Positions 1-64,000 of a DNA stretch of 64,000 bases are shown here, in pieces (the first letter of the stretch is position 1; every line of letters begins with the position of its first letter). The position numbers and the translations under genes were made by a program. This stretch comes from Tetracentron sinense (Eukaryota; Streptophyta; Magnoliopsida; Trochodendrales; Trochodendraceae): contig CM026566.1 in NCBI GenBank assembly GCA_015143295.1, forward strand, positions 6,497,072 through 6,561,071, written 5' to 3'. Below the pieces are notes generated by a model. That model did not search any database. It was not told the DNA's origin and saw only the letters and a list, made by a program, of their open reading frames with translations.

Positions 1-153
1 TTTACGCTTCCGCATCCATCTTTAGCTTCTGCACTCTGATTATTGTCTTTATAGTATTATGTTAGCCTTGTTCATTATAGGATGGTTTGGCAGGTATGTA
101 TACTCACACCTAAAGCATCCCTTAACTTATAGGGGGTATTTTGGGGTGTGACA
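1..153 (+). repeat. 3' end of a gypsy LTR, cut by the window edge
   Basis: The segment ends with the family-typical LTR terminus, a TATTTTGGGGTGTGACA-like sequence. It resembles the last 150 bp of the element A LTR (16239-16388), including the cttccgc and ctctgatta stretches. At 154 the sequence changes abruptly to the tandem-repeat part of a minus-strand LTR, so this LTR was inserted into the left LTR of element D. The rest of it lies outside the window. Confidence 0.75.
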
Positions 154-1650
154 GTTTGGCTTTATCATTCATGCTTGTTTTCCTTGTAAGTCAGGTATGA
201 CATATCCTAGGGATATGCTCTATCCTTGACTGGCCCGATGTCTGGCTTTATCATTCATGCTTGTTTTCCTTGTGAGCCAGGTATGACATATCCTAGGGAT
301 ATGCCCTACCATTGACCAGCCCGATGACTGGCTTAATCATTCGTTTCGTGAATCACAATTTTTGTTCTTATTTGTTTCTTTCAATGACTTGTCTTTAAAA
401 ACATTGGTTCATGCATGCATGCGTGGGTGTGTGTGACACTTGTAGTAATCATGATGACAATATGACATAAAGGATAGTGTATAGCATTTCAATTCATAGT
501 ATACACATGTGAGAATTTAGATAATCTATATAGCATTTGATCAAGGTTATGAATTTGGAGGAAACTACACATATTTATGCTTTCATATTCTTCATTGATT
601 GACGAACTTCTCATTTAGGCATTTAATCAAACACATTGCATGCAACATTTCATAGTCGTTTCATTTTCTCTTTTTAGTGCATACATTCCATCAAAACAAC
701 AAGGTGTATTCATTATTTGTAGGATACCCTTCCACCATTTTTCCATCACACACATCACACCACATCCATACGGCATCTAATCGCCTCAAAGCCCTCACCC
801 ATCCATACATTCCACCATTCACGTTATCTTGTTTATATTTTAGGGCATAACATATTTCAATACAAAGGAGAAATGGGGGAGATTCAATACACATTCATTT
901 AAGAAATCCTAGGTTATTACCAAAGTAGTTAGTAGGGTGTACTAACCTTGAAAACAAAAGAGGAAAACCCTTGAGAATGCCGTGGAAACATTGCCCGAGC
1001 TTAGAGGAGGAACTCCACCCATGCTTGAGGGTGGATTTGAGAAATCCAAGCCTTTGGGATGATTCTAGGGTTTTCGAGCCCTTGATTCTCTCAAGTTGAA
1101 ACCCTAGGAGAAAACCCCTTTCTCCTCTCTTACTGTCTCTCAAAATAGAATGCCTTAGGGTTTATGAACCCTTATGGCTTAAGCAAGCCCTTATAGGCAA
1201 GGGTCGAGTGCCCAAAAGACGAAAAAAGCCCTTAATAAAATTTATGCAAAACGCGAAGGACTGAGCGATCAGTGGTTATGACCGAGCGATCGGTGTTTTT
1301 GACCAAGCGATCGGTTGAAAACACCCTCTCTGAAATTTTTTATCATACAAAATTTTGGACCAGTCGATAGATACTGATCGATCGGTTGTGGACCGATCGA
1401 TCACTGGTTTGGACCGAGCGATTGGTGTTTTGCAAATTTTGCCACTGAGTCCATTTTACTGTTTTGGCCATATCTTTTGACTCGTTCGTCGGATTTTGAC
1501 GATTCAACTTGCGTTGGGTTCGTCATTCGAAGGGAAACATTTCTGGTATTTTAGAATTTTCAAATTGTTCTTTATTTATTAATTACACTATGTGAAAGGC
1601 CAATGGCTATGAGAACACTGTTCATTAAGTATGAAAAGTTTTGGGGCACA
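154..1650 (-). repeat. 3' LTR of element D (truncated)
   Basis: It matches about 10986-12590 of the 5' LTR, with two rather than four copies of an 86-bp tandem unit. Its minus-strand start is near 1650, next to a degraded polypurine tract (minus strand of 1653-1672) and a degraded CAAATTTCGGGGACGAA-like box that precedes every 3' LTR of this group. Its U5 end is missing because another LTR (1-153) is inserted there. Confidence 0.85.
1260..1427 (-). promoter_or_regulatory. CGATCGATCGG palindrome array in D 3' LTR U3
   Basis: Seven or so copies of a 14-bp palindrome-like unit (consensus ACCGATCGATCGGT or ACCGAGCGATCGGT), several mutated. The array lies upstream of the putative TATA region on the minus strand. 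Its counterpart in the other D LTR is at 12182-12374. Confidence 0.6.
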
Positions 1651-1776
1651 ATATTCTTCTCTCCTTACAAAAATTTCATTCTCAAAATTTGGACGATATA
1701 TACATGTACAAAACCATAACAAAACACAAAAGAATGCCAAAGTCCTAAACAAACAATTAAGGATATTTTTCTCTCA

Positions 1777-4333
1777 CTTCGGCCTCTTGTTCCCATGTAG
1801 CTTCTTTTACCGAGTGGTGTTACCATCTTACAGGGACCAAGGGAATGGTCTTGTTGTGCAAGACTTGATGTCCTCTGTCCAAGATTTGCATTGGTTGCTC
1901 AACTAGGGTGAGATCCTCCTAGATTTCTGCTGGATCAATTTTAATGACATGGGATGGGTCCAAGATATATTTCCAAAGCATAGAGACATGGAACACATTG
2001 TGGACCGTCGCCATATGAGCGGGTAAGGTAATACGGTAAGCCACCTCACCGACTCTAAGGATGATCTCGAACAGACCCACGTATCTTGGACTGAGCTTGC
2101 CTCTATTCCCAAATCTCATAACACCCTTGGTCGGTGAAATCTTGGCAAAAACCAAGTCGCCAACTCAAAATTCAAGATCTCTTCTTCGGTTGTCGGCGTA
2201 GCTTTTCTATCGATCCTGTGTGGTCATTAACCTCTCCCGGATAAGCTTGACCCTATCTACGGTCCACTCAATCAATTCTGGGCCCAAAACCTTTCTTTTC
2301 CCAATTTCATCCTAATACAACGGGGATCTACAACTTCTCCCATACAAAGCCTCAAAAGGCACCATTTGGATGCTCACTTGATAACTGTTATTGTAGGTGA
2401 ATTTTACCAAAGGCAAATGGTCTTCCCAACTTCCCTTAAAGTCTAGCATACATGCCCGGAGCATATCTTCAATGATTTGGTTCACCCGTTCTGTTTGCCC
2501 ATCCGTCTATGGATGAAAAACGGTGCTAAAGTCTAGTCGGGAACCCATGGCACTCTAAAAGCTTTTCCAAAACCTGGATGTAAACCTTGGATCCCGGTCT
2601 AAGACAATGCTCATTGGCACCCTGTGCAACCGGACTATCTCTTTGATATACAATGCAGCCAATTGATTTGAATTGAACGTAGTCCGATACGGCAAGAAAT
2701 GCATGCACTTTGTTAGTATGTCAACTACAACCCATATAGCATCTGTATTTCTAACTGTCTTTGGCAACCCCACAATAAAATCCATGGAGATGTGTTCCCA
2801 CATCCACTCGAGAATAGGGAGGGATTGTAAAAGTTCAGCCGGTCTCCTGTGCTCGGCCTTGACTTGCTGGCACACTAAGCACTTAGACACATACTCCGCT
2901 ATTTCTCGCTTCATGTTCCGCCACCAAAAGTGCCCCTTCAAGTTTCTATACATTTTGGTACCCCCAGGGTGAACGGTATACATGGACCAGTTAGCCTCAT
3001 CTAAGATCTCTCTTTTAAGCTCTACATTGGCTGAGACACATATTCTCCCTTTGAATGTGAGAGTTCCATCTCCCTTCGTAGCGAAGTCATCACTTCCCTT
3101 ACTAACCGCCTTATCACGGAAAGCAATCAACTCGGCATCCGCTACTTGCAACTCCCGGATCAGATCAATGATGCACGGTTTCACCATGGGATTTTCCATC
3201 AATTGCCCATGAGTAGGATGATAGAAGCTAATGTCGAGGTTGGAAGCATCCTCCAGTAACCTCCACTCCTTTAGCATCATGTGGGCCAAAAGTCCAGTAG
3301 GCTTCTGGCTAAGAGCATCGGCTATAACATTCGCCATGCCCGGATGATATTGAATGGAACATTCATAGTCTTTTAAGAATTCCATCCATTGCCTTTGCCT
3401 TTAGTTCAGCTCCTTCTGGAAAAATAGGTACTTCAAGCTTTTATGGTCGGTGAACACCTCAAACTGTTCCCCATAGAGATAATGTCGCCAAATTTTCAAG
3501 GCAAACACAACAGTAAAAAGTTCTAAGTCATGAGTTGGATAATTTCTTTTATGCTCCTTCAATTGCCTTGAGGCATAGGCAATAACTTTGTCGTGCTACA
3601 TGAGCACGCATCCCAACCCCACGTGGGAGGCATCACTATACACGACAATACAGCCGCTCTTGGAAGGCACTATAAGTCGGGGGCTGTAGTAAGGCGTTTC
3701 TTCAATTCCTGGAAGCTCACTTCACATCTGTCACTCCAACTGAACTTGGCATTTTTCATCATCAAGTAAGTAAGAGGTGTAGCCAAATCGGAGAATCCCT
3801 CCACAAATCTCCGGTAGTAGCCAGCCAACCCGAGGAAATTCTGAATCTTTGTGACACTTCTGGGTTTTTCCCAATTCAATACTGCCTCTACCTTGGCTGG
3901 GTCATTAGAAATGCCCTCAGTTGATACTACATGCCCGAGAAAGGCCACTTCTCCAACCAGAATTCACACTTACTTAGCTTGGCATACAACTTGTGCTCTT
4001 GAAGCATCTCAAGAGTAAGGCGAAGGTCTCGATCATGATCCTCACGTGTCGGGGAGTATACTAATATGTCTTCTATGAACACCACGACACATTTGTAGAG
4101 ATAGGGTCTGAACACCCGGTTCATCAAATCCATGAACGCCACCGGTGCATTCGTCAACCCGAAAGGCATGACAAGGAACTCGTAGTGCCCATACCGAGTC
4201 CTGAAAGTCATCTTTTGATTATCTTATGCCTTGACCTTTAACTGATGATACCCCGACTTAAGATCAATCTTGGAAAAGAATCTCGCTCCTTTCAATTGGT
4301 CGAATAAGTTGTCTATCCATGGTAAAGGATAAT
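1777..4333 (-). pseudogene. D pol: RT C-terminal half, RNase H, integrase, chromodomain-like tail
   Basis: Read right to left on the minus strand. RT continues from the S insertion with the [17 protein letters not shown] region, then FGLTNAP and a mutated active site ([10 protein letters not shown], with E where the conserved first D stands). RNase H follows, ending in HPGMANVIADALS. The integrase has an HHCC zinc finger ([12 protein letters not shown], then [11 protein letters not shown]), the D of [10 protein letters not shown], and the D and E of the [13 protein letters not shown] region. A GPF-like stretch is altered to GLFEI, and a tail like HHS-x-EATWE resembles Tekay chromodomain-like ends. 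Stops near 2556, 2310 and 1835 and frameshifts break the frame. One stop reads SPLY-stop-DE where A has SPLYWDE, a TGG to TAG change. Non-functional. Confidence 0.9.
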
Positions 4334-5556
4334 TGTAGCGCCCTGGATTTTCTAGAATCACTGTTCATGTGCAAGGACAGTTCATGTGAGTGAATTGTGT
4401 CGAGGGCACTAGTATTGGAAGGGCCAAATGCCTTTATTATAAGTTGGGTTTGGTTAATGTGAGTGAGGGTTTCCTCATGGCTTGAGAGTGATGGGAGTTG
4501 GTGTATGAATCAAGAAGTGTAAGGTGTTTTGGGAAAACATGAAAGAGTGTAAAAACACTCTAAGTGTCAATTTGAGCGATTTTGTAGGAGTCGGGGCCTT
4601 CCATGCATTTGGGTTGTGCCCAATGGGTTACCCTAGTTGGTTTAAGAACTTAGGGTCGGGAGCTATGAGAATGGAGTAGGGGTTGGATTCGAGGTGGATG
4701 GGTTATGAAAATACCCTTAGTATGTATGTAGAAACCCGGAACCGAGTTCCCTAGGTCGAGAATAGTGCCATGAATAGTGTGTGGATAGTGCCTTGTGTGG
4801 TGTGTGTAAAGGCTTAAGGCCTTTACATTTTGTTCTTGGTAGGATGGTCTATTTTGTTCTAGTTAGTGTGTTGAGTTAAGTGAGGATTTTAGGTGCGTGT
4901 TTTGAATCTTAAAAGAGAGTATAAAGATACTTTAAGTGTCTAAAAACAAGGGTATAAAATACCCTAAGTGTTTAAATGGGTTGTAGGTGAATGGTGCTAG
5001 TGCATGAGGCATAAGGAGGTCGGAGCCTCTCATGTATGTCGGTGTGACTTTAATGATCATTGAGGTGGGTTAAAAAACTATGGAGAATGATTTATGAGGT
5101 CTGAGTAGGGTGTTGGACCCAAGGGAAAAGAGTGTGAAAACACTCGAAGTGTTATAGGTGTTGAAAAGGTATGTTTCGGCATTTACCTCAACTTTAAAGG
5201 GCTCTAGTTTAGTCATCTTTGCTTGGAATCGAGTGAGTATTGAATTTTTGGAAAGATATTAAAACCTTCTTCGAGGTTCATAATTACCATTTTTCCAGAT
5301 TCTGAGTCGGGGTTGAGTCAAAAGTCCGATTTCCAAAGTTGGGACTGTTGAAAATCTGGGCTGTTGAAACCCATTTACAGACCATTCAGCTTTGGAGCCA
5401 TTTTTGATAAAGTAAAACTCAAAATTTGGAGTTGTACAAAACCTCAAAGTTGTTCCCCTTTGAAAGATGAATCCAACGCAAGTTGAATCGTCAAAATCGG
5501 ACCACAGAGTCAAACGTTATGGTCGATCTACCGAAGCGCATTTTTACAGAAAAACT

Positions 5557-5662
5557 CACTCGAGCGAGATCCAAACCCGCTCAAGCGAGATAGACCAAAA
5601 CTGAGTTTTTGAGTACCGGGAGCAACCCGCTCGATAGAGATGGAAGCCCGCTCGAGCGAGAT
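5557..5662 (+). promoter_or_regulatory. CTCGAGCGAG palindrome array in S LTR
   Basis: Four copies of a unit like CCGCTCGAGCGAGAT, some imperfect. It lies about 45 bp upstream of a TATA box, exactly where the A, B, D, E and H LTRs carry CGATCGATCGG palindromes. The position is conserved but the palindrome differs. Confidence 0.6.
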
Positions 5663-5705
5663 TGCACAGACACGTCTTTTTTAGGGTTTTTCTCAACCCA
5701 AACAC

Positions 5706-5716
5706 CTATTTATACC
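5706..5716 (+). promoter_or_regulatory. TATA box of S LTR
   Basis: CTATTTATACC lies downstream of the palindrome array and upstream of an ATG-poor leader ending in a GT donor-like site at 5937. This is the expected layout for the U3/R border. Confidence 0.5.
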
Positions 5717-6799
5717 CTATTTTCGGGGGACCAAGGTTTCTAACACCTAGAGAGTGACTTTTTGAGAGAAAAAGAGAGAAAGTAGAGGAAAGGTTTGTGG
5801 ATTTCCAAGAGGGGTCTTGTAGAGATCCAAGAGAGTCCAAATCAAAGCTTGGATCATTTCCTTCAAGAAGGATCTTCCACTACCAAGTTGAGATTCTACT
5901 CAAAGGCTTTCTTCTACAAAGAAATTGGTCCAAGAGGTTAGTGATTCTACTACCTAACTTTGTTATTATACAAAGATAGAAAAGATGATTAAAGGGGTGA
6001 TTTAAATAGAGATTAACCTCGCTATAATGGAACAAGTGAATGTATGATTTAGGGTAAACTAGATTGTGAGAAAATAACGGTATCTGATATCTAACTTTGT
6101 CATCATACTACAATTAAATAGATGGTTTACTATGTGATTTTAACCTTAATGGGATGCAAATGGTAAATCTATAGTTTGGGGTAAACTAGATAATGATCAA
6201 TGAGTAAATAGGGATTTGAAATTTGGGGGTTTTTCAACAAGAGGATTAATATGACTCTATTTGTAAGTGAAACTACTACCTAGCTTTGTTATGATGCAAA
6301 TAACACATATGGGATTTTGGGTGAACCACATTATGAACAAATGAGTAAATAGGGATTTATAAATTGGGGGTGTTGCAATACAAGAATCAATAGGGTTATA
6401 TATGTGTGAGATCATTATTATTCCCTAAATAAATCATGATTTTTAGTATGATGTGATGAAAATGACATGGTCTTAATGATGTGATGAATTAGGCTAAAAT
6501 CCATAGTCTTGATGTTGTGATGAAATGTATGGAAATATTTTATGTTTTAGAATTATCCAATGATACTACAATGCTATGACTTGTATGAACCTATATGAAT
6601 TGTTAAGGCTTTACATATATACACAATGATGCTCACAAGCACACCAAGCACGATAAATTATGCATGATCGAGTTTTTGCATAAGCATGTATTTCAAGAGT
6701 CATGAACAAGGTTTTTCAAAGGCATTCATAAGAAAGAAGCATAAGCATTTGACAAAGCCAAACTTTGGGTTGGTATTCTAAGATCAGTTACTTCATGCT

Positions 6800-7075
6800 C
6801 ACAAAGATCAAGTCTAAGATCTTGCATAAACTCCATGGATCATAAGTCTCGCAAGGCTTCTCAAGAACTCATAAGAAACTCACAAGTCTAAGATCTTGCA
6901 TGTCTCCAAGGATCATAAGCTCACAAGAAAGCTCACAAGAAAGTTCACAAGAAGGCTCACAAGAAAGCTCGTAAGCTCACAAGAAAAGTCATAAGAACTC
7001 GTAAGCTCACAAGAATTCATAAGAAAACACGAGACTCACAAGCATTCATAAGAACTCATAAGCATGCATAAGATG
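6800..7075 (+). repeat. CACAAGAA short tandem-like repeats in S LTR
   Basis: About 15 imperfect copies of units such as GCTCACAAGAAA or CTCATAAGAA. They occupy the same relative place as the 69-, 80- and 86-bp arrays of the related LTRs. Confidence 0.7.
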
Positions 7076-7256
7076 ATTTGTTTTCCATGAAAATAACAAG
7101 TTTTACGAACGGTTTTCCATGATGGAGTTTTGAAGCATGAACTTGTGATTTGTAATTACTCATACTCTTGTATGTAATATTCTGATTATTATTCTTAGAG
7201 GGTATTTGCATGCGGTATTTTATTATTTTAACACTGTTAGCTAGTAGTTTTGGCTC

Positions 7257-7277
7257 GCTGAGTATTCCATGCTCAGC
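7257..7277 (+). other. Conserved hairpin upstream of LTR small ORF (S)
   Basis: A GCTGAG / CTCAGC perfect 6-bp stem with a 9-nt TATTCCATG loop, 10 nt upstream of the small ORF. The same hairpin occurs in all related LTRs. Confidence 0.6.
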
Positions 7278-7287
7278 CATACATGTT

Positions 7288-7398
7288 ATGTCGGCAGGTC
7301 CGTTCGACATCTGCAACCCGGAGCCATGGGTTGAGGAAAAGTACGAGGAAGAAAGGGATCCGCCTATCCCAAGTAATCACAGGTGGACAGAGACCTAG
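7288..7398 (+). CDS. LTR-encoded acidic small ORF (S copy, 36 aa)
   Basis: The function is unknown. The ORF starts ATGTCGGCAGGT and encodes MSAG, then PFDIC, then PEPWVEEKYEEE, ending in a short basic tail and TAG. It matches small ORFs in the A, B, D, E and G LTRs at amino-acid level, while codons differ at third positions (the Val of PWV is GTT here, GTC in B and GTG in E). No signal peptide or membrane segment is seen. It lies just after the conserved hairpin and about 210 bp after the tandem repeats. The same ATG region is also a good 3' splice acceptor, so it may be a leader exon rather than a free microprotein. Confidence 0.5.
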   Translation: MSAGPFDICNPEPWVEEKYEEERDPPIPSNHRWTET

Positions 7399-7693
7399 AT
7401 AGGTGGCCCTATCTAGACTATTGCTGAGTGGAGAGACTATGAGGGTTCTTTTTTATTTTGATAGGTGGGCATGTCCACCTTTACTTTTGTCATGTATGTA
7501 CAAACTTGGAATACAGAGTATATATATAGAAAAGAAATTTTTGGGTTACGCTTCCATACACGTTTATGCTTACGCATTACTTTATGTTTACAATATATAC
7601 TGCCTTGTGTATTAGACAAGATGATTTGCCAGGTTAAGTATAGTCTCTCCTAAAGTATCCCTAAACTCCTAGGGAGTATTTTGGGGCGCGATA

Positions 7694-8436
7694 ATAACGA
7701 TTCTTGATAGTGACCTTATTTAACTATCGGTAATCAATACACATACGCATTAAACTGTCCTTCTTCACAAATAGCACTGGGGTACCCCATGGTGAGACAC
7801 TCGGTCTAATGAATTCCAGGCTTTGCAGTTCATCTAATTGTACCTTTAACTCTTTGATTTCAATCGGGGCCATTCTATATGGAACTCTTGAAATTGGAGC
7901 TGTGCCCGGAGTAAGCTCTATAGCAAAATCGATCTCTCTATTAGGAGGCAATCCGAGAAGTTCTTCCGGAAACACATCCAAGAACTCGCTCACAACCGGA
8001 ATGGCTGAGGAGTTCGGTGCCTCTGGGTTTCCTATGCTCAAAGCTGCAAGGCGGGCAATATCCCTCTCTCTCAATCCTCGAAAGTGAAATGGCTTAACTC
8101 CTTCTGGCCTAAAGTTCACCATCTTTTCAAAACATGCAACATGGCCGTGGTGGTTTGACAACCAATCCATCCCTAGGATGATGTCGAAATCCAAGTCTTG
8201 GAAATCTAGGATGATGAGGTCGACTAACAGTTCATTCTGTCCCACTTGCACCACACTATCCTTGTATATTCTATCTGCATCAACCGACTTGCCAAGCGGA
8301 GTCGCAATGGTTAATTCTCGCTCCAACGGAGTAGACTCAGTTAAAAAGCCCTTCGCAAAATTGGGTGAGACAAAAGAGTGAGTGGATCCTGTGTCAATCA
8401 ACACTCGGGCTAGGCATTTGTTTACTAATAAAGTGC
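7694..8436 (-). pseudogene. D protease and RT N-terminal part
   Basis: Minus-strand reading starts just after the intron and gives an aspartic protease with the active-site triad in [14 protein letters not shown] linker with the ILGMDWLS motif follows, then the RT N-terminus (YRMAPIE, then SPWGTPVLFVKKD and MCIDYR). One K is missing from the usual KKKDGSM and the frame ends near 7724 just after the DYR motif; S sits right after this point. The remainder of RT is at 1777-4333. Confidence 0.9.
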
Positions 8437-8571
8437 TTGTACGATTAAATAACTAATATCAATAGATTTCAGGCATACATGCATCATACGTGGGTAACCT
8501 ATTGTATAACTAAACAATATATAACATAATAGTAATCATTCACAACTTAAAACTCTAACATTCTTACATAC
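8437..8571 (-). other. Gag-pol intron of D, acceptor mutated
   Basis: It occupies the same place as the introns in A (17963-18098) and B (24759-24892). The donor is GCAAG/GTATGT. The acceptor reads GTACAA/GC where A and B have ACACAG or GCACAG, so AG has become AA. The gag frame meets TAA at the second in-frame codon inside it. Confidence 0.65.
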
Positions 8572-9790
8572 CTTGCACGCCATCATCGGATGCACGTGCG
8601 TCTCTCTCTGACAGGGCAAAAACTCAACCCTGGGTGGCTGGGCGAGGCGGTCACGTAGAGTGTGCAGACCTCGATGCCGGTGAAGAGCTCTGCTGAGATG
8701 TCTACCTAATGGGGGGCCTACTCCCCTGAGACTGAGCTGGCAAGTGACATCGGGGGCAATCTCTAATCATGTGGCCTTGGTCACCACAATGAAAACAACT
8801 TCCGGTAGCCTTTCGACACTTGCCGGCTAAATGCCTTCTTCCACAAAGGGTGCAGATGTCATAAGAATAGGTGGAAGGTGCTTATCTCGATGCCTGCATC
8901 ATCACAGGGCGAGGAGCCTGAGTGAGGGCCAGGCGAAAAGCCGGTGGAGGAAAAGGACGAAGAGATTGAGGTCCAGAGTACATCCTCTATGACTACGCTG
9001 GCCCTACAAACTGTTATGGAGCAAACCTAGCCTGCTTCTCTGCGGCACCACTAGACTGGCCCTTCTTCATTACCCTTCTCTTGAGGAATTCCTCAGAATT
9101 CGACTCTACCAAGAGGTATTTATCCACAACTTCCGATTAGGTCTCATGTCTGAACATTGAGACTTGGTCCTTGAGGTAGGCCTTCAACCCCCTCTCAAAT
9201 ATTTGGGCTTTCATAACCTCAGTCACTATCATATGTGGAGCAAATCGAGATAGCTCCGAGAACTTGGCTTCATAAGCCACCATTGACATGCTACCTTGCC
9301 CTAAGGTAATAAATTCAACTTCCTTCTTTTCTTTCATCCTGATGGGGAAGTATTTCTAGTAAAAGACGTTTAAAAATTCTCCCCATATCAGAGCTTGGCC
9401 TTGCCGGGTCAATTCTTGGGTCCTAAGTGCGGACCTCCACCAATGATCAGCCCCACCTTCAAACAAGAAGGCCGCCCAATAACCCTTTCTGCCTCAGTAG
9501 GCACCAATACTGAGAATATCTTTTCTAATTGGCCATGAGTGGATCAATACTTCCACAAAATGTTAGAGGCTTTATCCTCCGAAAAGCCTCTATTCCGGCT
9601 TGTGCTCGATTTGGAGGAGCATCTATTAGACCGGCACCGAACGGAGGAGTATCTGGTTGACTTTCTGCCAACATGCCAATGTCTCGGCTATGGATGCAAA
9701 GGCTTGAGTGAAGTCAGGTTGTTCATCACCCAATGGAGCATCACCTCCATTACCTCTAGTATTGTATCCGTGACCCCATGCACCATGCCT
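8572..9790 (-). pseudogene. D gag, heavily decayed
   Basis: The N-terminus resembles MRHGAWGHGYNTRGNG and [18 protein letters not shown], like the A and B Gag starts. A piece at 9337-9137 keeps the Gag core (MKEKKEVEFITL, then [15 protein letters not shown]). The zinc-knuckle region near 8760-8860 (CFHCGDQGHMIRDC-like) is still readable. Several frameshifts and stops prevent translation. Confidence 0.85.
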
Positions 9791-10099
9791 CATGATTACT
9801 CCTGAGGACAATAGTACAACATGAGTCTAACTTGGATACGCATTTAGTAACAATTTCACAATTCATTCAAAGCATATTCACTAACCACGAAACAAAGTAC
9901 ACATGGTATACATAGCAATGGCATCACATACAACCCATGTTCCTAGCGTAGGACTCTAAATTCGATTGAAGTTCAACCTGTTTTGACTAGGACTAACTTG
10001 TAAGTCCATACTTGGAATACAACTCTTTCGTATGAACCTAATGCCTTGTTCAATTATGCTATCAAGTACTAAGTGACCCTAGGGACTCTAATGCCTAGG

Positions 10100-10111
10100 G
10101 CTCTGATACCA
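10100..10111 (-). other. Primer-binding site of D
   Basis: The minus strand reads TGGTATCAGAGC, complementary to the 3' end of initiator-Met tRNA, a few bases inside the 5' LTR. Confidence 0.85.
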
Positions 10112-10399
10112 CTTCTGTCGCGCCCCAAAATACCCCTTAGGAGTTAAGGGATACTTTAAAGGTGACTATTCATACCTGTCAAACCATCCTGTAATAAACA
10201 AGGCTAACATGATATAATAACAACAATAATCATAGTGTAGAAGCTAAACATGAGTGCGGCAGCATAAACCAACATTTTCCTTTCTATATAAGGTGGTCTG
10301 TACTCCAAGTGAGAATATATATACAAAACATATTAATTCAAAGGTGGACATGCCCACCTATCAAAATACAAAATGAGAAACCTCACAACTCTCTTTCGC

Positions 10400-10555
10400 T
10401 CAATAATCACCCCCGTGGGGCCAATGGTCTAAATCCCTCGCCTCAACCTGAGGCTCAACTACCGACTCCTCATATGTTTCATCCTCGTCATAGTCCTCCT
10501 CAACCCAAGGACCCGGGGTACAAATGTCAAAGGGGACCCATGCACCTGCCGACAT
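10400..10555 (-). CDS. LTR-encoded acidic small ORF (D copy, 51 aa)
   Basis: Function unknown. On the minus strand the ORF starts ATGTCGGCAGGT and encodes MSAGAWVPFDIC, then TPGPWVEEDYDEDE, and a C-terminal ARDLDHWPHGGDY. It shares the C-terminal DLDHWPHG block with A and the core PFDIC-x-P-x-PWVEE with every copy. It is strongly acidic in the middle and ends at its own TGA about 300 nt before the LTR end, so it is not a gag N-terminus read continuously. Codon use differs from A mainly at silent sites. Alternative reading: the second exon of a spliced leader. Confidence 0.5.
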   Translation of the reverse strand: MSAGAWVPFDICTPGPWVEEDYDEDETYEESVVEPQVEARDLDHWPHGGDY

Positions 10556-10559
10556 AAAG

Positions 10560-10591
10560 GTACGACTAAGTATGAAATACTTAGCGCGTAC
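10560..10591 (-). other. Conserved hairpin, D copy, with paired changes
   Basis: The minus-strand stem is GCTAAG / CTTAGT instead of GCTGAG / CTCAGC. The G-to-A and facing C-to-T changes keep the inner pair, and the terminal pair becomes G-U. Outer GTAC / GTAC halves can extend the stem. Confidence 0.6.
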
Positions 10592-10916
10592 AAGCTACTA
10601 GCTAACAATAGCAATAACCCTCACACATGGCAACAAGATAGAATTCATCATATCAATATGAAACAAGAATAGCAGTATAAAACAATTAGCATTGAAAGTA
10701 AAGTAAAGTGATAATCTTGAAATGCTTGAATGAATAAGAAAAACTCCGATAAAACTTGTACTATAAAATCATGTCTTATACTTGAAAATAGTCTTCCGTG
10801 TTTCTTTCAAAACATGCCTCTCATGTTTGAAAACTTGTTTCTTGTCATGGTCTCATTCGTAAGAATCACGCATGTTTGTCTTGTCTTGCTTGTTCTTGTT
10901 ATGTTCTTGACTTGAC

Positions 10917-11262
10917 TTGCTTGTATACTTGTGAACCAGATATGACATATCCTAGGGACATGCCCTACCCTTGACCGGCCCGATATCCGGCTTTATCATT
11001 CATGCTTGTTTTCCTTGTGAGCCAGGTATGACATATCCTAGGGATATGCCCTACCCTTGACTGGCCCAATGTCCGACTTTATCATTCATGCTTGTTTTCC
11101 TTGTGAGCCAGGTATGACATATCCTAGGGATATGCCTTACCCTTGACCGGCTCGATGTCCGACTTTATCATTCATGCTTGTTTTTCTTGTAAGCTAGGTA
11201 TGACATATCCTAGGGAAATGCCCTGCCCTTGACCTGCCCAATGTCTGGCTTTGTCATTCATT
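10917..11262. repeat. 86-bp tandem array in D 5' LTR (4 copies)
   Basis: Units carry CATGCTTGTTTTCCTTGTGAG followed by GCCAGGTATGACATATCC. The CATGCTTG core recurs at 11001, 11087 and 11173, exactly 86 bp apart. The other D LTR has only two copies. Confidence 0.85.
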
Positions 11263-12181
11263 TCGTGAATCACAATTCTTGTTCTTGTTTGTTTCTTTCA
11301 ATGACTTGTACTTTGAAAACATCGGTTCATGCATGCATGCATGCATGCGTGGGTGTGTGTGGCACTTGTAGTAATCATGAAGACAATATGACATGAAGGA
11401 TAGTGTATAGCATTTCAATTCATAGTATACACATGTGATAATTTAGATAATCTATATGGCATTTGATCAAGGTTATAAATTTGGAGGAAACTACACATAT
11501 TCATGCTTTCATATTCTTCATTGATTGGCGAACTTCTCATTTAGGCATTTAATCAAACACATTGCATGCAACATTTTGTAGTCGTTTCATTTCCTCTTTT
11601 TAGTGCATACATTCCATCAAAACAATAAGGTGTATTCATTATTTGTAGGATACCCTTCCACCATTTTTCCATCACACACGTTATACCACATTCATACGGC
11701 ATCCAATCGCCTCAAACCCGTCACAAATCCATACATTCCACCATTCACATTATGTTGTTTATATTTTAGGGCATAGCATATTTCAACACAAAGGAGAAAT
11801 GGGGGAGATTCAATACACATTCACTTAAAAAATCTTAGGTTATTACCAAAATAGTTATGGGTGTACTAACCTTGAAAACAAAAGAGGAAAACCCTAGAGA
11901 ATGTCATGGAAACGTTACCTGAGCTTGGAGGAGGAACTCCACCCATGCTTGAGGGTGGATTTGAGAAATCCAAGCCTTTGGGATGATTCTAGGGTTTTCA
12001 AGCCCTTGATTCTCTCAAGTTGAAACCCTAGGAGAAAACCTCTTTCTCCTCTCTTACTCTCTCTCAAAATAGGATTCCTTAGGGGTTATGAACCCTTATG
12101 GCTTGAGCGAGCCCTTATAGGCAAGGGTAGAATGCCCAAAAGATGAAAAAGCCCTTAATGAAATTTCTGTAAAATGCGAAG

Positions 12182-12374
12182 GACCGAGTGATCGGTGGTT
12201 ATAACCGAGCGATCGGTCTTCTACCGAGCGATCGGTGTTTTTGACCGAGTGATCGGTTGAAAACACCCACTCTGAAATTTTTCCCCATGCAAAATTTTGG
12301 ACCAGTCGATAGATGTCATTCGATCGGTTGTGGACCGATAGATGCCGCTAGTTTGGACCGAGCGATCAGTGTTC
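12182..12374 (-). promoter_or_regulatory. CGATCGATCGG palindrome array in D 5' LTR
   Basis: About eight units of the ACCGAGCGATCGGT type, some mutated. They lie upstream of the TATA-like CCTATAAGGG in the minus-strand direction. Confidence 0.6.
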
Positions 12375-12604
12375 TACAAATTTTGCCAGAGTCTATTTTA
12401 CTGTTTCGGCCATATCTTTTGACTCATTCGTCTGATTTTGACGATTCAACTTGCGTTGGGTTCATCATTCGAAGGGAACATTTTTGGCATTTTAGAATTT
12501 TCAAATTCTTATTTATTTATTAATTACACTATGTGAAAGGCCAATGGCTATTAGAAATTCATTAGGTACGAAAAATTTCGAGGCACTACAAAATTCTATC
12601 TAAA

Positions 12605-13640
12605 AGTTTTAGTCATATCACCTCAATGAATGATGTTCACCGGTGAAGCTTAAATCCACTCAAACCGTCAGAACTCTTTATAGATATTTCTTGAAGAAAT
12701 AGTCGAAGCTTGATCTTTGTTCTTCGCTATCTCCACGAAGCTTTAGAATCTCTCCTTGGAATTAATGAAGAAAAAGGAAGGAGATGGAGTAATGGTGTAG
12801 ACTTTATCTCACCAAAAACCCTAAGTTTCAAAACCCTAGAATTGAAGAACCCAACTTGGATGCACCTTGTAGCTCACGAAAATCCAAGGGAATATCCCTA
12901 GGGGCTCACGGTTTGGAGAGGATGAGAGGGAGAGAAGAAAAAATTCTGGATAATTATTATTATTGTGTCCTCTATGGTCTAGGTGTTGGTGTATTTATAG
13001 ACTAGGATCTAATCCTAATCCTACTCCAACTTGATCTTATCCCTTAGGAATTGTTTATCAATAATAACTCTTATTATTAATTAAAGAATATCCTAGTTTA
13101 GCTATAACTACTTTAGTTATAGTAAACCTATTAATTAAAGAGTCCTTTTCCAAAAAGGATTTCTTAATTTAAAGAGGATTAGTCAACAACCATCAAAAGG
13201 GAGGAATCCTAGTCAAACTAGGAGACCATAACCAAAGAGGGGGGGGGGATCATGAGCTTCAAGGGGGCGTGAGATTTGGGGAGTGCTAGACTACTTGTTG
13301 CAATCCAACTTCTTCTCATCTTAATCCTACTTGCAATCCAACAATTGGAATTTAATTCCATAATTAATAGAGTTATTACTCAATAATTATTCAAGTAACC
13401 AAATCCTAATCTAATTAGGATTACTCAAATGGGTGCCCCACCCTAGGGTTTAAACCCATGGGCTTGGGCCCATATTAAAGGTCCATATTAAATGGGTTTA
13501 TGGATATGGGTTAAACCCATTTACCCTTTAATTAGGTTAATTAAATAATTATTAAAATAATCCCTAGATTTAAATTAATAATTAATTTAAACCATAGATT
13601 AACTTTTGGTAGGACCTCCAATTCTTTATATTTTCATCTC
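12605..13640 (-). repeat. Copia-like LTR block (fragment)
   Basis: It is homologous to 46892-47760: shared GAATGATGTTCACCGGTG, TTCGCTATCTCC-CGAAGCTTT, a minus-strand TATA (reverse of GTATTTATAG at 12991-13000), and the ACCCATGGGC-TGGGCCCA type block. Both the long LTR-like structure and lack of coding sequence suggest a solo or truncated LTR. The family is inferred, not proven. Confidence 0.5.
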
Positions 13641-13974
13641 TAGAATGACAACTAAACAAACTACCCTTTAGACAAAAAAGTGCTCTAGAAGTGCAAGTTA
13701 GCAAGAAATATTTTTAGGTGTATGTTAGCAAGTTTTGTTGCACGTTTGGCCTAGGGTTTCATGGAAAACCCTAGGGCAGCCGGCAGCAAGGGGGGAGATC
13801 CTCCTGGCCGGTCCCCCAACTCCTCCGAGACTTTGCAGAAATTGTAGGAAAACCTTCCCAAATCCCTTCTTCTTCTTCTATCCCTCTCAAATCACCTTCT
13901 TCTTACAAAGGAGAGCCTGCAATCTTTTTCTCGGAGGAAGAAAATTTTGTTCTAGCCCAACCACATGCTCTTTC
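13641..13974. other. Unassigned sequence left of element A
   Basis: It contains a short open frame (13735-14010) that has no recognisable domain and runs into the A LTR. The segment is unlike the right flank of element A, which matters for the recombination argument. No gene is supported here. Confidence 0.5.
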
Positions 13975-14186
13975 TGTAGCACCCCGAACTTTTTCATCCT
14001 TAATGAATAGCACCCTCTTAGCTAATTGGCCATTTTTGTAGTCCAATTAATAAATAAGGGAGAAATCGGAAATTCCGAAACGTCAGAAATGTTCGTTTTC
14101 GAAAGACGGATCCAACGCAAGTTGAATCGTCGAAATCCGACAAGCGAGTCAAAAGATATGGTCAAAACAGTCCAGACATACAGAGC

Positions 14187-14371
14187 ACCGATCGCTCGGT
14201 CCAGTCAGCGATCGATCGGTCCATAACCGATCGATCGGTAGCTATCGCACGGTCAGAAATTTTGTATGGGGAAATTTTCCAGAGAGTGTGTTTTTGACCG
14301 ATCGATCGGTCAATAACACCGATCGCTCGGTAGGCAACCGATCGATCGGTCATAAGCACCGATCGCTCGGT
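14187..14371 (+). promoter_or_regulatory. CGATCGATCGG palindrome array in A 5' LTR
   Basis: Units ACCGATCGCTCGGT, GCGATCGATCGGT and ACCGATCGATCGGT repeat about eight times. They fall in two clusters separated by the AAATTTTGTATGGGGAAATTTTCC region, about 60-240 bp upstream of the TATA-like site. The CpG-rich units survive better than neighbouring CpGs. Confidence 0.65.
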
Positions 14372-15186
14372 CTATCGAGTTTTGCAGAATTTTTAGTGAG
14401 GGCGTTTTCGTCTTTTGGGTGTTAACCCTTACCCATAAGGGCTTGCCCGAGCCTTTAGGGCTTCATTCACCTCACTTAGAAGGTTTTGAGAGAGAAGAAG
14501 AGAAGAGAAGGGGGATTTACATCTAGGGTTTTCCACTTGAGAGAATCAAGGGTTTTAGAACCCTAGAACCGTTCTAAAGGCTTGGATTCTCCAAATCCAA
14601 CCTCAAGCTCGTGTGGAGTACCTCTTCCAAGCTAGGGCAGCGTTTCTACATCATCCTCAAGGATTTTTCTTTCCCTTTTCAAGGTTAGTACACTCTTCCT
14701 AGTTACTTTGGTAATAACCTAGGATTTTTCTAAGTAAATATGTGTTAGATCTTTCCCATTGCTCTCTTGTGTTGGTATGTGCTAAATCCCTAAAACATAA
14801 ACAAGATAATACAAACAAATGGTGGAATGTATGAATGGATGAGGAGTGGAGGCAATTGGATGCCATGTTGTGATGTGTTGAATGATGGGAAAAATGGTGG
14901 AAGGGCATATTACGCATAATGAACGCACCCCAAGTGTTTGATGAAATGTTCGAATGAGAAAATATGAAATAACTAAAGGTAAAAAGGTTGAATACCACAT
15001 GTATGATAGAATGCATGAATAAACTAAGATTTGAAAGCATGAGTCACATAAATGTTCCCCATTTGGCAAGTTGTATGCATGTGTTTATTTCGCTTCTTAA
15101 ATTCTCATGTGAGTTAAAAATTGTTAAAATGCTGTGTCATCATAATTTCATGATTGCTATGCACGAGCACATATGTAGATGGAAGA

Positions 15187-15735
15187 TATTGTCAAGGAGG
15201 TTGGTAGCCCAGGATTATGCGGGTGCTAACCTCTGGCTCATAAGAAACGTATTGCATTGTCAAGGGGGTTGGTAGCCCAGGGATCATGCGGGTACTAACC
15301 CCTGGCTCATAAGAAAGGACTCGGAAATGGTATTGTCAAGGAGGTTGGTAGCCCAGGATTATGCGGGTGCTAACCTCTGGCTCATAAGTAAGGTATCGTA
15401 CTGTCAAGGAGGCGGGTAGCCCAGGGATATGCGGGTGCTAGCCTCTGGCTCATAAGAAAGGTATTGTACTGTCAAGGGGGTTGGTAGCCCAGGGATCATG
15501 CGGGTGCTAACCCCTGGCTCATAAGAAAGGTATTGTACTGTCAAGGGGGTTGGTAGCCAAGGGATCATGCGGGTGCTAACCCCTGGCTCATAAGAAAGGT
15601 ATTGTACTGTCAAGGGGGTTGGTAGCCCAGGGATCATGCGGGTGCTAACCCCTGGCTCATAAGAAAGGTATTGTACTGTCAAGGAGGTTGGTAGCCCAGG
15701 GATATGCGGGTGCTAACCTCTGGCTCATAAGAAAT
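15187..15735. repeat. 69-bp tandem array in A 5' LTR (about 8 copies)
   Basis: Units start near GTCAAGGGGGTTGGTAGCCC and include GGGTGCTAACCCCTGGCTC and ATAAGAAAGG. TGGTAGCC recurs at 15482, 15551 and 15620, 69 bp apart. An open frame on the opposite strand here merely repeats with the array. Confidence 0.9.
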
Positions 15736-15911
15736 ATTAAAAGGACAACTCAAAGAGAAATTGTATGATGCATAGACATGTTTTAGTTTCATAATAATTA
15801 TGACTTGATAAAATGTTTATGTATGTGGTTGCTAGAAATGATTATGAACTATACTCCTCCCATTACTTGTATATGATGTTGTTCGTTATTACCATTGTTA
15901 GTTAGGGGCTT

Positions 15912-15943
15912 GTACTCGCTGAGTATTTCATGCTCAGCCGTAC
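15912..15943 (+). other. Conserved hairpin, A 5' LTR copy
   Basis: GTAC-TC-GCTGAG, a 9-nt loop, then CTCAGC-C-GTAC: a 6-bp stem extended by 4 bp across a small bulge. It ends 4 nt before the small ORF start. Confidence 0.65.
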
Positions 15944-15947
15944 TTTC

Positions 15948-16103
15948 ATGTCGGCAGGTACCCGAGTCCCTCTCGACATCTGTGATCCGGGTCCTTGGAT
16001 AGAGGAGGACTATGGCGAGGAGGAACCTTATGAGGATCTAGTAGTCGAGCCTCAGGCGGAGGCGAGAGACTTAGACCATTGGCCCCACGGGGATGGCTAT
16101 TGA
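15948..16103 (+). CDS. LTR-encoded acidic small ORF (A 5' LTR, 51 aa)
   Basis: Function unknown. It encodes MSAGTRVPLDIC, then DPGPWIEEDYGEEEPYEDL and a tail ending DLDHWPHGDGY. The start ATGTCGGCAGGT is identical in A, B, D, E and S. Compared with E, nearly every shared residue of DIC-x-P-x-PW-EE is written with a different third base (GAC/GAT, CCG/CCT, ATA/GTG), the mark of protein-level constraint. It is acidic, with no membrane segment. It lies in the transcribed leader, downstream of the TATA-like site and about 620 nt before the gag ATG, so it would act as an upstream ORF unless spliced. Confidence 0.55.
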   Translation: MSAGTRVPLDICDPGPWIEEDYGEEEPYEDLVVEPQAEARDLDHWPHGDGY

Positions 16104-16392
16104 GCGAGACAAAGTTGTATTTTGTCTTTTTTATTTTGTTAGGTGGGCCTGTCCACCTTAGACTTAGACGTGTTTTGTATTTATGTTAACTTGGAATACT
16201 ATAGTTTGGATCATTATAAAGAAAAGAAAATTTTAGTTTCCGCTTCCGCAAATTTTGTTTAGCTTCCGCGCTCTGATTATCATTGTTTATTACCTTATTT
16301 ATCTTGTTCATTACAGAATGGTTTGGCAGGTTTGTATTGTCCACCTAAAGTATCCCTAAACTCCTAGGGGGTATTTTGGGGCGTGACAGAGG

Positions 16393-16404
16393 TGGTATCA
16401 GAGC
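16393..16404 (+). other. Primer-binding site of A
   Basis: TGGTATCAGAGC, complementary to initiator-Met tRNA, 4 nt after the 5' LTR. Confidence 0.92.
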
Positions 16405-16725
16405 TCTAGGCATTAGAGTCCCTAGGGTCGCTTAGTTCTAGATACCATAATTGAACAAGGCATTAGGTGTAGGGAAGAGTTGTATTCCAAGTATAGACTA
16501 ACAAGTTAGTCTTAGTCAAAATAGGTTGAACTTCAACCAAACTTAGAATCCTACGCTAGGAACACGACATGTATGTTATGATATGATGTTGTATACCATG
16601 TGTGCATAAATTGTATTGTGCTTATTAAATATGTCTGATGAATATGTATTAAGTGAATTGCGAAATTGTATTAAATGCGTATCCAAGTTAGACTCATGTG
16701 GTACTGTCGTTCTCAGGATCACATC

Positions 16726-17979
16726 ATGAGACGCGGTGCTCGGGGCCGCGGATACAATACGAGGGGAAGTGGAAGTGATGCCCCTTCCGGTGACGAGCAA
16801 CCCGATTTTGCCCAAGCTTTTGCATCTATAGCCGAGACCTTGGCTATGTTAGCAGCAAGGCCGGTTGCCGTTACTCCTTCTACACCTCCGCCACCTCCGG
16901 CACACCATGCTTCAGGATTGGAGGCATTTAGGAGATTGCGTCCTCCTACCTTCTTCGGTACTACTGACCCCATGGTCGCCGAGGCATGGGTGATGCAATT
17001 GGAAAAGATTTTTAGAGCGCTCCAATGCACGGATGAACAGAGAGTGGACTGGGCCACCTTCGTGATGGAAGGTGCGGCCGAGCATTGGTGGAGAGCCGCA
17101 CAGAGACAGAGGGAGTCCACTAGGGCGGGGGAGCCATGGACATGGCCGGAATTTTTGGATGTCTTCTATAAGCAGTATTTTCTAGCAGCTGTCAAAGAAC
17201 AGAAGGAGATTGAATTCATGACTCTTGAACAAGGAGAGTTGAGTGTGGCCGATTATGAGGCTACCTTCGTGGAGTTGTCGAGATTCGCACCTCACCTAAT
17301 TGCATCGGAGCATATGCGAGTCAGGAAATTTGAGCGGGGATTGAAACCCTCCATTAGAGACAGGGTCTCGATGTTCCAGGTGGCTACCTGGGGAGAGGTT
17401 GTGAGCAAGGCGAAGCTTGCCGAGAAGAATTCGGAAGAATTCTTCAAGAGAAGGGATGCGGCTCGAGGCCAATCGAGTAGTTCGGGGTCAGCAGAGAAGA
17501 GGGCTAGGGCAGCCCCATATCAGGCATCCAAGCCGATACGGTCACAGAGGCCTCCCTTGACATCACAGGTATCTCGGCCTACCATTACACCGATACCTCG
17601 TCCCACACTTTCACAGGCCACCCGATATGTTCCACCTTCATCCTCATCAGCATTTGAGGAGTGCTCCTATTGTGGTCGGAGTCACCAGATTGGTGAATGT
17701 CGGAGGATTTCAGGTGGGTGCTTTCACTGTGGAGATGTGAATCACATGGTCAGGGATTGCCCACGCAGGCAGCTGCAGCCTATCCAACCCCAGGGGAGTA
17801 GGCCCCCAGTTCGACAGGATTCCCAGTCGGGATCCTCACAGGCCTCTGCGTCTAGACCTTCACGACCCACGTTATCCACTCCACCGCCTCGTAGGGCAAA
17901 CCAGGGTCAAGTTTTTGCCTTATCGGAACGGGATGCACGTGCATCTGACGATGTCGTGCAAGGTACGCTATTATGCTAA
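16726..17979 (+). CDS. gag: Element A Gag (unspliced form), capsid-nucleocapsid protein
   Basis: Gag packages element RNA into cytoplasmic virus-like particles. The start [16 protein letters not shown] is chosen because it is shared with B, where upstream in-frame ATGs are not conserved. The N-terminus is Gly/Arg rich. The Retrotrans_gag core (about residues 90-200) includes [21 protein letters not shown] and [16 protein letters not shown] Ser/Pro/Arg linker follows, then two zinc knuckles: [13 protein letters not shown] (about 312) and [14 protein letters not shown] (about 331). The frame is intact and ends in GTLLC-stop. Those last codons are intron sequence, so the unspliced message gives Gag only. 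Splicing at 17963-18098 would join it to protease. Only gag is intact in this element. Confidence 0.93.
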
Positions 17980-18098
17980 AGTTTCGAGTTGTAATTGGCT
18001 GTTATTATGTAATGTGATTACTTATATGTATGACATGCTACCTATACTTATGTGTTATTGCGTGAAATCTATTAACGTGAATTTAATTAATCACACAG
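17963..18098 (+). other. Spliceosomal-type intron between gag and protease (A)
   Basis: The donor is GTGCAAG/GTACGC and the acceptor AATCACACAG/GC; it is 136 bp and AT-rich. Joining the flanks gives a continuous frame, [22 protein letters not shown], as expected of intron-less relatives. B has the same intron (134 bp) and D a decayed one. In all three, the gag frame stops within the first few intron codons. Confidence 0.8.
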
Positions 18099-21000
18099 GC
18101 GCGTTATTAGTGAATGAATGCCTAGCTCGAGTGTTGATCGACACAGGATCCACTCATTCCTTTGTATCGCCTAGCTTTGCGAAAGGATTTCCAACCAAGT
18201 CCAATCAGTTGAAGCATGAATTAACCATCTCCACACCGCTCGGCAAGTCAGTGGACACGGACCATATATACAGGGACTGTGTAGTCCAAATGGGACAGAA
18301 TGAGTTGTTAGCCGACCTCATCATCCTGGACTTCCAAGACTTAGATTTCGATGTCATACTTGGTATGGATTGGCTATCGGCTCACCACGGACATGTGGCA
18401 TGTTTCGAGAAGATGGTGAACTTTGAGCCGATGGGAGTCAAGCCATTTCACTTTCGAGGGTTGAGGGAAAGAGACATTGCTCGCCTCGCAGCTTTGAGCT
18501 TAGCAAACCCAGAAGCACAAAACTCCTCGGTCATTCCGGTCGTGAGTGAGTTCTTGGATGTGTTTCCGGAGGAACTTCCCGGATTGCCTCCGGATCGGGA
18601 GATTGAGTTCGCTATAGAGCTTACTCCAGGCACCGCTCCGATTTCAAGGGCACCATATAGAATGGCCCCAATAGAGCTTGAGGAATTAAAGAAGCAAATT
18701 GAGGAGTTACAACAACTTGGTTTCATCCAACCAAGCGTGTCACCATGGGGAGCTCCGGTCCTCTTTGTGAAAAAGAAAGACGGGTCAATGAGAATGTGCA
18801 TAGATTACCGGCAGTTGAACAAGATAACTATTAAGAATCGTTATCCTTTGCCTCGGATAGATGACTTGTTTGACCAACTGAAGGGAGCGAGATTTTTCTC
18901 CAAGATTGATCTTAGATCGGGGTATCATCAGTTAAAGATCAAGGCGGCAGATGTTCCGAAGTCGGCTTTCAGGACTCGGTATGGGCACTACGAGTTCCTT
19001 GTCATGCCTTTTGGGCTGACGAATGCACCGGCGGCGTTCATGGATTTGATGAACCGGGTGTTCCGATCGTACTTGGATCGATGTGTGATTGTGTTCATAG
19101 ATGACATTTTGGTGTATTCCCAGACACGGGAAGATCACGCACGAGACCTTCGTCTTGCTCTAGAGATATTGAGAGAGCATAGGCTATACGCTAAGTTAAG
19201 CAAGTGTGAATTTTGGTTGGAGAAGGTGGCATTCCTAGGCCACGTAGTGTCGGCCGAGGGTATTTCTGTTGACTCGGCAAAGATAGAGGCAGTTATGATA
19301 TGGGAGAGACCCAAGAGCGTCACAGAGATACGTAGTTTTCTCGGGTTGGCAGGCTATTATCAGAGATTCGTGGAGGGATTCTCCAGTTTGGCTGCACCTC
19401 TCACTTATCTGACGAGAAAGAATGCTAAGTTTAGTTGGAGCGACAGATGCTAAGCGAGCTTCAAAGAGTTGAAGAAACGCCTCACCACGGCCCCCATCCT
19501 TAGTGTGCCATCCGGGAGTGGTGGTTTTGTGGTTTATAGTGATGCCTCGCACGTGGGGTTGGGAGGTGTACTTATGCAGCACGGCAAAGTCATTGCTTAC
19601 GCCTCCAGGCAATTGAAAGAGCATGAGAAGAATTATCCCACTCACGATTTAGAGCTCGCCGCGGTTGTGTTTGCCTTGAAGATTTGGCGACATTATCTCT
19701 ATGGGGAACAGTTCGACGTATTTACGGACCATAAAAGCTTGAAGTACCTGTTCTCTCAAAAAGAATTGAATTTAAGGCAGAGGAGATGGGTAGAGTTTTT
19801 GAAAGACTACGAATGTTCCATTCAATATCATCCGGGCAAGGCGAACGTTGTCGCCGATGCTCTTAGCCGGAAGCCCACTGGACTTTTGGCGCACATGATG
19901 CTGAGGGAATGGAGGTTGTTAGAAGATGCATCCAACCTCGACATCAGTTTTAGTCTCCCTACTTTTGGGCCAGTAATGGCTAACATCACAGTTAGGCCAT
20001 ATATCCTAAGCATGACCAGGGAGTTGCAGGGAATGGATGCCGAGCTACTGTCTTGCCGAGACCAGTCAGTTAAAAGTGGCAGCAAGGATTTTGCGGTGAG
20101 GGATGATGGAATTATCACTTTCAAGGGAAGAGTATGTGTCCCAGCCGATGAGAAGCTTAAGCGAGAAATCTTGTACGAGGCTCACCGGTCCAAGTACACC
20201 GTTCACCCCGGGGGTACCAAGATGTATAGGGACTTGAAGAAGCACTTTTGGTGGCGGAACATGAAGCGAGAAATAGCGGGGTACGTGTCCCGATGCTTGG
20301 TGTGCCAACAAGTCAAGGCCGAGCACAGGAGACCGGCGGGTTTGTTGCAGTCTCTCCCTATTCCCGAGTGGAAATGGGAACATATCTCTATGGACTTCAT
20401 CGTGGGGTTGCCAAAGACAGTTAAAAGACTGATGCGATATGGGTTGTGGTTGACAGACTCACGAAGTCCGCCCATTTCTTACCGTATCGGACTACATTCA
20501 ACTCAAATCAGTTAGCTGCCTTGTACATCAAAGAGATAGTCCGATTGCACGGAGTGCCAGTGAGCATTGTCTCAGACCGGGATCCAAGGTTCACATCCAG
20601 GTTTTGGAGAAGCTTTCAGGATGCCATGGGTTCCAGACTAGACTTTAGCACGGCCTTCCATCCACAGACGGATGGGCAAACCGAGCGAGTGAATCAGATT
20701 ATTGAAGACATGCTCCGTGCATGTATGCTAGACTTCAAGGGAAGTTGGGAGGATCACCTACCTTTGGTGGAATTCGCCTACAACAATAGTTACCAGGCAA
20801 GCATACAGATGGCACCCTTTGAGGCTTTGTACGGAAGGAGTTGTAGATCTCCGTTGTATTGGGATGAAGTGGGAGAAAGAAAAATTTTGGGCCCCGAGTT
20901 GATTGAACAAACTGCGGATAGAGTCAAGCTCATCCGGGAAAGGTTGAAGACCGCACAAGACCGACAGAAAAGCTATGCCGACAACCGAAGGAGGGATCTT

Positions 21001-21429
21001 GAATATCGGGTTGGTGACTTCGTTTTTGTCAAGATTTCACCAACCAAGGGGGTTATGAGATTCGGGAAAAGAGGCAAGCTTAGCCCGAGATATGTGGGTC
21101 CATTCGAGATCATTACTCGAGTTGGTGAGGTAGCTTACCGAGTTGCCTTGCCCGCTCACATGGCGGCGATCCACAACGTATTTCACATCTCCATGCTTCG
21201 GAAGTATATCCCGGATCCTTCTCATGTCATCGAGCTTGATCCGATAGAGATCCGAGAGGACCTCACCCTAGTTGAACAACCGGTTCAGATCCTGGATAGG
21301 CGAGATCAAGTCTTGCGCAACAAGACCATTCCCTTGGTCTTGGTAAGATGGCAACACCATTCAAGGGAGGAAGCTACTTGGGAACGAGAAGCCGAAGTAC
21401 GAGAAAAGTACCCCCATTTATTTGTTTAA
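18099..21429 (+). pseudogene. pol: Element A Pol: protease, RT, RNase H, integrase, chromodomain-like end
   Basis: The domains are in gypsy order. The aspartic protease has [15 protein letters not shown] spans [34 protein letters not shown] and the catalytic [10 protein letters not shown] (FxDD form). RNase H starts at [13 protein letters not shown], with TDHKSLKYL and [13 protein letters not shown]. Integrase has HHCC ([20 protein letters not shown]) and the DDE residues in [19 protein letters not shown] and NQIIED. A GPF motif and a tail HHSREEATWEREAEVREKYP are typical of Tekay/Del chromoviruses. Two lesions are visible: a TAA at 19451-19453 where relatives have a Glu codon, and a one-base deletion near 20428 before the integrase [12 protein letters not shown] region. 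Stop is at 21427-21429. Confidence 0.93.
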
Positions 21430-21482
21430 GGCCTTGACATTCCCTTGTATTTTGTTATAGTTTTTACGCATGTATGTATCGT

Positions 21483-21520
21483 CCAAATTTCGGGGACGAA
21501 ATTTTTGTAAGGGGGGGAGA
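21483..21520 (+). other. 3' conserved box and polypurine tract of A
   Basis: CAAATTTCGGGGACGAA is followed by AAGGGGGGGAGA immediately before the 3' LTR. It is the plus-strand primer site; the box recurs before the 3' LTRs of D, E and F. Confidence 0.88.
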
Positions 21521-21732
21521 ATGTAGCACCCCGGACTTTTTCATCCTTAATGAATAGCACCCTCGTAGCTAATTGGCCGTTTTTGTAGTCTAATTAATAA
21601 ATAAGGGAGAAATCGGAAATTCCGAAACGTCAGAAATGTTCGTTTTCGAAAGACGGATCCAACGCAAGTTGAATCATCGAAATCCGACGAGCGAGTCAAA
21701 AGATATGGTCAAAACAGTCCAGACATACAGAG

Positions 21733-21917
21733 CACCGATCGCTCGGTCCAGTCAGCGATCGATCGGTCCATAACCGATCGATCGGTAGCTGTCGCACGGT
21801 CAGAAATTTTGTATGGGGAAATTTTCCAGAGAGCGAGTTTTTGACCGGTCGATCGGTCAATAACACCGATCGCTCGGTAGGCAACCGATTGATCGGTCAT
21901 AAGCACCGATCGCTCGA
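21733..21917 (+). promoter_or_regulatory. CGATCGATCGG palindrome array in A 3' LTR
   Basis: The same two-cluster array as 14187-14371, with four or five substitutions. Confidence 0.65.
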
Positions 21918-22736
21918 TCTATCGAGTTTTGCAGAATTTTTAGTAAGGGCGTTTTCGTCTTCTGGGTGTTAACCCTTACCCATAAGGGCTTGCCCGAGCC
22001 TTTAGGGCTTCATTCACCTCACTTAGAAGGTTTTTGAGAGAGAAGAAGAGAAGAGAAGGGGGATTTACATCTAGGGTTTTCCACTTGAGAGAATCAAGGG
22101 TTTTAGAACCCTAGAACCGTTCTAAAGGCTTGGATTCTCCAAATCCAACCTCAAGCTCGTGTGGAGTACCTCTTCCAAGCTAGGGCAGCGTTTCTACATC
22201 ATCCTCAAGGATTTTTCTTTCCCTTTTCAAGGTTAGTACACTCTTCCTAGTTACTTTGGTAATAACCTAGGATCTTTTCTAAGTAAATATGTGTTAGATC
22301 TTTCCCATTGCTCTCTTGTGTTGGTATGTGCTAAATCCCTAAAACAAAAACAAGATAATACAAACAAATGGTGGAATGTATAAATGGATGAGGAGTGGAG
22401 GAAATTGGATGCCATGTTGTGATGTGTTGAATGATGGGAAAAATGGTGGAAGGGCATATTACGCATAATGAACACACCCCAAGTGTTTGATGAAATGTTC
22501 GAATGAGAAAATATGAAATAACTAAAGGTAAAAAGGTTGAATACCACATGTTTGATAGAATGCATGAATAAACTAAGATTTGAAAGCATGAGTCACATAA
22601 CTGTTCCCCATTTGGCAAGTTGTATGCATGTGTTATTTCGCTTCTTAAATTCTCATGTGAGTTGGAAATTGTTAAAATGCTATATGTCATCATAATTTCA
22701 CGATTGCTATGCACGAGCACTTATGTAGATGGAGGA

Positions 22737-23340
22737 TATTGTCAAGGGGGTTGGTAGCCCAGGGATATGCGGGTGCTAACCCCTGGCTCATAAGAAAGGA
22801 CTCGGAAATGTTGCACTGTCAAGGAGGTTGGTAGCCCCGGTTAAGGGTGCTAACCTCTGGCTCATAAGAAAGGAAATGATATTGTCAAGGGGGTTGGTAG
22901 CCCCGGTTAAGGGTGCTAACCTCTGGCTCATAAGAAGTGTATTGTACTGTCAAGGGGGTTGGTAGCCCCGGTTAAGGGTGCTAACCTCTGGCTGATAAGT
23001 AAGGTATCGTACTGTCAAGGAGGCTGGTAGCCCAGGGATATGCGGGTGCTAACCTCTGGCTCATAAGAAGTGTATTGTACTGTCAAGGGGGTTGGTAGCC
23101 CCGGTTAAGGGTGCTAACCTCTGGCTCATAAGTAAGGTATCGTACTGTCAAGGAGGCTGGTAGCCCAGGGATATGCGGGTGCTAGCCTCTGGCTCATAAG
23201 AAGTATATTGTACTGTCAAGGGGGTTGGTAGCCCAGGGATCATGCGGGTGCTAACCCCTGGCTCATAAGAAAGGTATTGTACTGTCAAGGAGGTTGGTAG
23301 CCCAGGGATATGCGGGTGCTAACCTCTGGCTCATAAGAGA
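22737..23340. repeat. 69-bp tandem array in A 3' LTR (about 9 copies)
   Basis: Full 69-bp units alternate with shorter units in which CCAGGGATATGCGGG is replaced by CCGGTTAAGGG. The order differs from the 5' LTR, so copies were gained or converted after insertion, or the two LTRs have different histories. Confidence 0.85.
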
Positions 23341-23517
23341 TATTAAAAGGACAACTCAAAGAGAAATTGTATGATGCATAGACATGTTTTAGTTTCATAA
23401 TAATTATGACTTGATAAAATGTTTATGTATGTGGTTGCTAGAAATGATTATGAACTATACTCCTTCCATTACTTGTATATGATATTGTTCGTTATTACCA
23501 TTGTTAGTTAGGGGCTT

Positions 23518-23549
23518 GTACTCGCTGAGTATTCCATGCTCAGCCGTAC
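23518..23549 (+). other. Conserved hairpin, A 3' LTR copy
   Basis: GTAC-TC-GCTGAG with loop TATTCCATG and CTCAGC-C-GTAC, as in the 5' LTR. Confidence 0.6.
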
Positions 23550-23553
23550 TTTC

Positions 23554-23709
23554 ATGTCGGCAGGTACCCGAGTCCCTCTCGACATTTGTGATCCGGGTCC
23601 TTTGATAGAGGAGGACTATGGCGAGGAGGAACCTTATGAGGATCTAGTAGTCGAGCCTCAGGCGGAGGCGAGAGACTTAGACCATTGGCCCCACGGGGAT
23701 GACTATTGA
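23554..23709 (+). CDS. LTR-encoded acidic small ORF (A 3' LTR, 51 aa)
   Basis: Same ORF as 15948-16103, with the conserved Trp of PGPW changed to Leu (TGG to TTG) and one Gly-to-Asp change near the end. Being in a 3' LTR it is not in the leader of this element. It would be expressed only if transcription starts in this LTR and reads rightwards into B. Confidence 0.45.
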   Translation: MSAGTRVPLDICDPGPLIEEDYGEEEPYEDLVVEPQAEARDLDHWPHGDDY

Positions 23710-23995
23710 GCGAGACAAAGTTGTATTTTGTCTTTTGTATTTTGTTAGGTGGGTCTGTCCACCTTAGACTTAGACGTGTTTTGTATTTTTTGTTAACTTG
23801 GAATACTACAGTTTGGATCATTATAAAGAAAAGAAAATTTTAGTTTTCGCTTCCGCAAATTATGTTTAGCTTCCGCGCTCTGATTATCATTGTTTATTTC
23901 CTTATTTATCTTGTTCATTACAGGATGGTTTGGCAGGTTTGTATAGTCCACCTAAAGTATCCCTAAACTCCTAGGGGATATTTTGGGGCGTGACA

Positions 23996-24758
23996 TCTAT
24001 CCTTGGCAAGGGATAACGATTCTTGATAGTTACCTTGTTCAACTGACGGTAGTCTATACACATCCTCATAGACCCGTCCTTCTTCTTCACAAAGAGAACC
24101 GGAGCTCCCCACGGCGAGACACTTGGTTGGATGAAACCAAGTTGTTGTAACTCCTCAATCTGCTTCTTTAATTCTTCAAGCTCTATAGGGGCCATTCTAT
24201 ATGGTGCCCTTGAAATCGGAGCGGTACCCGGAGCAAGCTCTATAGCGAATTCGATCTCTCTATCAGGAGGTAATCCGGGAAGTTCTTCCGGGAACACATC
24301 TAAGAACTCACTCACAACTGGAATAGCCGATGAGTTTTGTGCTTCTGGGTGTGCTATACTCAAGGCTGCGAGGCGAGCAATGTCCCTCTCTCTTAATCCT
24401 CGGAAGTGAAAAGGCTTACCCCCTTCCGGCTTGAAATTCACCATCTTTTCAAAACACGCAACATGCCCGTGATGGCTTGCCAACCAATCCATACCAAGAA
24501 TGACGTCAAAGTCTAAATCTTGGAAACCCAGGACGATAAGGTCGGCTAACAATTCATTCTCCCCCACTTGAACCACAGTATCCCTGAATATCTTGTCCGT
24601 ATCAACCGACTTGCCGAGTGGAGTTGCAATGGTCAACTCCCGCTCCAACGGAGTAGCCTCAGTCGAAAAGCCCTTTGCAAAACTTAGGGAGACAAAAGAG
24701 TGAGTGGATCCTGTGTCTATCAACACTCGAGCGAGACATTCGTTCACTAATAAAGCGC
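23996..24758 (-). pseudogene. pol: B protease and RT N-terminal part, truncated
   Basis: The frame is open from the intron acceptor to the junction with [22 protein letters not shown] (protease active site), ILGMDWLA, then RT N-terminus with [25 protein letters not shown] and [10 protein letters not shown]. It then runs into A LTR sequence. No lesion is seen before the truncation, so B was probably intact when A landed. About 250 of the roughly 1100 Pol residues remain. Confidence 0.92.
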
Positions 24759-24892
24759 CTGTGCGATTAAGTAACTAATATCAGTAGATTTCAAATAGTA
24801 ACAAGCATCATACATAGGTAACCCTTAGTATAACTAACCGCATAACAAGCCACAGAAATTTTATACAACTTAAACTCAAAATTCTCGCGTAC
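24759..24892 (-). other. Spliceosomal-type intron between gag and protease (B)
   Basis: Minus strand: donor GTGCAAG/GTACGC, acceptor AATCGCACAG/GC, 134 bp. Flanks join to [13 protein letters not shown] as in A. The intron body differs much more from A than the flanking exons do. The gag frame stops after GTREF. Confidence 0.78.
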
Positions 24893-26129
24893 CTTGCACG
24901 ACATCGTCGGATGCACGTGCGTCTCTCTCCGATAGAGCAAAAACTCGACCCTGAGTGGCTGGGCCAGGAGGCCGGGCAGACTGTGAGGCCCTCGAAGCCT
25001 GAGAAGAGCTAGGCTGAGATGTCTGCCTAATCGGGGGCCTGCTCCCCGAAGACTGAGCTGGCAATCGACTTCAGGGACAATCCCGAATCATGTGGCCCTG
25101 GTCGCCACAATGAAAACAGCCTCCTGTAGCCTTCCGACATTCCCCTACTGGATGCCTCCTTCCACAAAGGGTGCAGACATCATGTGAATAAGTGGGAGGA
25201 GTATAACCCGTAGCCTGAGCCACTGCGGGGCGAGGAGCATACGAGGTAGCCGGGCGAAAAACCGGTGGAGTAAAAGGGCGGGGGGCCTGTGATGCCGAGT
25301 ACATCCTCTGTGACTGAGCCGGCCCTGCGGACTGATAAGACATAGTCCTGGCTCTCTTCTCCCCTGAATTACTAGACTGTCCCTTCTCTATTCCTCTTCT
25401 CTTAAAGAACTCTTCTGAATTAGACTCGGCCAACAATGCTTTGTCCACAACTTCTGAATATGTCTCATGTCGGAACATTGAGACACGATCCTTGAGGTAG
25501 GCCTTCAACCCCCTCTCGAATTTCCGAGCCTTCATAGCCTCGGTAGCTATCATGTGTGGAGCAAATCGAGATAGCTCTGAGAACTTGGCTTCATAAGCCG
25601 CTACAGACATATTACCTTGCTCCAAGGTAATAAATTCAATTTCTTTCTTTTCTTTCATCCCAACCGGAAAGTATTTCTTGTAGAAAACGTCCAAGAATTC
25701 TCCCCATGTCCATTCTTGGCCTTGCCGGGTCAACTCTCGGGTCCGAAGTGCAGACTTCCACCAATGGTCGGCCTCGCCTTCAAGCATAAAGGCAGCCCAT
25801 GTGACCCTCTCTACTTCCGTAGGTGCCAAAACCGAGAATATCTTCTCAAGTTGCCGAATCCAACCCTCGGCAACAAGTGGATCAATGCTTCCAAAAAAAG
25901 TTGGAGGCCTCATCCTCCGGAAAGCTTCTATCCCGGCTTGGGCTCGGTTAGGAGGAGCCGGTATAAGTGCCGCATTAGGCGGGGTGGCCGGTTGCCTTGC
26001 CGCCAACATAGCCAAAGTCTCGGCTATGGATGCGAATGCTTGGGCAAAGTCGGGCTGATCATCACCCGATGGAGCATCACCTCCATTACCCCTCGTGTTG
26101 TACCCGCGACCCCGGGTATTGCGTCTCAT
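24893..26129 (-). pseudogene. gag: Element B Gag, one nonsense codon
   Basis: It starts [16 protein letters not shown] and has the Gag core ([38 protein letters not shown]). The two zinc knuckles are CTLCGRRHPVGEC and CFHCGDQGHMIRDC. A TGA at 25071-25073 directly after the second knuckle replaces what is probably an Arg codon (CGA). Past it the frame is open to the intron (LPAQSSGSRPPIRQTSQ region). About 410 residues, like A. An earlier ATG in the same frame (26150) is ignored because it is not shared with A. Confidence 0.9.
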
Positions 26130-26442
26130 GATTTCTCCTGAGAACGACAATACAGCATGAGTCTAACTTGGATACGCATTTAGTACAATTTTTCGTAATT
26201 CACTCAATACATATTCATCAAGCACATTTAATAAGTACAACACCAATAATGTACACATGGTATATAACACAATAGCATAACATACAATCCGTGTTCCTAG
26301 TGTAGGACTCTATGTTCGGTTGAAGTTCAACCCATTTTGACTAAGACTAACTTGTTAGTCTATACTTGGAATACAACTCTCTAAGGTGATTCTAATACCT
26401 TGTTCAATCATCTAAGTGACCCTAGGGACTCTAATACCTAGG

Positions 26443-26454
26443 GCTCTGATACCA
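26443..26454 (-). other. Primer-binding site of B
   Basis: Minus strand TGGTATCAGAGC next to the LTR end. Confidence 0.88.
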
Positions 26455-26738
26455 CTTCTGTCACGCCCCAAAATACCCCCTAGGAGTTAAGGGATACTTT
26501 AGAGGTGACTACGTGTACCTGTCAAACCATCCTGTAATGCAAGAGGCTAAACATAGTATAATACAATGATAATCAGAGCGCGGAAACTAAACATAAGTGC
26601 GGAAGCATAAGCCAACTTTTTCTTTTCTTCTATTACTCCATATAGTATTCCAAGTTAACATATACTAAATACAATCAAAGTAAAGGTGGACATGCCCACC
26701 TATCAAAATACAAAAAGGAACTCTCTAACACTCTCCTC

Positions 26739-26879
26739 TCAACAGTAGTCGAGGTATGGCCACACATCCAAGTCCCCATCCTCTTGAGACTGCCATGGGA
26801 TAGGTGGCTCCCTCTCCTCTACATACTCCTCCTCGACCCAAGGCTCGGGGTCGAGGACATCCACGGTACCTGCCGACAT
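26739..26879 (-). CDS. LTR-encoded acidic small ORF (B copy, 46 aa)
   Basis: Function unknown. It encodes MSAGTVDVLDPEPWVEEEYV, then EEREPPIPWQ and an acidic tail ending in TGA. FDIC has changed to VDVL, so the Cys is not essential in this family. The EPWVEE-x-Y and EER-x-PPIP blocks match S (7288-7398). The mix of conserved blocks and changed tails is what a rapidly evolving small protein looks like. Confidence 0.5.
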   Translation of the reverse strand: MSAGTVDVLDPEPWVEEEYVEEREPPIPWQSQEDGDLDVWPYLDYC

Positions 26880-26883
26880 AAAA

Positions 26884-26915
26884 GTACGGCTGAGCATGGA
26901 ATACTCAGCGAGTAC
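26884..26915 (-). other. Conserved hairpin, B copy
   Basis: Minus strand GTAC-TC-GCTGAG, loop TATTCCATG, CTCAGC-C-GTAC. Identical to the A form although nearby LTR sequence has diverged. Confidence 0.6.
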
Positions 26916-27159
26916 AAACTACTAGCTAACCATAACAATAACGAACGCATAACAACAGTGAGCAATACAAGATATTAATTTAAAGCAATAGTGAAAGCAT
27001 AAGATACATAGCCATATCTTGACATGCGTATATGAATGCAAAAACCTCGGTAAAACTCATGTCTCGGAAACCTTTTTCGTGTCTCGGTCAAATCATGTAT
27101 GTGTATCGTGTCTTGTCTTGTATTTCATGTCTTGATTTGTTCTTGACTTGTATACTTGT

Positions 27160-27350
27160 GAGCCAGAGGCTAGCACCCTTCCTTGGGCTACCAACCTCCT
27201 TGTCATGTTCTTGTTCCGTTTCTCTTGTGAGCCAGAGGCTAGCACCCTTCCTTGGGCTACCAACCTCCTTGTCATGTTCTCTCTTGCATTTCACTTGTGA
27301 GCCAGAGGCTAGCACCCTTCCTTGGGGCTACCAACCTCCTTGTCATGTTC
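27160..27350. repeat. 69-bp tandem array in B LTR (3 copies)
   Basis: AGCCAGAGGCTAGCACCC recurs at 27161, 27230 and 27300. The unit is the reverse complement of the A unit, consistent with opposite orientation. Confidence 0.85.
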
Positions 27351-28319
27351 TTGATTCATTTCATATACAAATACAATCTTGGAAAAAACCGGTTTCATGC
27401 TTGCATGCGTGCTTGTGTGCTTGTCAATAGTGGTAATCATGATGACATACTTGAATGGGCGGATCACATGACTATGGCATTTCAATCCTTAACATAGTGG
27501 TATGAAAATTTAGGCAACATATAGCACATTTGAGCAATTTATCATTTCTAAGAACAATTACACAATTTCTATTTCCATTTTCTTCATTAAGTCCATTTAT
27601 CCCTTGTTTAGTCATTTTATCAAACACCCGGTGGGCCACATTTCTTAGTCCTTCCATTTCCCTTATTTAGTGCGTATTTTTCATCAAGACATCAAGGTAC
27701 ATTCGTTATTTGTAAAGTGCCCATCTTCCATTTTCCTTTTCACACATCACACAACATCCAATCGCCTCAATCGACATCCCATCCACACATTTATTCCATT
27801 CCCCTTATCTTGTTTATATTTGTTGAGTTAATACAATGCATCGGGAAGGAAAAGCATAATATATATAATCACCATTTACACTAGAAAACCTAGGTTATTG
27901 CTAGGGAAAGTTAGTAGGGTGTACTAACCTTAGATCAAGGTTTGATCTTGAAGAAACCTTGAAATAGAAGCTCTATTTGGAAGGAGGAAGCCTTTGCTTG
28001 AAGGGGACTTGAGTTGGGGGAAGAAACCTCTTTCAAAACGTGAGTGAGTGCTGCCCTAGCTTGGAGAATGCACCTCCACACGAGCTTGAGTTGAAATCTT
28101 GAAGAAAACGTGCTTGGGGACGATCTAGGGTCTTCACCCCTTTGATTTCTTCTCCAAAAGCAACCTAGGTTTAGGAAACCCTTTTCTCTTCTCTCTTATC
28201 TCCCAAATCTCTCTAAGTATAGTGAATGATGCCCTAAGGCTCGGGCAAGCCTTAAGGAGAAAGGGTTTAACCCCCAAAAGACGATAAAGCCCTTATTGAA
28301 ATTTCTGCAAAAACGCGAA

Positions 28320-28513
28320 GACCGAGCGATCGGTGGTTATGACCGATCGATCGGTTGCCTACCGAGCGATCGGTGTTTATGACCGATCGACCGGTCAAAA
28401 ACTCACTCTTTGGAAAATTTCCCCATACAAAATTTCTGACCGTGCGATAGCTACCGATCGATCGGTTATGGACCGATCGATCGCTGACTGGACCGAGCGA
28501 TCGGTCTTCTGTA
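28320..28513 (-). promoter_or_regulatory. CGATCGATCGG palindrome array in B LTR
   Basis: Units start at 28321, 28342, 28361 and 28382, then 28439, 28453, 28472 and 28492. Most spacings are 19-21 bp, about two turns of B-DNA. Most units are 14-bp palindromes of the ACCGATCGATCGGT type. Confidence 0.65.
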
Positions 28514-28717
28514 TGTCTGGACTGTTTTGACCATATCTTTTGACTCGCTTGTCGGATTTCGACGATTCAACTTGCGTTGGATCCGTCTTTCGAAAACGAA
28601 CATTTCTAACGTTTCGGAATTTCCAATTTCTCCCTTATTTATTAATTAGACTATAAAAACGGCCAATTAGCTATGAAGGTGGTATTCATTAAGGATGAAA
28701 AAGTCTGGGGTGCTACA

Positions 28718-28864
28718 GTTTGCTACCAGTGTGGCAAGCCAGGGCATATCAAGAAACACTGTCTATATCTTAGACAAATTTCAGGCAATGGACGGAAGGG
28801 TCGTGTCTTCGCTATGACACAAGAAGTTCAACCTAGCGATGACATCGTCGAAGGAGCACTTTAG
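28718..28864 (+). pseudogene. Gag zinc-knuckle fragment of an older gypsy element (F1)
   Basis: Open frame with CYQCGKPGHIKKHC (C-x2-C-x4-H-x4-C) followed by GRVFAMTQEVQPSDDIVEGAL-stop. The end corresponds to the DDVVQGALL joint of A and B, but here no intron is present before the sequence breaks off. Element B interrupts it on the left. The rest of gag and all of pol are missing. Confidence 0.8.
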
Positions 28865-29123
28865 ACGTCCCCGTCCTACCTTAGTAAGCGTACTTACTTT
28901 TTGTATCTGTGTGGACAAACAACATAATGTTATGGATGCATTTTGTGAAAAGTATGAAATGATTTTATGATATAAATATTTTGTTTATCTTAATTCTCGA
29001 GGACTTTGAAAACCCTAATATAATACTCGTTGACATAAGAAAACTAAAATGGGTGGCCCTCCACTGTTGAGAGATACAAGTTGATCAAATTTTGAGGATA
29101 AAATTTTTGAAAGGAGGTGAGAT
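28865..29123 (+). other. 3' internal remnant and polypurine tract of F1
   Basis: Non-coding. It ends with AAATTTTGAGGATAAAATT and AAAGGAGGTGAGA just before an LTR, the same layout as the A 3' end. Gag is joined almost directly to this point, so pol was removed by a large internal deletion. Confidence 0.65.
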
Positions 29124-29840
29124 TGTAACGAACCGGAATTTTAATATGATAAAATTAAGCGTTTATGGGTCCATAATAGAGGTTAATTAGTTACTTATTT
29201 GTTAAATTGGTAAAAAGTGGGTTTTATTTGAGATTGGATTGTACTAGTAAAATTTCAGTGTTTCTCTTCGAAAATCATGCACAATGTGCAGGTCGACTAT
29301 CTGGACGATCACCTATCATTCCAGTTGCATCGCGTATCGATTCGCGAGACCGCGAGGGTCTTAAATGTAAGAAAGTCGAGAAAACCAGGAAATTCTAGAT
29401 TTTTTGGAATTCAGTGGGACTCCATAATTGTTGGGAATTCTAATAGAAATTCATGCGGCTGGTACCACAACGTGCCGATCGGCCATGAGAATGACTGTCT
29501 ATCCTTTCAGCAGTTAATAATCTCATATTAAGAAACGACAACATGTTTAGTGTCCGAAATATGAAAATTAGTGGGTTTTACAATTTTCTTCTAGACTAAA
29601 GTGCAGCTGTCAAAACTCAGTATTTTTCCCCGAAATATTTACAATAGGTGTCGGACTGCCCCAAGTTCGTCACCTGAAGTTTCTTCACGATCGGGTGTCA
29701 TATAGCAGGGTTCCAGAGGGCATATATGTGAAAAAGTGGGAAAATCCGGTCAAACGGTCAAAGTTGTTGACTTAGTCAACTACAACTTTCCACACCAAAT
29801 GGGTCATGTGCTTTTGCACATGATCTAATCCCCTTTAAGG

Positions 29841-29852
29841 CCTATATAAAGG
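29841..29852 (+). promoter_or_regulatory. TATA box of F LTR (left copy)
   Basis: CCTATATAAAGG, conserved at 34346-34357 in the right copy; a purine-rich leader follows about 80 bp downstream. Confidence 0.65.
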
Positions 29853-29921
29853 GGGGTGCAGCCCCTTATTTAGGTTCGTGCAAAACAAAAAACAGTAAAC
29901 CCATTTTTACTGTCTGTGGGT

Positions 29922-30020
29922 TTTAGAGAGAGAAAGTGAGGAGAGAGAAAGGAAGAGAGAGAAAGAGGAGAGAGAAAGGAAGAAAGAAAGAAAGAGAAAA
30001 GAAAAGGGAGGTCCCCTTGG
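29922..30020 (+). repeat. GA-rich tract in F LTR leader
   Basis: Nearly pure GAGA/GAAAG tract downstream of the TATA box. A shorter version lies at 34425-34503. GA-rich leaders are common in plant LTRs. Confidence 0.7.
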
Positions 30021-30724
30021 GGTTTTTTGATGTCCCTAATGCATTGGTGGCGTTTGATTTCTTCCTTAATGCCTCGATTTGCATGTAGGGAGAGAAAGGG
30101 AGAAATCTAAAGAGAGAAAGCAAAGGTTTGAGGGCAAGGAGCTTCACCTTGGGGTTGATCATCCTCCCGAGCGTGTTGGCGGTGTCTGTTTTGGCCCTAG
30201 ATGCCTCAAAGTGCGTGAAAGAGGTCAAATCCCTCTCTATCTCTTCTCTTTTCTCTTATTTATGCTATATTTTATGTGGAATGTCGTATTTAATTAATGG
30301 CATGAATGGAAAAGGGTCTGAGACCTCGTGGATGTGTTATAGGAAGGTGGTTGTGCGTGGAAAATGAGTAGAGGGGTGCATCCCTCGGTCTCCGGTCTCA
30401 AAACCCCGGATTTAGACTCACTGTGTAAAAGGCGTGGATGGAAAAAGGGTCAGAGACCCCAATATGATATTGTGATTTTATGTGGACCTTCGGGGAGCCT
30501 AGATCGGGTCCCGAGTAAATTGTATCGTCACCCTGGGTTGTCGAAAAGTTGTTTTGTAGGTCATATAAAGCAACGGATACATCCATTAGCCTAGAAATGT
30601 TCTCTAATAGGACGGTGAGTTGAAAGATTTGGTTCACGAGCGCGAGGCCCGAGTATTTCACTAAACCAAGTGAGGGTTGGTTAATTGGGGTTAACCTGTG
30701 GTTAGAAAACCTAACCAAGGTTAA

Positions 30725-31880
30725 AGTATAATCCTCCGTGACTGATAGTCGGGAGTGGGTTGATTTGATATCCATAGATCCTCTTTAGCTAGGTCTGGAT
30801 TGGTGGTATTATGTGAGTCCTCCATGACTGATAGTCGGGAGTGGGTGGATTTGATATCCATAGATCCTCTTTGGCTAGGTCTAGAGTGGTGGTATTATGT
30901 AATCCTTTGTGACTGATAGTCGGGAGTGGGTGGATTTGATATCCATAGATCCTCTTTGGCTAGGTCTGGAGTGGTGGTGTTATGTAATCCTCCGTGACTG
31001 ATAGTTGGGAGTGGGTGGATTTGATATCCTTATATTCTCTTTGGCTAGGTCTGGAGTGGTGGTGTTATGTAATCCTCTGTGATTGATAGTCGGGAGTTGG
31101 TGGATTTGATATCCATAGATCCTCTTTAGCTAGGTTTGGAGTGGTGGTGTTATGTAATCCTCTATGGCAGATAGTCGGGAGTGGGTAGATTTGATATCCA
31201 TAGATCCTCTTTGGCTAGGTCTGGAGTGGTGGATTATGTTAATCCTCCGTGACTGATAGTCGGGAGTGGGTGGAATAATATCCATAGACCCTTTTTGGTG
31301 AGGTATCTGACTGATCGTTGGGAGTGGGTGGAATAATATCCATAGATCCTCTTTGGTGAGGTATCTGACTGATCGTCAGGAGTGGGTTGAATAATGTCTA
31401 TGGATCCTCTTTGGCGAGGTACGTGACTTATCATCGAGAGTGGGTTGAGTGTTATCCATAGATCCTCTTTGGCTAGGTCTGAAGTGGTGGTCCTATATAA
31501 TCCTCTATGACTAATATTCGGTAGTGGGTGGATTTGATATCCATAGATCCTCTTTCGCTTGGTCTAGAGTGGTGGATTATGTTAATTCTCCATGACTGAT
31601 GGTCAGAGTGGGTGGAATAATATCCATAGATCTCCTTTGACGAGATACGTGACTGATCATCGGGAGTGGGTGGAGTGTTATCCATAGATCCTCTTTGGCT
31701 ATATCTGGGGTGGTGGTGCTATGTAATCCTCTATAACTGATAGTCAAGAGTGGGTGGATTTTTGATATCTATAGATCCTCTTTGGCTAGGTCTGGAGTGG
31801 TGAGTTATGTTAGTCCTCCGTGACTGATAGTTGGGAGTCTGTGGATTTGATGTTCATAGATCGTCTTTGACTAGGTCAGG
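30725..31880. repeat. 85-bp tandem array in F LTR (about 13 copies)
   Basis: Units carry GTGACTGATAGTCGGGAGTG and GATATCCATAGATCCTC. The GGGAGT core recurs at 30751, 30837, 30922, 31007 and 31092. A degenerate version is at 41470-41940 in the right copy. Confidence 0.88.
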
Positions 31881-32508
31881 GAAAGCGATGGTTTTACTAT
31901 TTAAAAGAGATGTCGTGAGGACAAGGTTCTCATTGTGGCCGAGTCAGATAATTATATGATCTTGTATTGAGTCTAAAGGCTCAAGGTATGATTTGAATGG
32001 GTATAAGCCCAATCGATTGATAGCTGAGTCTCTGAACTCAGGGACAAAAGTTGTATGCGGATGAAGGCCTGGTCGATCGAGTCTGTGGACTCAAAAATAG
32101 AGAGTGAGCGGTTTTCTGGAATCGGTAACTTGGTGTTGTGAACATAGTTGATATTGGATGAATTTGGTAATGGAAAATATTTGGAGGTTAGGAACCTCGA
32201 TTAAAGTGAAATAAATCTGGGTGACCTCGGTTCATGATTTACAATATTATTTTCTATTGTAATATAGAAATTGAGCTGTATTATAATATCTTTCTGATGT
32301 GTATTACGAGGTGGAAAATAGCCTAGATGGATTATGGATTTCGCTGGAGTCTATGGCTCACTCCTCTCATTTGATGTTTTAGATTCTGAAGCTGGTAACT
32401 CAATAGAGTCTGGAAAGTGTTCCGGCGCAGTTGTAGTGCCAAAAGTAAAGGCTATTGTAGCTAGTGAGGTATCGTATTTGCTTATAATGGGTTATTGTGA
32501 TGACTAGT

Positions 32509-33609
32509 TGTAACGCCCCAAAATACCCCCTAGGAATTAGGATACTTTGGCGACGTCACTTACATTTCAAATCATCCTGCAAAGAGTATACAAGACATGC
32601 TAAATAGTGAACTGAAAATTTCTTTGATGAGTTAACTGTATTCCAAGTTATACAATATGAAATCACAAAAGAAAGTGCGGACAGGCCCGCCAAAATACAT
32701 GAATATAGCCTCCCAAACTCACCCACAGCTCACTCACTTAGAATCTACTACCACCTAATAGTAGCCCTCTACCGGAGGTTCCTCCACAGGTTCCTCAACG
32801 AACTTTTCTTCTACCCAGGGGCCGGGAGCACAGATGTAGAATGGAGCAGTAGCTCCCTCATTACCTGTCGACATAAACGTACGGCTGAGCATGGAAAACT
32901 CAATGTGTACCAAATACTAACCAATAGTCATAGCATAGCAATCAATCACAATATAAAGTAGGAAGCAGTTAGTATAAATAACAGGAAAGAAAACAATATA
33001 TATTTCATGCTTGCATCACATAAAAAGTCGGGAAAAACTTTTGAAACTCATCGTGCACTTGACTCGACTTAAAACACTCTTTTCGTGCTTGAAAACTTGA
33101 CTTATCGTGTTTTGTCATGCTTGTCTTGTTGTATCATGCGTGTCATGCTTGTCATGTCGTGTCATGCTTGCTTGGAATGAAATGCACTTGTGAGGGAGGT
33201 GAGACCCCTCTTATGCAACTTGTGAGGGAAGGTGGTGTGAAACCCCTTCTTATGCAATGCACGTGTCATGCTTGTCATGCGTTTCATGTCATGTATCATG
33301 CTTGCTTGCTTTCTTGGAACCACGAGCACGACATGTAGTCCACGAGTAGGGTTTTAAGCATTAAACACCGTGTTTTGTTTTCAAGGTTTTATTACCGATT
33401 CACGAACACTATGACAAGGCCAAATGAAATGGTTGGTAAATAGAGGTAGGGCATATCTTAAGATATGTTTTGCCTCGCTTTTTGACACGAACAAGAACGC
33501 CCCAAGCATGCATGTTACATTCAATGCATTTCGTTAAAGAGGGGTCTCCCCTACCTCACAAGTTATTTCTCATTTAGGAAGAGGGGTCTCCCCTCCCTCA
33601 CTAGTAGTT
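32509..33609 (-). repeat. Rearranged LTR piece G (E-like)
   Basis: It begins TGTAACGCCCCAAAATACC, the reversed end of an E-like LTR, and up to about 33300 matches E in reverse orientation, including hairpin and small ORF. From about 33350 to 33609 E-like sequence runs in the plus direction (GGGGTCTCCCCT units, ATATGTTTTGCCTCG). It is therefore an inverted junction, not one LTR. It is followed directly by a polypurine tract and the second F LTR. Confidence 0.65.
32755..32874 (-). CDS. LTR-encoded acidic small ORF (G copy, 39 aa)
   Basis: Function unknown. It encodes MSTGNEGATAPFYIC, then APGPWVEEKFVEEPVEEPP and GYY before TAG. It matches E (36834-36953) residue for residue over most of its length, while many codons differ at the third base (Val GTA against GTG, Glu GAA against GAG). 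The reading frame survived although the LTR around it is rearranged and the hairpin stem is partly decayed. The start reads ATGTCGACAGGT, one base different from the others. Confidence 0.5.
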   Translation of the reverse strand: MSTGNEGATAPFYICAPGPWVEEKFVEEPVEEPPVEGYY

Positions 33610-33627
33610 TTTGTAAGGAGGGGAGAT
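33610..33627 (+). other. Polypurine tract before second F LTR
   Basis: TTTTTGTAAGGAGGGGAGAT directly precedes TGTAACG, so this LTR is a 3' LTR. The internal region that should precede it is missing. Confidence 0.6.
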
Positions 33628-34938
33628 TGTAACGATCCAGAATTTTAATATGATAAAATTATACGTTTATGGGTCCATAATAGAGGTTAATTAGTTACTT
33701 ATTCGTTAAATTGGTAAAAAGTGGGTCTTGTTCGGGATTGGATTGTACTAGTAAAATTTCAGTGTTTTTCTTCAAAAATTATGCACAATGTGCGGGTCAA
33801 ATATCTGGACGATCACCTATCATTCCAGTTGCATCGCGTATCGATTCACGAGATCGCGGGGGTCCTAAATGTAAGAAAATGGAGAAAACTAGGAAATTTC
33901 AGATTTTTCAGAATTTAGTGGGACTAGATAATTGTTGGGAATTCTAATAGAAATCCGTGCGGCTGGACCCACAATGTGCTGGTCGGCCGTGAGGATGACC
34001 GTCTGTCGTTTCGGTAGTTAATTATCTCATATGAAGAAACGACAACATTTTTGGTGTCCGAAATCAGAAAATTAGTGGGTTTTACAATTTTCTTCTGGAC
34101 TAAAGTGCAGCTATCAAAACTCAGTATTTTTCCCCGAAATTTTTACAGTAGGTGTCGAACTGCCCCAAGTTCGATCACCTGAAGTTTTGTCATGATCGGG
34201 TGTCATATATCAGGGTTTTGAAGGGTATATGTGTGGAAAAGTGGGAAAATCCTGTCAAACGGTCAAAGTAGTTGACTTAGTCAACTACCACTTTCCACAC
34301 CAAATGATTCATGTGCTTTTGCATATGATCTAAACCCCTTTAAGGCCTATATAAAGGGGGGCAACCCCTCATTTAGGCTCGTGCAAAAGAAAATAGTAAA
34401 CCCATTTTTGCTGTCTGTGGGTTTTAGAGACAGAAAGTGAGGAGAGAGAAAGGAAGAGATAGAAAGACGAGACAGAAAGGAAGAAAGAGAAAAGAAAAGG
34501 AAGGTCCCCTTGGGTTTTTTGACGCCCCCGATGCATTGGAGGCGTTCGATTTCTTCCCCGGTGTCTCGATTTACGTGTAGTGAGAGAAACAGAGAAATCT
34601 AAAGAGAGAAAGTAAAGGTTTGAGGGCAAGGAGCTTCACCTTGGGGTTGATCATCCTCCCGAGCGCTTTGGTGGTGTCCGTTTTGGTCCTAGATGACTCG
34701 AAGTGCATGACAGAGGTAAAATCCCTCTCTATCTCTTCTCTTTTTCCTTATTTATACTATATTTTTATGTGGAATGTCATATTTAATTAATGACATGAAT
34801 GGAAAAGGGTCTGAGACCCCGTGGATGTGTTATGGGAAGGTGGTTGTGCGTGGAAAATGAGTAGAGAGGTGCAGCCCTTGGTCTCGGGTCTCAAAACCCC
34901 AGATTTAGACTCACTGTCTAAAAGGTGTGGATGGAAAA
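33628..34938 (+). repeat. F-family LTR, right copy, first part
   Basis: It aligns with 29124-30441 at high identity, including the TATA, GA-rich leader and GTTTGAGGGCAAGGAGC region. It is interrupted after GGATGGAAAA by element E and resumes at 41186. Confidence 0.85.
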
Positions 34939-35202
34939 TGTATAACCCCAGAACTTTTGCTCATGTCTTGGAATGTGTGCCAAGGCATGATACCTTGTAA
35001 TCCCAAAATTTCATGAAATGAGAATTTGATACTTCGATGGAATTGTGTCAAGAATGCTATAATTAATTAGATAAGTTATTCAATAAAGCCTATAAGCTTT
35101 AAAGAGGTCCTAGTCATGTTTAGAAGATGTTAGAATAGAAGTAGAATAGGTCCAAATAGTAGGAATGGGTGAAAAATGGTCTCAGTATAAAAAATTGCAG
35201 AG

Positions 35203-35387
35203 CACCGATTGCTCGGTCCATGGAGCGATCGATCGGTCCACAACCGATCGATCGGAGGCTATCGACTTGTTGAAAATTTTGTATGGGTAAATTTTCCAGA
35301 GAGCTTGTTTTTGACTGAGAGCTCGGTCATATCACCGGTCGCTCGGTGGCTAACCGATCGATCGGTCATAACCACCGATCGCTCGGT
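35203..35387 (+). promoter_or_regulatory. CGATCGATCGG palindrome array in E 5' LTR
   Basis: The same two-cluster layout as A, with several units decayed (GAGAGCTCGGTC, ACCGGTCGCTCGGT). Confidence 0.6.
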
Positions 35388-36297
35388 CTTCGTATTTTTT
35401 CAGAAATTTCAGTCAGGGTATTTTAGTCTTTTGGGCGATTCACTCATGCCTTAAAGGCTTTGCCCGAGCCTTGAGGGCTTCATTCACACACTTAGAGTAT
35501 TTTGAGAGCTAGAGAAATAGGAGAAGGGTTTCTAAACCTAGGGTTTGCTTTTGGAGAGAAATCAAGGGGGTTTTAAGAACCCTAGATCACTCGAGCTCGT
35601 TTTCCTTCAAGTTCTTGGTTCCAGCTCGTGAGGAGCACTTTCCCCAAGCTAGGGCAGCGACTCACGCACGTTTTTCCAAGGAGTTTCTTCCCTCATTTTT
35701 CAAGGTCAGTACTTTTTACTACCCTCCTAGTTATAGTTTTCCTTTTTCTTTCCCGATTCTTTGTTTTCTTCTCATCTATGAATGTGCCATGAGTTGTGAA
35801 TGGTGTGAATGGAGAGGGAGGTTGGCGATTGGATGCCGTGTGGAATGTGATGTAGTGAATGGAATGGGAAGGGTATTTTATCAATAACAGCTATACATTT
35901 ATTGCGAATATTAAGCCACCTAGAAAAGCATGACATAGGCTTAACAAATTATGTACACACCCCTTGTTTGATGAAATGCCAAGGTGAATGAAATGAATTA
36001 TAAATTAAGGAAATGCATGCTTAATTACGTATGTAACTTGTTAGGACTTATGATAGTGTGAGACCTTGTTTTTCCCTAAATTTCATGAATGTTTATTTCT
36101 TTAAAATTTGCGTGTGCTACATATTGTGAAATCTCCAATTGTCATATTTAATTCCAAATGTAAGTATGCACACGATTTCACGAGCACGGCATGCATGACA
36201 TGATTTACCGAGGCTTTTCAAGAATGAGAATTAGAGGTGGGACATATGCTACGATATGTTTTACCTCGGTTTTGGCAAAAACAAGACTATCATGCAT

Positions 36298-36540
36298 AAA
36301 GAAGGGTTTCCCTTCCCTCGCAAGTGCATTTAGGAAGAAGGGTCTCCCTTCCCTCACAAGTAGTTTACTTTCCGAGTAAGCATGGAACATGACATGACAA
36401 GCATGAACATTTACGAAGAAGGGTCTCCCTTCCCTAACAAGTAGTTTACTTTCCGGATAAGCATGGAACATGACATGACAATCATGAGCATTTAGGAAGA
36501 AGGGTTTCCCTTCCCTCACAAGTAGTTTACTTTTCCAAGC
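36298..36540. repeat. 80-bp tandem array in E 5' LTR
   Basis: Units with GAAGGGTCTCCCTTCCCTCA and AGCATGGAACATGACATGAC. GAAGGG recurs at 36337, 36417 and 36497 (80 bp), plus a partial unit at 36301. The right LTR has the same array at 40165-40500. Confidence 0.85.
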
Positions 36541-36796
36541 AAGCATGGCATGGCATGACACGACATGATACGACAAGACAAGACAGACAAGACAAGTTTT
36601 CAAGCACGAAAAAGGGCAATTTACGTCATGTCAAGTGCACGACGTTTTCAAGGATTTTATCAGCTTTTATGAATGCAAGCATGATTATAACTGCTTTACT
36701 TTCTTGTGATGATATGAATTATTCCTGTCTTATATATGTGAACTGCTTCTTGTTTCTATACTGCTATGGATTTGCTATGACTGTTGGTTAGTATTG

Positions 36797-36828
36797 GTAC
36801 CCGCTGAGTATTCCATGCTCAGCCATAC
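36797..36828 (+). other. Conserved hairpin, E copy
   Basis: GCTGAG, loop TATTCCATG, CTCAGC; outer GTAC / ATAC can still form three pairs. Confidence 0.6.
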
Positions 36829-36833
36829 TTCTT

Positions 36834-36953
36834 ATGTCGGCAGGTGATAGCGGAGCGGCTGCTCCTTTTGATATCTGTGCTCCTAGCCCTTGGGTGGAGG
36901 AGGAGTACGTCGAGGAACCTGTAGAGGAACCTCCGGTAGCGGGTTATTATTAG
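36834..36953 (+). CDS. LTR-encoded acidic small ORF (E copy, 39 aa)
   Basis: Function unknown. It encodes MSAGDSGAAAPFDIC, then APSPWVEEEYVEEPVEEPP and GYY, followed by TAG. It belongs to the same family as the A, B, D, S and G ORFs: invariant M-S-[AT]-G start, PFDIC core, PW-VEE. The Glu-rich repeat VEEPVEEPP is shared only with G. It has about a dozen acidic and no basic residues. The hairpin lies 5 nt upstream. The copy expected in the right LTR (about 40772) is broken, but that stretch is poor-quality sequence. Confidence 0.55.
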   Translation: MSAGDSGAAAPFDICAPSPWVEEEYVEEPVEEPPVAGYY

Positions 36954-37258
36954 GGGTGGTAGATTCTGAGTGAACAGCTGTGGGTGAGTTGAGAGATAGA
37001 TGTTCATGTATTTTGGCGGGCCTGTCCGCACTTTCTTTTGTGTATCTTTTCTGTAAACTTGGATCACATATGTATACATAGAGGTTTAGTTAAGTCTTCC
37101 GCTATGCTATGATAGAGTATGTTTCCGCTATTTATGTCCTCTTTGTATATGCTTTGTGGGTTTTTGCAGGATGGTTTGTCAAGCAAGTCATGTAAGTCAT
37201 GATTAGTCGTCCAAAGTTCACTCTAACTCCTCGGGTGGGTTTTGGGTCGCGATAGAAG

Positions 37259-37269
37259 TGGTACAGAGC
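37259..37269 (+). other. Degraded primer-binding site of E
   Basis: TGGTACAGAGC, one base pair of TGGTATCAGAGC missing, just inside the left LTR. Confidence 0.65.
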
Positions 37270-37324
37270 TTAGGCTTTAGGTCTTTAGGGTCACTTAGAG
37301 TCTATACCATGGCTTGACAAGAGC

Positions 37325-38710
37325 CTATGTCGGGAAACAAGTTAGGAAGGAAGTTGCCAAGGATAGTGAAGACTTTTCTCTCACTAGCCATGGTGCTGTT
37401 ACATTCAAGGGAAGACTTTGTGTCCCAGCCAATGCGGATCTTCGGAGGGAGATTATGGATGAAGCACACCGTTTGAAGTACACAGTGCATCCTGGGGGTA
37501 CAAAGATGTACCGGAACCTCAAGAGTTACTTTTGATGGCAGAATATAAAGAGGGATGTTGTGGAGTATGTGGCACGGTGCTTGGTGTGCCAGCAGGTGAA
37601 GGCAGAACAATTGAGGCTGGCGGGTCTATTACAGTCTCTCCCTATTCCCGAGTGGAAATGGGAGAACATCTCCATGGACTTCATCATTGTCTTGCCAAAA
37701 ACGGTAAGAAGCTCAGATGCGATTTGGGTTGTGGTGGATCGTTTAACAAAGTCCATGCACTTCTTACCCTACCGGACTACTTTCAACTCTAGCCAGTTGG
37801 CCACACTGTATATCAAGGAAGTGGTACGGTTGCATGGGGTGCTAGTCAGTGTTGTGTCAGATCGGGATTCAAGATTCACGTCAAGATTCTGGAAAAGTTT
37901 TCAGGAAGCTATGGGTTCCCGACTTGATTTCAGCACCGCCTTTCATCCACAAACGGATGGACAAACTGAGAGGGTGAACCAAGTCATTGAAGACATGCTT
38001 CGAGCTTGTATGCTGGATTTCAAAGGCAGTTGGGTAGAGCACTTGCCTTTGGTTGAATTCACCTATAACAATAGCTATCAGGAGAGCATCCAAATGGCAC
38101 CATTTGAGGCCTTATATGGGTGAAGCTACAGGTCTCCTCTCTATTGGGATGAGGTAGGAGAGAGGAAGGTATTGGGTCTAGAGTTGATCGAGCAAACTGC
38201 TAGTACAGTCAAGATCATCCGGGATCGGTTGAAAGCCGCTCAAGATCATCAAAAGAGCTATGCAGACACGCGCCGTAGGGACTTCAATTCCAGGTTGGGG
38301 ATCAAGTCTTTGTGAAGGTATCTCCTAGCAAAGGGATTATGAGATTTAGCATGCGAGGAAAGCTTAGTCCTCGGTATGTTGGACTGTTTGAGATTATCAT
38401 GAGAGTTGGTGAAGTTGCTTACAGAGTAGCTCTTCCGCCTCACATGGCCGCGGTTCACAACGTTTTCCACGTGTCTATGCTTCGGAAGTACATTGCGGAC
38501 CCTTCGCATGTCATAGAGTTGGAACCGTTGGAAATTTGAGAGGATCTCACTTTGGTGAGAAGCCGGTTCACATTTTGGATTGGAAAGATCAAGTCCTTCG
38601 TAACAAGACGATTCCGTTGGTTCTTGTATAGTGGCAACATCATGCTCGAGAAGAGGCTACATGGCAATATGAGGCTGAAGTCAAAGCGAAGTACCTAGAA
38701 TTGTTTGAAT
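37325..38710 (+). pseudogene. E integrase fragment with chromodomain-like tail
   Basis: The frame begins just upstream of integrase (TFKGRLCVPAN), then [53 protein letters not shown] and GRSPLYWDEVGERK-like sequence. KLSPRYVGLFEI and a decayed tail follow. Stops include TGA at 37533 (a Trp in A), TGA at 38121 and TGA at 38537. Frameshifts occur near 38295 and after 38540. It joins the PBS region directly, so everything from gag to RNase H was deleted. Confidence 0.88.
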
Positions 38711-38810
38711 GAATTTGTATAGGTTTGCTATATGACTTGTGATTTTGTTTTGGTTTGTAATGCATGTATAGTCCAAATTTCGAGGACAAAATTTTTGTAA
38801 GGGGGGAGGA

Positions 38811-41185
38811 TGTAGAACCCCGGAACTTTTTCTCATGTCTTGGAATGTGTGCCAAGGTATGATACCTTGTAATCCCAAATTTTATGAAATGAGAATTTGA
38901 AACTTCGATGGAATTGTGTCAAGAATGCTATAATCAATTAGATAAATTATTCAATAAAGCCTATAAGCTTTAAAGAGATCTTAGTCAAGTTTAGAAGATG
39001 TTAGAATAGAAGTAGAATGGGTCCAAATAGTAGGAATGGGGTGAAAAATGGTCTCAGTATAGAAAATTACAGAGCACCGATCGCTCGATCCATGGAGCGA
39101 TCGATCAGTCCACAACCGATCGATCGGAGGCTATCGATTGGTTGAAAATTTCATATGGGAAAATTTTTCAGAGAGCTTGTTTTTGACCGAGAGCTTGGTC
39201 ATATCACCTGTCGCACGGTGGACAACCAATTCATCGGTCATAACCACCGATCGCTCAGTCTTCGCATTTTTTTCAGAAATTTCGGTAAGGGTGTTTTAGT
39301 CTTTTGGGCGATTCACTCATGCCTTAAAGGCTTTGCCCGAAACTTGAGGGCTTCATTCACACACTTAGAGTATTTTGAGAGTTAGAGAAAGAGGAGAAGG
39401 GTTTCTAAACCTAGGGTTTGCTTTTGGGGAGAAATCAAGGGGGTTTCAAGAACCCTAGATCACTCAAGCTCGTTTTCCTTCAAGTTCTCGGTTCAAGCTC
39501 GTGAGGAGCACTTTCCCCAAGCTAGGGCAGCGACTCACGCACGTTTTTGCAAGGATTTTCTTCCCTAATTTGTCAAGGCCGGTACTTTTTACTACCCTCC
39601 TAGTTATAGTTTCCCTTTTTCTTTCCCTATTCTTTGTTTTCTTCTCATCTATGAATGTGCCATGAGTTGTGAATGGTGTGAATGGAGAGGGAGGTTGGCG
39701 ATTGGATGCCGTGTGGAATGTGATGTAGTGAATGGAATGGGAAGGGTATTTTATCAATAATAAATGCACATGTATTGTGAATATTAAGCCACCTAGAAAG
39801 CATGACATAGGCTTAACAAATAATGTACACACCCCATGTTTGATGAAATGCCAAGGTGAATGAAATGAATTATAAATTAAGGAAATGTATGCTTAACTAC
39901 ATATGTAACTTGTTAAGACTTATGATAGTGTGAGACCTTGTTTTTCCCTAAATGTCATGAATGTTTATTTGTTTAAAATTTGCGATGTGTACATATTGGG
40001 AAATCTCCAAATGTCCATATTTAATTCCAAATGTAAGCTGCACATGATTTCACGGGCACGGCATGCATGACATGATTTACCGAGGCTTTTCAAGAACGAG
40101 AATTAGAGGTGGGACATATCCTACAATATTTTTACCTCGCTTTTGGCAAGAACAAGACTATCATGCATAAAGAAGGGTTTCCCTTCCCTCGCAAGTGCAT
40201 TTAGGAAGAAGGGTTTCCCTTCCCTTACAAGTAGTTTACTTTCTGAGCAAGCATGGAACATGGACATGACAAGCATGAACATTTACGAAGAAGGGTCTCC
40301 CTTCCCTCACAAGTAGTTTACTTTGTGAGCAAGCATGGAACATGACATGACAAGCATGAGCATTTTGGAAGAAGGGTCTCCCTTCCTTGACAAGTAGTTT
40401 ACTTTCGGGCAAGGATGGAGCCTGACATGACAAGCAAGAGCATTTAGGAAGAAGGGCTTCCCTTCCCTCACAAGTAGTTTACTTTTCTAAGCAAGCATGA
40501 CATGGCATGACACGACATGATACGACAAGACAAGACAAGTTTCAAGCCCAAAAAAGGGTAATTTAAGTCAAGTCAAGTACACGACATTTCAAGGATTTAT
40601 TGGCTTTTATGAATGTAAGCATGATATAACTGCTTTACTTTCTTCTAATGATATGAATTGTTCCTACCTTATATATGTGAACTGCTTCCTATTTCTATAC
40701 TGCTATGGATTTGCTATAACTGTGGAGGGTAGCATTGGGTACCCATGAGTATTCCTTATGCTCAGCGGACTTTTATGTAGGGATGGTGATAGCGGGGGTG
40801 CCCTTTTGATATCTGGCTCAGAGCCTTGGCGTGGAGGAGTAGTCGAGGAACGGTGGAAGGAACCTCGGTGGGGGTTATCTTAGGGGTGATAGATCTGACA
40901 TGGTGAAAACAGCTGTGGGTGCGTTGAGGGTAATGGTTCATGTATTTTGGGCGGGCTGTCCACACTTTCTTTTGTGTCTCTTTGGTGTCCGCTTGATCAC
41001 TGATGTATACATAGAGGTATTGGTAAGTCTTCTCGCTGATGCTATGTTAGGTATGTTTCCGCGATTATGTCTTCTTTGTTATGCTATCGTGGGTATTTGC
41101 CGGGATCAGTTGTCAAGAGGTCATGCAAGTCTCGATTAGTCGTCCAAAGTTCAACTCTAACTCTAGGTGGGTTTGGGTCACGCCA
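38811..41185 (+). repeat. 3' LTR of element E
   Basis: It starts TGTAGAACCCC after AAGGGGGGAGGA and is collinear with 34939-37254. Up to about 40720 differences are mostly substitutions. Beyond that, many one-base indels appear. Confidence 0.82.
39077..39259 (+). promoter_or_regulatory. CGATCGATCGG palindrome array in E 3' LTR
   Basis: Same array as 35203-35387, somewhat decayed. Confidence 0.55.
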
Positions 41186-42659
41186 GAAAAAAGGATCGAA
41201 ACCCTGGGAAATTATGATTTTTGTGGACTCTGGGAGCCCAGGCTTGAGTCCCGGAGTGTAACTTGTCTCCTCCCCTGGCGGTGTTGAAACGTTGTTGTTT
41301 TACAGGGGGTATAAGGCTCTAGATACATTACCATTGCCGGAAACGTTCCCTAAACAAGCGGTGTGTTACCGGATTGGTTCGGGCGTTAGTCGAGATTTCG
41401 TATTAACCACAGGCGAGGCTGGGTTAATTGGGGTTAACCTATGGTTAGACAACTAACCCAGCTGTGAAGTATAATACTCTGATGATAGTCGGGGTGGGTA
41501 GATTTGATATCATAGATATCTTTGGCTAGGCTGGTTGGTGGTATTATGTGAGTTTCTGTGATTGATGTCGAGAGTGGGTTAGGGGTTTGTGATATCCATA
41601 AGATCTTCTTTGGCAGGTCAGAGTGGTGTCATTATGTAATCTCTTTGAAGATCGTCGGGAGGTGGGTGGAGTTGAATACCATAAGAGCATCTTTGTAGGT
41701 TAGAGTGGTGGTATTATATAATCCTTGTGACGATGTCGGGGGTGGGGGGATTGATATCCATAGATCTCCTTGGCTAGTCTGGAGTGGTGGGGTTAGTAAT
41801 CCTGTGACTGATATGGGAGGGGTGAATTTGATATCCATCGACTCATTTTGGTAGGTATGGGAGTGGTTGAGGTAATTAGTCCCGGGACTAATGCGAGAAG
41901 TGGGTGGATTGATGTCCCTAGATCCTTTTGACGAGGAAAGTTAAGTGATGGTTGTACTATTTGAAAGAGATTGTCATGAGGACAGGTTCTCCTATGGCTG
42001 AGTCAGAGTGTATGATCTTGGGTGGTCTAAAGGTCAAGGTCTGATTTGAATGGGCGTAGCGATCAATTGTAGCGAGTAGTGAACGCAGGGATAAAAGTTG
42101 TTATGCGGATGAGGATGGCGATCGATTCTATGGACCAAGAATAAAGAGTTGGGGAGCGGTTATCTGATTCGGTAATCTAGGTTGTGAACTAGTTGATATG
42201 GATGAATTTGGACAATGGAAAAATATTTGGAGGTTAGGAACAGGGTTAAAGTAAAAATAACTCTGGGTGACCTAGGTCACGATTGACGATAGTATTTACT
42301 ATTGTAATATAGAAATGGAGGTAGTATTATATCTTTTTGGGGGGGATGGGTATACTAGTGGAAAATCGTCTAGATGGATTGTGGATTTTCTGGTCTAGGC
42401 CACTCCTCTCATTTGATATTTAGATCGACGCATGGTCAGCTTGATCGAGTTTGGAAAAGTGTTCCAAGCAGGTGTGAGGTATCGTAGTGTTATGATGGGT
42501 TATGGTGAGTCCAATTTATTAATTATGTAAGTTTAAGACAGTTGAAAAATTCTCGTATTTTTGCAGGTAAAGTCTTTCACATGAGCCGGTTATGGACAAG
42601 AGAGCATGAGTCTCGGAACTTAGTTTCCTAGGCGCGGGTTGGGGCGGGGGGGGGTCACA
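41186..42659 (+). repeat. F-family LTR, right copy, second part
   Basis: It continues from 34938: the AAAAGG-TC-GA-ACC region, TTAATTGGGGTTAACC, degenerate 85-bp units (41470-41940), GAGGACAGGTTCTC, and an end near GGGGTCACA (42659). Confidence 0.65.
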
Positions 42660-43493
42660 ATAGTACCATAAAGATGGCGGTCCCAGCCTCTGAATTTTCT
42701 AATCGGGTAAATTCCCATGCTCCGTAGGCTGGAAGCGAGGGAAGTACGGTACCATTTCGCTCATATTTGAGTCTGTGATGCTATATCAGCTTAGCCAAGG
42801 CAGCAATAGCTCTAGGCTTCCAGCATTGTAACCTCAGGTTCTCATTGGGGGATCGTTCTTTATCACGAAAAAACAACCGCTTCTTCCTATTAGCACTCGG
42901 GATACCAAAATATAAGTCATCAAAAAGATCCTCCAAAATATATCACTCATTATCCTTAATCCTCTCTAGTCTGGTTGGAATATTTCTCAATATCGTGGAG
43001 ATGCTATCTATTAGTGTTCACTCATATCTACCCAAGTTTCAAATCGTTGTTTGATTTCTAACAAGAGTGGATCGATTAGATTTGTTATGATGGTTTATTG
43101 CTTTAGCTTAATACCAACTGTAAGCCTGAACCTGTGTTAGGGAAAAAAACGTTCGAGACGCGTGCTATCGTCATAACCCACATGCGGATGACGTTACCCG
43201 TGCGAAATATGAGAATTTTTACTTTCTTTGAGCTTATATCTCACTCTAAATGGTTATCCCACTTCACCCATCCTAAGTTACATCTTTACTCATGGCACCA
43301 TCGCCTTAATTTTGGCGCTTGAAAACTGCGCCGGAACACTTTAGACTCTAGCCCGTACTGCTTCCGAATTGAACCTCCACAAGCAAGGAGTGTTCGCATC
43401 GCGTCCCCCCCCCATCCACATTCATCTCGGCTATTTCTCCCTATACCTACCCCCCATTCCGCTATCTACTCCGTAGGCCCTCATTCTCTTCTC
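42660..43493 (-). other. Noisy sequence, partly F LTR in reverse
   Basis: Near 43310-43440 it carries AACTGCGCCGGAACACTTT and CATCTCGGCTATTT. These are reverse complements of F LTR positions 32300-32440. The rest is not recognisable. Confidence 0.4.
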
Positions 43494-43593
43494 NNNNNNN
43501 NNNNNNNNNNNNNNNNNNNNNNNNNNNNNNNNNNNNNNNNNNNNNNNNNNNNNNNNNNNNNNNNNNNNNNNNNNNNNNNNNNNNNNNNNNNNN
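43494..43593. other. Assembly gap (100 N)
   Basis: Exactly 100 N, the usual placeholder for a gap of unknown size. Confidence 0.98.
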
Positions 43594-44996
43594 ATCCCTA
43601 ATCCTCTCCTCAGGACCTCACCTTCTCCCTCTTCTTCGACGTAACACCTCCTTACCTCCACGACTCCTTACTCCTAAACCGGAGACAATGACAGGGTCGA
43701 CGAAGTTTGCCAGAATACTCATTAGATAACAAACTAACCACACACATAAGATAGCATGAGCATAACATATCATAAACTCAATTATCCTAAGCTTACTCAT
43801 AATAATCACGTAAAATGGCATAATCAAGTGCGTACTGCTATAACCTGTCATAGGACAAAATCATCCTTACACTAGTGTACTTGTGCATTCTATCCATGAA
43901 CTTAACTTAAACCATATGCAATAGACTCATCCTGCATATGTCATATGTGTTTTGTCCCGACACCGCCTAACCATATGTTTTTGTCCTGGCAGACAGCATA
44001 TTCATAGTGTTCGCAACAAAGCTAGAGTGGATGTTCGTCAGTTTGGGATCATCCTCTTATTCAACTATGCATAACATGATTGCGACAACGCGATAGAGTG
44101 AGATTTTCGTATAGTGATCATTCGTCTTTCATTCATAATTCGCGCCGACAGATTCGTATCCAATGCATGCATACTTGTGAACCGCGTGGCCTCATGAGAC
44201 TTGAATACTTACCATGCGAGTGCACGTGTGCTTGAGTGTCGTGATTGGAATTCAAATGAGTCATCCCTTAGATTTCAATCTTCCGCTAGGAAACTCCGCT
44301 AGGTTACATCTCCCTAGTTAGAGAATTCACAACGTGGAGGATTTTCCTCTAAGGTTTGGCCTACCCGAATACTGATCACCATACAAGTAAATAGAACATA
44401 ATTTATCATAACAACACAATATTCATTTAACCTTATTTCTTCATAATCAAAAGCATCATACTAATATTTAGCATTCTTAGACATTTCAACAAAACATGTA
44501 GAGTGCATTAATTATGGATACTTTGCTCTTTCCCATTCTTAACATTCCATCACACCATCATCCATCCACACAACCCAAACATACTCCATATCCATACAAT
44601 TCATCCCAATCCTCCATAGTATTTCCCTTCCCTCCGTTCAATCCATCCATGGTATAAATCCATTTTCATCTCTAGTAAGCTTAGTCCATACATAATTAGG
44701 GAAAACAAGTCAAATTATCATTTCTATCATTCATATTAAACTAATATTCATCAAACTTCATTAATAGAGTTGAGTTAGGGAGTTTATCGACCTTAGAGAT
44801 CCTTCCCTTAGATCCAAATCGCTCACAAGATGATTTGGGGAAGCTTTGAAGACGATCTCCAAGCTTTCCTCTAAATCTTCTAGCAATCTCCTTCTTCTCC
44901 AGTAACTCCTCTCTCAAAACCCTAGGTTTCTCCCCCTTTTTTGCCAAATTAGGTTAGAAATAGGTAGAGTATTTTAATATCTCGAGTAGGACCCCC

Positions 44997-45008
44997 TATT
45001 TATAGCCC
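44997..45008 (-). promoter_or_regulatory. TATA box of LTR H
   Basis: Minus strand GGCTATAAATAGG, about 60 bp downstream of the palindrome array. Confidence 0.6.
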
Positions 45009-45068
45009 CAAGGGTTGGGAACAAAAAGACCTAAAAGTCCTTACTAAAAATCTGTCAAAAATACGAAA

Positions 45069-45255
45069 GACCGATCGATTGGTGGTTATGACCGAGCGAT
45101 CGGTCGCCTACCGATCGATCGGTGTTTATGACCGTGCGATCGGTCAAAAACACACTCTCTGGAAAATTTCCCCATACAAAATTTTGGACCGGTCGATAGC
45201 TACCAATCGATCGGTTTTGGACCGATCGATCGCTACTTCTGACCGAGCGATCGGT
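45069..45255 (-). promoter_or_regulatory. CGATCGATCGG palindrome array in LTR H
   Basis: Eight units in two clusters, well preserved (ACCGATCGATCGGT, ACCGAGCGATCGGT, ACCGTGCGATCGGT). Confidence 0.65.
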
Positions 45256-45764
45256 TATCTTCAGATTTTTTTTTTACCTACTCTACTATTTTGGCCATAA
45301 CTTTTGACTCGTTCGTCGGATTTCGATGATTCAACTTGAGTTAGATTCGTCTTTCAAAAAAGAACATTTCTAATATTTTAGAATTTTCAAATTCTATTTT
45401 ATTTATAGACCAAAAACTCCCCAAAGTTGACTGATCTACAATTCCATTAGACAAAACCTCAGAAAACCCATTTTTGACTTAGCTTAGACTAAAAATAAGG
45501 AAAAACATTAAACATGAACCTCGAAGAGGGTTTCAATACCTTTCTAATGGTTGAAGAATCACTCAATTCTGATAAACGGTGTCAAAACTAGAGCTTCCTA
45601 AAGTTCAAGGTGTGTTATGACATCCTTCCGATTACGAGTTTAAATAAGCCTTAATCACACTATACCAATTGGATATAAATTACATAAACATTAAAACATC
45701 ATAAGGACTATAATACCCCTAAGGCAATGCAATAAAAACATGAAAAAAAATTCGGGTCTCTACA

Positions 45765-46891
45765 TAATCCAAATAAAACGTGCCAAAAAAGAAGCCCTAC
45801 CCCTACCCATGACCACTGGGAGGAACCCAAGGAAGAACACAGAGATATCTTTCCCATTCCCAGCCTCCCTATTCATGCTACTGCTCTTTGAATTAACAGC
45901 TGAAATGGAAGACCGATAAACAAAGAGTGATGGTTGTAGTTGATGCAGCTGCTGTTGTTCCATCAATCTGCTTTTTCTTACCACCCCCACCCACAACACA
46001 AATTACTATTAAAACAAACCCCCTCCCTCCCGGTATATCCCTCTCTTTGAATATCAATCCTTACATATTGCAATCTCCCCTCCCCATCTCTCCAGCAAAG
46101 AATGATTGGAATCTTTTTTTTTTTTTTTAAGGGATGAAGGATCATAATGCTTGAAGCAAAACCGTTACACCTTCATAAAAGATGGATAGAACTTCAAATA
46201 GTTGTAATTGATAGAAATTTTCTAGGTCATCATCACCCTAATTAATACACCACTTATCCTCTTTATTGCCTGCTCTGCCTCCCTCCACCAACGCTAGTGT
46301 ATTCGTAGCCGTCGATTGGTACGACTATTAACTGCAAAGAGATAAAGAAAAACTTTCAAATCTTTAAATCTACGCCGTTAGATGAACAGAGACAAACAAT
46401 AAATAAAAAAGAAAGACGGGGGAGAAACAAATGAGAGAGAGTTGTTACAACTTTCCAAAGCCTAAGAGACTGTGCATGAAATAAAAGTTGTAATTTGTGT
46501 GAGTAACTCCAAATAAATGAGAGTAGAAGGTTACTGAGAGTTTAGTGGTTATCTTGATTGTTATTTCGATTGGAAGAAGATGATGTGGCTTCACGAAGTA
46601 GGAGTTAAGTGTAATTTACTGAGGTGGCTTCACAAAATAAGAGGAGTCTTATGTGGCAACGAAAGGCATACGTATGTGTCATTCAAAGGGACATTATCAC
46701 TTTGTTTTATTGTAGTAGTATAGATCTTGCATAGTAACATAAAATGTATAAATTTAGGGCTTTTATAACCATGTAACATAACATGCATATTATGAGAGTA
46801 TATTAAGATTGATAAGCATTTATCATGTAATTATTGAAAGGAATCCAGATAAAAAATAAGCGGAAATCTGGATCCTGAATAAGCGGAAATC
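45765..46891. other. Unassigned intergenic DNA with one short minus ORF
   Basis: A minus-strand open frame (45999-45760) is Ser/Gln rich at its start, has no domain I recognise, and stops at the TAG supplied by the LTR H end. It could be a cut 5' exon or chance. A 15-base T run lies at about 46113. Nothing else is supported. Confidence 0.4.
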
Positions 46892-49693
46892 TCGATGAAT
46901 GATGTTCACCGGTGTCTGACAAAACGATAGAACTTCATAAATCTTTGTAGAGATTTCTCAAAGAAATAATCTTAGCTCGATCCTCGCTCTTCGCTATCTC
47001 CGCGAAGCTTTCGAATCTTTCCTTAGCTTTATGAAGAATAAAATTATCCTTTGATCAATCCTTAGAAGATGATCCTTAAATGAAGAAGAGATGATGGAGT
47101 TCTAACTATTTAGAACCCTACAAGTAGTTCACGAAAATCCCTGGGTGTCCACTACTAGCTCACGAAATTCTTTGTGGTGTATTTATAAATGGATCTAATC
47201 CTTATCTTGCTAATTATCTTTTAGAGTTTCTAATAATGATAACATTTATCATTATTAGACTCCTAGTTAATCCACAAGAAGTTTGTTATCACAAAACTTC
47301 TATATTAAGTTTCATTTTCTAAAAAAGATTCCTTAATTAAAAGGATATAACCAACTCCCTAAAAATTAGGGTACATTGAATCTAGAAAATTTATATTCTT
47401 CACTAAAGGGGTGGGGGGGTGGGCGTGAGCTTAATAGGAGGGATTAGTAATTATTTTTTATCTCTTTTCTTTCTTCAAAACCAAGTAATTATCTAATCTT
47501 TTTTTTTAAAGTAATTATCTAATCTCATTAGATAAGAGATAATTAATTAATAATTATCTACTAACCAAAATCTCTAAAATATAGGAAAGATAAAGTAGGC
47601 GCCACTTATAGGGGTATTAACCCCATGGGCGTGAGCCCACCTTTATGGTTGATTAAATAATTATTATTTTATCTCTTTATATTAGATTAACATTTAATCT
47701 AAAATATAGATTAACTTTTAATCTATTAATATAGATTAACATTTAATCTATTTGTACAAGCTTGTATTTCTTTTATGAGCACCTCCACAGATTGCTCTAG
47801 GACATTCTAACCCTGCCTTACCCAGTGTTATCTCATTGACCCTTAATAGGAAAGGATACCGGAATTGCAATTGACGTGATATATCTATATTGCAATTGAA
47901 TCTCAGTGACAGAACATAAATCAAAAGGATCCCACCACATGAACTAATGCATTCAAATAATCCTTCCATTTATAGTATCCCTAATAGGCCTTCGAGATTA
48001 AGATATTATCTAACTCATAGCCTATGTTCATTATCTGGGGTTCCAAGACATTTGATTAAGTTATGAGAAACTATTTCTCATGTTAAAACATTTTGAAAAA
48101 ATCTTTTATTAAATATAATATATTTTATTAAAATTATATATTTCAAATATATTTGATTTCAAAATCACTTGCGGAGGCTTTTAGCTTAATGGACTGTCTT
48201 ACCTTGGAACTTGGATAATCTCTCAATTTAATGAGTATGGATTTCTTGTTTGATATTCATCATGACTCGAACAGCTTTCTGATTATCCAACTGTCACCTT
48301 ATCGTAGTCCCTCAAGTAGGGATTAGTGATTATCTTTTATCTATTTTGTTTCTTCAAAACCAAGTAATTATCTAATCTTTTTTTTTAAAAAGTAATTATC
48401 TAATCTCATTAGATAAGAGATAATTAATTAATAATTATCTACTAACCAAAATCCCTAAAATATAGGGAAGATAAAGTAGGCGCCACTTATAGGAGTATTA
48501 ACCCCATGGGCGTGAGCCCACCTTTATGGTTGGTTAAATAATTATTATTTTATCTCTTTATATTAGATTAACATTTAATCTAAAATATAGATTAACTTTT
48601 AATCTATTAATATTAATTAACATTTAATCTATTTGTACGAGCTTGTATTTCTTTTATGAATACCTCCACAGATTGCTCTGAGACATTCTAACCCTACCTT
48701 ACCCGGTGTTATCCCATTGACCCTTAATAGGAGGATACCAAAATTGCAAGTGACGTGATATATCTATATTGCAATTGAATCCCAGTAAAAGAACATAAAC
48801 CAAAAGGATCCCACCACATGAACTAGTGCATTCGAATAATCCTTCCATTTACATTATCCCTAATAGGCCTTCGAGATTAAGATATTATCTAACCCATAGC
48901 CTATGTTCATCATCCGGGGTTCCAAGACATTTGATTAAGTCATGAGAAACTCTTTCTCATGTTAAAACAATTTGAAAAAATCTTTTATTAAATATAATAT
49001 ATTATATTAAAATTATATATTTCAAATATATTTAATTTCAAAATCACTTGCGCAGGCTTTTAGCTTAATGAACTATCTTACCTCGGAACTTGGATAATCT
49101 CTCAATTTAATGAGTATGGATTTCTTGTTTGATATTCATCATGACTCGAACAGCTTTCTGATTATCCAACTGTCACTTTATCCTAATCCCTCAAGTAGAG
49201 AGTACTTAGGTATTATCAAAACAACCAGATCACTGCTCAGTTATAAATGAACTCATCAGATATAAGGATCATCAAATCTGTTCAAGAGGTCTCTCATTGA
49301 ATGCAGTCAGTCAATGTATATTTAAGCACTCATATGCCGATGTGTAGTCTTCACTACAATAGTTTGATATAAAACTACATCTCAACTATTGAGAACATCT
49401 AAGCATTGTGGCAGCCATATAAGTAAAGTGCCTAGTTTCACCTATAGCTATGACTCTATAAGGTATAAGGAACTGGAAAGCTATATCTACTTGTGTCAGT
49501 CTATAACCAATCATATAGCTTTCTTACAATATATCCTAGGGACCTTGTTCGATATCTCATATCGTATAAAGCATCTCATGATCTTGGTCAATTAGCCATA
49601 ATGAATTCACAATAAATAATAAAGATGTCTTTATTAATCTAATCAATAAAAATCTTACAATCTAAATGACTTTTCAGGGCATAATGTCCAACA
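46892..49693 (-). repeat. Copia-like LTR block with internal tandem duplication
   Basis: The right end reads, on the minus strand, TGTTGGACATTATGCCC, a start typical of long plant copia LTRs. The left part is homologous to 12605-13640. A minus-strand TATA (ATTTATAAAT) is at 47181-47190. No coding region is attached. It is probably a solo LTR; the left boundary is uncertain. Confidence 0.55.
47440..49197. repeat. 879-bp direct tandem duplication
   Basis: 47440-48318 and 48319-49197 are near-identical. TTCTTCAAAACCAAG recurs at 47471 and 48350, and CCTCAAGTAG closes both units. They share the ACCCCATGGGCGTGAGCCCA and AATATAATATATT regions. Confidence 0.85.
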
Positions 49694-50508
49694 ATTATTA
49701 AGTGGTGGTATTATAACAGAGATTTTTAAATAATTTAATTTAATTTTTTTTATAAATAAAAAGTTACATTTATCATCCAAAACCGATACGTACAAGGTTT
49801 TGGTTAGGATTGATATTTCCCTGAAATTGTATTTTTAATCATTGACCTTAACGGTTAGTCAATCTTTAGATAATAGGGTTAAAAGAGCCATGTGTTGAAC
49901 ACCTTTGGGTGTGATTGAACAAGAGAAAAGTTCAATCACAATTGATTGTGATCCAATCTCTATGCATAATACACATTGTTGAGTACATTAGGTATTTCTA
50001 AAATATTTTAATATTTACTTATTACAATAAAATCTGATATATTTTATTATTGTAATATAATGAAAAGAGTTGAGATATTTTTAAACATAATATTGATGTC
50101 ATAATTGTTTATATGTGTTAGATTCTTTGTATTATATATTATGTAACATAATACATACTACATATAGATAAGATATTATACATATATAAGTTAGTACTGA
50201 TAAGTATTTAGATTATATATACTAGTGGAAGGCACGTGTGTTGCACGCGAGTGTACAATCCTAATGACTGCAAAATAGTAGACGAAGTGACGGTGGAATG
50301 CAAATAATAAATCTAATATGTTTGACATTTAATATATCAAATTCAATTATAATAATTGAATTCGAGTTCAGAGCATAGTACGAAAAATACAAATCTGTTT
50401 AGTTAATTATATTAGCTTATAATATGAGAATAAAAGAAAGAAAATTGGAAGAGTTCAAAAAATAAAATAGTGACAGCAATAGTTGCAATTAACACCTCAC
50501 CTTGCAAT
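49694..50508. other. AT-rich intergenic DNA
   Basis: No coding potential. Near 49880-49975 a piece (GTGTTGAACACC, GATTGAACAAGAG, GTTCAATCACAATT) resembles one arm of the foldback repeat at 51190-51440. Confidence 0.45.
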
Positions 50509-50530
50509 CCACACACACACACACACACAT

Positions 50531-50563
<33 letters not shown>

Positions 50564-50586
50564 GGGAGAGAGAGAGAGAGAGAGAA
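50509..50586. repeat. Compound microsatellite (AC)n(AT)n(AG)n
   Basis: About 15 AC units with one AT interruption, then about 12 AT units, then GGG and about 12 AG units. Confidence 0.95.
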
Positions 50587-51189
50587 TCTAGAAGATGTGA
50601 TTCATGATTAACAAAATTTATAAAGTTGAATGATATTGATAGTCAAACCATAACGGACATCATGACTAAAACCTACACAACTATAAATATGATAATGATA
50701 AACCATAGGAAAAAAGGTAATTAGTATAAAGTATACACATATGTACTATAGCTCAGTTGTCGATGTGTGCAGTGTGCCTCTCTTATGAGAGTAGACCCAG
50801 GGATCACGTCAAGCTTACCTTAGACTTGGTGTTGTGCTTACCTTAGACTTGGTAAAAAGGTTCACTTATAGTTAGGGGTGGAGCCAGGATTTTCTAGTAG
50901 TGGGGGCACTCATGATTGATTGAAAATAGTAGTAATTATTGATGGATGTTGTGGAGAAATATTAGGCAGGTACAAAAACTTTGGGCCTAGGGGGGAGCGG
51001 GTTCGGGAGCGTAGCCCCTACTTTTTAAAAAAGAATAGCTCTTGGGCCTTTTTTTTTTGCCTAACAGCTATGCCATGTTAAATAATATAGTATAATTTTT
51101 TAGTATACAACTGTCCCCTTGTCACATGATTATGCCAAATCAAATACTTAAACAACTTAGTATAAAAAAATTATGAATCCAGATCCTAC

Positions 51190-51440
51190 CCAATTACAAT
51201 TGAATCCGGGCAGTTCATTCACACTCACATAACTCCCTTTTAACTCTGGTTAAGAACTTTTAACCCTCAAGATTAATTTTTTTTCTAAAACAAATGTTAG
51301 ATTGTTGAAATCTAAGGGTTAGTGAATCTTAACCATAGTTAAGTGGGGTTCAAAGAGATATGTGTTGACCTGTTGGTGTAATTGAACTCAGGGAGAGTTC
51401 AATCGTGATTGAATATTGAAAAATCCGGTGAACCTCAAAT
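51190..51440. repeat. Candidate foldback MITE
   Basis: The left arm (CAATTGAATCCGGG, AACTCTGGTTAAGAAC, AACCCTCAAGATT) and the reverse of the right arm (GATTGAACTCTCC, AACTATGGTTAAGATTC, AACCCTTAGATT) can pair over about 100 bp with mismatches around a short centre. Related single arms lie near 49880-49975, 56590-56660 and 63020-63080. Ends and target duplication were not defined. Confidence 0.45.
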
Positions 51441-53578
51441 CTAATGTTTGAGTTAAGAACTCACAAATTTAAGGGAATGATTAGGTCTCCCTACAAGTCT
51501 ATCTATCCTTTTTAAGATTATGCAATCAAAATATTAATTAAAGGATGATGAACTTAAAGTATGGAATAAGGGAAACAAGCAAACCACAACACAAGCAATT
51601 TTTACGTGAAAACCCTTCCATAAAAAACCACGGGACCTATTCCAGTAAAGCAAATCCACTAAAACAAAGTATTTGCATTTTGTTTTTACTATGGACTACA
51701 TGAAAAGTGCAATAACCTTTAAAACCCTTTCACCTTGAAGAACAAAAATCTCATATACAAACACTTCACCAATTGAATATAAGCAAATCTAGCCAAACAA
51801 TCTCGATCCCTTGGGTAGTGCAAGTTATGGCTAGCAAGATGTGAGCAGGCACACACAATCCTAAAAGAATATACAAACTACAGTAAAATTTGCAAAATAT
51901 TGAATCCCTAGTGGCTTGACTTGCAAAGAAGCAAAAACCTACTCATTGTTTTACCTGAAGGCAAAAACCTACTCATTAGTTAAATACTTCAACATTTTTA
52001 ATAATTTTAATCTATTTGGCTTATTACCTAGGGAGTAGGTAACCATCTTAGATGGAGGTCCCGGGGTGCCTAACACCTTCCCCGATACTTAACCGAATCA
52101 CTTACCTAGACTCTAATCGAGACCATAGGTCCTATCTAACCACCCGGGTCCTGTTTCCCCAGATAAATAAATAGCGACTCTTAGTTTACCCGTGACCCCC
52201 CAAAGTGTCATTTTAGCCTCGTGCCTCTGTAGGACCCGAACCGAAAGGAAATGTGGTAAAAATCCCAATTTCGTAAAATGATATTTTATACAAGTCGAGT
52301 CTTTTGAAAGGTAAGAATAGACTCGCAAGGGCAAATTTTATTAATATTAAGATGTATTCGACATTAATTAGTCTTTTTAATTGTTGTTTCAAAAATTTTA
52401 TGTATTAAATATAACTGACACTCCACTCATTATCTTAATTTTTTTTTATCTCCCCAAAAAAAATGGTAACTGATAATGAGGTTACTATACCATGTTGTAG
52501 CTGAGGGACATAATCACTAGCAATGAAATAAAAATACATAATTAGATTGTTGACTATTTTGATAAGGGTGATGAACCACATAGTGAGAAAACAATAGAAA
52601 GATTTAAAAATTATTTGACTGAATCTTTTAGAAGCGTTATTATTTAGATTAATTATCATTTATGCATATAAGTATTCTGATCACACTGTAAACAAATTTT
52701 TATTAATTATTAATGAAAATATAATTTCCTGTTGTTATAATATTCATGGTGGAGGTTAATTTATTCTATTATTTTCAAGTTGTTGTGTTGATGAATGCTT
52801 TATTTGAATCTTGTATAAATTTAGAAATGATTGTGAGGAGTTACAAGTGGTAGGGTTACATGAAGGAGGAATACAATTAAAAAAAAAATAGAGAAAGCTC
52901 AAAAAAAAGAAAAATCAATGATCACGATTTATTACAACACTGTGAGCTTTTAATTTTAAACAATCACGGATAATTATGAAACCGTGGTTCTAAGACGAAC
53001 ATGAAATGACTGTATTTTAAATGTATAATTTCGGTTAATTTACATGTACAATTATAGTTATATAACTGTGATATTTGATATGATATACGATCATGCATCG
53101 AAAGGTTACATTTCGTTATGCGCACTACTATGATCAATGACCTATGGTTACGGTTAAAAACCATGAGGGATGAGTCGATTTCTTGTAATGAGTTTTGTTG
53201 ATCTTCTTCTTCACTTATGAAGCACAACAATGGTAGCGGATTTTGGTATGAAGGTATAAAGCTCACACACGTGCAACTAAGTCACACATGTGTGAGCCTA
53301 CAAAAATAAGAACTTGAAAAGGGAGCTCATTTTTAGGCTTTTTTAATAGGTAGGGTCCATTTATATAAAAACTCAGTTATTTATGGAGCATAATCACCCT
53401 TTTCCTAGTTTGGTTATCATTAATTTAGATTAGCAAGTTTTTCCTAGTTTGGTTATATATCATTAATTTAGATTAGCAAGTCTAAGTTCGTGCGCTTGGT
53501 GGGTCTCTGAACCCACACCCACACTGAGACTGAAACCGAGTCCGCCTCTAAAGAAATACATGCAACCAATTATGTGAA
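51441..53578. other. Gene-poor AT-rich DNA
   Basis: No domain-bearing ORF. Around 52040-52260 there is a GC-richer stretch (GGTCCCGGGGTGCCTAACACC) that looks like old repeat sequence, but the family is not clear. Confidence 0.4.
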
Positions 53579-53584
53579 TTATGG

Positions 53585-53880
53585 GCCTATAAATAGGGAA
53601 TTGAATCCAACAGTCACTCTCAAGTAAGAGAAATAGATCTCTTTCATTTCAACAGAGAGAGCTCCCCATCTAACTAACACTGAAAATGCAAGGCTGGTCA
53701 TCTGCAAAGGAAGAAGATTTATCATTCCAGCTAAAGAAGGAAGTCTGAGAAATCTATAACCACGACAAGCATGCAGTTTGAATGCAAAAGTCGTAAGATT
53801 CAATTGTTTAGAGGCGGCTCAAAGCGGGCAACTTGAAGCAGTCGTGCAACCCAACTTTGAGTTGTGGGTTTGTTATTGTT
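53585..53880 (+). pseudogene. Possible first-exon remnant of an ACD6-like gene
   Basis: A TATA-like CCTATAAATAGGG (53585) is followed by a leader and a 20-codon ORF starting MQGWSSAKEEDL. Further on, in another frame, comes LEAAQSGQLEAV, which resembles the first ankyrin helix of ACD6-like proteins. Stops and frame changes separate the pieces. It faces the 3' end of the minus-strand gene. The link to ACD6 rests on a dozen residues, so it is weak. Confidence 0.25.
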
Positions 53881-54183
53881 TTCACATGAACAAGAAAAAT
53901 CTCAAAAAGATCTATAGGATATACAAGTACAATTGTTGAAAGTGACATTCTAAAATTTAGAACTTGCTGATCTTTTGGTTTCGGTTGAAAGATAGCTTCA
54001 TTGAAAATTTGTCAACAGAAGCAAGGTGGTCCGCAGCGAAACCACCCTCCCTGGAATTACATAAAACCCAATATACAACGAAAATAAATCACCTGCACCT
54101 GCCCATACATCACTAGTGCAATACCTCTGATCATCCATCGTAATTTTCTAAAAAGAATGTTAACAAAAAAAAGGGCTAAGAAG

Positions 54184-54409
54184 CAGGGCCGGCCCAAGCC
54201 ATTTGGAAGTCTAAAGCAAAAATTCTAAATGGGAGCCTTTTTTTTTCATTTTTTAATATTATTAAAAAATTAACTATAAATTGAGCCTTTTAATATTTTA
54301 AATGGGCCTTTTATTTTTTTTAATATTCGAAATGGGGCCTTTTTAATTTTATTTTTTTAATGGGGCCTAAAGCAAAGGCTTTGATGGCCTAATGGATGGG
54401 CCGGCCCTG
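54184..54409. mobile_element. hAT-type MITE (226 bp)
   Basis: Perfect 13-bp terminal inverted repeats CAGGGCCGGCCCA / TGGGCCGGCCCTG and a perfect 8-bp target duplication CTAAGAAG (54176-54183 and 54410-54417), as expected of hAT elements. It is AT-rich inside with no coding capacity. It is inserted at the end of the PGG-domain coding exon. Confidence 0.95.
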
Positions 54410-57400
54410 CTAAGAAGACAAGTCCCAGGGACAATAAAACAAGTAAAAATGGCGAGCCACAAGGAATTAGTTAACACCGCGTACAGGCCAGCCACGAATG
54501 CGGCAAACATTGCTATTATGGCAATGAGTATCAGAATTGTGAAAAACATAATGGTTAATTCTTCATCAATGTTGGAGTCAATGTAACTGTTACGAGTAAG
54601 GGTGAATATGAAACAGAGGAATACAGCGGTCATGGAGCATGACCATGCTATGGCATCCGTTACCACAAATACTTGGAAAGCTGCTTTTTTGGCAAGGGTT
54701 GCTGTGCCATCATTACTATTGTAACCTCCCGGAACTTGGAAAGCTGCTGCAAAGGTGACGGTGGGAATGAGAGCTGCCACTATCATCTGATTGCTGTTAA
54801 TTTCTTTTATCATATCGGAGGTATTGTCCTCAGCATCGATCCTTTTGTGCATTTACAAGATCCCAATCTTTTTCATTAAATGGTTCCACTATACCAAATT
54901 TAGCGCCAGCATCATGCAGGTGCCCATAGACTTGAATCTCCTGTTCATATTTATGTAAACGTGAAGAAAGTAAGGGAGGACCCAAGTAAGAAGTTCATTT
55001 GATTAAAACAATATAATCTTACATTACACCCTTGATTTATTAATAGGATATTGCTCGCCCCCTAGACCATCTCTCGGAGAAAAGGACAACTAGTTTAGGA
55101 GTGGCCTTCATGGCCAAGTGGTTGTCCTTTTCCCAACCTAATAACATAACAATTAGACTAGTACTAAAAAAAATTAATACAAGGAACCGACTTGGCACCC
55201 TCGGTCAGTAACTAATATTTTCTAATGTCCTTGGTTTTTGGATAGTTCAAATGTAATTTAGTATTTGCATTTTGTTGGATTTTGGTAGCCTTAGAGGAAG
55301 CAGGGCCTCATCTTGGCAAGCGGGCAAGGCCCGACCGTCTAGGCTATCAAACACAACATTTTTGGTTTGGTTGATCCTGAGTCCTGACTATGGTTTTTAA
55401 TTTCAGTAAAATTTCGCTATTAGTTCCCTCATCCGATAACTTTTTTTTTTTAATATTCAGACACGCAGTTAGGCCGCAACCCCGGTTAGAAGTTAGTATT
55501 TGTTCTAAGTTAAGGGCGGGTGGAAAGTACAACACTCACCCTCTCTGGAATGAATCCTGGAACCTCCTTCCTAATGGCACCTACTGCTGGGCTACTCCCA
55601 GGTGTGTCATCTGAAAACCTTGTTAAACTAGAAAATTTAGAAAAGCTATTTAAGTTATACATTTAAACTAAAAAAAACTAATTCTTAGGAATTTGAACTG
55701 TTGATATATTAAAAAACTCTCTTCTGGTAACTTATGTAAACTAGAAAAACTATCTAACTTATTAAAACTATAAAAATCTATTTATTAAGAATTAAGACTC
55801 TTGATATATTAGCAAAAAAATTAATAAAAAAGAAAAAATTAAAAATTAATTTATTTCAACATATTGGAAGATTTCTAGAGAATATTTGATTGATATATTT
55901 CAATAATAAAATTTTCTCAGATAAACATTCAAAATTTCATTAAAGTTGTTAGGATTTAAAACTTTGATCCAACTCGGCATGAGTAATTTCCATAAATGGA
56001 CGTAGTGAATGTTGTAGGCTCCCATGACTTAGAACAGATACTAATCTACCGGGCTTGCAGCCTACAAAGCGTCTCTCACCAAAAATAAATAAAAAATTTT
56101 AGGCTTATTAAATAAAAAGTGTTGGTTGCTTTGCTGTACCGTGTTGGACATTCCTTCTTGGAAATTTCATATTTGGTGATTGGGTTGTAACTAAGAAATG
56201 ATCTATAGATTCTTTGGCTAATATCTTTGCTGTAATCTTGGGCTAAGATCATTACTATAACGGTTCTAATATGTCTGTATCCTCTATATAAATCTGGGGT
56301 GAAACCCAAAGAAGGAACAGGGAATAAATAAGAAATTTGGTTATCAGTTTCGTGGATGTAGGCTTCTCAACAGAACCACGTTAAATCTTTGTGTTCCCAA
56401 CACTTTACTTTCTTTCATCTTGTTATATGGTTGCAGTACCTCGAATAATAAAAAGAAAAGGCCTCTTTCTAATTTTAGATTCATAAAGCATGCACTCTCC
56501 TCATTTCCCCAAAGAAAAATATTCACCTACTCAGTAGGTGAGGCAATGAAGGGCGTCTTGGGTCTCTTTTTCATGCCACGTGTCCCCATTTAAACTTCCT
56601 TTAACTGTGATTAAGGTTCACTAACCCGTAGAGTTCACCCATCTACCCTTGCTTTTAGAAAAGATAATTTAAAAAATTTAACCAAGGGTTAATTTGCTCT
56701 TCCCCAAAAAGGAGTGTCAGAGTGCATTTGAAGGAGAGCCTTGCACTCCCCTTTTAAAGGGCAAAAACAAGTGGGATAATAGTAGCTTATACTTTTATTT
56801 AATGCACTCTCTAATTGAATAGTGTGTTGGCAAAACACAGATGTATAAGACAAATACGCAAGGAAAAAAAAAGGGGAAATAGTTAACGTACCCATGAATT
56901 CCATTTTAAAACCTAAGGCCCTCCTATTAGTGGATGCACCCCCTCTTAAATTACAGGCAGAGCTTTGAACTCCTTTTTAAAGGATAGATCGGTGCAATTT
57001 TATAATTATAAATAGAGTGCACTTTCTAAAGAGATTATTTTACCACTATAGGTGGTGGTAATTTTGTAATTATGAATAGAGAAAGTAGTAGTTTTGTAAA
57101 GGGATATTTCTTCATAATTACAAATTTGCCACCCTTTTTTACATTAAAAGAAGTAATCTTTTTTTTTTTTTTTGGAAGGTAAGGGGGGTAATCGCATGGA
57201 AATAGAAATCCAACCTCCATTGATGCATCTTCTCTTGGCAAAGTCAAGTCGAGGGGTGTGAAGTTGTCATTGTTCATGGTATCAATGTCCACTCTGCCCT
57301 CCTTCTCTAACATAGATTCCACCAGTTTAGGATTGCCTATCTTAACGGCCAGATGCAAAGGGGTGTTTCCCTCATTGTCCTGCTGGTTTAAGACCTCATC

Positions 57401-57741
57401 ATCCCTAACCTTACTCATAAGACAATCGAGCACCCCTACACGTGCCTTTCCGATGCAAACATGAAAAGCATTCTGACCTCTATTGTTAACCAGCTCAACA
57501 GCATCTGGGTACCCTCAAATGATCATCTCAGTTGTCCGAGCGTTACCATTACCCGCTGCATAATGAAGAGCTGATCTGCCATCCTTGTCTTGGATGTAGG
57601 CTACTGAGCTGTCTGCCTCTAATAAAAGTATGGTCACCCCAGTCCAACCATAGGATGCAGCATAGTGAAGAGCAGTCCTCCCATAGATATCCTGTCCTTC
57701 GATGAGTTCTGGCTTTTTTTCCACTAATAATTTTGTAATAT
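54367..57741 (-). pseudogene. ACD6-like ankyrin/PGG membrane protein gene, broken
   Basis: The ankyrin exon (57741-57215) has consecutive repeats: QDIYGRTALHYAASYGW, QDKDGRSALHYAAGNGN, NRGQNAFHVCI and DNEGNTPLHLAVKIGN. After a 2.3-kb intron, the PGG exon (54940-54367) encodes VYGHLHDAG, then MIVAALIPTVTFAAAFQVPGG and three further hydrophobic segments, four in all. Family members sit in membranes and act in defence and cell-death signalling (known from ACD6). Lesions: TGA at about 57518 inside an ankyrin repeat, probably from CGA; a one-base frameshift near 54855; and a MITE that replaces the last residues. The ankyrin exon acceptor is ATGGCAG/AT; the donor has lost bases (GAG/GTTGG; the duplicate has GAG/GTAAAA). 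The 5' exons are not visible: copia sits upstream. Confidence 0.85.
54941..57214 (-). other. Intron of the ACD6-like gene
   Basis: AT-rich, non-coding, with a PGG-exon acceptor ATGAACAG/GAG at 54940. It contains a foldback-repeat arm near 56590-56660. From 56405 on, it is present again at 62853 onward. Confidence 0.6.
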
Positions 57742-58013
57742 CTGCCATGCATATAAGAGGGTTAAAAGCAGAGAGATACCAATTTTTGTTAAATTGAGAG
57801 AGCATTGGAAATATTTATTTACTGATCTACCCCCTGCAATTTCTTCATCTTATTTCAAATATGAGTGGATCAGAAAATGAACTCTTCCACATGGTTGATG
57901 GGAAGAGTCCTCTCATTTATTTATGAATAGGAAATAGGTAACCCAAATTAAGAATGAAAAGAATTTGTTCTAATTACCATAATTATAATGGCCCCAAATG
58001 GCCTTGACGTGTA
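57742..58013 (-). other. Upstream intron/flank of the ankyrin exon
   Basis: Ends at the left copia LTR. No coding sequence is seen. Confidence 0.5.
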
Positions 58014-58545
58014 TGTTAGAGTTTTTTATTATTAAATAAAAACCCATGTGGTCCAACGCAACTTTTAGGCTTTCAATACTCGAATTGTATTGCTGTCAAT
58101 AGAGAATGTTAAGGTTAATGGGTCCCACTAAAGAGATGTGATCGAACTGGGACTCTTTAAGTGTTATTAAAGCTAACAACATGGTCAGGGTTGGCGACCG
58201 TTAGATCTTTGGTGTGATCCCTCTTAGTCCTTGGATCTTATGATGGGTAGGGTTCCAAGGGTATATAAAGCAAAGGGGGGTCCCTCTTTTCTCTTACGTC
58301 ATTAAGAAGCCCCATTGAATCAGACCTAAGGAGAAAAGAGAAGACTCTTCTCATCCTCTCAAGCGCCAAGAAACCCAGCATCACACCATGAAGGGAACAG
58401 GGAAATTCTAGTGAAAGGTATGAGATTACCAGTTTCAATCCTTGTCTATTTTGTTTATGAATTCTAGAAAATTTTTCGCATGGTCTAGATCTAGGATTGG
58501 AATAATACATAAGGTTTAAATTGTTTATTATTCTGAATCCCAACA
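58014..58545 (+). repeat. 5' LTR of the copia element
   Basis: Starts TGTTAGAG, ends CCCAACA before the PBS. A TATA (GTATATAAAG) is at 58261-58270. The 3' LTR lacks this TATA (CAAATAAAG) and 42 bp before it. Confidence 0.88.
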
Positions 58546-58547
58546 AT

Positions 58548-58559
58548 TGGTATCAGAGC
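58548..58559 (+). other. Primer-binding site of the copia element
   Basis: TGGTATCAGAGC, initiator-Met tRNA type, 2 nt after the LTR. Confidence 0.9.
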
Positions 58560-60174
58560 TCAGGCTTGACCTTGTGATTAATTTTTCTCAATAATCAAAA
58601 TTTGAGTCCAATTTAATTTATTTTCGGATTTTTATTGATCTAAATGATTGATAATTAAGGTTAATCAAATAAATAGAATTTGATTGATTTTCGGATTTTT
58701 ATGATCAATTTTTATTGATCTATGATGATTAAGGTAAATTAGATGATTCGAATGAATTTATTTTTTCGTATTAAGGATCCGAGTGATTCAGGTTTAAGGA
58801 AGATCAAAAAAAGGGGGCTTTCACCATTTTCAGGTGAACGGCGATTCCGCTGCCGTCCCTCGCCGGAAGGGACCACCGGCAGTGAAGTTTTGCTCACCGG
58901 AGGGAAGCCGACCAAACGGCACCGGAGTTGGCAGGTTTGGTGGTCGGTAGCCCCCCCCCCCCTTGGTGGTTACAGTATGCGGTGGTTAGGGTTTTGAAAT
59001 AATAAATAAATAAATAAAAATTTCGGGTGAGGAAGATAGAATCACGAGGGTTAACCCCGACCCATGGCCCGATCCGAATAAGCTGACCCGGAACCGAATG
59101 CGTTGGTCCGACCCGACCTGGATCCATATACCTGGCCCAAATAAAACCCGAACCCGTTCTCTAGACCGGACCAGTTCAACTGGACCGATGGCTGAACCAA
59201 CCGGACCGAACTAGGGCCCAGACCGGACCGTGTGACGGCATCAGACCACGCGCGCGTGATACATAGACCGCGCGTGACCGCAATTCGTGCACATACAACA
59301 CATTTCCCGAGCGTGATGCGCACTCCCAACGCGTGAGATGCGCGTGACACTCGCAGGGGTTTCTTGTGCGCGTGACACGTCCCCAGGACATGTCTAGGGG
59401 AGGTGTCCAACCATTTCTAAGGATTTTGGGTGTTCTGATTCCGTTTTTGGGGTCCATTTAGACTTCTGAGCACTGTAAAGAGTTGTTTTAGTGCATAGAC
59501 ATCATTTTCTTATGGTTTTGACATTAAATAAATAAAGAACTTGATACTTGTACCCAAAATTAATATCAGAAACTAAAGTTAGATCATCCTATGGGGTTTA
59601 GGTTTGATCTGTAAGGCGTTCGTTCGAATGGTCATAACCAAAGTAGGTTAGATTGTCTTGCCTAAAGGTGACCGTCCTATGGAGGTTATGGTTATTCGAA
59701 TTTAGGGATTTCAGTCTCTTTAAGATCGCGAGTTTGCACTCACCTTCATTGAATAGCTAGTCTTGCCTAAAGGTGTATAGGGACTTCATGTAGACCGAAT
59801 AGGGCAAAATGATTTGTGTGTAGCGGTGGGAGAAAGATAACTCTCTTGCCCAAAGGTGTGGAAGTGTCGTAATCAATCCAAAACGTGATAGATCAGTTCT
59901 GTGTGCGACTGTTGTCGCCAATTGAGGGGTGAATTGCATGTTGAAATCTCTTACCCAAAGGTGTGATTAGATGATACGCCCACCTGTCCCGTAAAGTGGA
60001 AGTAAGCAATTTTAAAGTAAACCACTTTAGCTATCTGGCTTAACCCCAAATCCGGATTAGAATAATAAAGCTTAAATAAAGTCATGCAAGGATATGTATA
60101 AAGTAAATTATTATAATTTGTGCAATAATTCGTTAGACATACCATAACATAGTAAAACATTGACATTTTCATAT
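58560..60174 (+). other. Copia leader, non-coding
   Basis: 1.6 kb without a supported ORF. Its middle (58830-59400) is GC-rich and rich in GACC/CGCG motifs. Further on, the phrase TTGCC-AAAGGTG recurs about five times (59660-59970). Confidence 0.5.
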
Positions 60175-61056
60175 ATGGATGGGTCTGTAGTTCAGAAACA
60201 TTTAACTGGGATTGAGCCTTTGAATGGTTCAAACTATAGTTCTTGAAAAATGCAGCTAGATATAGTTTTGGGTTACCTTAATTACGATTTTATCCTACTG
60301 GAGGAAAAGCCTGTTACTCCCACTGCCGAGTCTTCAGATTCAGATAAGTTCTAGCATTCGAAGTGAGAGAAGGCCAATAGGATGGTTATAATGATCATTA
60401 GAGCTTCTGTTCAAGAAGTCATCAGGGGTGGTATTCCTGCTGGTGATACTGCTAAGGTTCTTCTTAAGACTATCAAGAAGCAATTTATGAGGTCTGTTTG
60501 GTCTCGTCAGTACAGTTGTTTGACTCAGCTGATTTCATTGAAGTATAATGGTGCTGGAAATGTTCAGGAGCACATCTTGAAGATATCTAAGTTGATTATC
60601 TCTCTTAGAGAGCTGGAGTTGACCATTGAGGACGACCTCATGGTGCATTTGGCTGTAACTTCCCTTCCTCAATCATTTGATGCTTTTAAAGTTAATTATA
60701 GTGCACAAGATAGGAAGGGGGATCTACATGAACTGATAGTTGTGTGTGTTAGTGAGGAAGAGCGCATGAAGCGTGGGAAAGCAGAGTCTACAAACTTGGC
60801 TATGAATTCTGGTAGTAAGAAGAATTTTAAAAATAAAGGGTTTCAGAAGCATAATTCACAGAATTTTTGGCAATGACAAAATTCAGGACAAAGTTCAAGT
60901 CATAATTTAGGACATAATTCAGGACATAATCAAGGACAAAGTTCGGGACATCAATTTCAGGGAAAGGATAATACTGAGGAACCAAAGGAGATTGAGTGTT
61001 TCTTCTGCAAGGGGAAATGTCACATGAAAAGAGATTGTTTCAAATATAAGGATTGA
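60175..61056 (+). pseudogene. Copia Gag (UBN2-type), five in-frame stops
   Basis: It starts MDGSVVQKHLTGIEPLNGSN. The core is typical of copia Gag: QLDIVLGYL, LLKTIKKQFMRSVWSRQY, LISLKYNGAGNVQEHI, LTIEDDLMVHLAVTSLPQSF. A repetitive NSGHNSGHN linker follows, then a zinc knuckle CFFCKGKCHMKRDC. All the stops seen lie where Trp is expected or plausible: TGA after NYSS (as in NYSSW), TAG and TGA in SDKF-HSK-EKANR, TGA after NFWQ and TGA after KYKD. Each is TGG changed to TGA or TAG. Otherwise the frame is intact, so the element was young when these changes arose. Confidence 0.88.
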
Positions 61057-61470
61057 TGCAGGAAGAACAAAGGAATTCATTCATCGGTGAAGCGCCAAGG
61101 CTGAGGAACTGTTGATTTTTGAAGAACTCTGCACCAACAGTATTAGAGGCTGTTGGAACTTGCTTTTAGTATTAGACTTTTTTCATGATTTTTACTATTA
61201 GATGTTATTTTCATTGTGCCATTGTTTAGGCGAGATATTATTTATTTTGGATTGGATACAATTTAGTTTTATCCTTGAGGGAAGTACACTCTTCATCAGA
61301 CATATTTTTTAGACAGTTGGTAGTAATATATTAGTGGATGATCTTTATTAGCTAACTTGGACTCATATTTTATGTCATTCTTGTTGTGTATGTTTGTTAA
61401 TTTTATTAGATTTTCTCTAGGTAATTGTGACTCTTGTGACAATTTGAATAGTAAACTTATAGTAGTAATC
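61057..61470 (+). other. Copia internal DNA without coding signal
   Basis: Sequence after the zinc knuckle; protease, integrase and RT expected here are missing. No recognisable motif. Confidence 0.4.
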
Positions 61471-61788
61471 TACTTGAATCAGTGGATATATGTTAAGATC
61501 AGTGGGAAGTTTGTAAGTTATAATTTGGATATCAAGATTACCAGAAATCATATTTCTAGACATTTGGAGTTATCTCATAGGATTTCATATTGGTTTACAA
61601 GAGATATATTGAACTAGAAGTTTAAAAGTTATTCAGACTCTGATTTGACTTGTTTTCAGGATAGTTTGAAATCCTCATCAGATTATGCGTTGTTACATGT
61701 TTGGATTATAAACCCGTTAACTAAAGAACTCTCCACCAAAAATGTTAAAGAACTTGTCACTATTATGAAACCTTTTAGAATCGTTTGA
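61471..61788 (+). pseudogene. Copia Pol C-terminal (RNase H end) remnant
   Basis: The reading ISGKFVSYNLDIKITRNHISR, then WIINPLTKELSTKNVKELV resembles the usual copia RNase H end (ADPLTKGLP-like). It ends in PFRIV-stop. One stop splits it. Short and decayed, so the assignment rests on the NPLTK-x-L motif and position. Confidence 0.5.
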
Positions 61789-62506
61789 TTCTTTTATTTA
61801 GTGGGATTATTGTTTATTGTTTTATATTCTAAACTTTTATATGATATACATGTCATTGTTTTACACTCTCAGATATCGATATGTTATGGTTATGCAAATT
61901 AAATAATTGATGCATCATTTGATTATAGTTATGTATTTGAACTGCACGTGCAAAAGGTAAAGACATCAAGTGATGGACTTCACATGACGGATGTCATTGA
62001 TGTTAGGTTTGCCCGAGAGCCTCGCACAAAGCTCTCAAGTTGCTTTGGCTGAACATGGTTGGGCATCATGTTTGGGGCCTTAATTTTGGATACAAGGTGA
62101 TGGACTTCACATGGGGGTTGCCGTAAAGTATCGGAATGACATGCATATGCTTAAATGCATGTAGCGTGGACAATTTTTGGACATACACATTTTGATAACA
62201 TAAGGTTGTGTACAGTCCATATCACACCATACTTAGCCACCATAAAGAACCGCTCTGGAACATTAGTATTACTAGCTGTTTGACCATGGAGTGGCTTGCA
62301 TCATAGTAATGAACACTAGTAGATGCTAAATGCTTCCATGATCACCGTTAGTGGTGCTTTTGAATCAAAGTGACAGTTAAAGAACACTTAATTCTCGACA
62401 ACAATGTTTTCCAAAATTAAAAGAGTGGCCACTCATGTTTTTAAAGTTGTTCAATCTGAAGAGTCATTTTATTTCACTTAAGAATTGCTCGGACCAAGTG
62501 GGAAAT
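61789..62506 (+). other. Copia 3' untranslated region and polypurine tract
   Basis: Non-coding. It ends in CCAAGTGGGAAAT directly before the 3' LTR. Confidence 0.55.
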
Positions 62507-62852
62507 TGTTTGAGTTTTTTTATTATTAAATAAAAACTCATGTGGTCCGGCGTAATCTTTAGGTTTTCAAAACTCGGATTGTATTACTGTCAATAGTGAA
62601 TGTTAAGGTTAATAGATCCCACTAAAGAGATGTGATCGAACTGGGACTCTTTAATTGTTATTAAAGCTAACAACATGGTCAGGGTTGGCGACCGTTATGA
62701 TGGGTAGGGTTCCAAGGGCAAATAAAGAAAAGCGGGGGCGGGGTCCCTCTTTTCTCTTACGTCATTAAGAAGCCCCATTGAATTAGACCTAAGGAGAAAA
62801 GAGAAGACTCTTCTCGTCCTCTCAAGCACCGAGAAACCCAGCATCACACCGT
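62507..62852 (+). repeat. 3' LTR of the copia element, truncated
   Basis: It starts TGTTTGAG and follows the 5' LTR to AGCATCACACC, then stops. About 185 bp of LTR are missing and sequence like 56405 follows at once. Confidence 0.85.
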
Positions 62853-64000
62853 CTTTAATTGTTATATGGTCGCAGTACCTCAAATAACAAAAAGAAAAGG
62901 CCTCTTTCTAATTCAGATTCATAAAGCATGCACTATCCTCATTTCCTCAAAGGAAAATATTCACCTCCTCAGTAGGTGAGGCAATGAAGGGCATCTTGGG
63001 TCTCTTTTTCATGCCACGTGTCCCCATTTAAACTTCCTTTAACTGTGATTAAGGTTCACTAACCCCTAGAGTTCACCCATTTACCCTTGCTTTTAGAAAA
63101 GATAATTTAAAAAATTTAACCAAGGGTTAATTTGGTCTTCCCCAAAAAGGAGTGTCAGAGTGCATTTGAAGGAGAGCCTTGCACTCCCGCACTCCCCTTT
63201 TAAAGGGCAAAAACAAGTGGGATAATAGTAGCTTATACTTTTATTTAATGCACTCTCTAATTGAATAGTGTGTTGGCAAAACACAGATGTATAAGACAAT
63301 TACGCAAGAAAAAAAAAAGGGGGAAATAGTTAACGTACCCATGAATTCTATTTTAAAACCTAAGGCCCACCTATTGGTGGATGCACCCCCTCTTAAATTA
63401 CAGGCAGAGCTTTGAACTCCTTTTTAATGGATAGATTGGTGCAATTTTATAATTATAAATAGAGTGCACTTTCTAAAGAGATTATTTTACCACTATAAGT
63501 ATAAGTGGTGGCAATTTTGTAATTATGAATAGAGAAAGTAGTAGTTTTGTAAAGGGATATTTCTTCATAATTACAAAATTACCACCTTTTTTTACATTAA
63601 AAGAAGTAATCTTTTTTTTTTGTTTTTTTGGAAGGTAAGGTGGGTAATCGCATGGAAATAGAAATCCAAAATTTTACCTCCATTGATGCATCTTCTCTTG
63701 GCAAAGTCAAGTCGAGGGGTGTGAAGTTGTCATTGTTCATGGTATCAATGTCCACTCTGCCCTCCTTCTCTAACATAGATTCCACCAGTTTAGGATTGCC
63801 TATCTTAACGGCCAGATGCAAAGGGGTGTTTCCCTCATTGTCCTGCTGGTTTAAGACCTCATCATCCCTAACCTTACTCATAAGACAATCGAGCACCCCT
63901 ACACGTGCCTTTCCGATGCAAACATGAAAAGCATTCTGACCTCTATTGTTAACCAGCTCAACAGCATCTGGGTACCCTCAAATGATCATCTCAGTTGTCC
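62853..64000. repeat. Second copy of 56405-57537 (tandem segmental duplication)
   Basis: It is collinear with 56405-57537, about 94-96% identical in non-coding parts by eye and identical over the 323 bp of shared exon. It runs off the window. Confidence 0.85.
63678..64000 (-). pseudogene. ACD6-like ankyrin exon, second copy (partial)
   Basis: Identical to 57215-57537, including the same in-frame TGA (about 63981), so both copies are broken in the same way. It encodes the repeats NRGQNAFHVCI and DNEGNTPLHLAVKIGN and ends EDASME. Its splice donor, GAG/GTAAAAT, is intact, unlike the first copy. The N-terminal half of the exon lies beyond the window. Confidence 0.85.

Follow-up and report, generated by a model that had tools for sequence, protein, structure and literature searches.

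LTRs are regarded as regulatory DNA without coding function, and their divergence serves to date insertions. Genes lying in LTRs are known from retroviruses: sag of MMTV and nef of the lentiviruses, both with an accessory role. In plant LTR elements, the accessible part of a review assigns additional ORFs (aORFs) to the internal region, where the stretch from pol to the 3' LTR is the commonest site, and the phrase 'in the LTR' does not occur in that part of its text (PMC7264820). The available passages on sunflower describe a 402-residue 5' aORF in Tekay group 2 (PMC11728184). Within the text accessible to us, a survey of LTR structure contains neither 'Tekay' nor 'reading frame' (PMC3601003), and a survey of plant element classification contains none of 'aORF', 'additional ORF' and 'in the LTR' (PMC6317226). 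Grape peptidomics recovered 47 non-conventional peptides from LTR-retrotransposon regions; LTR-encoded ones may be among them, the passages available being silent on position within the elements (PMC9070638). Further context comes from parts of PMC12786077, PMC11963269, PMC9289625 and PMC5902531. The original prediction, made from the letters of the DNA analysed here, had reported short conserved ORFs inside the LTRs of several gypsy families and knew of no described family of this kind; in the literature covered, to which subscription papers mostly do not belong, we likewise found no description of an ORF inside a plant LTR.

Short ORFs near the ends of six LTR families

The window is the whole 64,000-nucleotide stretch of Tetracentron sinense DNA that was analysed. 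It contains six diverged LTR families (S, D, A, B, G and E), each with an ORF that has the start ATGTCG(G/A)CAGGT. All seven of the predicted ORFs, which we call microORFs, are present and open and encode 36-51 aa:

15948..16103, + strand: microORF A1, 51 aa, in the 5' LTR of element A (open frame and codon tests)
23554..23709, + strand: microORF A2, 51 aa, in the 3' LTR of element A; Leu in place of the core Trp
10400..10555, - strand: microORF D, 51 aa (open frame and codon tests)
26739..26879, - strand: microORF B, 46 aa (open frame and codon tests)
32755..32874, - strand: microORF G, 39 aa, with an MSTG start (open frame and codon tests)
36834..36953, + strand: microORF E, 39 aa (open frame and codon tests)
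7288..7398, + strand: microORF S, 36 aa as present; frame break near the C-terminus, with a B-like tail in another frame to ~7424
40775..40890 (approximate limits), + strand: E2, a shattered copy (LTR-end profile and sequence comparison)

The start sequence ATGTCGGCAGGT is exact in six of the seven ORFs and has a single mismatch in G, just as predicted. With up to two mismatches allowed, it matches at eight places in the window (the seven ORFs and 25129), compared with a mean of 2.64 and a maximum of 6 in shuffles. The placement inside LTRs was also correct, all ORFs lying within the final 365-440 bases of their LTRs. The predicted core fared less evenly: PFDIC is exact in three of the six families (S, D and E), but G has PFYIC, A has PLDIC and B has TVDVL, and the PW pair reads PL in A2. 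S is frame-shifted near its C-terminus, where the B-like SQVDRDLDRWPYLDYC follows the ORF in a different frame.

A profile made from the LTR ends of the seven copies has nine matches in the window: the seven themselves, E2, and a tail at the left window edge that begins past the ORF region. In seven of the eight complete LTR ends in the window, S counted among them, the frame that starts at the ATG stays open for 36 codons or more. When the microprotein was compared with the window by tblastn, strong matches occurred at the LTR copies only, those elsewhere being weak and chance-like. E2 lies in the 3' part of the second E LTR (40406-41180), which differs from the first by 129 substitutions and 20 gap events over 807 columns; the 5' part of the pair is far less diverged, with 99 substitutions and 9 gap events over 1601 columns. 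The stretch containing E2 may be badly assembled or otherwise damaged.

Both LTRs of element A (13975-23995) carry the microORF, and we used its gag as the yardstick of divergence:

13975..16388, + strand: 5' LTR of element A (self-comparison, ends)
21522..23995, + strand: 3' LTR of element A (self-comparison, ends)
16726..17979, + strand: gag of element A, starting at the ATG that B and D have as well (Pfam)

The LTR end is marked by GGGGCGTGACA, or a form of it with one or two mismatches, in S, D, A1, A2, B and G, and a PBS-like site, TGGTATCAGAGC, comes after the LTR in A, B and D. The Pfam matches of element A, the single element tested, stand in gypsy order: gag with a zinc knuckle, protease, RT, RNase H, integrase and a chromodomain, the Chromo match scoring 24.8 bits, slightly below the curated cut-off of 25.1. 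Element A is a chromodomain-bearing Ty3/gypsy chromovirus, and membership of the Tekay/Del clade is plausible on the basis of the chromodomain, the domain order and the general layout. Its coding sequence past gag is divided among three ORFs, and no target-site duplication is visible around it.

Other repeats were recorded in the same window. Short tandem repeats with units of ~69, 85, 81 and 86 bases, differing between families, occupy 15187-15737, 23010-23343, 30733-31930, 36259-36533, 40130-40485 and 10905-11318; those of A, E and D lie within the LTRs, upstream of the microORF. A repeat pair (56420-57537 and 62859-64000, 95.6% identical) flanks a TGGTATCAGAGC site at 58548 and is probably a different LTR element, and the microORF profile has no match over 56420-64000. 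A tandem duplication of ~880 bases, 94.5% identical, lies at 47436-49198.

Codon-level constraint and its extent

Codon changes were counted over a 22-codon core in the six families, made up of the first four codons and the block PFDICx-PxPWVEExYxEE; A2 (the LTR partner of A1), the shattered E2, the variable stretch between the blocks and the tails were left out. The minimum numbers of changes at codon positions 1, 2 and 3 are 11, 6 and 28 (45 in total). Column shuffles reached 28 third-position changes in 10 of 200 000 trials, and in 0 of 200 000 when the first four codons were omitted. Pooled over the core, pN/pS is 0.22 in frame; the two remaining sense frames give 1.12 and 1.77, and the three antisense ones 1.12, 0.33 and 2.06. 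Codon models returned an omega of 0.10-0.14 (MG 0.114, GY 0.099, MGK 0.143, GY+F1X4 0.121), and forcing omega to 1 under MG lost 23.9 log-likelihood units (2dlnL 47.9, one parameter).

These values bear out the protein-level signal that had been claimed for the LTRs of several families, and the changes of Val, Pro and Glu codons beneath a kept protein are as the original prediction described them. A dN/dS near 1, which it had named as evidence to the contrary, is absent among the six families of the window, a sample far from the 'many independent copies' it had in mind. Judged from codon statistics, the microORF is very probably a selected coding ORF within the six families of this one window.

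The signal was followed beyond the core. Over the whole ORF span, sense frame 0 is the only one of the six frames that is open in all six families. In the LTR-end alignment, in-frame windows of 66 bases at offsets of -6 to 45 from the ATG are stop-free and have ratios of 0.21-0.33; deeper into the poorly aligned tail misaligned stops turn up and pN/pS rises to as much as 0.75. For the 127 LTR-end windows that lie outside the ORF, the median is 0.86 and the minimum 0.38; none is at or below 0.3, and no stop-free one is below 0.6. When longer LTR stretches were compared in pairs, the open 40-codon window with the lowest ratio was at the microORF for A1-D (0.22; 97 open windows) and for G-E (0.24; 102 open windows), and the lowest windows for A1-B (32 windows) and D-B (44 windows) overlapped the microORF with weaker ratios of 0.35 and 0.44. 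Early in the ORF, the gaps in the alignment measure 18, 9 and 6 bases. Those in later columns (single bases and 16 bases) include the S frame break and columns past the stops of G and E, and downstream 12 of 40 gap entries are divisible by three.

We also considered a gene on the opposite strand, and rejected it: the low-ratio antisense frame mirrors the third positions of the sense frame and has stops in the core in three of the six families, and each antisense frame is interrupted in at least one of the families. Conservation of a non-coding kind is disfavoured by the codon statistics.

Set beside gag, the microORF has diverged in a comparable way. Between A and B, pS and pN are 0.76 and 0.23 for gag, 0.75 and 0.33 for the whole microORF, and 0.62 and 0.18 for its core; synonymous drift is alike in microORF and gag, and constraint on the core is about as tight as that on gag, with the whole ORF under looser constraint. 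Three changes separate A1 from A2: a synonymous one and two replacements, of which one affects the core Trp. The constraint is visible between lineages and absent in the inserted A pair, as expected of a retrotransposon gene.

Nucleotide conservation at the start and the path to gag

Codons 2-4 (TCG, GCA or ACA, GGT) are invariant at the third position in the six families, whereas the remaining 17 degenerate core codons all vary there; random placement of three invariant sites among 20 would put them on codons 2-4 once in 1140. The bases preceding the ATG are conserved as well. A nucleotide-level constraint thus overlaps the start of the microORF, in addition to the selection on protein. Two hairpins are predicted nearby:

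15912..15943, + strand: predicted hairpin 1 of A1, upstream of the ATG (folding; homologous stretches before the other copies)
16141..16158, + strand: predicted hairpin 2 of A1, 3' of the stop (homologous in S, D, A2, B, G and E)

Hairpin 1 folds in all six families at -8.6 to -15.4 kcal/mol, with z of -4.4 to -5.5 in A, D, B and E, -2.4 in S and -1.4 in G. Covariation is thin: hairpin 1 has one pair changed on both sides, which 140 of 500 shuffles reach, and hairpin 2 one double change (G/E) among four distinct rows, which 148 of 500 reach. The predictions therefore rest on folding and position and not on covariation. No RNA family reached its gathering threshold in the window, and a 16-base piece of hairpin 2 is present in 35 viral contigs. 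The loop of hairpin 1 contains an in-frame ATG (15933-15947, with homologous sites in B and G) that would add MLSRTF and give products of 57, 52 and 45 aa in A1, B and G, respectively. This ATG was rejected as the start: it is absent in D and out of frame in S and E, three of the six families, which leaves ATGTCG as the start that all families share. Position -3 relative to this start holds T in four families (A, D, B and G), C in E and G in S, which by the general start-context rule is presumably a weak context in five of the six families.

Between the microORF and the gag ATG there are 13 further ATGs in A (two in frame with gag), 17 in B and 19 in D, so with an RNA start upstream, simple scanning would hardly reach gag. 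Directly before the gag ATG in A, B and D is an acceptor-like CTCAG|GA (16714-16728 in A), preceded by the strongly conserved AATGCGTATCCAAGTTAGACTCATG; the combination suggests a leader intron. The CAG|GT within the microORF start scores 2.6-4.3 bits as a donor, a weak score, and its positions +3 to +6 are not conserved. A Gag fusion through ATGTCGGCAG|GT was rejected, the joint being in frame in B and D and out of frame in A. Near the LTR end, a conserved block, (CAG)GATGGTTTG..CAGGT or close variants, is found at 16311-16331 and at homologous sites in D, B, A2, G and E; its left side is acceptor-like and its right side donor-like in some families.

The position of the RNA start bears on where in the LTR the microORF falls. 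Upstream of the ATG, at -60 to -130, there are TATA-like matches (7-8 of 8 letters) in A (-80), E (-103) and G (-128 and -106); downstream, at +230 to +267, there are matches in S and D (both 8 of 8 letters), A and E. B has none on either side and G none downstream. The downstream matches are as many or more and, if anything, better, which argues against a leader position. The microORF could lie in R, and hence in the 5' leader as well as at the 3' end of the RNA, or in U3, and hence at the 3' end only; we rate the two about equally.

A candidate accessory microprotein

The six families encode products of 36-51 residues with 8-15 acidic, 0-3 basic and 4-7 aromatic residues and a pI of 4.05-4.29, which agrees with the acidic character predicted earlier. 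The core is separated from the stop by 11 to 26 residues of poorly alignable tail. AlphaFold2, run on the D copy with six sequences, gave no secondary structure, a pTM of 0.17 and a best mean pLDDT of 77, at residues 11-20; the microprotein is predicted to be disordered, on the weak evidence of a shallow alignment. Searches of Pfam and of PDB sequences at E up to 1 gave no match, with a sensitivity limited by the very short query. No relatives were found in viral contigs or prokaryote genome contigs, collections that are silent on spread in plants.

The best overall explanation, to which we give roughly an even chance, is an unannotated LTR-borne accessory gene of Ty3/gypsy chromoviruses, probably of Tekay/Del type, with a trans-acting product. 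An LTR-derived RNA would contain the microORF and ribosomes would begin at its ATG, only part of them initiating where the context is weak; translation from this ATG is likely. The disordered acidic microprotein would then work in trans. We lean slightly towards such a product because the core is conserved while its distance to the stop varies, which points to a motif rather than to arrest at the stop. The PFDICxPxPWVEE core may be a linear motif that binds a partner, either a host factor or the basic N-terminus of Gag, and the acidic tail with its aromatic residues may be an accessory surface. Owing to the LTR location, each new copy would carry the gene twice, and a solo LTR would retain it. 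Counting against this explanation are the frozen start nucleotides, which require an explanation other than protein selection, and the inserted copies without sign of constraint: the A1/A2 differences, the broken frame of S and the shattered E2. The start context, weak in five of the six families, and the tail, with its poor alignment and higher pN/pS, count against it too. Of the original prediction, the observation itself is confirmed and the interpretation as a whole partly supported.

A wider proposal can be put forward only tentatively: that these are a new family of LTR-encoded accessory microproteins of Tekay/Del-type elements, selected, trans-acting, doubled at each insertion and kept in a dispersed reservoir of solo LTRs, with a frozen overlapping splice or initiation signal that ties expression to RNA processing or to gag expression.

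Several other readings have to be weighed against a trans-acting accessory gene. If the microORF were a cis-acting conserved-peptide uORF, translated in the 5' leader, a stalling nascent peptide would tune gag and the released peptide would be jobless. A short, peptide-conserved ORF ahead of gag with a mostly weak start context and many intervening ATGs has that appearance, and plant conserved-peptide uORFs are likewise short and conserved as peptides. In those, however, the conserved residues generally adjoin the stop, whereas here the core is far from the stop and the tails vary; the uORF also needs a leader position, and TATA-like matches stand on both sides. We consider it fairly unlikely. 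The downstream matches, complete in S and D, would suit a U3 gene, upstream of the RNA start of the LTR and expressed only from the 3' LTR, in the manner of retroviral sag or nef, by way of an RNA that is spliced or separate, but A, E and G have upstream matches too, and B and G have no downstream match, and such a gene seems to us unlikely.

The frozen synonymous sites of codons 2-4 surround CAGGT, and this is what an exon would explain, with GGCAG|GT as a splice site: either the acceptor for a larger spliced product, or the donor of an MSAG leader exon joined to gag, for which an acceptor-like site lies ready in A, B and D and the frame fits in B and D. Neither form sits well with the rest, as an acceptor would remove an ATG that is invariant, a donor leaves the codon constraint after it unexplained, and the donor is weak, with unconserved flanking positions and a joint out of frame in A; we judge an exon quite unlikely. 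A regulatory or structural nucleotide element that makes no protein, its ORF a by-product of few sequences, would account for the conserved nucleotides around the start and the predicted hairpins in a six-family sample. The third-position excess, the low omega, the single open frame and the lack of any comparable window elsewhere in the LTR end make it very improbable.

If a selected gene does lie inside these LTRs, an abundant kind of plant repeat has an overlooked protein, part of the LTR is non-neutral between lineages, and coding sequence can persist in solo LTRs. With a constraint about equal to that on gag, such a microprotein would be a direct entry to how these elements regulate themselves or the host, testable in any plant with active elements of such kind.

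Among known systems, MMTV sag and lentiviral nef resemble the microORF in being coding sequence in an LTR, but their proteins are much longer, and no sequence relation to either emerged from the Pfam and PDB searches with this very short query. Pararetroviruses have short ORFs in leaders with ribosome shunt (PMC5902531). If the microORF lies in a leader, the two would share a short ORF and hairpins that precede a leader rich in AUGs; here, in contrast, the peptide is conserved and the hairpins are small, one of them preceding the ORF. The plant aORFs (Grande gene23, RIRE2, Retand and sunflower Tekay group 2, in the available parts of PMC7264820 and PMC11728184) are likewise extra ORFs beside gag-pol in several families, domainless and of no assigned function. 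Like an aORF conserved in most copies and related families, the microORF is open at most complete LTR ends and has a low omega. The aORFs described there lie in the internal region, however, whereas every copy of the microORF is in an LTR, entirely within it, much shorter than an aORF, and present in both LTRs of element A.
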